A stretch of DNA of 64,000 nt from Axinella damicornis (lineage: Eukaryota; Porifera; Demospongiae; Axinellida; Axinellidae): the NCBI GenBank assembly GCA_963931865.1, contig OZ007513.1, positions 4,070,098-4,134,097 of the forward strand, given 5' to 3'. The translations under genes were made by a program, and so were the position numbers. A model generated the notes under the pieces. It did no database searches. It worked only from the letters and a program-made list of their open reading frames with translations, and was not told where the DNA came from. This document shows, piece by piece, positions 1 through 64,000 of the stretch. The first letter of the stretch is position 1. The number at the start of each line of letters is the position of its first letter.

Positions 1-32
<32 letters not shown>
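1..32. repeat. Poly-G tract at window edge
   Basis: An uninterrupted run of 32 G. Similar runs of about 30 occur at 4636-4664 (G) and 37439-37470 (C), so this is probably a genuine feature of the genome and not only an edge artefact. Its true length cannot be trusted because homopolymers assemble poorly. Confidence 0.9.
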
Positions 33-34
<2 letters not shown>

Positions 35-83
35 AACATCTTCAAGGGGGGGGCCCTAACAATTCCTGCATGGACATTGTAAT

Positions 84-205
84 TACTGATTACACCGTCA
101 TGATCACACTGACACTTTCTTATACTGCAACTAACTTTGGTGATGAAGTAATGCTTTTGTATTCCTATTGGCTGCCGTTGCTTCGATTGGCATTGGCAGC
201 AAATG
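84..205 (-). repeat. Diverged outlying copy of the 54-61 kb exon-like module
   Basis: On the plus strand this stretch follows the module order of the 54-61 kb array: a GATTACACCGTCATGATCAC-like block, a CTTTGGTGATGAAG block, GCTTTTGT, then GCCGTTGCTTCGA. On the minus strand it can encode a short peptide starting at an ATG, containing A-A-N-x-N-T-K-A-L, which resembles the A-A-x-G-x-T-K-A-x motif of the array modules. The donor here reads TTAGT instead of GTGAG, so it is probably decayed. The similarity is judged by eye. Confidence 0.5.
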
Positions 206-209
206 ATGT

Positions 210-787
210 TGCGTATGTATGTATGTAGCGTGTGCATTAATTGGGACAAGTCGTGAACAAGCAGTCTGAGAATGGGGGCGTACTGTGAGTACGAGCTGAT
301 GGATGTAGTCTGCACAGGGTGAGAGAAAGATCTGAGGCATCATTCTGAAAAGTTGCGTTTGTCCTACTACATGTTCTTGCACTACCTGTACCTGGAGTGT
401 GGATACCACATGGTAATGTACAAGTGATCTATCTCATGATGCTTGCTACCTGTATTTTCTGCTTACGAGAATGTTTGGCCCCATTAAATGGTAATGGTCC
501 CGGTGGCAATGCCATAATAATTGAGCTTGAACTTCCTGATTAAATGGCAAATGCAGCCCCCTGATTGGCTGATCTGAAGTGAAAATGCCCTTTTGGAGTA
601 ACTACATGCTAATGTCTGCATGGTTTTCTCATGAATGTTCTGCTCACCCATGTTGATGTACAGTGTATGCAAAATGGATTCTTGTGGTGATAAAAGCTGT
701 TTGACCACTTCCTCTCTGCAAGCACAACACCTTACATGTACATTGTAATAGTGTACATGTATAGCCTGTGATGGTTTACTGGTGATG
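210..787. other. No gene recognised
   Basis: AT-leaning sequence with only short ORFs, no recognisable protein domain and no clear inverted repeat. Confidence 0.5.
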
Positions 788-819
788 TCATTGCAGCAGC
801 CTTGTATCCAGGTCTTCTT

Positions 820-1490
820 CTCGCCCTATATCCTCAGCTAGCCTTGTACCCTGGCCTATTGTACCCTGGCCTGTCTCCTCGGCTAGCATTGTACCCTGGC
901 CTGTCTCCTCGGCTAGCATTGTACCCTGGCCTGTCTCCTCGGCTAGCATTGTACCCTGGCCTGTCTCCTCGGCTAGCATTGTACCCTGGCCTGTCTCCTT
1001 GGCTAGCATTGTACCCCGGCCTGTCTCCTCGGCTAGCATTGTACCCTGGCCTGTCTCCTCGGCTAGCATTGTACCCTGGCCTGTCTCCTCGGCTAGCATT
1101 GTACCCTGGCCTGTCTCCTCGGCTAGCATTGTACCCTGGCCTGTCTCCTCGGCTAGCATTGTACCCCGGCCTGTCTCCTCGGCTAGCATTGTACCCCGGC
1201 CTGTCTCCTCGGCTAGCATTGTACCCTGGCCTGTCTCCTCGGCTAGCATTGTACCCTGGCCTGTCTCCTCGGCTAGCATTGTACCCTGGCCTGTCTCCTC
1301 GGCTAGCATTGTACCCTGGCCTGTCTCCTCGGCTAGCATTGTACCCTGGCCTGTCTCTTCGGCTAGCATTGTACCCTGGCCTAGCCTCATACCCTGGCCT
1401 ATATCCTCGGCTAGCTGTGTACCCTGGCCTATCCCATCAGCTAGCCTTGTACCCCGGCCTATCTCCTGAGCTAGCATCGTACTCGCCTAG
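820..1490. repeat. 30-bp minisatellite (about 20 copies)
   Basis: The unit is 30 bp, CTAGCATTGTACCCTGGCCT followed by GTCTCCTCGG. Core copies at about 861-1380 are nearly identical, varying mainly at CCT/CCC GGC, at one CTT and at one CTTC position. The edges at 820-860 and 1380-1490 are degenerate. Because 30 is a multiple of three, long open frames arise on both strands (plus-frame period LALYPGLSPR). I treat these as by-products of the repeat, since there is no supported start context or flanking coding sequence. Confidence 0.93.
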
Positions 1491-1691
1491 GTATGAGGCT
1501 ATCTCTCAGCCTTTTCAAGCCCATGCAGATGGATAAGCTGGTAACACTTGCAGTATAACTGAGTCATCAAAATTAATACATTCTGTACTCACAGGAAAGT
1601 TTGCACGATAATAATGAGACAGTGCATGGTCAATCAAATTTACTACGTGGATCTTATAGACATCAGCAAAACCAAAGGTTGTGAAAAGCAG

Positions 1692-1790
1692 TCTGACAGT
1701 TTAGTTGAGTGGGTAGTGCCTTGAAGCTAATGGCGGCCATGGGGTCTGTTGGTTTCGTTTCCAGGCCCTGTGTCGTAGGCTGGTGTCGTA
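1692..1790 (+). repeat. Possible tRNA-derived SINE head
   Basis: TTTAGTTGAGTGGGTAGTG resembles a pol III A box, and GGTTTCGTTTCC about 50 bases later resembles a B box. The spacing fits a tRNA-derived SINE, but no complete cloverleaf or A-rich tail was confirmed. Confidence 0.35.
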
Positions 1791-1799
1791 GGACTGGTT

Positions 1800-2750
1800 T
1801 TGTTTTCAAATTGTGAGCTTGTGTTAAGCTTAGTGCACAATACGCACTCTACTCCTTGTAGTGCTTGTGAAGTAGCTTGATTGAAAGGCATCTCTTTGCC
1901 TGCTGTTACCCATACAAAGCTATCCCGGAGTGGTTTTCAAAGCTTAATTCTATTGGCTATATAACAATATAAACCACACCTTAACCTGCCATACATGTAA
2001 TATACCCTAAGTATGCACTGTATGACGTAAGTGACCTAAGTGAACCAATCAGAAGCGAGCTTAGAAACTACTCAGGTACTGTAGCCCATACATGACAATT
2101 GTCTGACACGTATGTCACAAATTTGCACCAAATGCCATAGTTGTAGATTTTAAACTGCATTACTACACTGTACCTGATTCTTGGTATATGATTGGTGGAA
2201 AGTCACATGACTAGAACAGTAAGGAATGTGAAATCACTGCACTGCCACCTAAAATGTATGATCATAATGACCTTGGCATTAGAAGTAGATAGGTGCAGTT
2301 TGTAGTCCTCTTTGACATGTGGTCTGCAGTATTCTGTTGACATGTTTTGATAAACATTGACCAAAGAGAGAGCTAAGTGTCACTAATTCCCTGGGCAATG
2401 CAGAAAAGTCGGCCAGTTCTCTATAAATAGTCATGGCTCAAACAGCAGCACATACTTGAAACCAAACATGGCCTGTCACACCCTCTAAAGTTTATTACAC
2501 CACACACACATGTGTAGCAGGGGTAAATCAATTCCTTTACAATGTATATGTCTGTCTGTCTGTCGGTAAAAGAAGCGTTTCAAGCAGGTTAGCTAAGGCA
2601 TTTCGTCATCATACTCAATGCAATATCCTGGACTGTTCTGTACCTGATACAAGCCAAGGCGGATTTTTCGCCATTATTTCAGTTATCGGTTTCTCAACTC
2701 CGCCCACTTTGTAATTGCACGTGGCATCATCGACCGCACAAGTACAGAGA
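1800..2750. other. No gene recognised; upstream of Ras gene 1
   Basis: I looked here for the missing Ras first exon (the M-T-E-Y-K-L-V-V-V-G stretch ending in a phase-1 donor) and did not find it. Only short ORFs and short TA-rich motifs are visible. Confidence 0.4.
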
Positions 2751-2753
2751 CCA

Positions 2754-3008
2754 CGAGTGCATGAGCCACCGAAGGTGGCGAAGGAGCATCAAACTCAGCA
2801 TGCCCGCCCTAGCGGAAGTAGTAGGTATTCACGCGTCCCATTCACGAGGTATTCACAAGGCCATCACGTAAAAGTGTGAAGACAAATTGTCGTTTGTGTG
2901 GTACTGCAGAGGTCTTCCATATAAGGTATGACCGTAAGGCGTGAGGGCGCACAACATGTCTTGTAGTTCGACGCTCCTTCGCCGCTTTCGGCGGCTCATG
3001 CGCTCCTG
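2754..3008. mobile_element. MITE, short copy of GCCGCCGAAGGCGGC family
   Basis: Terminal inverted repeats: GTGCATGAGCCACCGAAGG at the left end and CGGCGGCTCATGCGCTCCT at the right end. Each terminus is itself a small palindrome (CCACCGAAGGTGGCG / CGCCGCTTTCGGCGG). The same termini bound a longer copy at 49684-50273. There is no coding capacity. Confidence 0.75.
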
Positions 3009-3196
3009 CTGAGACGCAGCACAAGGTGCATGGGGTAAGTATTCCGTGACTGCACTCTGACCCCTTTCTTCCCTTGAATAAGTTTGCCACTTCTTGACCC
3101 TCTGTGTCATTAGTTTGAGATGAAAGGGCTCCAATTTCTGTGGTCTTGTTTCCCAGACTGATGATTGAAAGGAGCCTGAGAATGAGACCAGTGGTA

Positions 3197-3286
3197 GCCT
3201 CGTTCCCAGGCTCCTCCCCAGCTTTGTGTCGAGTACTGTACAGTATTTGACACAAAGCTCGGGAGGAGCCTGGGAACGAGGCTAAC
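3197..3286. mobile_element. Foldback MITE with AGCCTCGTTCCCAGGC ends
   Basis: The left arm AGCCTCGTTCCCAGGCTCCT is matched in reverse complement by AGGAGCCTGGGAACGAGGCT at the right. The inner part carries GTACTGTACAGTA flanked by TTTGTGTC and GACACAAA. This is the most abundant short-element family in the window. Confidence 0.8.
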
Positions 3287-3412
3287 CAGTGGTATTGGCA
3301 CTCCAGATGGAGGCCCACCATGTGTGATGAATGACTCATTCAAACTAGACTGCATTTATAACTTTTCCTCTCTCCCTGTCTGTCTTTCGTCCTCCCTATC
3401 TTCCTACCTTGA

Positions 3413-5289
<1,877 letters not shown>

Positions 5290-5797
5290 ACGAAGCACAC
5301 CAGACTGACACAGATAACGCTATTTTAAAATGTCATCTTTTCCATAAGTTTCTGCGTACTTAGAAATTTTCTGCACGTCCATGTATGATATGAATGTCCA
5401 CCAAAGTTGCTACATGTATTACGTTCCTAAAGATGTACATAAGGAACATTTTTGTTTATGTAATGCAAGAAACACCAGTGTGGTTGATGGTGATATACCT
5501 TAGTAATCACATTCTGTAGACCCATTTTGTGTTATTGTTCATGAAACTTGGCATAGTTACTGGAATGCTGAACCAAGACTCCATCCTCATCATCAGGACT
5601 CATACAAGTTGCGTCTTGCGTGGTTCCGGAAGTCCACAAATAGGATTATGGTCTCAACCCAGACACAGCTAGCCTCGATCATTCCTAGCCCAGCGTTTTG
5701 CTTGCAGTGCTACCCAGGCACTACACAAAGTTATCAGTGGCTGTATTACATTATTGTGTGTTGGCCTTCCCATCCTAACAGCAGTACAGGTACGTAC

Positions 5798-5894
5798 TTA
5801 GCCTCGTTCCCAGTCCCACGCCCAGCTTTTTGTCGCTTGCAGTACCGTACTGCAAGCGATGAGAAGCTGGGCGTGGGACTGGGAACGAGGCTAG
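5798..5894. mobile_element. Foldback MITE with near-perfect 45-bp arms
   Basis: TAGCCTCGTTCCCAGTCCCA is matched by TGGGACTGGGAACGAGGCTA. The arms continue inward through CGCCCAGCTTTTTGTCGCTT and AAGCGATGAGAAGCTGGGCG, with a short GCAGTACCGTACTGC palindrome at the centre. Confidence 0.85.
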
Positions 5895-6295
5895 TACATA
5901 CAGTATTGTGCACGTGCATGGGTGGTTCGAGTATAGAAACACTTTCAGTATATCTTTACAGAGAAAAGGAGAATTGCTCCCCAGGGACGAAGGAATGTAA
6001 TAATCAGCTGTTCCTCACCTATGAAAGTGCAGCTTATAATTTATTGCTGCATAATTTCCTTTAACCCGGCCTCTGATTTACAAATTTGTGGTTGATCGAG
6101 TTCAATATTATGTTTGCATATAATTATAGGCATTAAGGTTGTGATTTCAAAACGTGCTATGGCTTTTTAGCATCACAGATCTGCAATGCTATTTCTGCAA
6201 CGCTGTTTCTGTGAAGCTCTTTCTGTGACACTATTTCTGTGATGCTATTGCACAGCACTTAGAATCTTCCTGCAGCCAATAATACTATTGTGCTA

Positions 6296-6369
6296 CAGTA
6301 AAACCTATCAAACAGAGAGATTGAAGGAAAACTTGCATGTCAGAGTGTCCAATATAGGAGGTTTTACTG
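6296..6369. mobile_element. Short pogo/Tc1-like MITE
   Basis: A 74-bp element with inverted ends CAGTAAAACCT / AGGTTTTACTG flanked by TA on both sides, consistent with TA target duplication. Ends of this form are typical of pogo/Tigger-like elements (family knowledge). A related 199-bp element lies at 22193-22391. Confidence 0.7.
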
Positions 6370-6417
6370 TACATAATTATACAGTTCGAACATATTTTAT
6401 GCGCCAGCTGGGACTAC

Positions 6418-6486
6418 TGGTAGCCTCATTCCCAGGCTCCTCCCTAGCTTTTTGTACAGTATGCGACAAAAAGGAACGAGGCTAGA
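6418..6486. mobile_element. Degraded AGCCTCATTCCCAGGC MITE
   Basis: The left end TAGCCTCATTCCCAGGCTCC is intact. The right arm keeps only GACAAAAAGGAACGAGGCTA, lacking the GAGCCTGG part. Confidence 0.65.
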
Positions 6487-6501
6487 CTACTGGTACATTA
6501 A

Positions 6502-6729
6502 GGTAGCACATACCCCTTTACGTTAGGTTACCTTTAACTGCCGGGGGCCCCCAACGGTTAAAGGTAACCTAACGTAAAGGGGCCCCCGACGGTTAAAGGT
6601 AGCACATACCCCTTTACGTTAGGTTACCTTTAAGGTAGCACATACCCCTTTACGTTAGGTTACCTTTAACCGTCGGGGGGCCCCCGACGGTTAAAGGTAA
6701 CATAACGTAAAGGGGTATGTGCTACCTTA
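6502..6729. repeat. Nested palindromic repeat cluster
   Basis: The module GGTAGCACATACCCCTTTAC plus GTTAGGTTACCTTTAA occurs three times in direct and once in inverted orientation, separated by GGGGGCCCCC-type palindromes with ACGGTTAAAGG / CCTTTAACCGTC arms. This could form a large cruciform. It lies just upstream of the first visible exon of Ras gene 2. Confidence 0.85.
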
Positions 6730-6817
6730 AGGGAATGGCACACATGCATACTGAATTGAGGCAACAAACAATCACATGTACACCCTCTCCAATGCATCTC
6801 ACCCACTAACCATATAG

Positions 6818-8190
6818 CTGGAGGCACAGACAAGTCAGGCCTCGTAATGCAGCTCATCCAAAACCATTTTATTGACGAATATGACCCCACAATTGAAGAC
6901 ACCTATCGAAAACAGGTTTTGTGTGTAGAATATGCATGCTTGGTGTGATGTGTGGTTTCATATCATGCACTGTATTATAGCTTATAAAATAGCACCTGGT
7001 GTATATACCTGGTAGTCATGTGTATGCCGCATGCCACTGGTGATTAGCATTGCAAACTATGTTGGAGTCCAAACTGATATCACTTCAGATGATCAAGATA
7101 GCTAGCTATTCGATGGTATACAGCACTAATATATACCCTTGATGTCCTTACCAGGTGGTGATTGATGGGGAGACATGTCTACTCGATGTTATGGACACCG
7201 CAGGACAAGAGGAGTACTCGGCAATGAGAAACCAGTACATGAGAACAGGAGAAGGGTTCATGCTAGTGTTTTCAATTGACAACATGAAGTCATTTGAGGA
7301 CATTGAGTCATATGTGCAACAGATCCGAAGGGTGAAGGATGTAGAGGGTGTACCTATGATTTGTGAGTTAATTACAATGTCAGCATAATAGCTACATCTT
7401 GATTGATGATATCTATCTAGCTACTTGTGATATGGTTCTCGCAGCTGGAACCAGATCAACCCATCAACCCTCAGCTCAATTGCATGTGGTTAATGTGTTG
7501 TCACTCATTACCAACTGAATAACGTCTATAGCTAGCTACTAGCCCAGTGACTGTCCAACTATTAACGGTAGTGTGCCCATTATTTTAGGCCCTGTATGAA
7601 TTTGATCACATGCAGAACCAACTCTGCACTTACAAAATTGACCACTGAGTTCACTTGGTCTTATACTGTTGCAGAGCCAAATGAACCAGCCATTCTTGCT
7701 CCCTTCCAGTGGTTGGTAACAATGTTCATCTTCCTCGTCGTGAGGTCGACCAGAAGCTAGCTCAAGCATACGCCAAGAACCACCATATGCCGTACATCAA
7801 GACATCATCTAAGACAAGACAAGGTGTTGACGATGCGTTTTACACATTAGTGCGAGAAATTCGACATTGGGTAAGTGTGTATTCGTACATTGTTCAACTA
7901 TGTGACTATACAATGCTCACTGGCAGGGATGTTACACTGCACTACCTGAGTGGAGTGGGGAGGGGGTCTAGGTACGTACTTCAGACCATTAGATGTGTAG
8001 TATTTACCTGCCCATATGTAAAACAGATGGACAGTAACTGCGTGCATCAATGCTTGGCCCCTGAGCCGCCAAGCAACTCCAGCAATCATCTTTATTTTCT
8101 CTTGCACACCAACAGAAGGAGATTAAGAACGACGAAGACGAAGCAAACACCAAGAAGAAAGAGAACAAGCGAGGATGCATATTGTTCTGA
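6818..8190 (+). CDS. Ras paralogue with broken nucleotide-binding motifs (pseudo-GTPase)
   Basis: Tandem duplicate of the preceding Ras. Exons 6818-6915, 7155-7362, 7710-7870 and 8116-8190 match gene 1 in length and phase for the first three, with intact splice sites and no stop. The P-loop reads GGTDKS (V14T, G15D; K16 and S17 kept). NKID has become NNVH (K117N, D119H), and ETSAK has become KTSSK. Switch I (YDPTIED) and DTAGQEE are kept. The C-terminal lysine run is interrupted (KKKENKR) and the CAAX box is CILF. G15 and the NKxD residues are essential for guanine nucleotide binding in Ras, so normal cycling is unlikely. As in gene 1, no exon for codons 1-10 is visible. The product may be an expressed pseudo-GTPase, an alternative 3' half of gene 1, or a young pseudogene that has not yet gained stops. 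Confidence 0.8.
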
Positions 8191-8199
8191 ACGAAGCAC

Positions 8200-9050
8200 A
8201 CCAGACTGACACAGATAACTCTATTTTAAATGTCATCTTTTCTCTAGAAATTTTCTGCACACCATGCATAATGAATATCCACCAAAGTTGCTACATGTGT
8301 TACATTCCTAAAGTGTACATAGCTAAGTGTTTATGTAAAGCAAGAAACGCCAGTGTGGTTGATGGTGATATATTTTAGTGATCACATTTCTGTAGACTCA
8401 TTTGTGTTATTGTTCATGAAACTTGACATAGTTCCTGGAATGCCGAATCAAGACTCCAGAAGGACTGACAAGCCTCGATCATACAAGTTACATGCATGGT
8501 TCCGGAAGTGAGTAAATAGGATCGAGACACTAGCTACAATATTATAGCTAGCCTTGATCATTCCTAGCCCAGGCTTCAGTGCAGTGCTGCATGCAAAAGC
8601 TGGATGGGACCCAGGATTATTGTGCCGGTACAAGATTCCACAACTGCATGCATTGTCTTCCATAATTCATGAACTACTTGGACCCTCCCTTTATGTACCT
8701 CACTCACTCATTTACTGGGTGAGTCCAGAGGTCCACCAAAAGTAGTTCATGAGCTGAAGCGGATCAGGAAATGGCAGTAGATACAACTACCTACACCTGC
8801 ATGCATATGGCACTTTGTTTGGCATAATTATGTGCACAATAAACTGTACCATGCTTTGGAGGACATGTATAGAAGACATTGCAGGAAATTGTTGTTTTGA
8901 AAATTGCACATGCATTTGTTGAAACTGTTTTCAAAGGATTGCACATGGCTATATAGGTAGTTGCCAGTTGACAAAAGCAAACCAAAGCATCTCATGGTAT
9001 ACCATCAACCATTACCAACTATAGCTACTTGAACTATAGAATCCACATGG
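8200..9050. other. Duplicated Ras 3' flank, then no gene recognised
   Basis: The first about 300 bases resemble the 3' flank of Ras gene 1 (5290-5600): CACACCAGACTGACACAGAT, then GTTGCTACATGT and GCCAGTGTGGTTGATGGTGA. The duplication therefore extended well past the stop codon. After about 8550 nothing recognisable is present. Confidence 0.6.
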
Positions 9051-9056
9051 GAGAAA

Positions 9057-9733
9057 CTCATGGGTGTCTACATTCGGTGGAATGGAATGGTGGAATGGAA
9101 TGGTGGAATGGAATGGTGGAATGGAATACTGGAATACTGGAATGGAATAGCTACATGCGCAGAACTGTTTTTGTCGTGTTTGATGTCTCCGTCAGTTCAG
9201 CAGCTGTTTAGGAGGTCTGATCAATGGAGAAAGACGAAGTACGCGGCAGTGCTGACTCTCCTATTGTCATTGACAGTGACGAAAGTTGTAGTCAGAGCTC
9301 CCCAGTGAAGATTGTACTTGGGCAAAAGTTCAGCTAAGTCTTTGTGAGCGACTTCATAGAGCCTTGGACTGTTGTCCGCTCTTGTTTGCTAACAGGCTGG
9401 TATCCAACAGTACCAACCTGTTAACTTAGCAAACAAGAGCGGACAACAGTCCAAGGCTCTATGAAGTCACTCACAAAGACTAGTCAGTACCAACGAGCTT
9501 ACCTGAACTTTTGCCCAGGTACAATCTTCACTGGGGAGCTCTGACAATAGGAGAGTCAGCGCTGCCGCGTGCTTCGTCTTTCTCCATTGATCAGACCTCC
9601 TAAACAGCTGCTGAACTGACGGACGGACATCAAACACATGAAAAAAACTGTTGTGCACATTTAGCTATTCCATTCCAGTATTCCAGTATTCCATTCCACC
9701 ATTCCATTCCACCGAATGTAGACACCCGAAACT
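9057..9733. mobile_element. Large foldback element (about 300-bp arms)
   Basis: ATGGGTGTCTACATTCGGTG at the left is inverted as ACCGAATGTAGACACCCG at the right. The arms continue through GGAATGGAAT tandem repeats, GGAGGTCTGATCAATGGAGA, CTCCCCAGTGAAGATTGTAC and CAAGAGCGGACAACAGTCCA to a short loop near 9400. The terminal part contains a GGAATGGAATGGT pentamer-like repeat longer in the left arm. There is no ORF resembling a transposase. Confidence 0.85.
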
Positions 9734-9759
9734 CATGCACCTGAACGACGGCATGTGCC

Positions 9760-10600
9760 AAATAAGTGTAGTTCAAGTAACCAGCAAGTGTGTGACCTGA
9801 CCATGCAATGTGCATGTTTGTGATTGCGACGGATGACGTACGGTAACTATATATATAGGATAGTATTTTCCTTGACATATGCAGTGATTTGCAACAAAGG
9901 TGTTAGCTACAATGTATGTAGCTGGATAGCTAGCCACTACTAAAGTGGGAACAGCATGCTACACTCCACTGTAATGGTAGCTTTTACCATATATGGAGTT
10001 ATACTGGAAAATATTCATGCTAACATATGGCTGCATGCATACAGGAGGATGTTTACCTTGATGCAAGCACAGGAAGGAACCGCTGTTTGATGGGTGTCTC
10101 CCATCTGACCAAGACCTAACTGTTTCAAGTTCCCTTCCTGGAGTTTGCACTAGCTTGAGAGGAAGTGGTTAGTCAAGAGGGAGACATCCAGCAAACAGTG
10201 TTACAGTCGTGGAAACCACATAGCTAGTAGCTACCTCACCTGACATTATTATCAAATTCCAGCACTTGTACACACACAAGGGATAAAATAGCCCCAAGTA
10301 ATAATTAATCAGTATGGGGTAATTGTAACCCCTATTGGGTTTACTGGAGTTGCAAGTCATATATCAAACTGCATGGTTTATATTCAAGGACTATGGTTGT
10401 AAGGCAATCTGGGCCAGCTTCCTATCTGAAATAGACCTCTCTTCAGTTTCTCTGCTATCATGGTAGCTAACAAGTTATATAGCTACTGTGTATAGTTAAA
10501 GTATACCAGTTTGTTTCTACAGTGAGCTAGATAGAACTTCTCATACAACATTTACCAAGTTGCAAAGAGATGCATGCATAACTGATAGTGATCCTAAGCA
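9760..10600. other. No gene recognised
   Basis: Low-complexity intergenic sequence with GCTAGCTA motifs. No domain-bearing ORF or clear inverted repeat was seen. Confidence 0.4.
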
Positions 10601-10638
10601 TTCACATACTAGCTACGAAGAACAATCCAGACTGATGT

Positions 10639-10639
10639 G

Positions 10640-10706
<67 letters not shown>

Positions 10707-10828
10707 TATGCATGTGTGTGTGTGTATGTGTGTTGAGGGCCTCCTCTCAAACAGATTCATGTGTCTATGTAGCTGCATGTAACAATAAGATACACACAGG
10801 CACTCATTGTATTAAGTGTGCAGTCAGT

Positions 10829-10912
<84 letters not shown>

Positions 10913-11165
10913 CCTTTACCTTTCAAACAGATTGTGTCTGATGCAATCAGCTGCATGCACTGCCAGATACACACAGGTAGCATCATTCCTAGTCTCGTGC
11001 CCAGACCCTCTCAGAGTATTGAGGGTCTGGGAACGAGACTACGTCATTCCCAGCCCCCACCCAGCTTTTCCTAGCTTGGAGACGGGAGTACGGCCCGGAA
11101 GCGCCGAAAAGCAGCTGAGCGGGCCTGGGAATGAGGCTAAGTTAGCACTATAAGAGTGCAATCTG

Positions 11166-11243
<78 letters not shown>

Positions 11244-11330
11244 TAGCTATGCATGTGTGTGTTGACCTCTCAAATAGATTCATGTGTTTATGCATGCACT
11301 ACACACATGCAGATGCTCTCATTACAATTA
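10639..11330. repeat. Triplicated TG-tract segment
   Basis: Three long (GT)n tracts at about 10639-10704, 10829-10910 and 11169-11242 are each followed by a related tail. These tails contain CTCTCAAACAGATTCATGTG, CTTTCAAACAGATTGTGTCTG and CTCTCAAATAGATTCATGTG, then a TGCATGCA-rich stretch and ACACACA. The microsatellite and its flank were copied as a block. Confidence 0.8.
10986..11140. mobile_element. Two adjacent foldback MITEs
   Basis: The first (about 10990-11042) pairs AGTCTCGTGCCCAGACCCTC with GAGGGTCTGGGAACGAGACT. The second (about 11040-11140) starts CATTCCCAGCCCCCACCCAG and ends GGCCTGGGAATGAGGCTA. They share a border and are inserted in the middle of the TG-tract block. Confidence 0.7.
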
Positions 11331-11455
11331 TGTGTGCAGATTGAACTGGAGGAGTTTGTAATTATTCATAGCTAATTAGGCTCAATTGAATCAAGAGATT
11401 TTAAGTTAGTCTAAGAGTGTAACCACTCTCTCTTGCAATCCAGGTAACCTTGGCT

Positions 11456-11578
11456 ACTAGCCTCATTCCCAGGCCATTTCCACCACCAGTATTTGATCGC
11501 TTAATACCCCACCGTATTTGCATACTGTAAGCGATCAAATACTGGCGGTGGGAATGAATGGCCTGGGAACGAGGCTAT
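11456..11578. mobile_element. Foldback MITE with GCCATTTCCACC arms
   Basis: TAGCCTCATTCCCAGGCCAT at the left pairs with ATGGCCTGGGAACGAGGCTA at the right. Inner arms are CCAGTATTTGATCGCTTA and AAGCGATCAAATACTGG. Confidence 0.8.
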
Positions 11579-11661
11579 ATAGCTACTGTGTAGTGTGTAG
11601 TTAAACGACCAATTTGTTTTGTCAGATAGGGTAGTCAATCACTTGTTTAAAACTCATACAA

Positions 11662-11722
11662 CATTTAGCTACCGAGTTGCAAAGATATGCAAGACCACTG
11701 GTTCGAATCCCACAAGCTGCCA
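11662..11722 (+). repeat. tRNA-like / SINE-like box
   Basis: GGTTCGAATCC at 11700-11710 is an exact pol III B-box consensus, preceded at about 35 bases by TAGCTACCGAGTTGC, which only partly fits an A box. I could not fold a full cloverleaf, so this is more likely a SINE remnant than a tRNA gene. Confidence 0.3.
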
Positions 11723-12322
11723 TGTAGGGATTAAGGGTTTTTCTCCAGGCAGGCTTTCTCGTGTCCCTTTTTCCTACATTCGAAATATTGATCTAGGAAG
11801 CTTGCCCTGTCTCCTGACACCAGGCTTTTTTTTCCTCCTTTATGCGTGTCTACATGCAAGGATACATTAGTACATGCATGCAAATACATACAAGACCGTA
11901 GCCTAAACTGAGCGGCATTGAAATTAAACGTGAAACAAACAGCAACAAAGAGGATAATCAAACAGAAACAAGGATAGCTAAACACACCAAAGTAATCAGA
12001 TTACATGCTGCTAAGCAGAAATGGATTCAAGAATAGACTTTGCTGGATATCCGCTGCTGATAGTAATTATATAGCTTGACTAGCTACATCTGATCCATAG
12101 ATCAATGATGACCATGGTATAATACATCTGATGTTAAAACCTCATCGAGTTACGTTTGACTGAAGATGAATCGTCTGCTGTTTGAACGTGCTGGTGAAGC
12201 ACGGTGATGGAGTATGGCCGCTTGCTGAGAGTAAAACCATGCCATGAGACCTGGAAACAGCACCCATGCACATGAACAGATTAGAGTGCATACGTAGCAT
12301 TGTCTACCAATGTTGTTGGCGA

Positions 12323-13813
12323 TCACAAGCATGTGCCATTTAAACTTTTGAGCCGATTCTTAACAGAAATTATTTCTGTCTGAAATCCATTGTCATTTGC
12401 AATGTGCAGTGCTGATTCTGCACATTGGACTGCATGCTCCACATCCCCTTCATTCCTGTATACATCAGACTGTGTGAACAGATGTATGCACTTTGACCTT
12501 GGTGGCAGGGCATCGAAGTCAACTGATGCTAGAGTGCTTTTTGCGCTTGCAATTCTCTCACGATCAAAAATGTTACCAGGTTGGAACATAGACGAACCCA
12601 AGCATGCCTGAGCCAGTCGAATTTTAGGGTGCGAGAGTTCCAACCCATAATCGTCAAGGCAAGCATTTGTAATTGCCTGCTGAAATGCAGTTGTTGCCAT
12701 CTTTGCTGTGCGGGTATCAAATCTCATTGCAAGGAATGCCAGCTGGATGTTACCATAGCAGTACAGAGTGAGTGCTTTATCTTCGCCACCCTCAAGAGTG
12801 AACTGGATTGCTAGTGCGTTTTGTATGTGTTCCAAAGCTTTCGTGTTGTTATTCATGTACAGATAGAGTCTTGCTAGAGCCCAATCACATCTTCCCTCGA
12901 GGGCAGTCGAATTGTTGCTGCCTATCTCCTGACACATCTCCCTTGCCTTTTCAACACAACTGAAGACTTTGTCCACCTGTCGGCGAGTGATCCACCCAGT
13001 GCAGCTCTCAAGAAGAATTGCTGTACGAACATCAATACTGTATTGGGTCTTTGATGTAATACACTCATCTACCAACACGTCAGCTTCATCCCACTTGCCA
13101 TCAAGGTGGAGACGGCGCAGTCTTCGAACTTTTTCTAGATAAGCTGCTGTTTTAAATTTAACCTGCACATGCTGTTTTGAAATGAGATGTGGTACTGGGG
13201 CGGAGAAGTTCGGCAAACATCCAACAGTTATTTTCTCAAACAGTTCCACGTGTGTTGGATGGGTGGTTTCGTTCCTCAAACACCGAGCAAAGCGGTAATG
13301 AGCTGTGGGTCCTTTTGTGTCAAGCCAACCGAGCAGATTCAATATCTTATTATAGCGAGATTCATTAACGTTCAGGAGCAGATGGAATTCGCTATCTGTG
13401 AGTAGCTCTTCTCGTCTCAGATATGGGACTATAGCATTAACATCCAGATCTTTCATACTGTCGGTCATTTCGATCATGCGTTCTTTTATTGTACAAGAAA
13501 CACTTAGGACATCGTCCGAGGCGACGGTGCACTCTCGCAGCAACGCCGCGAGGTAGCTGTGGCCCAAATGTTCCCTATTATCTTCAAGGCACTGTATGAA
13601 CAGACAAAAGCCACTCGGTTTCTTGTCGAGCAGCGAAAGGAGGCGCTTGGCCTTCTCCTCTTTGGTAACCGAGTCGTTTAGCAAGAATTCACCGTCAGGA
13701 AAGGCCAAGACGCGGTGCTTTATCAGGTGCGGTAAAATCTCTGGACCTCTAAGACATGCGGAAATCTCATCGATACATTCGCGTGTCCTTGCTGCTAAGG
13801 TTTGGTCGTCCAT
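12323..13813 (-). CDS. CARD-CARD-TPR-like protein 1 (496 aa)
   Basis: A single uninterrupted ORF from ATG to TGA. Residues about 13-95 fit a CARD-type death fold (helical pattern with LPHLIKHRVL, KAKRLLSLLDKK, FIQCLEDN). Residues about 108-195 form a second such domain (IVPYLRREELL, NKILNLLGWLDTKG, FARCL). The rest (about 225-490) is helical with TPR-like repeats (ALEHIQNALAIQ, CIHLFTQSDVYRNEGDVEHA). CARDs pair with other CARDs in apoptosis and innate immune complexes, so an adaptor or scaffold role is plausible but not shown. No enzyme motif is visible. A close paralogue lies at 24916-26643 on the same strand. This copy is shorter at the C-terminus, stopping soon after SLNG where the paralogue continues for about 80 residues. 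Confidence 0.85.
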   Translation of the reverse strand: MDDQTLAARTRECIDEISACLRGPEILPHLIKHRVLAFPDGEFLLNDSVTKEEKAKRLLSLLDKKPSGFCLFIQCLEDNREHLGHSYLAALLRECTVASDDVLSVSCTIKERMIEMTDSMKDLDVNAIVPYLRREELLTDSEFHLLLNVNESRYNKILNLLGWLDTKGPTAHYRFARCLRNETTHPTHVELFEKITVGCLPNFSAPVPHLISKQHVQVKFKTAAYLEKVRRLRRLHLDGKWDEADVLVDECITSKTQYSIDVRTAILLESCTGWITRRQVDKVFSCVEKAREMCQEIGSNNSTALEGRCDWALARLYLYMNNNTKALEHIQNALAIQFTLEGGEDKALTLYCYGNIQLAFLAMRFDTRTAKMATTAFQQAITNACLDDYGLELSHPKIRLAQACLGSSMFQPGNIFDRERIASAKSTLASVDFDALPPRSKCIHLFTQSDVYRNEGDVEHAVQCAESALHIANDNGFQTEIISVKNRLKSLNGTCL

Positions 13814-14039
13814 AGTAGTGCCGCCATCATAGTCTGTATTACTGATACATTAATGTGATCTTGGATTTTAGCAGACATCCAGCTTTTCCTCGTATATATA
13901 AGAAGGCATTGAGCTCTGAGGTCTACAACTGCATTCCGCAAATCCTTTTAGCACGCCGCAAGCATGTCGGTTTGTCACCACGGATTCAGTTATGATTGCG
14001 CGTGTTTTGATCAGAGCTGCAATATTCAAATCTATGGGT

Positions 14040-14330
14040 GGAGGAACCTTTGCTAAGTCCAGATGAGACGGAGGCTTCGCGTCCGAAAATAAATTCGGCT
14101 GCCGCGCCCGCGCGCCCGCCCAGCAATTTACGTCACGCGATCGAACGTACGTACGTACGTACGCGTACGCGGACGACGTCACACGGTAAAGCCCCTTTGT
14201 GCCAAGCAGAACGGCCACAGCTGACCTGTTGGATCGCTTCTCCTTCGGGGGCGCGCAGGGCAACCAACCTGAACCCACATCAAGCGTTTGAACGGCAAGA
14301 AGAAGCACACACAGGTACCTAACCGTTAGT
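14040..14330. promoter_or_regulatory. CpG-rich segment upstream of CARD gene 1
   Basis: A GC- and CpG-rich stretch (GCCGCGCCCGCGCGCCCGCC, ACGTACGTACGTACGCGTAC) in an otherwise AT-leaning region, 230-520 bases upstream of the CARD gene start. It could be the promoter area of that gene. No TATA box or other defined element was recognised. Confidence 0.3.
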
Positions 14331-14335
14331 TTATT

Positions 14336-14920
14336 ACTAGTGGAATGCAGGACATTGGGGGGCGAGCCTGAGCGAAGTGCATGCACCGGGACATGCAAGG
14401 AGCAGTTGCATTCACATGACTGTCATCAGAATGTGACTGGGCAATGATCATATATAGGCGACAGAAATTATGGCACTAAACATACACTCGTACACATCAC
14501 AGCAACTGTGAGCTTTTATAGCTGAAGCCGCGGCGGCACTCCAGCAGCAACCGGCATCACCGCCTGGCCCGGCATGGCGGTAGGCCCACGAGCAGTCACT
14601 GTCTTTGGTCCGCGGAGTGTCGCCACCGAGGAGGCAGAATGTTCGTGGTGCTCTAGCCAATGTCCACGAGTGGTCTCTCCTTCTTTGTTGTCGCCATCGT
14701 CCGTCGAACAGGTAGCTAGATGGTTCACGAGTCCTTGCATCGAGGAGGTGCGTGCTAGAGTTCGTTGAATTTAAATATTATTGTGCACGTGCAAGTGAAA
14801 TTTGCTGATTTAAAATTTATGGTAATTGCAAGACCCAAGCAAGCAAACAAGGAAGCAAACATACACACGCACTGTGCAATGAAGTCACGCTAGTGTGGGG
14901 CTTGCTCAGGCTCGCCCCAA
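14336..14920. mobile_element. Non-autonomous element with GGCGAGCCTGAGCG ends, copy 1
   Basis: The left end TTGGGGGGCGAGCCTGAGCG and right end GCTCAGGCTCGCCCCAA are inverted. The interior is co-linear with 46921-47466: AAGGAGCAGTTGCATTCAC, then GCTCTAGCCAATGTCCACGA, then TATTATTGTGCACGTGCAAG. No transposase is encoded. Homology with copy 2 starts slightly before the inverted end (ACTAGTGGAATGCAGGACAT), so the exact border is unclear. Confidence 0.8.
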
Positions 14921-14949
14921 TTAAGATTTTAACTTGTGTGGATTTTTTT

Positions 14950-14954
<5 letters not shown>

Positions 14955-15047
<93 letters not shown>

Positions 15048-15048
15048 C
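14955..15048. repeat. (TG)n microsatellite
   Basis: About 94 bases of uninterrupted TG. Confidence 0.95.
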
Positions 15049-15189
15049 AGAAGTGGGATGTTCGTGGGGCGGGACTAGACTCGACTAGTGACGTGCGACC
15101 TTCGTACTTGAACCTCAAACACTGTGAAGGACGTTCGAGAACATTCATGCATCAGCTGGAATCTTCCAGTACAGCTGGTAATACAAAGT

Positions 15190-15355
15190 GATGCAATCGG
15201 GAAGCAGCAGTTGAAGCGTACACAATCGGGGAGCAGCAGCCGAAGCGGACGGAATCGGGGAGCAGTTGAAGCGGACACAATCAGGAGCAGTTGAAGCGGA
15301 TTGATGCAATCGAGGAGCAGCAGCTGAAGTGGACGTAATCGTGGAGCAGCAACTC
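15190..15355. repeat. Imperfect short tandem repeat
   Basis: About five copies of a 30-36 base unit built on CAATCGGGGAGCAGCAG followed by YGAAGCGGA, with loss of one GCAG in some copies. Confidence 0.7.
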
Positions 15356-15785
15356 TGCAAAGTGAGCTGTCCTGCACCGGATTACTCACGTAGGCAAACG
15401 AGGGAGAAGTAGCTGCGTGAGCAAAGCGAGCAAAGCTACTTGTAGTATAATTGATTTTCAATCTCTGTAATTTTGCCGTATTCTAGTTCAGCTGTTACAT
15501 GTACGTGCAGCAGAGTTCATACACACAGATTTGAGTCATGACCACCATAGTAAAGGGGTCCTCATTGCAACTAGCTTCACGCAGGCAGTAGCCTGGGAAT
15601 GATGCTACGTTGTAGCTACGTTGTAGCTAATATAGTCTAGTGCCCTAACCCTCTACATGTGTGAAGAGGGTCTGGTGTTCTGCAGATGAGCAACATTTCT
15701 TATCACATAGCGCGGGGCGATCTCGGATTTGAGATCTCAAATCAAATGGCAGAATGTGAATGACATAGGCAATCAGTATCACGAT

Positions 15786-16307
15786 CAGGCCCGTAGGGAG
15801 GGGGAGTTCGAGGTGGTTCGCACGAACCCCCTTGCTGAGCAGGCCAAATAAAATTATACAGCATCTAGTTTCACAACTCTGTATACCGTTTCTTTGTAAG
15901 TAGTCGTACAGCCGTAGAGAAACCATCTCGTCAGAACAAAGCAGAGTTTCTGCAGCGTGCACACCTGTCACAGCCGCCTGATCTGATCTGATCTACATCG
16001 TGGCATAGGGGTATTAAAGACTCATGTGATGAAACGTACGTACGTACATGACATTCACGTATGTACGTACGCACGCGCTCGTCATTACACTTGTATGCAG
16101 AGTAGCACTGCAAGCAAACCAGTAGCAGCGGCAGTGCAATGCAAAGCGGTGAAGGTGCTATAAGAGCCAATCTAGGTCCCTGAAAACCACCGTGAAAAAC
16201 ATTTTCCGTGCTTCGCGCGGATTGAATCGTCACTACGCGCCTCTATTCACTACCTTCGGCAGTGCCCATACCGAACCCCCCTCCTGGAAATCCTGCCTAC
16301 GGGCCTG
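15786..16307. mobile_element. hAT-like MITE with 5-bp target duplication, copy 1
   Basis: Ends CAGGCCCGTAGGGAGG and CCTACGGGCCTG are inverted, flanked by ACGAT on both sides (15781-15785 and 16308-16312). Near the right end, CGCGCCTCTATTCACTACCT and CGGCAGTGCCC match in reverse the left interior of the element at 41316-41877, so the two are related. Confidence 0.75.
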
Positions 16308-16319
16308 ACGATTCAGATA

Positions 16320-18125
16320 TGTGGACCTGTGCATAACAGTGAATATGCACCTATAACGTGTGACTATATGTTGTACCGTAAACTCAGGAGCACTATAAGA
16401 CTGCCTGTAGCTAGTTCTATTTCAAAATCACGCATTTGAGCGATTTTGAAATAAAACTAGTACTGATTGCTTGGGGTACTTATAATCATGCGTGATGAGC
16501 TCTTTAAACCTGCACTGTATTAAAGCTAAAGCTACCACTAAAAATGCAGAAAAGTAACCGAATGTTCCGTTCCTTGTCGATTGCTGGTGAAGTATAATTG
16601 GATAGGAATACTGACTGTAAGTTAGTTCTTTTAGCTTGGTAGTCATGTGTTGTGAAGCTGCCTGCATACTTCTGTAAAAGCTACTGTGCAGTAAGTTGCC
16701 TGGGCTACATCACAAGCTGCACGTATTGTGTCTAGTACAAGTACTCCGCAGCCCATGGGCAATTTTGCAGGGTAGTATTATTCATTGTGCTGCAATTTTG
16801 GGATAAATTGGAGGCAGTTGTACTCGTGCACCTCGTGCAATTAATTACCTTCCTGAGTGCTTTACTCGTGCTATTTGTCCCATCAGAAATTGCACAAGCG
16901 GTCGCGGTGCATGCCAACCAATCAGGTCAAGCTCCACCCAGGCTAGTAACGAGCGTCCGTATCATGACTACGCCTCATTTTCATTAGCAACGATTGGTTG
17001 TGTGTTAGTGCTCACATTGATTACATGTTTTACTACTGGACTGTTTTCTGTACCTGAGCATAAGAAATGCAGTGAGAACCAAATGAAAGCGTGCTAAAAG
17101 TGATGTCATGGTGCTAGTCAGTGTGCCATACTAGTGCTGTAGCTAGCTGATCGTGGCTGTTATAGCCTCTGTTCTACTGCTTTGGAACCCTGGTTGTCAG
17201 TTGCAACCCGCGCTTCCGTCTGCTAAAGTCTCGGCTTCATCGCACAACAGGTCAGTACTCTATAGGGAAATGAAAACAGTAACGTCTAGTTTTCTCGCGC
17301 TTGCTTTGTGGCTGGGGCGTGGCTTATCACTCATCTCGCTTCCTTTCGATCCTGCCAAGTCTAAGTATATGATTAGTATCTTGTGCCATTTGGGAATAAT
17401 TGCACTCATAAATTCCACTCGCTATTGTTCATGCAATTACCGTGTCATTAGCTATGCATATTGCATTGAACTCCAGTGGACATTACAGCTATATGTAGTT
17501 GCCGAGCGCCTTAGCGCGAGGCAACTAATCATGCAGCGTAGTCACATCGTGTCTGTATATATATATCCATCACAATTTAATTGCGCGGGGCAAGGGGCGG
17601 TTGCATCACTGTGGTTTCTATGCTCCCGATAGCCACGTGCATGTACTGCGCATGCGAAATGCAGAGTTGAGAAAGAAGCGATCTATACAAGGAAAAGGGA
17701 CACTGCCTCAGAAGAGAGTAAGGCAAAGGAGAGAGAGTCTGACAGACTGACGAAGAAGCGATGTATACAAGGAGAGTTTAGCGGAGACAAGTAAGACAAA
17801 CGTTTAGTCTAGGCCATGGTACGTACATATAGAGTGTTGACAGTGTCGAAGGGTGTAGAACCTCGCTAATGTCTTCGTATTCTTCCTGGCAACGCTTAGC
17901 CATCTTCAACCTCGATCAGCAACTTCGCACAACTTCGAACAACTAAACTTCGCGTGCTGAACTGACCTTCGCACCTTCGATTTTCTTCCACAGGAAACCA
18001 CGCCTACTATTACAGATTGTGAGCGTGCGTGAGGCACAGACACTGCGCATGCGTATTCCTAGTTACCTGTGGATACTATTCTCATCCATTGCTTGTCAAG
18101 CTAGAGCCTAACTATTACCTGTCTA
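16320..18125. other. No gene recognised; upstream of the Roc-COR gene
   Basis: Short ORFs only. About 17640-17830 is purine-rich with repeated GAAGCGATCTATACAAGGA / GAAGCGATGTATACAAGGA. No exon of the downstream gene could be recognised. Confidence 0.4.
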
Positions 18126-18130
18126 GCTAA

Positions 18131-18420
18131 CTACCGTAGTCGCGCGTTATTAGGCGCAGCTCACTTATATATGCACATATTCACTGTAAGGCACAAGTTC
18201 AACTCTCGCCCCAGGTACTCGCTGTTAAGCGCTGCAGTCTTCTACCAGAAACTCTGCCATTATCGATCCTACGGTGTGGACAAAAAGAGCTAAATTCGAA
18301 TTGAAGCGCACTTCCTATGAGGAATGTCATTCGTTATCAGGCACTTGTCGCTTAAAGGCGCATATTTCCTTCCTGTGGAGTTATAGGCACATGCGCCTAA
18401 TAACACGCGACTATGGTATC
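18131..18420. mobile_element. MITE with TAGTCGCGCGTTATTAGGCG ends
   Basis: CGTAGTCGCGCGTTATTAGG at the left pairs with CCTAATAACACGCGACTATG at the right. The element is about 290 bp, with no ORF of note. Confidence 0.75.
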
Positions 18421-18910
18421 AGGGACTGGTATATTACCAATAGACTACATTTGACATCGGAGGTTGCAGCTTGCAATCTCCCATAGCTGCTGGGCATGTA
18501 GTGCATTGCACATTGCGATGCTAAATTCATGGATTCTTAGGCCAGCCCACATCCATTTGACTATATTATGACAGTGTATGTTTTGTACAGTTGCCTGCCT
18601 GTACTCTTGCACTTGAGGTCATAGTTGATGTTGTCATATTTTAATGATGACATCAATAATACACTGCCCTCTGCATGCGCATATCAGATTGCCAGAGAAT
18701 GGTAGTTTGTGTAGCCTTAAGAGTGAAGCCTCATCATAACCACTCTGTGGGTTGTGTTTTTGCAATGTGAGATAATGAAACCTTTATTACTGCCTTTGTT
18801 ACTTACAGGAAATGTCAACAGCTACAATCGACAAAACATTTGCAACAAGCCAATTATGCAATTAGCTGCTAGTAAGCTAACTGAGCAGCAGTCAATCCGA
18901 CAACAAAAAG

Positions 18911-21874
18911 ATGAGTAACCAATCAGTGTTGAAGCGGTTGAAGCAGGAGGCACACCGGCGTTTGCAAGAAGAGTATCATGAATATCACCTTGGAAGTCCT
19001 ATGTGTAACTGTACATGCTGTATTGAAGATCTATGGTGTGACGATGACTTCGGACAGCGTACGTGTATTGATAGCTGTCTCCTTTGCTGTTGTTGCGGTA
19101 ATATACTTTATGTGGCTATGGATGACTGTTACGAACAGGCACAAAACAACCGACGGGTACGACAGCTGGCTCGAATACAACTACACCAACGAGAACAGGT
19201 TCAAGCTGACTACACACAGGCACTGGAGTCAGGGGAAGTTCTGGTGGCATATGGTCGAATAATGATGGTTGGCCCAGGTGGAGTTGGCAAAAGTAGTCTA
19301 CTTCGAGGCCTCATGAAATTGCCCCTCCAAAGTGCTGAAAGTACAATTCTTGCAGATACCTCCAAGGTGAAGTACCTGTGGGCAAGGACTGGGGCTCATC
19401 CCAGTAGCTACTGGTCTAATGTCACTGAAAGTGATGAAATTGAAGAAGTTGCCTCGCTCTGCACAACTGTACTTCGACGCAGTCCACATCGACATGGTGG
19501 CGGTAGTGGTAGTGGTAGTTCTACTGTCATTACCACACAACCAGCAGCTTCTGCTGTTGCAGTCTTTGCTCCAGAAGGTGTCAGCGCTGATCGCTTTTCA
19601 TCTGTCACTTCGGAATACAAGAAGCTAATAACAGAAACGGAAGAGTACGTGGTTGACACATTTCTCCTACCATCATTACGACGTGTGGAACATGGTCAGG
19701 TAAGGACCAAAACTCCCGAATCAGAAGTGAGGCTACACATTTGGGACTGTGGGGGACAACCAGTTTTCCTTGACGTTCTTCCAGCTTTCATGACATCCAG
19801 GACACTGTTCATGCTCTTCTTTGACGCTAGCAAGAATCTGCAAGGTAAATGCAAGACGGTAATCAACAAACAGGGTCGCACAGTGCTTTCAAAGGAGCAG
19901 AATGTCACCCAGGTGGACCTGATGCTCCAGTGGATGGCCTCAATTCATGCCACACTCACTGATGAAACCACCGATGGAATAATTCCAAAGTGTCCTCGTA
20001 TCATCCCGATTGGTACCCATGGAGATGACCCAACAGTTGCTGGCAAACAAAAGGAAATCTTGGCAGATCTAACTTCCCATTTCGCAGGAAAGGCATTTGC
20101 ATCCTTGCTATGGAATGGTGTGGTTGTTGATAACACAACGGCTGGTCGATACATTACTGAAGACCCAGCATATGAATACATCCGAACAGAAGTACGTGAG
20201 TATGTGAAATCAAGCCTCACTGTTCGTACCCCAGTCGTGTGGGTGTTATTCAGGAAGATCCTTCAGAAAATAGCGGAAGGAAATCCTGTTCTTTCCTACG
20301 CGCAGGCAGCTGTTGTAGGCAACATCTGTGGCATAGCACCTCGTGTTGTTCCAAGTGTTCTCAACTTCTACCACGAGCTTGGTGTTGTTCTCTACTATGC
20401 TTTCATTGATAGCCTCAACAACCACATCATTGCCGATCCTCAATGGCTGATTCAGCAGCTAGGCAAACTACTGGCACTGGAAGGCCTTGAATGTGTCCCT
20501 GGCAACCAACTTATGTGGAACCTACTACGAGAGAAAGGTATCCTTGTCCAGCACCTCTATGAGCTTGTATGGGAGAATAGCGAGGTAAAGCCGGAGGGTC
20601 TTATGAATCTCCTGGAGCATTTTCTCCTTGCTGCTCCCATCAACACCCAGTCCCAAATCCACACGTTTCGAGGTCGAGAGTACTTCGTTCCATGCATGTT
20701 GGGATTCTACTCAAGGGATGACAGCTGCCACCAATCAAATCCAAGTGTGAAGGATGCTTCCCCTCTGCACTTGCTTTTCAACACGCAGTACGTCCCTCCT
20801 GGCTTTTTCACGAGGCTTGCAACAGCTATGACAAAGGATTCACACTGCCGTTTAGTCTTTCGGCAAGGTATTTTTCGAAACCAAATCACAGTGTCCTATG
20901 GGGATGGGGAAAAAATTGATGAGATCACAATCACCGAGCATACCTCAAGTATTGAGATTAGTGTGGCTCGTATCGCACCCCGAAAGGTACACCACCTAAC
21001 GTTCCAGAATGCTTGCCAAGAAATCTTGAAATTGCTTCTGAGCTGCTCATCTGATGTTTGCCAGTGGCTGATCTCCATTAAAGTCAGTACTGCTTTCAAA
21101 TGTGATCATTGCAGCCAGACAAATACTCCCAAGCAGTTCATCCCGATTCCTCCAAGTGCTACAACACGTTCCACTTTGCAGTGTGATAAATGTGGATGTC
21201 ATGATGCGACACCCAAACAGCAGTGCTGGCTCAAGATTCATCCACTACCACAAGAACCTGATCAACTTTGTTTTGCTGAGTTGCAAGGAGTGGCCCAACG
21301 TATCATGTCCTCAGGAAAGCTTAAGGAGATTGCAGATGCCCTTGAACTACTTCCACAGCTCCAATCAGTTGAGAGTGAGCCCAATCCAGCGTTCACTCTT
21401 CTACAGCGCTGGTCCCGTCATGGCGGTCAAGTTCGTTCCACCCTGGTCCATTATCTTCGACAGATAGGATTAAGGGCAACAGCTGACAATGTTGAGTATC
21501 AAGAGTTACACTCAGTAGCTGGTTCTCCAGCATTCAACCCTGAGCGGGTGAATTCAAAGCGAGAGTCAGCAGAGTGTCGCACCTTTCGTAAGTGTTTTAG
21601 TTTCCTAGCAGATGGGATATCGGATCCCGGGCATATGGCAGTTCAACTTTACTCGAAGGAGCTAATTGGAGCAGACCTGCGGACAGAAGCCCTGAAGCCA
21701 GCCGTTGAAGAGCAAGTGAAGATTGGGAAGCTCCTGTCAGCAGTGGAAGATCAAATTGTATCTAGTCCGGCCACCAAGTTCAGACAATTTATAGACATTC
21801 TACGAAACGAACCATCCCTTCAGCACCTGGCAACGAAGCTAGAGAGTACTTGCCGTGAGATGTCAGACAGCTAA
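18911..21874 (+). CDS. Roc-COR GTPase with death domain and CARD-like C-terminus (987 aa)
   Basis: A ROCO-type signalling protein, one uninterrupted exon. The start is supported by an in-frame TAA 10 codons upstream with no other ATG between; an acceptor-like TTACTTACAG at 18801-18810 suggests a 5' UTR exon. Residues 30-75 are strikingly cysteine-rich (CNCTCC, CLLCCCCG). The Roc domain has GPGGVGKS at 121-128, DCGGQ at 279-283 and THGD at 369-372 in the place of NKxD, as is usual in Roc domains. A low-complexity G/S insert lies at about 197-205. The COR-like region runs from about 430 to 600 (IADPQWLIQQL). A CxxC pair lies at 731-734 and 758-761. Residues about 790-868 fit a death domain (LLQRWSRHGG, HYLRQIGLRATADNV) and about 890-985 a CARD-like domain (QLYSKELIGADL, KIGKLLSAVEDQI). 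It probably assembles with other death-fold proteins in a GTP-dependent way; this is inference. DAPK1 is a known Roc-COR-DD protein, but no kinase domain is present here. Confidence 0.88.
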   Translation: MSNQSVLKRLKQEAHRRLQEEYHEYHLGSPMCNCTCCIEDLWCDDDFGQRTCIDSCLLCCCCGNILYVAMDDCYEQAQNNRRVRQLARIQLHQREQVQADYTQALESGEVLVAYGRIMMVGPGGVGKSSLLRGLMKLPLQSAESTILADTSKVKYLWARTGAHPSSYWSNVTESDEIEEVASLCTTVLRRSPHRHGGGSGSGSSTVITTQPAASAVAVFAPEGVSADRFSSVTSEYKKLITETEEYVVDTFLLPSLRRVEHGQVRTKTPESEVRLHIWDCGGQPVFLDVLPAFMTSRTLFMLFFDASKNLQGKCKTVINKQGRTVLSKEQNVTQVDLMLQWMASIHATLTDETTDGIIPKCPRIIPIGTHGDDPTVAGKQKEILADLTSHFAGKAFASLLWNGVVVDNTTAGRYITEDPAYEYIRTEVREYVKSSLTVRTPVVWVLFRKILQKIAEGNPVLSYAQAAVVGNICGIAPRVVPSVLNFYHELGVVLYYAFIDSLNNHIIADPQWLIQQLGKLLALEGLECVPGNQLMWNLLREKGILVQHLYELVWENSEVKPEGLMNLLEHFLLAAPINTQSQIHTFRGREYFVPCMLGFYSRDDSCHQSNPSVKDASPLHLLFNTQYVPPGFFTRLATAMTKDSHCRLVFRQGIFRNQITVSYGDGEKIDEITITEHTSSIEISVARIAPRKVHHLTFQNACQEILKLLLSCSSDVCQWLISIKVSTAFKCDHCSQTNTPKQFIPIPPSATTRSTLQCDKCGCHDATPKQQCWLKIHPLPQEPDQLCFAELQGVAQRIMSSGKLKEIADALELLPQLQSVESEPNPAFTLLQRWSRHGGQVRSTLVHYLRQIGLRATADNVEYQELHSVAGSPAFNPERVNSKRESAECRTFRKCFSFLADGISDPGHMAVQLYSKELIGADLRTEALKPAVEEQVKIGKLLSAVEDQIVSSPATKFRQFIDILRNEPSLQHLATKLESTCREMSDS

Positions 21875-21879
21875 ATATT

Positions 21880-22190
21880 TGTGAAGTAGTGACAGTGTGT
21901 ATAGTGAGTCATTGCTCTTAAACATCTTTTAATACATTTTCAGTGTCATTTCTTGTATTGAATTCATACTCACAGGTCATTGCTGAAGACAATAACATCT
22001 CGGATTCACTATGTCAAAGTATATATAACTTAAACAGAGTCTGTTCCTCCCAGTCCTCCTCCCATCCATTGTCTCCCCTCGGTTGTTCCATCACCTCATT
22101 GGATTGGTCATATCCAGCCCCATCCCACATCTCAATCTGTATATAGGGCCTTATGTCTGAAGTAATGGAAAACAACTTCAGCAGAGTGAA
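21880..22190. other. 3' flank of Roc-COR gene; no gene recognised
   Basis: AT-rich with TTTTAATACATTTTCAGTG near 21930, which may hold a weak polyadenylation site. Nothing else was recognised. Confidence 0.3.
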
Positions 22191-22192
22191 TA

Positions 22193-22391
22193 CAGTCAAA
22201 CCTCCGAACAAAGGACACTTTGGGAACAATATAAATTCTCCATTGTAGAGAGGTTGTCCTCTTCTCGGAGGTTCAATATGTATTAGAACCATAGGCAAAC
22301 CAATTATTTGGACCTTGAAAAGCGTCCTTTGCAGAGAGGTTTATTATATTGTGTCCCTATCTCGGAGGGTCCACTATCGGAGGTTTGACTG
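22193..22391. mobile_element. pogo/Tigger-like MITE (199 bp)
   Basis: Inverted ends CAGTCAAACCTCCGA and TCGGAGGTTTGACTG flanked by TA. The inner sequence contains AGAGAGGTTGTCCTCTTCTC and AGAGAGGTTTATTA, typical of decayed internal repeats. It shares end type with 6296-6369. Confidence 0.85.
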
Positions 22392-22399
22392 TATTTGTT

Positions 22400-24095
22400 C
22401 GTGCCTTGACTAACAGCTACCACTGTGCTGTGTGTTAGCTACTCAGTTCCACATTTATCAGTAGCAGCTGCTACTGCTGGTGTCAGTATCATGATTCGGA
22501 TCTGTGGACCGACAGAGACAGACTCGCACACGGGCGTAGAGACTTACCATTCAATTCAATTCAATTCAACCTCCAGTGTTGCATGCATGAGTGTCCTCCC
22601 TCTCTTAAACTGAGCCATCAGTATGTGGTATCACCTGCTCGCAGCGGATGGCATAGCCAAAACTCTCATTGGAACAGTGGGGATGAGAGGGCCTCTTGTG
22701 GTGACACTTGTGAGGGGTGGGGGGAGTTCAGTGTGCTGATATGCCAGAGGGCAGAAGAAAAAACCTCAGAGAGGCTCACTGAATCCGCTTTAGAGTTGGG
22801 ATCGATGTGGCATAAGTGGGTGGGTCACAGCATAATGGTGTGAAAAGGCTATCATCTTAACTACAATGTTGCCATCATTCCTCCCTCACATTTCCCTTCC
22901 TGTCGGTTAATGGAGGTTTTGGAGGGAAAGGAAGGGAGGAGGAAAGGCAGAGCAGTGGAGGGGACCCGGATGAAGGTGGAGGGGGACGTTGACAGCTAAA
23001 GAGGAGGGAGGTACATGTACAGTTCCAGTGAAAGTGAGAAACACCATAGCTATTTCTTGCTGTAGGGTTGCTGCTGCTGAGGTGGCTGCTGAAGTGGTCC
23101 CAGGGGCCCTGCCTTTATGATGGTGGTGGTGACAGTGGGGAACCTGGTATACCGTACGTGTATATATATCATCAGTACAATATCTGCCAGGTTCATTTGG
23201 TGGTGGCTGGGCCGTGCACCATCATATCTCTGCTCCAGCTACAAAAAGGGGAGAATATACATAGGTTGCATCTGCAAAGACCCCTCAAAACTCAGAACAA
23301 TTGCATGCAGAACTATTTGGGTTCCAGCTTATAAAACAAGCTCCCACATCAATAGCTAGTTACCTTTGCTGTCCAACTTTACAACCTTTAACTCAAAGCT
23401 CTATTCCGTGTTAGTGTTTGTGAATGTATTTTATCGTTCTTCAATAAGCGTACCCTCCTTATCTTAGTGTGCCGATGATAATTTCATCCAGGACCCCCAC
23501 TTTAACACCTTATGGTATTTCCCTGCTGACAAGTAAATTCATTCATTCATGTGTTGTTCTTCTGCCATAGGACGTACCCTTAGCATAAGGGAACTTTCTA
23601 AGTTGCCTAAATTCATGCCATGATACACTATAATCTATAAACCTGCTCTAGTTTGATATTGATTTTGTTGTATATGCAACCATTATGTAGATATGACACC
23701 TCATTCTCAGTCAACACTGCATGTGCTCACCCAGGTATATTTTCTCCTGTTGATCTCATTGTCCTGTGCCACTCAGCTGATGGTGTCCCTGACATTGTAT
23801 GCGGCCATGTGGTAGGACTGTTTCACTGGTGTCAGTTTGTCTAGAGGGATTCTCCCTAATGCTATGTACCGATCAGCTGCACATGCTACTGTTCTGCTAA
23901 ACCCATGGAAAGTCCCTGATTAGCTACATCAGCAATTATTTGGTTATGCTATATTGGGTTATTTACTCCAAGGTCAGGGTACAGCATTATGGTACTCACT
24001 GATCATGATTCAGAAGTGATATACTCACTGTTTCAGTTTGCATGTGCATGCATAACATCCCAGGTCACAAGTTTAGGGATCCATAAAGTAGCCGT
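22400..24095. other. No gene recognised
   Basis: Short ORFs only. 22880-22990 is strongly purine-rich (GGAGGGAAAGGAAGGGAGGA). A long spacer with no inverted-repeat element or domain-bearing ORF. Confidence 0.45.
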
Positions 24096-24098
24096 ATA

Positions 24099-24275
24099 AT
24101 TGGGACGAGCCTAAGCGAGCCCCACACTAGCGTGACTTCATTGCGCTGTGCGTGTGTATGTTTGCTTGCTTGCTTGTTTGCTTGGATCTTGCAAATACCG
24201 TAAATTTTAAATCAGCGAATTTCCTTTGCACGTGCACAATAATATTCAAATTCAACAACGAGCTCTACGCACCTT
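24099..24275. mobile_element. Truncated inverted copy of the GGCGAGCCTGAGCG element
   Basis: GGACGAGCCTAAGCGAGCCC, CACTAGCGTGACTTCATTGC and CGTGCACAATAATATTCAAA match in reverse the 3' third of the elements at 14336-14920 and 46921-47466. The copy stops next to a long TG tract. Confidence 0.8.
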
Positions 24276-24283
24276 GACATGAC

Positions 24284-24394
<111 letters not shown>

Positions 24395-24915
24395 GCCCAC
24401 TCATTGAGGGTTCAGTAATTTCCATCTAGTCTAGAGTCAGTGCACTGGCAAAGTATAATACAGCCTGAACACTAACCCTTCCTACTTCCGGAAGTAGGAA
24501 GGCCTGCATTGTTTTAGTAGCTGCAGCTCTATAACGTTTTGATTTATTGCATGTTTGTTATTAGCTAGTTCTAATAGTTGACAATTGGTTAGTTATACTT
24601 TGGTTAACTAAACAACATGCACTAATCAATCACATAAACTGTAGTGCACGAAAATCATTTAGTGATTCCTCTAATTTACACATGTTATGATGTTAAAAAA
24701 TTCATAGTAAGTTTGTGAATGACGACCGAAGATTGATGCAATCAACAACTGTCTGAACATGGCAGTGAAGCTAGAGGTGGTATATACAGTATTACCACAA
24801 TCATGAAGCCAATAAAAAACAAACATGCATTATATATACACACATAAACAGAGTGCATGAAGTACACAACATGGGATAACTGGATGCTTTCACATTCATC
24901 ACATACACCCATACA

Positions 24916-26643
24916 CTACAAGAGGTACTTCACCTTTGTCCGATATTTAGCAGCTCTAGACATCCTAACTGTTTTCAGGTAACGTGCATGTATTGGGTTC
25001 GACCGTGCCTTCTTTTTATAACTGCCTACACGATGAGCAACATATCTTCGGTTCTGTTGAGTAAGAAAGTGAGAACGTGTGGTGGCACTAAGACTCAAGC
25101 CCAATGTGTGAGACAGGGTATGTCCATGTATGAGAGCATCTACACGTTCATGATCATTAGCTGGCCCATGTAAACATTTGAGCCGATTCTGGACAGAAAT
25201 TAGTTCTGTCTGGAACCCATTGTCAGTCGCAATGTGCAGTGCTGATTCTGCACATTGGACTGCACTCTCCACGTCCCCTTCATTCCTGTATACATCAGAC
25301 TGTGTGAACAGATATATGCACTTTGACCTTGGTGCCAGTGTCTCAATGTTAACGTCGGCTAGAGCACACTTTGCACTTGCAATGCTCTCACGATCAACAG
25401 CGTTACCAGACTTGAATGGAGATGAACCCAAACATGCCTGAGCCAGTCGAATTTTAGGGTGGGAGAGATCTAACCCATAATCGTCAAGACTAGCATTTGT
25501 AATTGCCTGCTGTAGTGCAGTTCTTGCCACACCTGCTTTCTTGGTATCTGATTTCATTGCATGTAAAGCCAACTGGATGCTACCATAGCAGTATAAGGTG
25601 AGTGCTCTATCTTCACCATCCTCAACAAATAACTGGATCTCTATTGCTTTTCGTATGTGTTCCAATGCTTTTTCGTTGTTGTTCATGTAACGGTAGAGTT
25701 TTGCTAGAGCCCAATCACATCTTCCCTCGAGGGCAGTTGAATTGTTGCTGCCTATCTCCTGACACATCTCCCTTGCCTTTTCAACACAACTGAAGACTTT
25801 TCCCACCTGTCGTCGAGTGATCCACCCAGTGCAGCTCTCAAGAAGAATTGCCGTACGAACGTCAATACTGTATGTAATACACTCATCTACCAACAGGTCA
25901 GCTTCATCCCACTTGCCATCAAGGTGGAGACGACGCAATTTTTTAATTGTATCCAAATAAGCTGCTGTTTTTAATTTGTCCTCCACAGGCACCTTTGAAA
26001 TGAGAGGTGGTACTGAGTCAGGCTTGTCGAAGAATTGTGGTGAAAGTCCAGTGGTTATTTTATCAAACAGTTCCTTGCGTGTAGGGTGGTCGGTTTCGCC
26101 CCTCAAACAGCAAGCAAAGAGATAATAAGCTGTGGGTCCTTTTGTGTCAAGCCAACTGAGCAGATTCAATATCTTATTATGGCGAGATTCATTAACGTTT
26201 AGGAGCAGATGGAATTCACTCTCTGTGAGTAGTTCTTCTCGTCTCAGAAATGGGACTATAGCATCAATGTCCAGATCTTTCATACTGTCGGCCATTTCGA
26301 CCATACGTTCTTTTACTGTAGAAGAAGCACTTAGGACATCGTCTGAGGCGAATGTGCTCTCTCGTAGCAATACCGAGAGGTAGCGGTGGCCCAAATGTTG
26401 CTCATCATCTTGAAGGCACTGTATAAACAAACAAAAGCCATTCGGTTTATTGTCCAGTATCGAAAGGAGGCGCTTGCCCTTCTCCTCTTTTGTAACGGAG
26501 TCGTTCAGCAAGAATTCACCATCATCACGACATACCAAGACACGGTGCTTTATCAGGTGCGGTAAAATCTCTGGACCATTAATGAAAGTAGAAATCTCAT
26601 CCAGACACTCGTGCGTCCTGGCTGCTTCGTTTTGGTCGCTCAT
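24916..26643 (-). CDS. CARD-CARD-TPR-like protein 2 (575 aa)
   Basis: Paralogue of the 12323-13813 protein, also a single ORF on the minus strand and co-linear over almost its entire length. CARD-like domain 1 is at about 13-95 (LPHLIKHRVL, GKRLLSILDNK). Domain 2 is at about 108-195 (IVPFLRREELL, NKILNLLSWLDTKG). TPR-like helices follow (ALEHIRKAIEIQ, CIYLFTQSDVYRNEGDVESA). It differs by a four-residue deletion in the CITSKTQYSIDV region of copy 1, here CITYSIDV, and by a basic C-terminal extension of about 80 residues rich in K/R (YKKKARS, RAAKYRTKVK) with no recognised domain. Whether the extension is real coding sequence or read-through past an ancestral stop is unsettled. The likely role is CARD-mediated adaptor or scaffold, by inference. 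Confidence 0.85.
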   Translation of the reverse strand: MSDQNEAARTHECLDEISTFINGPEILPHLIKHRVLVCRDDGEFLLNDSVTKEEKGKRLLSILDNKPNGFCLFIQCLQDDEQHLGHRYLSVLLRESTFASDDVLSASSTVKERMVEMADSMKDLDIDAIVPFLRREELLTESEFHLLLNVNESRHNKILNLLSWLDTKGPTAYYLFACCLRGETDHPTRKELFDKITTGLSPQFFDKPDSVPPLISKVPVEDKLKTAAYLDTIKKLRRLHLDGKWDEADLLVDECITYSIDVRTAILLESCTGWITRRQVGKVFSCVEKAREMCQEIGSNNSTALEGRCDWALAKLYRYMNNNEKALEHIRKAIEIQLFVEDGEDRALTLYCYGSIQLALHAMKSDTKKAGVARTALQQAITNASLDDYGLDLSHPKIRLAQACLGSSPFKSGNAVDRESIASAKCALADVNIETLAPRSKCIYLFTQSDVYRNEGDVESAVQCAESALHIATDNGFQTELISVQNRLKCLHGPANDHERVDALIHGHTLSHTLGLSLSATTRSHFLTQQNRRYVAHRVGSYKKKARSNPIHARYLKTVRMSRAAKYRTKVKYLL

Positions 26644-26699
26644 AGCAGTACCGCACTACTACTACTTCATGTACTACCACTAAATTACGTTTTGTCAAT

Positions 26700-27260
26700 C
26701 ATCGATGAATCCTATTGTACTTGGCTTCAATTGTGCCGAAAGTACTATGTAGGCTCTCTCACACCATGGATAATAGAGCATATTATCCATGCTCACACGC
26801 GCCCTCCCCCGTCCTTCCGATTTCTGTTCGCGTGTGGGAAAGAGCCTGGAAACGAAACTACGCACAATCAGCCACTGAATTCCGCATAATATATTGTATG
26901 TAGGGTAGCCGCCCCTATTATGAGACACGAAGCCATTTGTTCAATTAAGTTAACCAACAAGCTATCAACAGGATGTGATTGTACTGTACTATCGTAAGCG
27001 ATCAATATTCGGACACCATGGACACCCGTTCAGGCGTCTGGATACAGTTATCAACTCCGAAGCCATTCCGTGTGGGGGTCTGGCCCCGCGAGACTACTCC
27101 TAGGGTGCAACAACACTTCAAGAGGAGAGCCCCTCCCTTCGAGTTAGATAGATTCTACAGCTGATTAAACGTATGGCGTCTGAAACAACCAATGATCGGA
27201 CAAAATTTATACATCATCGGACGGCTGTTCAAACGGCATAATATGGGTCACAATCCGAGA
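26700..27260. other. Intergenic; one small ORF of unknown status
   Basis: The sequence carries GGAAAGAGCCTGGAAACGAA (a decayed MITE end). A 48-codon ORF from the ATG at 27018 to 27164 (starting MDTRSGVWIQL, ending FELDRFYS) has an unusually protein-like composition but no domain I recognise and no detectable neighbour exon. Listed as unknown and not called as a gene. Confidence 0.3.
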
Positions 27261-27263
27261 TGG

Positions 27264-27358
27264 TCTCGGTCCCAGACCCACCAGCCCAGCGCGAATCTCA
27301 CGCGCGGGGGGAAAGCGATCCGCGCTTGGGGTTGGTTTTGGTCTGGGACCGAGACGCA
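27264..27358. mobile_element. Foldback MITE with GGTCTCGGTCCCAGACCC ends
   Basis: GGTCTCGGTCCCAGACCCAC pairs with TTGGTCTGGGACCGAGAC. Inner arms carry CGCGAATCTCACGCGC and GCGATCCGCGCTTGGGG. Related copies are at 32218-32326 and 47972-48048. Confidence 0.75.
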
Positions 27359-27510
27359 CCAGAAACGGAATTGCGTAGATGAAGTTTGATTGTGGTAAAG
27401 ATACATGACATATATATAGTGACATAGCCTAGGTGTAGTACTTCTTGGTATATGCCCAATTATACAATAGCCCATACTATAGTTTTGCAGTGGCGTCCGA
27501 ATTTGAAGAT

Positions 27511-27543
27511 GGGTGTTGCGAAGGTGTGGCCGTACTAAGTTGT
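27511..27543 (+). promoter_or_regulatory. Conserved start-region motif, gene A
   Basis: GGGTGTTGCGAAGGTGTG followed by CGTACTAAGTTGT, ending five bases before the ATG of gene A. The same motif occurs upstream of the paralogue at 35560-35592. It probably marks the transcription start or 5' UTR of both genes. Confidence 0.55.
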
Positions 27544-27547
27544 AGAT

Positions 27548-30500
27548 ATGGCCAGCCAGACAGCTCCAGTTACTGCGGAAGGTCAAACAGCAAATGATTC
27601 TGATCGCATCTCCAGCTTTTACTGCCTCCTGGAAAACGGCGAAAGTTGTGCTCCCGGCGATGGCTTTATAATCGATTTAGATCGGCTTTGCGAGTTGACA
27701 TCGTTGTTACCTGCACTGCATTGGCAAGAACGAAGAAGAGTAGGAGAGCTCCAGACAAATTATGCCCTCGTCACTTGCCATAGCACCTTTCCTGGTTTGT
27801 CTCCTGACTCACCTCACCTTCCCCCTGACTCGGAAATTTCTTCACTGAATGGTTGGACAATTTCGTGTCCAGCCATCGAGAACGGTGACAAGCAAAACTT
27901 AAGAAGCCTTGTTTGTGGGGTGATTTCCTGCTGTGGTCCTGAAAGCTTGTTCTCACGTGTAGTCGGAGGGGAAACTGCCGGGAAGGCAGTTCAAGAGGCC
28001 CGAGCATTAATACCACACCCAAGCAATGCACAGATTTGCGAAATTGGACTCAACATCACGATCCTCTTCCATAATAAAAGATTCGAGGAACTACTCAGAA
28101 CCGCTCATTCCACACACAGTCCCCCACTCAGTCCCCCAGTGGTGCCTGTCCTGAAGTACCTGGATCATAATGCGTGTAGGACAGAACTTGACCAGATCAT
28201 CTGTGAAGCCAACTGTGAAAAAGAGCAACAGTCAGAATGCAGTTCTACACCACTCCATGTTTATTATCGCAATGAAGCAGGAGGCTGCCCACGAACCACA
28301 GCAGTCTCTAGGATTGAATACGAACGCATTCCACATGTACAACCTTCCACAAAACATGCACTCAGCCATGAAATGAGCATGTATGAGAAATTTCAGAAGC
28401 TGACTTACCATGCAGGCAGCTCTGCAATCGGGGTCTTGGGAAAATACTTTGGTTCACCACTGGTGTACTACAATCACAGTACCAAAGAACTCACTGTAAT
28501 TGGGGTGCACGCTGGGTTTGTGCAGGGAAGAAATGTTGCCGTCACATTTTATGGAATCCTGCACCTTCTTCAAGGTTTGTCATCATATTCAGCATCCATT
28601 TCTTGCATGGTTTGTTGGTTGAAACATTTGATACATTGAATTCGAACATTCTCGGGTAAAAATCAAAATCATTAATTTTTCTCCCAATTGTTTTATGATA
28701 TCTAGGTGGACCTGCACCTGTGCTGTCAGTCCTCAGACTTTTCAAATCTCCAAGACTCTGGCCTTCAAGATGGGTTTACCTCCTCATTCCACATCTAGGT
28801 TAGAACTACATGCGAGCAGGCGTGTGTAAAGTATGCATTAGCAAGTTAACATGAACTGACATCTTTACCTTTGACAATTTTGATGCCTCGGTTAATTGAA
28901 GCAAATAATGGATGCATTAGCTATACCTTAAGATTAGCGAAGTGGATATTGGTCCGGCAGGAAGCAGGGCAATGGGTTAGGGTATATTAGGGCCAGGGCC
29001 GGTTCTAGATGCGCACGCGTTTCTGGTATCTATACCTAAAGTATGTATTTCCTGCTGGACCAATATCCACGTCGTAAGATTAAAGGTGCATGACGTTTAG
29101 TGGATCGCGAGCATATAGCAGATTTGATGGTACTAGAAACTATTCTATTACCAATTCTCATCAAGTGGCAACTGCACTGCTAGCACTGGTAGCAAGGCTA
29201 GTGCAACAGCTAGGTAGGCCAAACGTACTTCACTGTCAAAGACCAGGCTAGGATTGTTATAACTGAGCTTGGTTAGGTACCTCAGTTGCAATTAGAAAGC
29301 ACACCAAAGCAAATATACAAGTACCTGCTTTTAGGAGATACTTTGTTAACAAGCATTGGGACATTTGGCGACAAAACAAGTGGACCCTTTATGACCAGCA
29401 TTCAAGTGGCCTCTTATGCATTAATGTTTGATAACAAACAGACACTTGTAAGGGCACTTTGATAGCAAGCAGATAGGCAATTAATGATAGCAAGCAGGCA
29501 CATTGTATGCAGATTGTGAGTTATAAGGGACACTTTAGTAACAAGCAGGTACGAAGGAGTAGCAGATCACTCTTGAGCTGCATGGGAGAGCATTTATAGA
29601 ATGCATGCTTTCCAATTGTAACTGGAACTGGGTTAACCAAGCTCAACCCTGCTCATTTTACAGTGTGTCAGAATGGCACCTCAGGTCATACTCTCACCTC
29701 GTGCATCCACACTGCATACTATACAGCTAGCCTCATTCCCAGGCTGGATTGTCAGAGTGGCACCTCAGGTCATACTCTCACCTCACGCATCCACACTGCA
29801 TACTATACAGCTAGCCTCATTCCCAGGCTGCATTGTCAGAGTGGCACCTCAGGTCATACTCTCACCTTGCGCATCCACACTGCATACTATACAGCTAGCC
29901 TCGTTCCCAGGCTGCATTGTCAGAGTGGCACCTCAGGTCATAATCTCACCTCGCGCATCCACACTGCATACTATACAGCTAGCCTCATTCCCAGGCTGCA
30001 TTGTCAGAATGGCACCTCAGGTCATACTCTCACCTTGTGCATCCACACTGCATACTATACAGCTAGCCTCATTCCCAGGCTGCATTGTCAGAGTGGCACC
30101 TCAGGTCATACTCTCACCTCGTGCATCCACACTGCATACTATACAGCTAGCCTCATTCCCAGGTTGCATTGTCAGAATGGCACCTCAGGTCATAATCTCA
30201 CCTCGTGCATCCACACTGCATATACTATACAGCTAGCCTCATTCCCAGGCTGCATTGTCGTGTAGGCTGTAGGTTAATGTGCACTTTACTTAGAGACTAA
30301 AGGTATAACCTATCTGAGAGGAAGCTGACCCAGATCATCTTGCATGTGGTTACTGACGACTGAACAGTGTTTGTGTGTACAGTCCCAGCACTATCCTGAA
30401 AATGTGGTTTGGGGTTGTCATGGCAACATCACCAGTAACGTCACCAGGTGGAAAGCTACACCAGCTGCCATCAATTACATGAAATTCAATCATACTTGTA

Positions 30501-33500
30501 AGCGAAATGCAGTTGTAGTGACTCCCTCACAGATGTTCTGACCACTGTCAATGTGTTAGGTTGCAGATCACTGGTCAGGAAGGCTGCTCTTATATAGATT
30601 GTGAAGGGCCACATGTACAACGAAGATGAATGAGCTTCTAATTCCACACATCCTTTTAGAAACAGATTGCTTATATATATTAGGTTAACCACACAGTTGT
30701 TACTGTACGTGGTTGACAAGCCCCATATGTGGTTATGACATACTGAGTTCATTTTGGAGTTAGAGCCTAATTGCATGAATTCATAGAACGTGAGAGTATA
30801 AGCTGGAGCAGATTTGTAAATCAAAATTAGGCTGATGGTATAGCTAATTCAAGGTAGAAAGTTGTTAACATCTACATAAATGAAACAAAATTACCCTTGG
30901 TTAAGTCAGTCAGCCCAACTCCAAACTGAAGACATCTTTTTCCATCATCTCTTCATGCATGCGTAGCTTATCTCTTTTTCAATAACAATTGATCCCAACT
31001 TGTGCATACATTTGTGAAGAAGTAGCTACAATTAAACTGACACATTCTGTTTGGGTTAACAGAGGACCCAGGAAAAGAGATGGAGTGTGGCTACCTTTTT
31101 GAGATTCTGCACTTCCTTTTGGAGGAGAGACTTGGAACCCGCTGGGTCAAGTTACTTCTGGACTTACAAGATGTGGAAAATGAGGCGGCTCTGGATCTGC
31201 TCTCTCTCCTGTTCAAACGTTGTAAGAGTTGTATTATTGTGCTCAGTATAATAATTTTGTGGGTGGTTCAAGTAAAACTGAACCTTATGATTTGAAACAA
31301 TTTTTTTATAGCCTCAGAGACAAATTAAACCGAGGAATACAAATGGCTGTCCTCACCTGTGAATGTGCAGCTACGTATGTTAGCTTGATTATTATAATCA
31401 GTGCACAAAGACAGAAAGCCACACCCACCTTAATTGACTGGAATATGAATATCATTAAGGTTCAGTTTTTACTTGAACCACCCACAGAGCTCCACATGGT
31501 AAATAATGAAGGTAGCTATTGAGTGACATGTCATGTTTAAGCGGCCCTAACCACGGGGCCACCGTTCACTTTTTTGCCGACGCAATCCCCCTTTTTGCCT
31601 TGACCTGTGAACCAACAACCAACCATGTGACGTGTGCGTAGTATACAGAGGTATACGGTCCAAGTAGTAAGATATACGGAAGTGCACGAGTAATGGACAC
31701 GTGCAATGAAGGTTGACGAGCGCGTTGACGATCCGAGGTCGTGGAAGAAGCGCGTCCTCGGTAGACTACTGCAGTTGTGGGGCAGATCTCTCATCACTGA
31801 GCGTATATCACGTCAGAAAACACTTGGCTGGGTCGAATCGCTTGAAGGTACAGGCAGCGAGTGGGCTGTAGGCGCCCACGTCCACCAAGAGGACGTCTGT
31901 CGTGCAGCGCCCATGCACAGAGCTGAAATGGAGGTAGAGAGAGGGCCTAGGGGGGGATAGGGAAGCGGTTTTGACGGCATAAAAAGGCTAGAATCCCTGC
32001 AAGCACCAAATTGCCACTCCGAGTACTTTTTTGCCTGAGGGGAGAAACAACCAACTAACTAAAGTGGCATTGCGTCTGGCAATTTGGTAACTGTGGCCTC
32101 GTGGCCCTAACTATAAAATTTAGCTAAAGGCCCACATTCCACATAGCCACACCAATTATTATGCCAGATACATCAATACAGGACACTATAAGCTCTTCAT
32201 TAAGCTCTTCGGTGTCGTTAGTCTCGGCACCAGACCCAACCTGTGCGGATCGCTTCCGGTATTATGTGCGTGATACTGGAAGCAATCTGCACTGGGGTTG
32301 GTTTCGGTCTGGGGCCGAGTCTATTCTGTGGAATGAGTACCAAGTGTGGTACTGCGATTAGCTTTCTAATTCTAGCTGCTCACCCCCACTGACGTGTATT
32401 ACATATTGGCACACCTTGTCCAACAGTTGAAAGTGTTGATCGTGCAGTTATAAGCACAGTGCTCACTGAGTTATGCGTGGGTACTAAGGGAGGAGGAATT
32501 GATGGTGATATTCTACAGCTTTGCAAGAGTGTTATCGATATTTTGGAAGGAGCAGTTAAGGAACGTGTGCCAGAAAGAAGAATAAGGCTGGTTGAAAAGA
32601 GCTGCAAGTTCTACTGCAGGTTACTGAACTTCAAGTATTCAGGTATATACTGTACAAACTAGTAGGGTTAGTTGTCATGGCAACCCTGTCATTTTAATTG
32701 CTAGCCTGCAGCCTACAGCCTAAGGTTTTCACTGGCTTACAAACTTAATAAACTCCCTGCAGAGTCCGAGAATGTACTACAAAAAACTGAGAACCTTTGT
32801 ACACTGGAACGTGTTCATCACACATACGCTTCCTCTGCTGTGGTCCAGGGAAGCATTGCTGGTGCCTTCATGAAGTGTTATCACACACTAGAAAGTAAGT
32901 TACTGGAATATTAGCGTGGATGCATGAAGCTTGTTACTGGTATCTTCATTTTAACCCAGTGCTGGCAGATTCTCATATAGCTCTGAAATATGCCAAGTCA
33001 GAGTGGAATCTCTCTCAACAGCTTCAATTTCACTCCTGTAGTTATAAGTGTTTGGGAGTGCCACCAGTATACTTTATAGCATGTGATGAACTGTGTAGGT
33101 AGATGAACTTCTGCACTACTTTGCTCTACTGCACTATTTACTCAATCATGAGCTTTCAACCACACACAATTTGTATAGTCTCAAGTTTCTAAGCTCATGC
33201 ATGAACAGTGCATTACTACGCCCAACCTAAACAGTATGACAATTAATGACTACAATCCTCCAAGCACAGAATTAAATGGCCAAGCAGTAGCTGCACTGTC
33301 CCTGCAACCCCATATACGCAGGCTAGACCAGTTCAATCTCTGCTTCAGCATTATGCAATTATGCTTCTATTATGAGTGGCATGCACTATGAATTTTCTTC
33401 ATGCAGACAAGTACAAACAGCTTGAAGACAAGCACAAACAGCTTGAAGAAATTGCTACTCCTGTGCATAACATAACGAACATTTACGACCCCAAATCTCA

Positions 33501-33531
33501 CACCTGCAAACGCTTGCTACCTAACAGATGA
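27548..33531 (+). CDS. Gene A: degenerate trypsin-like domain plus helical/coiled-coil tail (583 aa)
   Basis: Six exons: 27548-28574, 28706-28798, 31063-31221, 32427-32642, 32763-32894 and 33407-33531. All five introns are phase 1, and the joined frame is open to TGA. Exon 1 (342 residues) reads like a chymotrypsin-fold domain: GDGFIIDL, then LVTCHST at the place of the usual TAxH, CEIGLNITILF at the usual Asp strand, and GKYFGSPLVYY with GVHAG at the usual GxSGxP site. On this reading His is kept, Asp is Glu and the nucleophile is Phe, so catalysis is unlikely. Exons 2-5 are helical and unlike anything I recognise (MECGYLFEILHFLLEERLG, VEKSCKFYCRLLNF). Exon 6 has a short KQLEDKH heptad repeat. 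Gene B at 35730-42991 has the same structure. The protease assignment is by pattern, not by search; role unknown. Confidence 0.75.
28942..29070. mobile_element. MITE with GTGGATATTGGTCCGGCAGG ends
   Basis: The left arm is inverted as CCTGCTGGACCAATATCCAC. About 130 bp in intron 2 of gene A. Confidence 0.75.
29667..30261. repeat. 84-bp tandem repeat, 7 copies, in intron of gene A
   Basis: Each 84-base unit runs from GTCAGAGTGGCACCTCAGGT through GCATCCACACTGCATACTAT to CTAGCCTCATTCCCAGGCTG. The last part equals the terminal sequence of the common foldback MITE family, so the array probably grew from one such element. 84 is divisible by three, which explains the long open frames here. Confidence 0.92.
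31541..32112. mobile_element. MITE with GGCCCTAACCACGGGGCCAC ends
   Basis: The left end is matched imperfectly by GTGGCCTCGTGGCCCTAAC at the right. GCCGACGCAATCCCC near the left and GGCATTGCGTCTGGC near the right are also inverted. Located in intron 3 of gene A. Confidence 0.6.
32218..32326. mobile_element. Foldback MITE (GTCTCGGCACCAGACCC) in gene A intron
   Basis: GTCTCGGCACCAGACCCAAC is matched by GTTTCGGTCTGGGGCCGAG. Inner arms contain GCGGATCGCTTCC and GGAAGCAATCTGC. Confidence 0.7.
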
Positions 33532-33539
33532 TGGACTGA

Positions 33540-34140
33540 GCTGCTATATTTTCGTTACAGCTGTTTGTTATTTAGTGCTCCCTCTCCCCACCAGCCCCAC
33601 GTATGTCCTATCGTATTGGATGTGTGTACACTATTATTCATTTACTCTCCTTTTCATCAATTTATACCTTTCAGCTGTAAAATGATTGTTGCCTTCACAC
33701 GAATGACCCACTATTGTAATAATATAGCTGTGGGGGTTGTGTTTAAATATCCCGAGAGATGTTGCATGAATTAATGTTGAAGGAGGATTACTGTTTTATT
33801 GCTTGCCACAGTGCTTCCCCTACAATGCCTCCTGGGAGTTGTCACATGATCCATCAAGTTATTAATGATCAAATTCAAGAGTTCATCATGCCTGCATGAC
33901 TCATTAGTCATCATGTATGAATTTTTCAAGCCACCCCCAAAGTAGGCAGGTGGGTGATGACAACCAAATTGAAGTGGCCTTACGTCGGCAAGGTCACAGC
34001 ATAGCGTATCTGCAAGCTTTATAGCTACACTGTATAAATTCTGCAGCAAGTTCCTCACACAAATATTGGGTGGGCAGACGTCTAATGCTATAGACCTCCC
34101 ACCCATAGCCAGTAATTATTGTCCTTCAATACACAGTTCA
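33540..34140. other. 3' flank of gene A; relic repeat shared with 35130-35320
   Basis: TTGTCACATGATCCATCAAG with ATTAATGATCAAATTCAAGA resembles TTTCACATGACCCAATAATT with ATTCATGATCAAATCCAAAA at about 35140-35180. The flanks either share a repeat or were duplicated with the gene. No gene was recognised. Confidence 0.45.
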
Positions 34141-34144
34141 TTTG

Positions 34145-34240
34145 TAGCCTCGTTCCCTGGCCCCGCCCAGAATCGCTTGCAGTACGGATATCTGTACTGC
34201 AAGCGATGAAAAGCTGGGCGGGGCCTGGGAACGAGGCTAG
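34145..34240. mobile_element. Foldback MITE (GCCTCGTTCCCTGGCCCCGC)
   Basis: TAGCCTCGTTCCCTGGCCCC pairs with GGGGCCTGGGAACGAGGCTA. Inner arms are CGCTTGCAGTACGG and CTGTACTGCAAGCG. It resembles 5798-5894. Confidence 0.85.
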
Positions 34241-34524
34241 TTCATTTGTATATTGGTAATAATTATGTTTAACGTTTAGTCTTTTACATCCATGACCTTT
34301 CAGCCAAAGGCTGGTCTCCCAAGGGGAGGAGGGGTAAAGAATGCACTTTACCTGGGAAACAGCAGGTGGGATTAATATTCGAACCTATACATGTTGGTCA
34401 CAGTCAAATGCTTTATAGCTAGCTACTTTGCCACAAGTCTTAGTTTTTCATCTCAAACTGAAAATATATTCCTCCGGTGTTACCATCTCAACAGTTACAA
34501 TAATGGTTTTTGCAGTATAGCCCT

Positions 34525-35063
34525 TTGAAGAATACCATAGCTATAATTATGCTCCTGCAGCTACGACACATCACTCTGTATGAAAGATCACTCAGACCCA
34601 TACATGCAGGATTGTCAGTCTGCAAGATCCAGCAGATATGGGACCCACTGGAAGTGGACATGTTTGCATCCAGGCTAACATCTCAGTTGCAGATACAGTC
34701 AGAGTCTCAGCTGGAGACTAAATCTGGATGTAGAAGCTCTAAACCATGCATGCAGCACTGGGGCAACATACCATTCTGCATGGATTGCTATGCCATGCAT
34801 GCAGATCTTCGTCAGAGAGCACATTCAGAGACACATGTTTCCTCCGTCTCAATCACTGGTTACCCAAATGACTGCAAGTTCATAAATTCAAATCACCCTT
34901 TACTGCACTTCCATCTTATAAAGTTTGTGCATTTTCGGTCTTCTCATGCAGATTTTGCTCCATGGGTTGTAGCTAGAAAGGTGTTTCTGGCCAGATGGCA
35001 TATCAGCAAGAGGACATGCATGCACAGATTAATGAGAAGACTAACCACACTGCCATATTCATA
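34525..35063 (+). pseudogene. Possible DIRS-like retroelement relic
   Basis: An open stretch contains W-D-P-L-E-V-D-M-F-A-S-R-L, which resembles the conserved VDLFASR segment of the RNase H region of DIRS-type retrotransposons (family knowledge). Around it I see no reverse transcriptase, tyrosine recombinase or split repeats. It is either a short decayed fragment or coincidence. Confidence 0.35.
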
Positions 35064-35550
35064 GCCTGCATGTACAATCAACTCACAGGATGCTACATTC
35101 TGTTGCTCATGATCACTTAGCTAGTGTCTCTCAAGAGATTTCACATGACCCAATAATTTATTCATGATCAAATCCAAAAGTTTATTTTACATGCCAAGCA
35201 TGACTCAGCTTTCCAAAACGTAATGATCATGCTTGAATTTCAAACCACCACAGCTGTTGCAGCTATGGGGGATCTCTCCATATGAATATTACGTCATATT
35301 AAAGTGGCATAACACACAGTCATCACTTCCAGCAGTACGAGATTGAAAACCCCTCCAAATGCAATTACCATAACCATGCATAGCTAGCATATTATTGTGG
35401 ACTCCAGCAGTTTAAAATTCATGTGTCCGCGTACTCTAATCATTAACGATGTCAGTATCCGAAGTTTCGCTCGAATTGACTTTTGCTCTGAAGTTAACTA
35501 CACAATCAACGTTGATTGTATATTGGTAGTGTTTAGCTATAGCTATAGTA

Positions 35551-35592
35551 TATAAAAGTGGGTGTTGCGAAGGTGTGTCTGTACTAAGTTGT
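35551..35592 (+). promoter_or_regulatory. TATA box and conserved start motif, gene B
   Basis: TATAAAAG at 35551-35558 directly precedes GGGTGTTGCGAAGGTGTG and GTACTAAGTTGT (35560-35592), the block also present upstream of gene A. Gene A has no TATA box at the same spot. Confidence 0.5.
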
Positions 35593-35729
35593 TTGCGTGC
35601 GGAACGAGTCAAACGGTCGTCGTATGAAACCAGCAGCAACGAAGGCCACTCAATTAAGCAGCCTAATTCGCCGATAGATATAGCTAGTGAGTGCATTGTA
35701 GGTCAGTGTGCTTTGAACCTATTGGTCCC

Positions 35730-37437
35730 ATGGCCAGTGGAGGTGGAAAAGGAGGATCTCCCAGGAAACCATCCGGATCCAACGGACCAAGCACCGGTGG
35801 GGCTGGCGACCGTATTACTAAATACTGTTGTTACCTACATAAGCGAAGAGGCAGCGCCGAAACTGATTCACACGGCAATGGCTTTATAGTTAACTTTCGG
35901 ACTGACGATGGACAGTTGCAGCCCGCGCTGCTTGCACTGCAGCAGGATCGTTTTGGAAAGCTCGAAACAACTTATGCCCTCATCACAGCCCATCGCACCA
36001 TTCCTAGCTGGTCCTCTGTGTCTGGATGGACAATTTCGTGTCCAGGCATCAGAAACGGTGATCGTCAGAAAATGAGTGATCTTGTTTGTGGAGTGATTTC
36101 ATGCTGTGGTCCTGACAGTTTGCTTGCTAATTCAGGACATGGGCATGCCAAAGCGGTGAGCAAGCACACCAGTGTCTCGGTTGCAAAATGTGACATCCAA
36201 CTCAACGTCACAATTCTCTTCCTCAACAAAAGTTTCGAGAAGCTGCTACACAAAGGTGACAACCCAGGCCGACCATTCCTCCAAATACCAGTTGTACCTG
36301 TCCAGCAGTGCTTTGACCAAAATGCTTGCGCAAGCAACATTCAGAAACTTATCCGAGAAGGTTCAACAGCAATGGATAAAGTACAACCAGGTAATGAGAG
36401 TCGCAGTGCTAGTACGGAGCCTTTTCAGGTTTATTATTGCGATGGGGCCAGAAATCTTACTGCAGCTGCATACACAGTCTCTGTAATTGAGCATTCAAAG
36501 CCTCAATGCATTTCTCAGCATGAGCGTCCACTCAGCCATAAAATTGCCACATATGAAAGGTCTCAAAAAGTGTACTACCGTGAATCAGGCACCACTTCAA
36601 ATGAGGTGTTGAGGAAATGCTGTGGTGCACCATTCGTGTACCATAGCCGAGACGCCAAAGAACCTACCCTGATTGGGGTGCATGTCGGTGAAAGTGAGCA
36701 ACCAGGAGAGTTTGTTGCTGCCACACTTCATGGAATCATACAGCTTCTTCGAGGTTTGTCACAGCTACTGTAACTGCATTTGCATGCATGCTTTAATGCC
36801 TGTATTCAAGCTAAGTACATACCACCAAGAGTTCATAACAATAAAAAGAGTGTGCAACTGCCATGTGGGTTCCACTACCGCCATCTCGGCAGTATGATGT
36901 AGGCAATCAGTGTGGTCTACATGTACATGTACATAAGGCGTAGGCAATCAGGGTCTACATGTACATGTACATAAGGCTGTGTAAACTCTGTAGTATTCAT
37001 AGTCATACTGCCGAGATGGTGGTAGTGGAACCCACATGGCAGTTGCACACTCTTATTGTTATGAACTCTTGCTACCACCCTGCATGGTCCATGGTCACCC
37101 TTATATAGCATTCCAACACAAAAGGGCACACTAAACATCATTACGACTTTACCTCCTGACACCCCAGCCTTAATGACACTACGACAGCTAGAGCTTACTG
37201 ACTCTTTCAGCCAGCTTTGCAGTTTGTACTGCCAAGCCAGGTTTATGCATGCTTAGCCAGAGGCTGAATTTTCAAACCATATACATGTAAACTAATTGTG
37301 ACTGAAGTTCTGGAGTCCTGGTTGTGGGGCCGGGTAGCAATGTGCTCATATAGTCAACCCACCCAGCCCACAACCAAGACTCCACACGTTGAGGGCTTCA
37401 CCGTCACGAATAGTGGATCCACCACCACAGAAGGCAG

Positions 37438-37472
<35 letters not shown>

Positions 37473-40400
37473 AGATACTGGCTGATAGACTTTACTCCAT
37501 GCCACAGTGCCATTGGTTGCATTTTTTTCAGTGGGTGTGGGGATGTGGATGGTAACTTGCCATTAATACTATAATGATTTACGTTATACCACACATCGGA
37601 AAGTTATGCAATACACTGTAGATTACAGTGCTCATGTTCACTGTGCCTGATCATGCCCATGATCGATGTCACACATGCAGCCTCAACTCCTACGTATTAT
37701 GATGTGATGTGCATCTAAGACATTCCATAGTACATGAACCATTTGTTACTAGGGAGTGCGTATGTACTTCAAAGGTATCATTTCACTATACAATTCCAGG
37801 TATGATGCTTGAAAGAATACAATTTTTTGAAGCTTTAACTCCTTAGTCTATGGCATATACATATTTGCAACAAGGGCGCACAGAAACTGCAATAACCATG
37901 CACTCTTTGGGTTGTCATTTTCTCACAGTGCAAGAAGCTGGAAGTGGAGCATTAAGGGTTAAACCAGAGAGTTCGAAGGGTCTCGCAGATGTTATCATAT
38001 TCATAGTTCATAGCATCTGTAGAATTAAGTGATTTTAGAAGCCACGCTGACACATAGTTACGTTTATGTTCCAAAATGTGCTTTAGTACAATCTTGTCAG
38101 CACACCATCAGCAACTGCTCAGTGCTAACCTTATCTCACTTTTCTGTATGCCTGCCTACTAGCAGGCATTAGTGACCAAGTGAATGGACTCATGAACAAT
38201 TAAGTTGCATGCATTTTAGCACCTGTCTATCAGTAGCCAAGAGCCTGCATGGGTTAGGCACAGACTGTCATGTCAGCATACCTTGGTAGTCATGGTCGTG
38301 TTTCGTTGCTCTTTGCTTTTGTTTTCTGCATGTTTGAAACCTTCTCGGCCTTGTTCTCTATTAGCACTTGCCTCCTGCCATCAAGTATTGACGAGCAGAG
38401 TACAAGCTTGATGAATCAAAAGAGTTTCATACATTACACTGCATGCGCCATGGTTACGGTTGTGCAACAGGAAATCAGTTGTAGGTCTGGTCAAAATGAG
38501 CAATCTGAAAATGCTTTCTCCATTCATGTGAGGTTACATGTACATTTCCTTCCAACATAATCCAACTATAACTACATTGTGAGTATTGGAGTAGCTAAAC
38601 TATCTCGGACCCACTCCTGGTTGCCATGGAGTTCAATTACCCATGCATGTGGTTCAAAGGAATTAAGTTACACTCTGTAATTAGCACTACTCATGCCAGA
38701 CTCAGAGGTCATTAATTGTTACATGTTAATCTGTTGCATTTTCCAAGTAATTTTTGTGTGCCTCAGCAACAATTATTGCAGCTACACATACCTATTCCAT
38801 TATAATGGAATAGGTATATGCAGCTACCGCTCTCCCTAATCAACATTTGCAGGTTACCTGCCAGGGTCATAATTGCCACTCTTGTGTACCATTTATACAT
38901 TAGGTGGTCCCGTACCTGTTCTTTCCATCCTGCAACTTCCTCAAGGTCCAAGATTATGGCCATCAAGATGGGCCTACCTCCTCACCCCGCACCTAGGTTA
39001 GTACTAGCATACATGACAATGTGTACCAATTTGCTCTTTATAAAACTGCTTTATTTCAGCTGACACCAATGATGGTGCATTCACACTTTTGTGTGGAAAC
39101 AATAATAATAAAAGGGACTCCAGGTCTGAAATAAAAGGGACCCCGGCCGGGTCCCCACTTTCCTGACATGGTAACACCCAAGCCCATGTATATATTACAA
39201 TCACAGAAGCCATCCTTAAGGATAGTAGGGGCATCCCCTAAGAATATACCAGGCTTCCGTTTACCTAGGTATCAAAACAGAAAGTGATTGTATATATATC
39301 ACTCAAGAAAGCACTCAGTTGGTTGATAGAGTGGCATGGTTTTGTAAAGACTATAGTATGTTAATTGCATTAAATGAACCAGATTATGCTAGCAGATGGA
39401 TGCATACCTAATTGGTAAGTACCGTGAAGAGAATGGACAAACATCTTACCATTCATCTTCCGAAGTCAAATCCAATTATCTACTAGCTGAAGTATGGTAC
39501 GGTACGGTAGTGTGTGCAAGGTAGTCCCCATTTGGTTAAGCAATCATCCATCTGCTAGCTAATGCAGCTATTGCCAAGGAGCATAACCGAGTGACCGCTT
39601 TGGAATGATGAATTATACCTGTAGGCATCTTGTTTCCAGCCAAACTGATTAATGTGCAGATCGTTCATAGCTTTGTTGTTGTTGTTCTCTTATAGAATGA
39701 GGATGGATAGCTAGCTATAGTAATCATAATATTATTATGAGTAGTTGTCCAATATCTAGTGGTAGGAGGTTCAAAGGTGCAGACCACAGTGTATATAGCG
39801 TAACCTGCTAATTGGAAGTTAGACGCCATTGGCTAACTACCATACACCATAGTCAGCACAGTGGCTTCTAAGTGCACCTGCTGAGTACTAAAGTGGCTTC
39901 TGTGTACACTACAAGCCTAGCCTCGTTCCCAGGCCTACCTCGTTATTTCTGTTCTTCGGTTTCGTTGACAATAATACACGGATGCGGAAGGGTGGCGAAA
40001 AACACGGAAGGCCTGGTATCATTCATCACGTGAGTGACGTCAGGTGGACGCAAGGGTGGACGTAGGGGGGGCGGGGCCCATACTCGTTTCAGCAGGTCCT
40101 GAAGGCTGTTCATCTTCCAGTCGGCTCGGTTCGAACGCTCCGCGGCTAGTCAAGACTCTCAGACAATCTACACAACTTTGTCAGCGGCGGTTGGGCCACA
40201 CCCCCCTACGTCCACTTGACATAAAGCACGCGGTGAATGATACCAGGCCTTCCGCATTTTTCGCCACCCTTCCGCATCAGTGTATTATTGTCAACGGAAA
40301 CCGAAGAACAGAAAAAAAGGGGTAGGCCTGGGAACTAGCCTCGTTCCCAGGCTCTCGTTCTCGGAAGGGAGAAGAGAGCCTGGTAACATTGGGGGGGTCA

Positions 40401-42991
40401 AACTGTTGACTTCCGGCGCGTCATCATTCATGTGATAAACAAAGGACACTCCTACTTTTGTGGTAAATGTCGCGTGAGTTACAAATCAGTCACACGCTAT
40501 TTCTAAATATTACTCTTCATTCTCAAGGCATCCCCCCTGGCTTTGTAGAGATCCGAGACACTTCTTACAAGCAAACCGGACAACTCACCTTGCGAACCGT
40601 CGATCCCGTAAGCCGTGACAGATGATGAGCGATTTGATCCTGCAAACAAACCAAATTAGTGAACAGCGCTCTAAGACCAGTGGCCGTCTCGCACACCTGT
40701 CATCTGCCTTTTACCAAGCTTTGAGGGGTAGCTACTTCGTCCTTGACGCTCATTTCTGAGTCTACAATTCGTGCATTAGCACAAATAGTCACATGTTCAC
40801 GTGTTTTTGTTCTGCAATCTGATTGGTTCCACGAGAATTCTTGCGGCGGAAGTCCACGGTTTAACCCCCCCCCCCAATGTTACCAGGCTCTCTTCTCCCT
40901 TCCGAGAACGAGAGCCTGGGAACGAGGCTACCTGGGAACAAGGCTAGTACGAGCCAGTTGTACTGCCAGCTGCTGTGGTTTGAATAACCACCTCGTGTAT
41001 TCCTGATAAACCACAGCAGCTGGCAGTATGGTTATTCATGTTTGGGGCAGACCGGATGCTTGTTGGTACAAATAATATCCATGGTGGGTAATTGCATTAC
41101 TGATTGTGCATTAATTCCTGATTGCTAATACTTACAACAGAGGGTACTGAGGACACAATGGAGTGTACCTACCTTTGTGAGATTCTGCACTGCCTTTTGG
41201 AGGAGAGGCTTGGAACACAACTGGTCGAGTTGAAAGTGCCCCTACCAGACGTGGAGAACATTGCAGCATTAGACCTGCTGTGTCTTATATTCAAGCACTG
41301 TGAGTATTGATTATGCAGTGGCGGATTTAGAAATTTGGAAAGGGGGGTTCACTGCCAAAGGCAGTGAATAGAGGCGTGAAGTGCCGATCAGTCATTCGCG
41401 CAAAGCGCGGAAATTTTTTTTCACTGTCATTTTTCAGTTGCCTGGATGGGCTGTCGTAGCACCTTCATGCTTTGCACTGCACTGCCACTGCTCTCTGGTT
41501 TCCGTGCAATCCGTGACCGTCTGCATGACTCTCGACGTACGTGGATTAATTCCGTTCCAATTAAGTGTACAAAAAAATGTTTAAATGTTTACCTACGTAC
41601 GTACGTACGTACTCTGGCCTACGTAGCTACATAGACGGTACGGTAGCTAGCTAGCTAGCTAGCTAGCTAGCTAAGTGAGTTGTTTATTAAACTAGCAGAA
41701 CTGAATAATCTCGAAGCAACTCTAGGTCTAGTCAAACGTCTGAAGATCAGTAAGGAACTGATATGTGAGTGTGTAACTGTGCCTCAGCCCTGGTTGTTGT
41801 TGCTGCATGCCACTGCTGCATAATCATTTATGTGCCGCCAAAAGGGGGTGCATTTGCACCCCCTAAATCTGCCACTGTTATGTAATTACCACATAGCTTC
41901 AGAGACTTTAATTCCCATACCACATATGTTAACATGTGAATGAAAGGCTGAGAAAGGTACTGCAAGTGCTTAAGCTTGAGGCAAAAACCGTGAAAAACAA
42001 GTGAGACAGGATGAAAAGTTGTACTCGTGTGACAACGCTATGGATCTAAACCAGCCTGGCTATAATATAGTGCATTACCGTGAGCTGGCTATACATCAGG
42101 CAAATATTCTGATCTCAGTAACTTTTGAACTGAACTGTCCAATTCTGCTTCCCGATATATACCTAACATAATAATAAGTGCATACAAATGAGTTGTACAT
42201 TGCCATGTATGAATGGAAGTAATGTTCCTCCCTACAGTGAGTTCAGACCATGCTGCCACAGACACAGCACTGAAGGGATTATTTCCAGAGGCTGACACCA
42301 GGGAAAAATTTGACGATGCTATAGAGCAGCTTTATGAGAGATTGATTAATCTTCTGAAAGGTGCTGCTTTAGTACCTGATCCGGCCAAAAGAATGAAACT
42401 GGTTGAGAAATGCTGCAAGTTTTATAGTACCCTACTGAACTTCACGCACAAAGGTACGCAAAGTACGGTAGTTGTATTTCTATTTCTTCTGAATGGTTCC
42501 ATATCATAATTTAATACATCCAGGTATATCTGACAGAATGCTCCACACGCATGAAAACCTTGCTGTTCTTGAAGATGTTCGTCTGAAATACGAATCTTCT
42601 GCTGTGATCATTGCTCACATCTACAAGAAATGTTATGACAGCCTGAAAGGTAAGTCATGTATTGCCATTCCTGGTATCACCAAATCACACCGTTGCATGC
42701 CAAATCTTGTACATTTCAGAAAAGCACAAAAGGCTGGAGGAAATTGCTGCCACTGTGCAAAAGGAATCTCTGAAGGAGAGAGCAGAAGACAAAGCCAAGT
42801 TTGAACACAAGAGAGCAGAAGACAAAGCCACGTTTGAACGCCAGAGAGCAGAAGACAAAGCCAAGTTTGAATGCCAGAGAGCAGAAGACGAACGCCAGAG
42901 AGCCCACTTAGAGGCCCAGATTTTGCAGTTCCAAACGGACAATCAGAACTTACAAGCCCAAATCTCACAGCTTCGACGGATGACAGACTGA
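35730..42991 (+). CDS. Gene B: trypsin-like domain plus helical/coiled-coil tail (629 aa)
   Basis: Paralogue of gene A with six exons: 35730-36753, 38904-38996, 41141-41299, 42238-42453, 42524-42649 and 42720-42991. All introns are phase 1, and exon lengths 93, 159 and 216 are identical to gene A. I chose the ATG giving MASGGGKG because gene A begins MASQTAP; an in-frame ATG 13 codons earlier (35691) is possible. The trypsin-like part shows GNGFIVNF, LITAHRT (His kept), CDIQLNVTILF (possible Asp) and KCCGAPFVY at the usual GDSGxP site, which would put Cys in place of Ser. Exons 2-5 are helical and unrecognised (MECTYLCEILHCLLEERLG, VEKCCKFYSTLLNF). The last exon is a charged coiled coil with an 11-residue repeat, RAEDKAKFEHK. 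Activity and role are unknown. Confidence 0.78.
36823..37077. mobile_element. Foldback element in intron 1 of gene B
   Basis: GTTCATAACAATAAAAAGAG to CCGCCATCTCGGCAGTA is inverted almost perfectly as TACTGCCGAGATGGTGG to CTCTTATTGTTATGAAC. The loop carries two copies of a segment with GGTCTACATGTACATGTACA. Confidence 0.88.
37439..37470. repeat. Poly-C tract in gene B intron
   Basis: 32 consecutive C in intron 1 of gene B. Confidence 0.92.
38790..38818. repeat. Short perfect palindrome
   Basis: TACCTATTCCATTATAATGG followed by AATAGGTA forms a hairpin with almost no loop, in intron 1 of gene B. Confidence 0.8.
39917..40334. mobile_element. MITE with CTAGCCTCGTTCCCAGGCCT ends (right end clipped)
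   Basis: The left arm (TTCTGTTCTTCGGTTTCGTT, AATACACGGATGCGGAAGGG, GGCCTGGTATCATTCA) is inverted at 40215-40334. The right end stops at GTAGGCCTGGGAA, where the next element begins, so it lost CGAGGCTA. The interior is GC-rich and contains GTGGACGTAGGGGGG and CCCCCCTACGTCCAC as further inverted pieces. Located in intron 2 of gene B. Confidence 0.8.
40335..40930. mobile_element. Second MITE abutting the first (about 600 bp)
   Basis: CTAGCCTCGTTCCCAGGCTC with TCGTTCTCGGAAGGGAGAAG and GGTAACATTGGGGGG at the left is inverted at 40862-40930. The interior has no clear ORF. The head-to-tail junction with the preceding element suggests insertion into its end or recombination between the shared termini. 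Confidence 0.82.
41316..41877. mobile_element. hAT-like MITE with 5-bp target duplication, copy 2
   Basis: Ends CAGTGGCGGATTTAG and CTAAATCTGCCACTG are inverted, flanked by TTATG on both sides (41311-41315, 41878-41882). The interior shares GGCAGTGAATAGAGGCGTG with the element at 15786-16307 in reverse. It also holds CTAGCTAGCTAG and ACGTACGTACGT simple repeats. Located in intron 3 of gene B. Confidence 0.82.
42777..42893 (+). repeat. 33-bp coding tandem repeat in gene B
   Basis: Three full copies and a partial copy of GAGAGCAGAAGACAAAGCCA plus AGTTTGAACACAA-type sequence, in frame, encoding 11-residue coiled-coil units. Gene A lacks it at the same place. Confidence 0.9.
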
Positions 42992-42999
42992 GCTTCTGC

Positions 43000-43780
43000 T
43001 TTCCTTGTTTCGTAGACATTTTCTATAGCTATAGCTATGTGCTGAATTGCAAAATTTTGCATGGCCATGCAAAATTTTACATGGCCATGCACATAACTAG
43101 TGCATTTCATATTCGTTCTGAAGGGACACAGCATGTTTCAACATGCTGTGTCCTTGAGTTGCTATCAATAGGTTTTCCAGTAGGTGCATGTTTTGTGTCC
43201 ACATTGGTTCAAATTCTGTCTTGAAAAGTGCCAACATGTCATAACCTTGTTCCAAGGCTCCTCCCCAGCTTTTTGTCGCATACTGCCCAGTGCCCACACT
43301 ATTACAATAACTCGTTTACAACTCCTGTCTGCATGCAGAATCTTGAACTCTTCTGAAACAGAAGTCTCTGATTTATCTAGATAAAATATACTGGAACAGC
43401 AGAACGGATGTACCAGTAGTAATCTTAAAATTTGGCTAGCTGTCAAAACCACTAGCACTTTCCTCACAATGGCCTATAGCTAGTTACACTACTCTTAAAG
43501 TAAACAAAAGGTGTGCATGATTGGCATGTGATTACCTAACCTGAGTTGATCATGTGACTATCCTCCAAGGTTGCATCCATCTTAGTTGCTTGAGATGTGG
43601 AGAAGCTACTTGTAAAGATACTATCAACATGATATTATAATAATGCAACTGATTGGCAAGCATTTGTCTGTATAGCTACATTATATTGGCATGCTAGTCT
43701 GAACTGATTCTGATTGTTGCTAGTTTGACTAACTCTGGCAAAAACAGCTGCAGGATGACTCCATGGCAGAGTAAGGCACT
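43000..43780. other. 3' flank of gene B, hairpins and a MITE end; no gene
   Basis: GGGACACAGCATG at 43122 pairs with CATGCTGTGTCC as a hairpin. AATTTTGCATGGCCATGC is directly repeated at about 43050-43090. 43237-43290 holds a lone TGTTCCAAGGCTCCTCCCCA MITE end without its partner. Confidence 0.6.
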
Positions 43781-43782
43781 CG

Positions 43783-44346
43783 TTGAACAGCTCCTATAGC
43801 TCTAGCAGCAATAAGAGGAACTGTTCCCCGTTTCTCCTCGTGGCCACAAACAGTCCATCAAGTTCAGCAGTGACAAGTGAGAACGATTCCAGTAGATCCT
43901 TAGTTGAATCACAACCTTCTGAGAAGCAGCATCCTTGCTCGCCAGTATCATGCAAGTTCAAGTATCTCAAATCCAAAGCCGCCATCATACTTGATTCTCA
44001 TGTTGAGTTTACTCATTCTGAGTTGTGTTGATGGGCTCTACAGCATCATTCTACCAAGCATCCTTGAATATGACAGGGTAAAACAGCCAAAGGCTCTACA
44101 ATCCGCATTGGTCAACATCGTCAGATCAACTGTTTACATCCTTTATCCACTAGCCGGATGGTTAGCAGACACGTACATTGGAAGGAGCAAAATGATCCTC
44201 ATGAGCATGTGGATTTTGTGTTTTGCTACTCTTGCCACTGCTACTATCACGTCACTACAGTACAGCTTCAGCCCTGACGATCATTTGAATAGTGATAGGT
44301 TAGCTATGGGAGGCATACTGTGGGGCGCTATAATACACTTTGTGCC
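43783..44346 (+). pseudogene. POT/SLC15-like transporter fragment with a frame change
   Basis: The downstream frame contains ALVNIVRSTVYILYPLAGWL, ADTYIGRSK and further hydrophobic segments, which fit the first membrane helices of POT-family peptide transporters (proton-coupled, plasma membrane). The upstream frame (43783-44031) reads through a serine-rich leader to FKYLKSKAAIIL and then stops. The coding signal then appears to pass to the +1-shifted frame (LSCVDGLYSIILPSI). No later transporter segments follow; after about 44346 the sequence is CA-rich and non-coding. It is probably a truncated duplicate with a frameshift. Alternatively, it is a first exon with a sequencing error whose remaining exons were not recognised. 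Confidence 0.5.
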
Positions 44347-44662
44347 AACAAACCACAGTACAACACAATATCACCAGCACAACAATCCTACAGCACGACA
44401 CAACACAAAACACAATGCAAAATCAAAACAAATTGGGATGGGCAGCAATAATAATGGTGGGCACAGTTAATTTAGAATGCAGGGCCATTGCACTCAGCGG
44501 AAAGAACCTCTTGACAGCAAGGAAAAGCAGTGACCCTGGCAATCCAATAAATACAAATCTGAAATAAATACAAAAGGTACAGTGTCAGAGCAAAAGTCAT
44601 AATAAGATAAGCACATAATTACAATGAAGTGACAGACCCGGTATGCAAGAAGAAAAAGCAGG

Positions 44663-47600
44663 TCAGGTACACTTCACAATTTCGATATCACTAGCAAGTG
44701 CATTGCAGCCTATATCACGTAGTATATCAGTCAAAGTTTGCCAAGATACAGGCTGTTTGCCCTTTCCAGCCAACCATTCTAGCAGGATTTCTAAATTAAT
44801 CATCTGCAAACTGTCTCCATGTCTTTGGCTGACAGCATGCACTTTTGCTCCAGAGTGATCTTCGAGAAGCAGTATCCCAAATAGAAAATACTTAGAGCCA
44901 ATCTCCTGCGGTATATTGATTTTCCGTTCCTTTCCACGGAAAGCCAGGATGTCCACTAAGGATGGCTTGCCGCTCCCTATATTACAGAACAAAAGAATCA
45001 TGACAACTGGTTAGATCAATACGCCTCTCCTTCTTGGGACAGGAGAGGATGTGATATAGGTGGTCATGATCTCAAACAGAGAGTGCTAGTTGTAATTTGC
45101 CCACTATCCTCATTTCCATTCCCAATTCCCATGTTCCTTGCTTTACATAGTTTCGAAGCTTTTCATATTACTGCAAGTGTTGAAAGGGTGGATGTATCAC
45201 ACTGCATTCACTGTTTCACTGTTTAGATCATGCAAGTAATAGGTAAGCCCATGCACAAGAATCAATGCACAAACAGTACCTTTTCCCCACCTGCAGTTTC
45301 CTTATGGAATAATCTCCCTTAAAATGTAGTCAGCTCAGTTCCTTTCAAATGTCGTATTTCGGATGTATGCTAGCCTTAGCTCCGAGCTAGTCATGCATCC
45401 ATTGCTTGTACTGATTACATAGCAAAAATCTTTTAGAAAAAACCCCACTTGTCATGCTATCCTGCTTCTTTAAGCTGCTTGCAGTAGTTAGTAATGAATT
45501 CGATCATAGTGACATACCTGGTCTCTCAATGGGAGCTGCTGCGTAAGCTGTTAGTGCTGGAATTCTGGAACCTAAAGAAACATTAAAAGAAAAATATGTA
45601 AAGTGATAGCAGAATGACAAAAAGCTGGGAGACAAGGTGGGAATGACAAATCAGTGCAGTATACAACCCCATACGTACATATCTTTAATGCTATACTGAA
45701 CTGCTTTCAAATAGACACTTGAAGATGAATATGGTACGTCATCATAAATGCTTATATGTTGCCTGTTGTTGAGATTTATTTGTAAAGACAGGGAAATCAT
45801 TTATTTTCAGGTGTTTCATTTGGTTAATACTGTCTGAATGCATGAAGGTGGTAAAATACTACAGTCAATGCCACATGCAGTACATGTCTAAACCCTAATT
45901 ACCTCTCTTGCCTCTGTGGTGCACATCCTCAGCTTCTGCAGGGTCAGACTCTATGATTAGAAACTTGTGGCCTTTAGCACCCTCTAAGTCCACACGATAG
46001 TGGAACTTGTCTTTTGTTGTTGCTGGTTCATCTTTCATCCATGTAATGGAGATTTCACAAGAGGGGACATGTTTGCCCTCATATGTATCCACCTGACTCT
46101 TATAAATCTGTGACGTACCGGATAAAGGGGATTCAAGTACATGCATGTGACCTTGAATGTACATCACTATATAGCTTTAGACTATGGCCTTGAGTGGTTT
46201 ATGGGAAATAACCACGAGAGGCTGTTTATTTAGACCATGAGGCGCATTTCCCATAAGCCAGGAAAGGGCAGAGGAGGTTGGACACGCTTGACCTTTTCTA
46301 ATCAAAATGGCTGGGGTCACACTAACTAAATTTCTACATCTGGAGTAAGAAGCATGTTTAGCCAATTTTGAGGTTGGTCCCCCTCATTATTAATTTTTTG
46401 ATGAAGGGGACCCTCCTTAGAATTAGCTAAAAATGCCTCTTTCTCGAGATCTTGAGATCTAATTAGTATGACCCCAGCCATTTTGATTAGAAAAGGTCAA
46501 CCATGTCCAACCTCCTCTGAGGAAAGGGTATAGTCTAACTGGCTTGGAGGTTCAAAGGCGCCGCCTGTGGTTTATATTCCGAAGCCATGCAGCCGTGCAA
46601 CAGCTGTGGGTTTATAGAAATTAGAGCATGATGACTCAGCATTTATGGAAATTAGACCATGGCTCAGCGCATTCTGGAGTGTTGGAGCGTGCAAGGATCA
46701 TTAATTCAGGTAGCTGTAGTACTACGCACTATAGTACAAATATCTTCAAGGCACACACATTTCATGGATTGCCTTGCACCAAATTTCACAGAAATAATGG
46801 TGGACTGATCTGTGAGCCATGCCTGTGTATGGTGTAACATTGTCGTGTTCTCAGACCTAAAATCCACAAGCTTAATTTTGCAGACCACCTCATAAACAAT
46901 TATAGCGCTATTATTATGGTAACTAGTGGAATGCAGGACATTGGAGGGCGAGCCTGAGCGAAGTGCATAATTATGTAGGGCATGCAAGGAGCAGTTGCAT
47001 TCACGTGATTGTCATCAGAATGTGACCGGGCAATGAGCACAGAAATTATGGCACTCTTGAAACATACACTCGTGCACATCACAGCAACTGTGAGCGAGTC
47101 AGGTTAGCGTTTATAGCCTAACAGCAATGTAGCTAGGCTAACCGGCCATGGCGGTACGTGTAGGTCCACGCGCTGTCTCCGTCATTGTCAGTGTCACCGA
47201 GGAGGAAGAATGTTCATGATGCTCTAGCCAATGTCCACGAGTGGTCTCCGTCTTTGTTGTCGCCATCGTTCGTCGTACAGGTAGCTAGACGGTTCGTCGA
47301 GTTCGTTGAATTTGAATATTATTGTGCACGTGCAAGTGGAATTCGCTGATTTAAAATTTACGGTAATTGCAAGATCCACCAAACATACATCAAACATACA
47401 TCAAACATACACACCCAGAGCGCAATGAAGTCACGCTAGTGTGGGGCTCGCTCAGGCTTGCCCCAATAATTATGTCTAATTTAGTACCTGTGCTTAAGCT
47501 CATTGAAGAGTGTGCCATTAATCGTTATAATATTATTGTGTGTGCACTTGTAACTACTTGTACCATAAACAATGCAAAAAGCTGTAATAGTAAGCTGATG

Positions 47601-48463
47601 GGTAAATAAGTGTGCAAAAGTGTAATAGCGTGCTCATTGGATAAAATTAGTTCGTTAGAAAATGGTGTAAAATTGCAGCAACGAAAAGATCACGCCTGCT
47701 TTTCACTGAAATGAAGCATGCAAGCAGCAGCGCTATGGCGCAGTAATTATGTGGCGGAAATGTCTTGTCTACTACTTCAATAGTCAAGCACTTCAATAGT
47801 CATGACTGCTCATGCAATTTATGGCAGTAATAGCATGCACTTGTACATAAGTGGACCAAATAACACTTGGCTGTGCCTCGTGCAATTTATGCCAGTTACT
47901 TGTGTCAAATTGGACTCGCAGCCATGTTATCAATTCAATCTGTCAGTGGATAAAGGGGGCGTAAGTATGACCTAGTCTCGTTCCAAGACCTTTACATGCG
48001 CGATACCAAAAGTGATCCGCTCTGGGGTTGGTTGGGTCTGGTACCTAAGACTAAGTGTGACCTTGAATGGGCATCATGGGTCCTTACTGTTGGGGAGTTT
48101 ATAGGGATGATTTTCCATCCATCAAGTGGAGAAACCCCGTCAATAGGTATCTTCAGAGTGATTTTGTCGTCATCAAACTCAAACTCCTCTTCTGCACCCG
48201 CAATAGCAGCTGGTTTGTTGGGATACAGTAGATCCTTTGAGGCATCCTGTATGAATACCAATTGCAAATTGGTGATTCTTTGGGTACCTACAGTAGCTAG
48301 ACAGTATAATCATGATCAATTCACTGACCGTCAGAATAGCCTCTAGGTTCTTTGTGATCACAAAGCTGACTCCTCGATTGATCCTCTCCCCCCAGTAGTA
48401 CAACTTGGCACAATACCGCAGTTGGTCAGGGCTGCTTTCTTGGACTTTTGCATACCCAACTTT
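44663..48463 (-). CDS. Gene C: multi-exon protein with C-terminal death domain (5' end not found)
   Basis: Visible exons, in transcription order: 48463-48329, 48246-48088, 46107-45903, 45571-45518 and 44976-44663. Phases fit (0, 0, 1, 1), the joined frame is open for 288 residues and ends in a stop at 44663-44665. The last exon is a typical death domain (KYFLFGILLLEDHSG, LEILLEWLAGKGKQPVSWQT, LTDILRDIGCNALASDI). The preceding exons form an unrecognised, probably beta-rich region: CAKLYYWGERINRGVSFVI, an acidic EEEFEFDDDKITLKIP segment, and PSCEISITWMKDEPATTKDK. A linker of small and proline residues lies in the 54-bp exon. Death domains assemble with partner death domains in apoptosis or NF-kB-type signalling, so an adaptor role is plausible. 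The intron before exon 48463 starts in a TG microsatellite, and further 5' exons were not recognised. Confidence 0.72.
46270..46519. mobile_element. Foldback MITE in gene C intron
   Basis: CAGAGGAGGTTGGACACGCT, ACCTTTTCTAATCAAAATGG and CTGGGGTCA are inverted at 46466-46519. The centre has GGTCCCCCTCATTATTAAT and GATGAAGGGGACC as a smaller inverted pair. Confidence 0.85.
46921..47466. mobile_element. Non-autonomous element with GGCGAGCCTGAGCG ends, copy 2
   Basis: Co-linear with 14336-14920, same orientation: GGAATGCAGGACATTGGAGG at the left and CTCGCTCAGGCTTGCCCCAA at the right. Located in the large intron of gene C. Confidence 0.82.
47972..48048. mobile_element. Foldback MITE (AGTCTCGTTCCAAGACC)
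   Basis: CTAGTCTCGTTCCAAGACC is weakly inverted as GGGTCTGGTACCTAAGACT, with GTGATCCGCTCTGGGGTTGG inside, as in 27264-27358. It ends about 40 bases from a gene C exon border. Confidence 0.6.
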
Positions 48464-48475
48464 CTGTGACTGTGT

Positions 48476-48483
48476 GTGTGTGA

Positions 48484-48550
<67 letters not shown>
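48476..48550. repeat. (TG)n microsatellite next to gene C acceptor
   Basis: About 70 bases of TG directly upstream (in the minus direction) of the acceptor at 48464, where it replaces a normal pyrimidine tract by CA repeats. Confidence 0.92.
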
Positions 48551-48551
<1 letters not shown>

Positions 48552-48796
48552 ACGCACAGACATGAATGTTTATTGAAATTCTTTAGCAAACGAAAACTTT
48601 GAACTTGAACAACACAAGGATGGACAAGCTCAGCAGGACAAAATACCCCACCCTACTCAGAGGCGGCGCCGCCGGTCCGGCTGGTTCAGCTTTGGCCGGA
48701 CCACTTTCCAGCCGACCTGATTATAATATTACGTGCATGTACGTTCGTCACACATGCATAATCTATGCTCGATCGTATATGCAGACTCATGCAGCA

Positions 48797-49045
48797 ATGG
48801 CATCTCTTTCTCGTCCTTGTTCTGGGCCTATCATTGAAACTCCACATCAGCCAAGGTCTTTTGCTTTCCCAAAACAGCCATTTGGATGCTGCGAGAGTGC
48901 TTTCTCATTGCTAATAAAACATGCAAAAAAAAAATCCCATGCTTTGCTGCGTATGCACATGAGGGGTAACAACTGTAGCACAGCATCCGTTTCACCACAG
49001 GCAAGGGAATGGAATACTTTGATTCCAGTCACGATTTCGATGTGA
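48797..49045 (+). pseudogene. Fragment of a TTF-zinc-finger / hAT-derived protein
   Basis: The segment MASLSRPCSGP, H-Q-P-R-S-F-A-F-P-K-Q-P-F-G and C-C-E-S-A-F resembles the zinc-finger N-terminus of hAT-derived and ZMYM-like proteins, which usually carry a PRxFxFPKxxFG motif (family knowledge). It breaks off after about 40 residues, with no transposase core. Most likely a relic. Confidence 0.4.
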
Positions 49046-49194
49046 GCAAGGGCAGTCAGACTGAATGGTTCATCGAGGGAGTGAACCTCTAGTGAATGAA
49101 GAAAGTATGGAGTGCTAGAATGCCACAAGTAGTACGTACATACATCAAGATTGAATTGGGATGAACCATTCTAATGATCAAACTAATGCGACAC

Positions 49195-49590
49195 TAGCCT
49201 CATTCCCAGGTCGTAGGAGAAACAGCCTGGTAACGTAAGCAAGTTCAAATTACTTTCGTTGCCAGAAAGTTGGTGGTACCAATCCGATTTCAGAACGTTG
49301 TCAAAATAGTAAACACAATTGCGTCATGCGTTGAAACGTTGCAGTCACACCCATTCATCGCTGCTCGATTGTGCCATTGTAGGTGCTCTTGCTTGACTTC
49401 TTCTGTAGCAGAACCTGCAGCAATCAGTTGCTTCCATAAGCAGGGAAGGACCATTCTCAGCAGAAGGAAAAATCAGAAGTATCACGTGCACTTCACTGCT
49501 TGAATGAGGCATGCAATTGCTGTGACGTTACAACTGTATACATGCAGTTTGAACTCGTGCAAGTTGCCAGCCGTTTCTCCTACAGAAGAT
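49195..49590. mobile_element. Degraded MITE (CTAGCCTCATTCCCAGGTCG)
   Basis: CGTAGGAGAAACAGCCTGG and AAGCAAGTTCAAA at the left are weakly inverted at 49548-49585 (TTTGAACTCGTGCAAGTTGC, CCGTTTCTCCTAC). The right terminal CGAGGCTA is missing. Confidence 0.55.
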
Positions 49591-49683
49591 AATGTGACAC
49601 CTGCTACCATTATCGACCCACATTGCTTGTAACGTGAAGATACCTAATTATGTGGCTGTGGCATGCAGTCCCTGCATATCAAC

Positions 49684-50273
49684 AGGAGCGCATGAGCCGC
49701 CGAAGGCGGCGAAGGAGCGTGTAACTTCAGTGCCATGTAAATACAAATCAGTTACGTACTTCCGCGTTTGGAAATAGATCAGGTACGTCATAAGTTTTCT
49801 GGGGGCAGTTTTATTGGCGTGCAAGCCTTCAGGAGTGCCCTGACACTCGCTGGTTCCCTGCCTGTTTCACTCTTGCAAACTTCAGCACGGTCATGCTCCG
49901 CTTGATAGCGCATCTCATGGGAGAATCCTTCACCTGGCGCATAGAAAGTTGCGGGGAGATACTTCCTGAAGCTGAAGTTTCGGATCGGTGTGGAGTTCCT
50001 TCTTCAAACCGAACTCGCTTTGCTTGAGGTAGCTCACTCTCGATGTCTACGCTTCGCCATTGCGGGTGGCTCTGTCAAAACAATGCTGTACTAAGTACAT
50101 GCATATTCCATATACAAGTCACGTGCACTGTATGGCGTCACGCAACGTTAAAATGAGCTTCAGCTTTCCAAATATGGAAGTCATTACTACTACAGATTTG
50201 TATTTCGATGGCACTCGGGAGTACTCGCGAGTTACACGCTCCTTCGCCGCCTTCGGCGGCTCATGCGCTCCTG
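49684..50273. mobile_element. MITE, long copy of GCCGCCGAAGGCGGC family
   Basis: AGGAGCGCATGAGCCGCCGA and AGGCGGCGAAGGAGCGTGTA at the left are perfectly inverted at 50230-50273. A second inner pair (GCCATGTAAATACAAATC / GATTTGTATTTCGATGGC) follows. The interior is about 400 bp without a clear ORF. It lies 52 bases upstream of the open part of the gypsy pol and may have replaced its 5' part. Confidence 0.88.
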
Positions 50274-50324
50274 ATATCAAGAAATAGCAAGCAATAGCTT
50301 CCTTTTCACACCTTTGGACCATTT

Positions 50325-53234
50325 TAGACTATACAAAATTCTATTTACCTCAATCCTCTTGTGAAACTTGTGCAGCGTATTGAAACCCTTGAAAGTGACA
50401 TGCTGGCCAAATATGCTGACACCTTCACTGGTCTGGGATGCATCACTGGGGTCACTCATCATATTAAGCTCGACCCACACCACAAGCCTGTGGTTCACGC
50501 ACCCCGTAAAGTCCCAGTCACCATACGATCGAAGGTGAAAGAAGAGCTGGAACGGATGGAACGCCTGGATGTCATAGAACGTATCCAAGAACCCACCGAC
50601 TGGGTCAATTCGATGGTGAATGTCGTTAAACCCAATGGCAAGCTCCGCATCTGCATCGACCCACGTGATCTCAACAAAGCTATCAAACGGGAGTTCTACC
50701 CAATGAAAACCGTGGAAGAAGTAGCAGCTCGGATGCCTAATGCCAAATTGTTCTCAAAATTGGACGCCAGCTCCGGGTTCTGGCAGGTGAAACTCGACCA
50801 CGAAAGTGCCAAGCTTTGCACCTTCAATACCCCTTTTGGGCGCTACATGTTCAAACGGCTACCATTTGGCATCTCCTCAGCCCAAGATGTTTTCCAAGCC
50901 ATCATGACAGAGATGTTCGAAGACATCGATGGTGTGGAAGTTGTGGTGGACGACGTGATAGTATGGGGGACCACTGAGGAGGAGCACGACAAACGGCTCA
51001 AGAAAGTCCTTCAGCGTGCTCAGGAGCGAAACCTGAAGCTGAACAAAGACAAAAGCCAAATCAAAAAGAAGCACATCAGTTACATCGGTCACGTCATAGG
51101 CGAAGATGGTGTCAGGCCTGACCCCAAAAAGGTCACTGCTGTCGTAGAGATGAAAACACCAGCCTGCAAGGACGAGCTTCAGCGCTTTCTAGGCATGACC
51201 ACTTACCTCTCAAAGTTCATTGAGAACTACTCAAAGATGTCTGCACCACTCCGAGTGCTTCTTGAAAAAGACACCGAGTGGCACTGGACTGATAGGCAAG
51301 ATGCGGCAATCCAGCAGCTGAAAACTGCTGTCACAATTGCACCCGTGCTGAAGTTTTTCGACCCCAGCCAGCCGACTACGATATCCGTTGATGCAAGCTC
51401 AAAGGGAATGGGTGCCGTCCTACTTCAAAATCAGTCCCCTATCGCCTACGCCTCCAAATCGCTCACAGCAACTCAACAAAACTATGCCCAAATCGAAAAA
51501 GAAATGCTGGCAATCGTTTTTGGCTGTCAAAAATTCCATGACTACGTATATGGACTGCCGAATGTGGACATTGAAACCGACCACAAACCACTTGAAACCA
51601 TCCTACGAAAGCCCTTACATGCTGCACCAGCCCGCCTGCAGCGCATGATGATGTCCATTCAGAAGTATCCGATCAGTGTCACGTTTAAGCCCGGGAAAGA
51701 GCTCCTAATTGCTGATACCCTTTCCAGGGCATCATTGCCTGACGTTGCTGATGAACTAGAGTTTAGACAGTATGACATCAACATACTGCACACTCTACCG
51801 ATCACTGAGCCAAAACTGGAGGAGTTCAAAGAACAGACCAAGAAGGATGCAAGGCTCCAAGAGTTGGTGCACACTGTCCAAGGTGGGTGGCCAGAACACA
51901 AAGCCAACTCACTACCTGGAGCAAGACCATTCTGGAATTTCCGTGACGAACTCACATATCACGAAGGCATCCTCTTCAAAGGTGCAAGAGTCATAGTGCC
52001 TACTTGCATGCGTCCAGAAATGTTACGGCTCATCCACGGCTCACACCTGGGAGTGGACAAGTGCAAACGTCGAGCACGGGACGTCCTCTACTGGCCAGGC
52101 ATGGCTGCCCAGATCGAAGACACAGTCTCCAACTGCTCAACTTGTGCTATGTACCAGCGAAACAACCCTAAACAACCACTTCTGCCGCATCCAGCACCCT
52201 CAAGACCCTGGGAGAGAGTAGGTGCTGACCTTTGTGAGCTAGGTGGGAAGCACTATCTCATCCTGGTGGACTATTACTCCAATTTTATCGAGGTTGACCA
52301 CCTGAAAGAGACCACAAGTCTACAGGTCATCGAACGCCTCAAGCCTCATTTCGCTCGACATGGTATACCGGACATTCTCATCACAGACAATGGCCCGCAG
52401 TTCTCCAGTGACACGTTTCACAAATTCTCGGCAGACTACCAGTTTCAGCATCACACCAGCAGCCCCCACTACCCTCGCTCCAACGGAAAGGCCGAGAAAT
52501 CAGTCCAGACTGTGAAGAACCTTTTACGTAAGGCACAAGCCGAGAACAGTGACTTTCACTTGGCACTGCTGGACTTTCGCAACTCGCCCACTACTGATGA
52601 TGTGGGATCCCCCGCACAGCGCCTGATGGGCCGGCGGACCAAAACTCTCCTCCCGACTGCCGAGAAACTTTTACTTCCCAAAACTATTCCCCCCACAATT
52701 GTCAAATCGGAGCACCTCCGACAACAAGAGACCCAAAAGCACTTCTACGATAAGACCTCTAAACCACTTTCTCCTCTGAAGCCAGGCGATCGTGTTCGTT
52801 ACAGGAGCGGAAAATTGTGGCTACCAGCAGTGATCGTCGAGATCTCTGAGCACCCAAGGTCTTACACGATCCAAACCCCTCAAGGACAAACGTACCGTCG
52901 TAACAGGGTACATCTCAAGCCTGATGCCCCATTCGGGAATGACACTGACGATGAAGATGATCCTCACAGCGATGAAGAGAGAGGAGACAATGCAAGCGAT
53001 CCTGGCAGGGAAGTTGTTGAGTCCGCAACCAGCGCACCCGATACAGCCACTACATCCAGTGCCCCCACTGAACTGCGTCGATCAAAGCGAACCACCCGAG
53101 GCCTTACAGTTATGCCGACCCCTATACCCTCAAGTTTTGAAGAAGGGGGATGTGACAATGTTCATAGCATTATCAATCACAAAACTATTATCATCATAAT
53201 CATAATAATTCACACATTACATCATGATGATTAG
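50325..53234 (+). pseudogene. 5'-truncated Ty3/gypsy pol (RT-RNase H-integrase), ORF intact
   Basis: Long open frame of about 957 residues without a supported ATG. The frame is open from just after a TAG at 50325, and gag and protease are absent. In order: reverse transcriptase (LDASSGFWQV, then VVVDDVIVWG with the catalytic DD), RNase H (ISVDASSKGMGAVL, ETDHKPL), integrase with an HHCC zinc finger (HGSHLG, CSTCAMY), and a DDE core (LVDYYS, ITDNGPQFS, KAEKSV). A C-terminal GDRVRYR-type module and an acidic tail follow. No frameshift or stop is visible in 2.9 kb, so the copy is recent. Its 5' end abuts the MITE at 49684-50273. It is annotated as a broken mobile-element gene. Confidence 0.93.
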
Positions 53235-53324
53235 ATCATATGCTCATGTGATGAGTTTTCTTGATGATGCTATTCGGAGACTAACTTGTTCTATTTGTCT
53301 CTGTGAATCCGGGTTCTTTACACA
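53139..53324 (+). mobile_element. Polypurine tract and putative 3' LTR of the gypsy element
   Basis: AAGAAGGGGGA (ending at 53150) is a polypurine tract directly followed by TGTGACAATG. A TG...CA-bounded segment then ends TTCTTTACACA at 53324 (about 174 bp). The pol frame reads a short way into it. No 5' LTR partner is present, so this border is inferred. Confidence 0.5.
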
Positions 53325-53552
53325 TGCCTCCGCCGCTGCTCACCAGCTAGCTCCTCCTGGTGCTGCCGCTGTTCCCCGGCTAGCTGCTCCTGGCACTGTC
53401 ACTGCTGCTCCACTAGGCCAACGAGCTTTGCCAATTGCTCCTCCAGCTCCTGCTGCTTGGAGACCGCCCTCGAGCCATTCCTGCTTCTCCAGACACAGAA
53501 TTAGCGTGGTTGAGGGTCTGACTCGACGGTAGCACGATGTCGGGATGAAACA
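53325..53552 (-). pseudogene. Gag start of a second LTR element (reverse orientation)
   Basis: On the minus strand, downstream of the LTR and primer site, an open stretch begins with MARGRSPSS and is rich in Q, R, S and W. It ends where the first gypsy element begins. It is probably the first part of a gag gene; no capsid motif is recognisable. Confidence 0.4.
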
Positions 53553-53820
53553 ATCCCACTCCTGACACCAATTGTTGCGCGGTTCCCGAAATCGCGAGCA
53601 GAGTTTCACTGTCAGTCATAAAAGTCATAGCAGCTTCTCATGCATGATACAACATCGGGGTTTTATATAGAGGTCACACAAAGATGCACCAATGTATCAG
53701 CGACAACAATATGGCAATATACAATAATTATGAGACACACATAGCTACAGACAACCTGACTACTGCACACACAATGTTTTCTCCGACTTCATTCTCTGTC
53801 AATTTAGCACAGTCGCTACA
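53553..53820 (-). mobile_element. LTR plus primer-binding site, reverse orientation
   Basis: The minus strand reads TGTAGCGACTGTGC at 53820 through GCGCAACA at 53573, about 248 bp with TG/CA borders and a promoter-like TATATAAAACCCC inside. It is followed after two bases by TGGTGTCAGGAGTGGGAT, which fits a tRNA primer-binding site. This is a 5' LTR with leader, facing the other gypsy copy. Confidence 0.7.
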
Positions 53821-53829
53821 CTAGCACAA

Positions 53830-54290
53830 AACCATTCGACCTCCCTACAGACATCTTTTTTCATAACACGTCAAGGTATGTAGGGGGGTTGAATACTGAT
53901 CTGTTTTACGTTGTCATCCCTACCTTGTTTTCTTTTTTGTTGCTATTATGCTATCCCTACCGCTTGTTAAGTTTTTATTACTTGTTTTTGTCATTTTTTA
54001 GCAGCAGGCAGCACATGTTTGAGCTCAAATTTGCTATCACAGATCAGAAGTCAGTGTCCTCACAGGCAGCACAACATAGGTGCCCTTGCCTTGGTATAAT
54101 ATATGGACAATATTGACTACTTCTAGTATTGGCTGAAGAAACAGACCCACGCATCCCGAGTCAACCCTTCTCTGGATGGATGACAAGCCAGCTCTCCCTG
54201 TCTGAAGACCATATATCAGTTAGTAGCCAGTGGTAGCAACATTTATATATTGTTGAGGCATTCACCCCACTTACAGAATACAGTACGTAG
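53830..54290. other. No gene recognised
   Basis: T-rich spacer between the LTR and the repeat array. Only short ORFs. Confidence 0.4.
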
Positions 54291-54296
54291 GTAGTT

Positions 54297-57200
54297 ACAC
54301 TCCTGGTATAGGAAAAATTGTGCCGCGTAATGTTACACTCCTGGTATAGGAAAAATTGTGCCGCGTAATGTAATTAATCTAATTAACCTAATCTAAATAA
54401 TTAATAAACGTTTGACTATTTCCGAATGGCCTACAAAGATTCTGACTACACCGTCGTGATCGCTATGATGCAGTGACACAAAATCAAAATAATTGTGCTG
54501 AAACTCACCTTGGTGGTAGAGATATGAACGCTTTTGTCTCGCCGTTGGCCACCATTGCTCGAGCGCTCTCTTCGACTTCCGGTGGCAGTACCGTTCTTAG
54601 GAAAGGCACACGAAGATTCTGACCACACGGCCGTGATCGCTGTCGTTCACTGACGCTTACATGCCAAAACTCACCGTGCTGGCGAAGTTGTGAGCGCTGT
54701 AACAGTTTCTTGTCTTCGCCTTGGGCCGCCATTGCTGACTCAGCTCAATCGATCGACGTTGACGTCGCGTGGCATGTGCGTTAATTGGAATGAGTTGCAA
54801 TACCTAGCTTGCGCTACCATCGAGTCGCAACCGGTTGCAACGCGGCTACCAGGAGTGCGGTTGCCCCTCGCTAATAATTACACTCCTGGTATAGGAAAAA
54901 TTGTGCCGCGTAAATAATCTAAATAATTACACTCCTGGTATAGAGAAAATTGTGCCGCGTAACTAACTAATCTAAATAATCTAAATAAATAATCAAACCT
55001 CACAGCACGCAGGAAAGGTCTACAGAGATTCTGACTACACCGTTGTGATCGCTATCATGCAGTGACACTACCACACAATAATTGTGGTGAAACTCACCTT
55101 GGTGGTGGAGATACAAGAGCTTTTGTCGTGCCGTCGGCCGCCATTGCTCGATCGTTCTCTTCGACTTTCGTTGCCAGTTCAGATCTTACGAAGGGCCCAC
55201 GAAGATTCTGACCACACGGCCGTGATCGCTGTCGTTCACTGACGCTTACATTCCAAAACTCCCCGTGCTGGCTAAGTTGTGAGTGCTGTCTTGTCTTCCT
55301 TTTGGTCGCCATTGCTCGCGATCGACTGAGCCACGTGGCATGTGCGTTTTGCTTCGCTACGGCGAGGCAACCGCGGCGTTGCAACGGCTACAGGAGTGCG
55401 GTTGCCCCTCGTTACACTCCTGGTATAGGAAAAATTGTGCCGCGTAAATAATTAATATAATTAATGTAAATAACTCGTTCAAGTGACAGGAATGGCGCAC
55501 AAAGATTCTGACTACACCGTCGTGATCGCTATCATGCACTGTCCCAACCGTACAATTTTGGCGCTGAAACTCACCTTGGTGGTGGAGATATGAACGCTTT
55601 TGTCCCGCCGTGGACGCCATTGCTCGAGCGCTCCATCGACTTCCGGTGGCAGTACCGTTCTTAGGAAAGCCACACGAACATTCTGACCACACGGCCGTGA
55701 TCGCTGTCGTTCACTGACGCTTACATGCCGAAACTCACCGTGCTGGCTAAGTTGTGAGCGCTGTAATAATGTCTTTTGGTCGCCATTGCTCGCGATCGAC
55801 TGGTTGCCACGTGGCATGTGCGTTAATTGGAACGAATTGCAATACTTAGCTTGCGCTACGGCGAGTCGCAACCAGGGTTGCAACGCGGCTATGAATGGTT
55901 TTATTCGGCACTGGAGAGCACTCTATCTTCCCTATATAGACTATAGCTATCATGGTACTCAAGTGATGTGTGATAATTGGAATGAACAGTCACACTTAGC
56001 TTGTGCTACCGTTTAACCTCGCCTACCAGGAGTGCGGTTGCCCCTCGTCTAAATAATCTAAATAATTAAATAATCAAACCTCACAGCACGCAGGAAAGGT
56101 CTAAAGAGATTCTGACTACACCATCGTGATCGCTATCATGCAGTGACACAACCACACAATAATTGTGGCGAAACTCACCTTGGTGATGGAGATACAATCG
56201 CTTTTGTCGTGCCGTCGGCCGCCATTGCTCGATCGTTCTCTTCGACGTTGGTTGCCAGTACAGTCATACGAAGGGCCCACAAAGATTCTGACCACACAGC
56301 CGTAATCGCTGTTGTTCACTGACGGTTACATACCGAAACTCACCGTGCTGGCAAGGTTGTAAGTGCTGTTATAATTTCGTGTCTTCCCTTTGGTCGCCAT
56401 TGCTAGCGTTCGACTGAGCGCGGTTGCCTCGTGGCATGTGCGTTAATTGGAACGAATTGCAATAATTAGCTTGCGCTACTGCGAGGCAACCGCGGAGTTG
56501 CAACGGCTACCAGGAGTGCGGTTGCCCCTATAATCTAAATAATCTAATTAAATAATCAAACCTCACAGCACGCAGGAAAGGTCTACAGAGATTCTGACTA
56601 CACCATCGTGATCGCTATCATGCAGTGACACAACCACACAATAATTGTGGCGAAACTCACCTTGGTGATGGAGATACAATCGCTTTTGTCGTGCCGTCGG
56701 CCGCCATTGCTCGATCGTTCTCTTCGACGTTGGTTGCCAGTACAGTCATACGAAGGGCCCACAAAGATTCTGACCACACAGCCGTAATCGCTGTTGTACA
56801 CTGACGGTTACATACCGAAACTCACCTTGCTGGCAAGGTTGTAAGTGCTGTTATATTATTTCGTGTCTTCCCTTTGGTCGCCATTGCTAGCGTTCAACTG
56901 AGCGTGGTTGCCACGTGGCATGTGCGTTGATTGGAACGAATTGCAATAATGAGCTTGCGCTACTGCGAGGCAACCACGGAGTTGCAACGGCTACCAGGAG
57001 TGCGGTTGCCCCTCGTTACACTCCTGGTATAGGAAAAATTGTGCCGCGTAAATAATCTAAATAATCTAATTAATTAAATAATCAAACCTCACAGCACGCA
57101 GGAAAGGTCTAAAGAGATTCTGACTACACCATCGTGATCGCTATCATGCAGTGACACAACCACACAATAATTGTGGCGAAACTCACCTTGGTGGTGGAGA

Positions 57201-60200
57201 TACAAGCGCTTTTGTCTCGCCGTGGCCGCCATTGCTCGAGCGCTCTCTCCGACTTCGATGGCAGTACCGTTCTTAGGAAAGGCACACGAAGATTCTGACC
57301 ACACAGCCGTGATCGCTGTCGTTAACTGACGCTTACATGCCAAAACTCACCGTGCTGGCTAAGTTGTGAGTGCTGTCTTGTCTTCCTTTTGGTCGCCATT
57401 GCTCGCGATCGACTGAGCCACGTGGCATGTGCGTTAATTGGAACGAATTGCAATAATTTAGCTTCGCTACGGCGAGGCAACCGCGGCGCTGCAACGGCTA
57501 CCAGGAGTGCGGTTGCCCCTCGCTAATAAAGCAAATATAAACAAATAAAAAACCTCCCAGCCCACAGGAAGGACCTACAAAGGTTCTGACTACATCTTCA
57601 TGATCACTATCGTGCAGTGACCCAACCGTACAATTTTGTTGCTGAAATTCACCTTGGTAGTGGAGTTGTGAGTGCTTTTGTCTTCCCTTCAGCCGCCATT
57701 GCCTGAGTGCTCTCTTCAACTTTCAAAGTTTCATTGCCACAAAGACTATGACCACCCAGCGAGTGCAACCGGTTGCATCGCGGCTACCAGGAGTGCGGTT
57801 GCCCCTCGCTAATAATGCAAATATAAACAAATAAAAAACCTCCCAGCCCGCAGGAAGGACCTACAAAGGTTCTGACTAAATCTTCATGATCACTATCGTG
57901 CAGTTACCCAACCATACAATTTTGTTGCTGAAATTCATCTTGGTAGTCGAGTTGTGAGTGCTTTTGTCTTCCCTTCAGCCGCCATTGCTCGAGCGCTCTC
58001 TTCAACTTTCAAAGTTTCATTGCCACAAAGACTATATATGACCACCCAGCGAGTTGCAACCGGTTGCATCGCGGCTACCAGGAGTGCGGTTGCCCCTCGC
58101 TAATAAAGCAAATATAAACAATTAAAAAACCTCCCAGCCCGCAGGAAGGACCTACAAAGGTTCTGACTAAATCTTCATGATCACTATCGTGCAGTGAACC
58201 AACCGTACAATTTTGTTGCTGAAATTCACCTTGGTAGTGGAGTTGTGAGTGCTTTTGTCTTCCCTTCAGCCACCATTGCTCGAGCGCTCTCTTCAACTTT
58301 CAAAGTTTCATTGCCACAAAGACTATGACCACCCAGTGAGTTGCAACCAGTTGCATCGCGGCTACCAGGAGTGCGGTTGCCCCTCGTTACACTCCTGGTA
58401 TAGAGAAAATTGTGCCGCGTAAATAATCTAAATAAATAATCAAACCTCACAGCACGCAGGAAAGGTCTACAGAGATTCTGACTACACCATCGTGATCGCT
58501 ATCATGCAGTGACACAACCACACAATAATTGTGGCGAAACTCACCTTGGTGATGGAGATACAAGCGCTTTTGACGTGCCGTCGGCCGCCATTGCTCGATC
58601 GTTCTCTTCGACGTTGGTTGCCAGTACAGTCATACGAAGGGCCCACAAAGATTCTGACCACACAGCCGTAATCGCTGTTGTTCACTGACGGTTACATACC
58701 GAAACTCACCGTGCTGGCAAGGTTGTAAGTGCTGTTATAATTTCGTGTCTTCCTTTTGGTCGCCATTGCTTGCTTTCGACTGAGCGTGGTTGCCACGTGG
58801 CATGCGCGTTAATTGGAACGAATTGCAATAATTAGCTTGCGCTACGGCGAGGCAACCGCGGAGTTGCAACGGCTACCAGGAGTGCGGTTGCCCCTCGTTA
58901 CACTCCTGGTAGGGGAAAAATTGTGCCGCGTAAATAAATAATCTAAATAATCTAAATAATCTAAATAATTAAATAATCAAACCTCACAGCACGCAGGAAA
59001 GGTCTACAAAGATTCTGACTACACCATCGTGATCGCTATCATGCAGTGACACAACCACACAATAATTGTGGCGAAACTCACCTTGGTGATGGAGATACAA
59101 GCGCTTTTGTCGAGCCGTCGGCCGCCATTGCTCGATCGTTCTCTTCGACGTTGGTTGCCAGTACAGTCATACGAAGGGCCCATAAAGATTCTGACCACAC
59201 AGCCGTAATCGCTGTTGTTCACTGACGGTTACATACCGAAACTCACCGTGCTGGCAAGGTTGTAACTGCTGTTATAATTTCGTGTCTTCCCTTTGGTCGC
59301 CATTGCTAGCGTTCGACTGAGCGTGGTTGCCACGTGGCATGTGCGTTAATTGGAACGAATTGCAATAATTAGCTTGCGCTACTGCGAGGCAACCGCGGAG
59401 TTGCAACGGCTACCAGGAGTGCGGTTGCCCCTCGCTAATAAAGCAAATATAAACAAATAAAAAACCTCCCAGCCCGCAGGAAGGACCTACAAAGGTTCTG
59501 ACTAAATCTTCATGATCACTATCGTGCAGTGACCCAACCGTACAATTTTGTTGCTGAAATTCATCTTGGTAGTGGAGTTGTGAGTGCTTTTGTCTTCCCT
59601 TCAGCCGCCATTGCTCGAGCGCTCTCTTCAACTTTCAAAGTTTCATTGCCACAAAGACTATATGACCACCCAGCGAGTTGCAACCGGTTGCATCGCGGCT
59701 ACCAGGAGTGCGGTTGCCCCTCGTTACACTCCTGGTATAGAGAAAATTGTGCCGCGTAACTAATCTAAATAATCTAAATAATCTAAATAAATAATCAAAC
59801 CTCACAGCATGCAGGAAAGGTCTACAGAGATTCTGACTACACCGTTGTGATCGCTATCATGCAGTGACACTACCACACAATAATTGTGGTGAAACCCACC
59901 ATGGTGGTGGAGATACAAGAGCTTTTGTCGTGCCGTCGGCCGCCATTGCTCGATCGTTCTCTTCGACGTTGGTTGCCAGTACAGTTATACGAAGGGCCCA
60001 CAAAGATTCTGACCACACAGCCGTAATCGCTGTTGTTCACTGACACTTACATGCCAAAACTCACCGTGCAGGTAAAGTTGTAAGTGCTGTTACAATTTCG
60101 TGTCTTCCCTTTGGTCGCCATTGCTAGCGATCGACTGAGCGTGGTTGCCACGTGGCATGTGCATTAATTGGGAATAACTGCGATACTTTGGCGAGTCGCA

Positions 60201-61025
60201 GCCAGCGTTGCAACGGCTACCAGGAGTGCGGTTGCCCCTCGCTAATAAAGCAAATATAAACAAATAAAAAACCTCCCAGCCCGCAGGAAGGACCTACAAA
60301 GGTTCTGACTAAATCTTCATGATCACTATCGTGCAGTGACCCAACCGTACAATTTTGTTGCTGAAATTCATCTTTGTAGTGGAGTTGTGAGTGCTTTTGT
60401 CTTCCCTTCAGCCGCCATTGCTCGAGCGCTCTCTTCAACTTTCAAAGTTTCATTACCACAAAGACTATATGACCACCCAGCGAGTTGCAACCGGTTGCAT
60501 CGTGGCTACCAGGAGTGCGGTTGCCCCTCGTAATTAATCTAATTAACCTAATCTAAATAATTAATAAACGTTTGACTATTTCCGAATGGCCTACAAAGAT
60601 TCTGACTACACCGTCGTGATCGCTATGATGCAGTGACACAAAATCAAAATAATTGTGCTGAAACTCACCTTGGTGGTAGAGATATGAACGCTTTTGTCTC
60701 GCCGTTGGCCACCATTGCTCGAGCGCTCTCTTCGACTTCCGGTGGCAGTACCGTTCTTAGGAAAGGCACACGAAGATTCTGACCACACGGCCGTGATCGC
60801 TGTCGTTCACTGACGCTTACATGCCAAAACTCACCGTGCTGGCGAAGTTGTGAGCGCTGTAACAGTTTCTTGTCTTCGCCTTGGGCCGCCATTGCTGACT
60901 CAGCTCAATCAATCGACGTTGACGTCGCGTGGCATGTGCGTTAATTGGAATGAGTTGCAATACCTAGCTTGCGCTACCGTCGAGTCGCAACCGGTTGCAA
61001 CGCGGCTACCAGGAGTGCGGTTGTA
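54297..61025 (-). repeat. Array of about 15 exon-like modules (long and short units)
   Basis: About ten long units of roughly 450 bp (near 54415, 55010, 55490, 56085, 56565, 57085, 58445, 58980, 59800 and 60590) and five short units of about 290 bp (near 57528, 57812, 58105, 59432 and 60240). Long units contain two related halves. Each half, on the minus strand, has TGGTCAGAATCTTCG or a variant, then a short ATG-led segment, then AAGGTGAGTTT or ACGGTGAGTTT, which are good splice donors. The first-half peptide is usually M-A-A-D-G-T-T-K-A-x-V-S-P-x-P-R, or MAAEGKTKALTTPLPR in short units. Units are joined by GGCTACCAGGAGTGCGGTTG and optionally by TTACACTCCTGGTATAGG with AAAAATTGTGCCGCGTAA. It could be an array of alternative first exons, a satellite built from one exon, or a mobile repeat; no acceptor exon was found. 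Confidence 0.85.
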
Positions 61026-61186
61026 ACATACATAAAATTAATTATAAATACAGAGATGCACATCAACAGATTTACACCACCGTATAGACATACAGGGATA
61101 TGCTCAAATGCTCCTGTAGGGCTCACTTAGGTTACTCTTCCAGAGAGAGGGTGCATGCAGTGGTCACATAAACAAACAGAGCATAC

Positions 61187-64000
61187 CTTCTGAAGTTGAA
61201 GATTGAAGATGCAGACTCCATTGAGTAGAATCCTCAGTACCTGGTTCTCTTGGAAAAATTCCCGTAGGCTCTCAAGCTCGAGATTGTGAATATCTACTGA
61301 CTCTGGGAGTGAGAATACGGCATCCACACTGGACAGTTTGATTCTTTTGAGTGGCATCACATAATCTTCAAAACAACGCTTACGTGAGACCTCAATTCGA
61401 AGCTCTTCCAGCTGTTCGAGACTTTGCTCCCTCCAGTTGTCTCCCAATTCCATGACAATCTCTTGTGTATCAGGGGAAAGTATGCCCGTCCACATGTCAA
61501 TGAAGTGGTCGATTTTGGTTCGCATTCGAAATTCTTTCAGCTCTCCTAAGTATTCGTCTACTGACCTTACTATTTGGTCATCACCAAATCTATGAGACAG
61601 GTGGGCGAGAAGGTTAGGATTTAGGAAGTCCCAGTATAGGGACAGTATGAAGAACAGTTCATCAATGTTTGAAACTCGAGAAAGGCGTGCTGCTTGACTT
61701 TGAAGGAATTCACCACACTGCTGCTTCAGAGATACTGGGAGCTGCCGAAGACACTTCAGGACCCTTGTAATGGGAACCCCTCCTGTTTTAAAAGCACGTA
61801 GGACATCGTCCACAAGGTCTTCATATTTCTCTTCAAATTGTTTTATTTCTCCCTGTAGCTGGGCTTGTGCACCTTCAAGATGGTTTGTGGAGAGCAGTCC
61901 TCCTACACTGGGGGAGAGCTGAGGTGAGATAGCACCCGCAGTACGTTGTGGAGAAAGAGTTGAAGGAGGAGCGACTTGTGGTGGAGAGGTGAGTTGGCCT
62001 AATATTGAGAAATAAAGTATGCTAAAACTAGCTCCGAAATAAAGTATGCTAAAACTAGCTCCACTAGCCTGAAAAATTAAGGCTAGAGTGAAATATCTAG
62101 CCTTTAACCACATGATCAATAACTTGGATATGGTCATACTCCATACAAAGTACTGGTTAACCCCCTCCCTCATAACAATCCCTCAACGTTGCAGGTCACC
62201 CACCACCATTATTATAGAGTTAATACCACACTTCAAGCATAATAGCATGTTTCTCACAAATGCTCCTCACTGCATGCATGTGCTAGCCTCGTACCCAGGC
62301 CTTCTCACCCCAGCATTTGTCACTTGCAGTACTAACGCAAGAGAAAGCCTCATAAAACTCATCACGTGCAGTGACGTACATGGACGCTGGGTGGATGTGT
62401 GGAGGAGTGGCATATTCCGCAATGCACAGCAACAGCCCACTCAGCAATTGAGTGAGTTGTGATGTTTAGAATTCTCGGTCCAGAAAGCCGCCAAAGAGCG
62501 GTACAGAAGGAATGGGCTACTCCTCCACAAGTCCACCCAGCTTTCATGTGTCACTGCCAGGATTTCATACACACATTGGGATCTCCACACCCAAGCAAGA
62601 GTCTTCCCCTCTAGAATTTATAAGGTACGCAGAGAAAATTATAATTATTTTCCGGTGTTCTGACAAATGTCAGAACAACTTCAGTTTTGGTCTGACATTA
62701 GCAAAATCTGGCCGGACGTTTAAAATTTGGTTGCTCATACATAATACAATTACACATAATGTGCACATTCAGTAATTTGTATTGTTATGATCACGAGTCA
62801 TATAATAGGGACAGGAAGCGACTATTGGTGGTCATTTGCTGCAAAGCATCATCTTTGGCACAGTAAAAGTATGGCTATGAGCTCCTCCTCCACATTACCT
62901 GCATCAGTTGTCCCATCTATTGGCAGCCCAAAGAAATGGCTTCCGCAGGAATGTGAATTAAAGAAGCCCTGACGCTGAATGAAGCCAGTGAAAGACTGGC
63001 CGACGAGGGAGTTCCATAGGCGTGGCCTACATCTACCGCATGGCGCTCTTCCAGCGCTGGATATTTGGCAACGGGGATATCGATACTCTGTTTGGCCATA
63101 ACGAAGCACAGATCGAACTTCCTCTCCATTTGCGACCGCGTGTCATGATCCAAAGTCGACAAGCTTCGCCCAATCGTCGATGTCAGCACTGCAGACCCGC
63201 CACTCGCCTTCGCGCGATGCGCTCGCAGTCGTGCCATTTCCGCCTTATGGACCGCGCTAGTAGCATGGTCAAGCACAGTGCTCACTTTTTGGTTCGTTGA
63301 ACCAGAGGTCCAGGCCCTCCAGAAATTCTTCAGATTGCTTTTGTACTTCTTACACACGGCGCGCAGTAGAGAGAAGCCACGTACGTAGCGCTTGTCTCGT
63401 TCGAGTTCACATCGAAGCCAGGACAGGTCCCGCTCGTGCTCATGCTGCCACTTTTCGAACGTAGCCTTTGTCACTTGGCGCTTGTCACACTTTGTGGAAG
63501 GTCCTGCCTCGCCAGCGCTCGATGGGCGTTTTCCGTCCGGCCATTCTGTCAGACCAGCACTGTAAATGGACGGATAATGAACGGAAATGCACGGACATTT
63601 GTCCGATGACCGACCGTTATAATTTGCTCTGGTACGTATGATGTGATAATACAAGCAGTTGGAATTAACCTGTGGTGGTTTTGAACACAAGCATTTGATA
63701 GCTGTCAAAACCCACCAGATTCAATCTTAGGAAGGGGGCATGCCCCAGACTCCCCTAGAACAGGCATGCTTACCTCCAGCTTGGTGTTTCCCAGCTATGT
63801 CCTTTGCAAGTGCTGCGTTTGCTCCACCTGCAGGACTGTTGACTGCCACAACCAACTTCTTCCAAGTTGGCTCACCAAACTTTCTCACATTATAGTTCCT
63901 CTTCAGCAGTTCCTCCACCATCAATTCCAGGCATCGGCTAGGGTCATTATTGCACTTAATTTCAATGCTGTTCAAGGTATCATACTTCAGACGCAAAGCA
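61187..64000 (-). CDS. Gene D: death-domain protein with conserved helical exon (partial at right edge)
   Basis: Two visible exons. 64000-63774 runs off the window and carries a death-domain-like sequence (LNSIEIKCNNDPSRCLELMV, PTWKKLVVAV, ALAKDIAGKH) ending in a phase-1 GTAAGC donor. 61998-61187 starts after AATATTAG and joins in phase (codon G|GC), giving a Pro/Ser/Thr linker (QLTSPPQVAPPSTL). A long helical domain follows (IDELFFILSLYWDFLNPNLL, HLSHRFGDDQIVRSVDEYLG, FIDMWTGILSPDTQEIVMEL). It ends with LQLQK at a GTATGC donor, so at least one more exon is expected at lower coordinates. I have seen this helical domain beside death domains in invertebrate proteins but cannot name it. A role in death-domain signalling is plausible. 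Confidence 0.7.
62020..62070. repeat. Short tandem duplication in gene D intron
   Basis: AATAAAGTATGCTAAAACTA plus GCTCC occurs twice in tandem just upstream (minus direction) of the gene D acceptor. Confidence 0.8.
62284..62575. mobile_element. Degraded CTAGCCTCGTACCCAGGC element and inverted pair
   Basis: CTAGCCTCGTACCCAGGCCT is a lone left MITE end. GGACGCTGGGTGGATGTGTG with GAGGAGTGGCATATTCC at 62381-62420 is imperfectly inverted at 62505-62555 (GGAATGGGCTACTCCTCC, AAGTCCACCCAGCTTTC). Confidence 0.5.
62850..63708 (-). pseudogene. hAT/DUF4371-like transposase-derived gene, frameshifted, in gene D intron
   Basis: Minus strand, first frame (63708 to about 63010): Q-V-T-K-A-T-F-E-K-W, C-K-K-Y-K-S-N-L-K-N-F-W-R-A, S-T-V-L-D-H-A-T-S-A-V-H and AKYPALEERHAVDVGHAYG. 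These match the zinc-finger and leader region of hAT-derived ZNF862/C17orf113-type proteins. The continuation FFGLPIDGTTDAGNVEEEL is in another frame (from about 63020 to 62850), so a frameshift lies near 63000-63030. Sequence then ends without the DDE core or C-terminal dimerisation region. It is a decayed insertion in the same orientation as the host gene. Confidence 0.65.

What the first reader, a model, noticed from the sequence alone, without database searches (positions are those of the whole stretch)
6818..8190. Tandem Ras duplicate with three nucleotide-binding motifs altered but effector loop kept
Next to an intact Ras gene, the duplicate has GGTDKS (G15D, V14T), NNVH for NKID and KTSSK for ETSAK. 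YDPTIED, DTAGQEE, splice sites, reading frame and a CAAX box remain. Changes that hit only the guanine-binding residues, with no stop or frameshift, are what one expects of a pseudo-GTPase that can still engage effectors or regulators and be membrane-anchored. By contrast, a neutral pseudogene should also collect stops and splice-site losses.
Basis: partly seen in the sequence, partly recalled or inferred. Interest (0 to 1): 0.75.

Follow-up and report, generated by a model that had tools for sequence, protein, structure and literature searches.

The report
Nucleotide-dead Ras duplicate inside Ras locus
In a sponge genome, a second copy of most of the Ras gene, altered where Ras grips GTP yet kept in reading frame, sits just behind the normal copy with no first exon of its own that could be found, so one Ras locus may make both the normal switch and a switch-dead partner; whether it is expressed is not known.

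Summary
Exons 6818-6915, 7155-7362, 7710-7870 and 8116-8190 encode an unbroken Ras body with GGTDKS, NNVH and KTSSK, unchanged YDPTIED and DTAGQEEY, and a CILF end. (1) No first exon was found for this copy; MTEYKLVVVG of the intact gene lies 2.2 kb before the window. (2) The donor after exon 2' is weak (CAG|GTTTTG). (3) Changes are not confined to guanine-binding residues: of 25 assigned to the copy, 7 fall in 14 G1/G4/G5 codons, none in 20 switch codons. Divergence is old in exons 2-3 (dS 0.85-1.0), younger in exons 4-5 and 3' flank (0.1-0.3). No stop, no frameshift, one 6-bp in-frame insertion; a neutral phase giving 25 changes predicts about 12 frameshifts. Best reading: a maintained pseudo-Ras, made by splicing the shared first exon to a duplicated block of exons 2-5. 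Main rival: a copy without first exon that lost function recently; exons 4-5 alone look near neutral by count. No transcript data. No protein with these motifs among the 120 best listed hits of either of two searches. New variant of a known kind (pseudoGTPase; exon duplication as in KRAS4A/4B).

The parts
3477..3574 (+). Intact copy A, exon 2 ([11 protein letters not shown]...[12 protein letters not shown]). Its exon 1 (MTEYKLVVVG + first base of codon 11, then donor GTGAGT), proposed first exon of both products, lies outside the window: 31 bases from G000:C9:4067849, which is 2249 bases before window base 1
   Evidence: exon 2; exon 1: (one of two exact genome-wide matches to the pattern, the other on contig C4)
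3748..3955 (+). Copy A, exon 3 ([12 protein letters not shown])
4427..4587 (+). Copy A, exon 4 (NKID, ETSAK)
5221..5289 (+). Copy A, exon 5 (polybasic tail, CKLF, stop)
5290..5711 (+). Copy A 3' flank that is similar to copy B 8191-8588 (right edge of the duplication)
   Evidence: 80% over 5150-5711 vs 8044-8588
6297..6371 (+). Short element with inverted ends (AGTAAAACCT...AGGTTTTACT); a second diverged copy of its right end at 22369
6498..6733 (.). Palindromic repeat element with many copies in the genome, directly upstream of exon 2'
   Evidence: 125 matches listed, all but five of them to this element
6818..6915 (+). Duplicate B, exon 2' ([11 protein letters not shown]...[12 protein letters not shown]); acceptor ..CACTAACCATATAG|CT, phase 1; weak donor CAG|GTTTTG
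7155..7362 (+). Duplicate B, exon 3' ([12 protein letters not shown] kept; I55V, L56M, D69N, L79M, C80L, A83S, R97V, G98Q, A106V, D108G, I109V)
7710..7870 (+). Duplicate B, exon 4' (NNVH, KTSSK)
8116..8190 (+). Duplicate B, exon 5' (6-bp in-frame insertion, CILF, stop)
8838..8843 (+). First AATAAA/ATTAAA downstream of the stop of copy A; lies beyond the right edge of the duplication, so it may serve both copies
   Evidence: weak: 6% of same-length window stretches also lack one

Best explanation
A block of the Ras gene from intron 1 to the 3'UTR (exons 2-5) was duplicated in tandem inside the gene. The second block never had, or lost, a first exon, and is read by splicing the common first exon (MTEYKLVVVG + G|) to exon 2' instead of exon 2, in the same phase. 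The product is a full-length Ras-fold protein (190 residues) with a lipid-anchor motif whose phosphate- and guanine-binding residues are altered (G15D, K117N, D119H, A146S), so it should bind GDP/GTP badly or not at all. The frame and the rest of the fold are kept by selection. Most likely action: a membrane-anchored, nucleotide-poor decoy that lowers Ras signalling, by holding a Ras exchange factor (as laboratory G15A and S17N Ras do; recalled) or by joining Ras clusters as a silent partner. Shown: exon structure, phase match, altered motifs, frame kept; no own first exon found. Inferred: the splicing, the selection on the protein today, nucleotide loss, the decoy role.
For: Phase-1 acceptor of exon 2' matches the donor of the exon 1 of copy A. 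No first-exon candidate between the copies: no ATG frame with a phase-1 GT[AG]AG/GTATG donor; best MTEYKLVVVG-like peptide scores 12 against 49 for the true one, and 28 of 35 control stretches do as well. dN 0.094, dS 0.607 (NG86). With d=0.25 on the duplicate's branch, neutrality predicts 69 changed codons and 4.7 stops; 25 and 0 seen. To give only 25 changes neutrally the branch must be about 0.067 long, which predicts 11.9 frameshifts from the indel rate of the 3' flank (P 7e-6; 0.02 with a third of that rate). In codons 12-20, 14 of 27 bases differ yet 5 of 9 residues are kept (P 0.005), so the P-loop was probably translated for long. G1/G4/G5 7 of 14 changed, switches 0 of 20 (P 6e-4; with wider switch limits 2 of 31, P 0.002; 3 of 36, P 0.003). 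In exon 4', 4 of the 5 changes assigned to B fall in 7 of 54 motif codons (P 5e-4). KRAS4A/4B shows that tandem exon duplicates in a Ras gene can be spliced as alternatives (PMC9882654, passages).
Against: No transcript. Donor of exon 2' is poor. A 9-kb splice that skips exons 2-5 of A is needed. In exons 4-5, 7 changes against 8.9 expected if neutral at d=0.055, and the frameshift test there alone is weak (P 0.014; 0.24 with a third of the indel rate). The lack of stops alone is weak (P 0.16 at d=0.08; P 0.036 for random placement of all 83 differences). Gene conversion may have kept the 3' half intact. Switches 0 of 20 against the rest of the protein gives only P 0.08, and 4 of 9 invariant nucleotide residues against 21 of 168 others only P 0.024. 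No protein with these motifs among the 120 best listed of 3700 and of 1351 hits. Synonymous changes could not be split between branches. D69N is remembered as a change that weakens exchange-factor binding (recalled; searches gave no paper on it), which speaks against the exchange-factor trap.
Confidence: 0.45

Rival explanations
1. A partial duplicate without first exon that was useful (or kept similar by conversion) for a time and is now a pseudogene. The motif changes are early signs of decay and no protein is made.
For: No own exon 1 and no coding first-exon candidate found; weak exon 2' donor; repeat elements just upstream; exons 4-5 carry 7 changes against 8.9 expected under neutrality at d=0.055; changes at four residues (G15, K117, D119, A146) that are the same in all 116 aligned Ras proteins.
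Against: No stop or frameshift in the four exons while the 3' flank (374 aligned positions) shows 16 indels between the copies; changes cluster in nucleotide motifs; the one indel is in frame.
Confidence: 0.35
2. An independent gene with its own promoter and an unrecognised first exon, perhaps from the repeat-rich stretch upstream or translated from Met21, giving a Ras-like protein without a normal first strand.
For: I21M creates an ATG in frame; codons 12-21 differ at 15 of 30 bases while 22-43 differ at 11 of 66, as if the first codons were freer.
Against: Residues of codons 12-20 are kept beyond chance (P 0.005), so they were probably translated; no phase-1 first exon with a common donor found; a Ras fold without its first strand is not expected to be stable (recalled).
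Confidence: 0.08
3. The duplicated block serves the intact gene as a store of alternative exons: all introns match in position and phase, so for example exon 4 of A could join exon 5' to give Ras with a CILF tail, as KRAS4A/4B exchange tails. The altered G1/G4/G5 residues would then never meet in one protein.
For: Identical intron positions and phases in both blocks; exon 5' and its flank are the least diverged part.
Against: Long constraint on exons 2' and 3' (18 changes against 42 expected at d=0.2) is then unexplained; changes in exon 4' would be harmful in a chimera.
Confidence: 0.08
4. Assembly or sequencing artefact, or the other allele of Ras.
For: Only one assembly was seen.
Against: 83 substitutions in 531 aligned coding bases, introns 1-3 that align only by force, and a single place in the genome for each copy.
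Confidence: 0.01

Closest known systems
Classical Ras (HRAS/KRAS/NRAS and sponge Ras, e.g. Halichondria panicea GTPase HRas, P0004)
   Same: Sequence family, switch I and II cores, length, CAAX-type end; copy A and P0004 differ at one place in residues 1-111 (read)
   Different: G15, K117, D119, A146, the same in 116 of 116 aligned Ras proteins (taken from the 120 best hits), are changed here; no own first exon found
PseudoGTPases of class i (p190RhoGAP pG1/pG2, CENP-M, fungal dynein light intermediate chain; PMC5593906, passages read)
   Same: GTPase fold with G motifs lost, presumed loss of nucleotide binding
   Different: Those listed there are far more diverged from Ras or domains of larger proteins (partly recalled); this one is a stand-alone tandem copy, 149 of 177 codons of exons 2-5 coding the same residue as Ras beside it, with both switch cores and a lipid-anchor motif; nucleotide loss is not measured
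KRAS4A/KRAS4B alternative exons (PMC9882654, a preprint, passages read)
   Same: Tandemly placed related exons of a Ras gene, phase-compatible, mutually exclusive use possible
   Different: There a single last coding exon has two versions and the G domain stays functional; here the whole block of exons 2-5 is doubled and the second G domain is altered; use is unproven
Laboratory dominant-negative Ras (G15A, S17N, D119N; recalled)
   Same: G15 and D119 are among the residues changed
   Different: Natural, several sites at once, plus D69N, which is remembered to weaken exchange-factor binding

Membership tests
Ras GTPase (H/K/N-Ras type) | G1 GxxxxGKS/T | tested here: not met
   GAGGTDKS, G15D (the first GA comes from the shared exon 1); G in 116 of 116 aligned
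Ras GTPase (H/K/N-Ras type) | G2 T35 with YDPTIED, and G3 DxxG (DTAGQE) | tested here: met
   unchanged
Ras GTPase (H/K/N-Ras type) | G4 NKxD and G5 SAK | tested here: not met
   NNVH and SSK
Ras GTPase (H/K/N-Ras type) | C-terminal CAAX-type anchor | tested here: met
   CILF-stop; prenylation itself not testable
[quoted passage not shown]
   three of five motifs altered; Pfam Ras E 3.7e-51
PseudoGTPase (class i) | Protein made and not binding GDP/GTP | not testable with these tools
   no transcript or binding data
Unprocessed pseudogene | Stops, frameshifts or lost splice dinucleotides | tested here: not met
   none in 4 exons; one weak donor
Unprocessed pseudogene | Missing promoter/first exon | tested here: inconclusive
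   no own first exon found, but a shared one is phase-compatible
Processed (retro) pseudogene | Introns absent | tested here: not met
   three introns kept at the same places
Mutually exclusive tandem exons (KRAS4A/4B type) | Phase-compatible duplicated exons in one transcription unit | tested here: inconclusive
   phases match; one unit inferred from exon 1 and the poly(A) signal position only

The most novel reading that the evidence does not exclude
One animal Ras locus makes, from one promoter and one first exon, both the Ras switch and its own nucleotide-dead antagonist, by choosing between two complete sets of exons 2-5. The ratio would be set by splicing, giving a built-in brake on Ras.
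Probability: 0.3. Interest if true: 0.8.

Novelty: new variant of a known kind. Interest (0 to 1): 0.5.

Why it matters
Ras is among the most constrained proteins of animals (recalled), and a natural stand-alone copy that keeps both switch cores and the membrane-anchor motif but loses the nucleotide-binding motifs was not met in the searches made here (for proteins; 18, 26 and 41 for papers, listings only apart from the passages named). If expressed, it would be a natural counterpart of laboratory dominant-negative Ras, in a sponge, and would show how a switch can be turned into a regulator while its outer face is kept. It also gives a direct test of whether an intragenic duplication can supply an antagonist of its own gene.

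Tried and rejected
Artefact or allele: rejected (83 of 531 coding differences, introns that align only by force, one place each in the genome). Retrocopy: rejected (introns kept). Decayed first exon near 6312: the stretch before the start codon of copy A has a 20-of-24 match at 6312-6331 (E 0.53) and the exon 1 region with flanks scores 29 there, above all 48 control stretches (max 26), but the coding part of exon 1 does not match (17; 19 of 48 controls do as well), and the stretch lies in an element with inverted ends whose right end has a diverged second copy at 22369; I treat it as a repeat, not as an old exon, but do not exclude it. Poly(A) argument: no AATAAA/ATTAAA for 3.5 kb after the stop of A, but 6% of window stretches of that length lack one, 36% lack one over the 1.5 kb up to exon 2', and 10% of 1-kb stretches lack all eight hexamers tried; kept as weak support only. 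Structure prediction was not used: the spliced protein is not a letter-for-letter reading of the DNA, and such a model would show a Ras fold whatever the pocket residues. Papers on D69N and on dominant-negative Ras: no useful hit (listings only). Passages of PMC11316025 and PMC13236570 name other atypical or pseudo-GTPases (RHOBTB, RhoH, Rnd) and gave nothing closer. Review PMC7544640 is not held. Solved structures by sequence gave Ras chains only among the 60 shown of 302, not used further. No donor-site statistics for this genome were made; the weakness of CAG|GTTTTG is judged by the general consensus (recalled). YN00 gave no value; LWL85 failed for exon 2 and for its first ten codons. Dropped rows: 4 of 120 proteins (P0001, P0006, P0037, P0059: fused, truncated or synthetic) before the counts; of its 8 'sponge' rows only P0004, P0005 and P0011 carry a sponge name, the other 5 are unnamed and taken as sponge by similarity, and P0008 was left out of the eight as near-identical to P0007. 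Two codons (the 6-bp insertion) of the duplicate were left out of the codon alignment.

Full report
What is there. The window is G000:C9:4070098-4134097 of a 226-Mb assembly in 120 contigs. Two joined pieces of the cox1 on contig C120 are 91-94% identical to the six best hits; the one of these six that bears a name is a Demospongiae cluster. I therefore take the source to be a demosponge. The intact Ras, copy A, has exons at 3477-3574, 3748-3955, 4427-4587 and 5221-5289 and its first exon, ATG...GGAG|GTGAGT, 2.2 kb outside the window at C9:4067849.

What was missed. Copy B begins at an acceptor and no first exon was found for it. A plus-strand scan for EYKLVVVG-like peptides (up to 3 substitutions) in the 10 kb upstream and the first 10 kb of the window gave the exon of copy A and three unconvincing matches, none of them in 5290-6817; a stricter scan of both strands of the window gave none in 5290-6817; an exact genome-wide pattern found two places, this one and one on C4; no ATG frame with a phase-1 donor of the types GT[AG]AG or GTATG lies in 5290-6800. 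The space between the copies holds a palindromic repeat with many copies in the genome and a smaller element with inverted ends. The donor after exon 2' is CAG|GTTTTG. Similarity between the copies ends on the right at 5711/8588 and could not be followed upstream of exon 2 except through repeats. The first AATAAA/ATTAAA after the stop of A is at 8838, beyond that edge. The simplest reading is an internal duplication running from intron 1 into the 3'UTR, which leaves B between A's first exon and a shared poly(A) signal. A full duplication with later loss of exon 1 is not excluded.

Age and gene conversion. Exons 2-3 differ at 62 of 300 bases (dS 0.85-1.02) and exons 4-5 at 21 of 231 (dS 0.20-0.28) (Fisher P 0.0003). 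Introns 2 and 3 align only by force (p about 0.27 with 62 gaps), whereas the 3' flank differs at 39 of 374 positions (JC 0.11) with 16 gaps. So the 3' half looks younger, probably by conversion; if so, the NNVH and KTSSK changes arose after that, the P-loop changes possibly earlier, and the nucleotide site was hit in two blocks of different age.

Selection. Of 28 amino-acid differences in 177 codons, 25 are assigned to B, 2 to A and 1 is open, using 116 Ras proteins from the 120 best hits, 8 of them sponge or sponge-like. G15, K117, D119 and A146 are the same in all 116. Pairwise dN/dS: 0.094/0.607 (NG86), 0.086/0.486 (LWL85), 0.096/0.495 (ML). A neutral branch of d=0.25 would give 69 changed codons and 4.7 stops, with none of 1000 runs at 25 or fewer changes; d=0.08 fits the count (P 0.32), d=0.10 hardly (P 0.011). 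A neutral phase just long enough (0.067) should still have brought about 12 frameshifts at the indel rate of the 3' flank (16 indels to 39 substitutions, 13 of 16 not a multiple of three), P 7e-6, or 0.02 if the rate is three times lower. In codons 12-20, 5 of 9 residues survive 14 base changes, P 0.005, Ser17 among them through AGT to TCA. This argues that the P-loop was translated, hence joined to a first exon, for a long time.

Results against this. In exons 4-5 alone, 7 changes were seen and 8.9 expected under neutrality at d=0.055; the frameshift test there gives 0.014, or 0.24 at a third of the indel rate. Absence of stops is weak by itself (P 0.16 at d=0.08). Equal synonymous rates on both branches are assumed. 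The motif tests are partly post hoc: G1/G4/G5 7 of 14 against switches 0 of 20 gives P 6e-4, wider switch limits (2 of 31, 3 of 36) P 0.002-0.003, switches against all else P 0.08, the nine strictest residues against the rest P 0.024. No protein with these motifs is among the 120 best listed of 3700 and of 1351 hits; of the 239 different proteins listed, none holds DKS near its start, NNVH or TSSK, and 238 hold GKS/GKT. None of the ten hits that I read out is copy A itself, so this species seems thinly covered there, and the absence says little about expression. The case rests on one genome.

Mechanism. From established Ras work (recalled), changes at G15 and D119 lower nucleotide affinity strongly, and such mutants can block Ras by holding exchange factors. 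Copy B keeps both switch cores, so contact with exchange factors is possible, but D69N, V29I and S39T lie in or near that face and D69N is remembered as weakening it. Raf-type effectors need the GTP shape and are less likely partners. A second option is joining Ras at the membrane through the helix 4-5 face (recalled); in codons 120-142 and 147-179 no change is assigned to B, though this block is young. The polybasic tail KKKKKK became KKKENK and the end CILF.

Compared with what is known. [quoted passage not shown] its class i (no nucleotide) needs an assay. PMC9882654 (preprint, passages) describes KRAS4A/4B as tandem exons spliced as alternatives; here the doubled block is four exons and the second G domain is changed. 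Searches for pseudoGTPases with Ras, with evolution of the superfamily, and with Porifera and tandem duplication (listings and abstract starts only, apart from the passages named) showed no such case; that is a limited library.

Verdict.

Noticed in passing
window 12323-13849 (-) and 24919-26643 (-): Two long open frames that combine a CARD (caspase recruitment) match with TPR matches, the latter partly below Pfam's cut-offs; probably members of one family near the Ras locus.
   Followed up: partly
window 18911-21871 (+): Open frame of 987 aa with COR-A and Roc matches (Roc E 6e-10, only positions 48-91 of 119 of the profile), so a Roc-COR protein whose G domain may be incomplete at its start in this frame.
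   Followed up: no
window 858-1382: 30-bp minisatellite, 17.5 copies at 98% match, open in several frames.
   Followed up: no
window 50361-53231 (+): Reverse transcriptase, RNase H and integrase domains in one frame: a retroelement.
   Followed up: no
window 56023-57013 and 57495-58386: Tandem arrays with units of 482 bp (2.0 copies, 96% match) and 291 bp (3.1 copies, 95%).
   Followed up: no
G000:C120 (41,168 bases), 24924-30292: Probably the mitochondrial contig; cox1 matches come in three pieces separated by about 2.7 and 1.3 kb, and the frame of the second piece runs on into a stretch that looks like an intron-encoded LAGLIDADG-type protein (motif recalled).
   Followed up: partly
window 3477-5711 and 6818-8588: Divergence between the copies falls sharply from exons 2-3 to exons 4-5 and the 3' flank, as expected after gene conversion of the 3' half.
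   Followed up: yes
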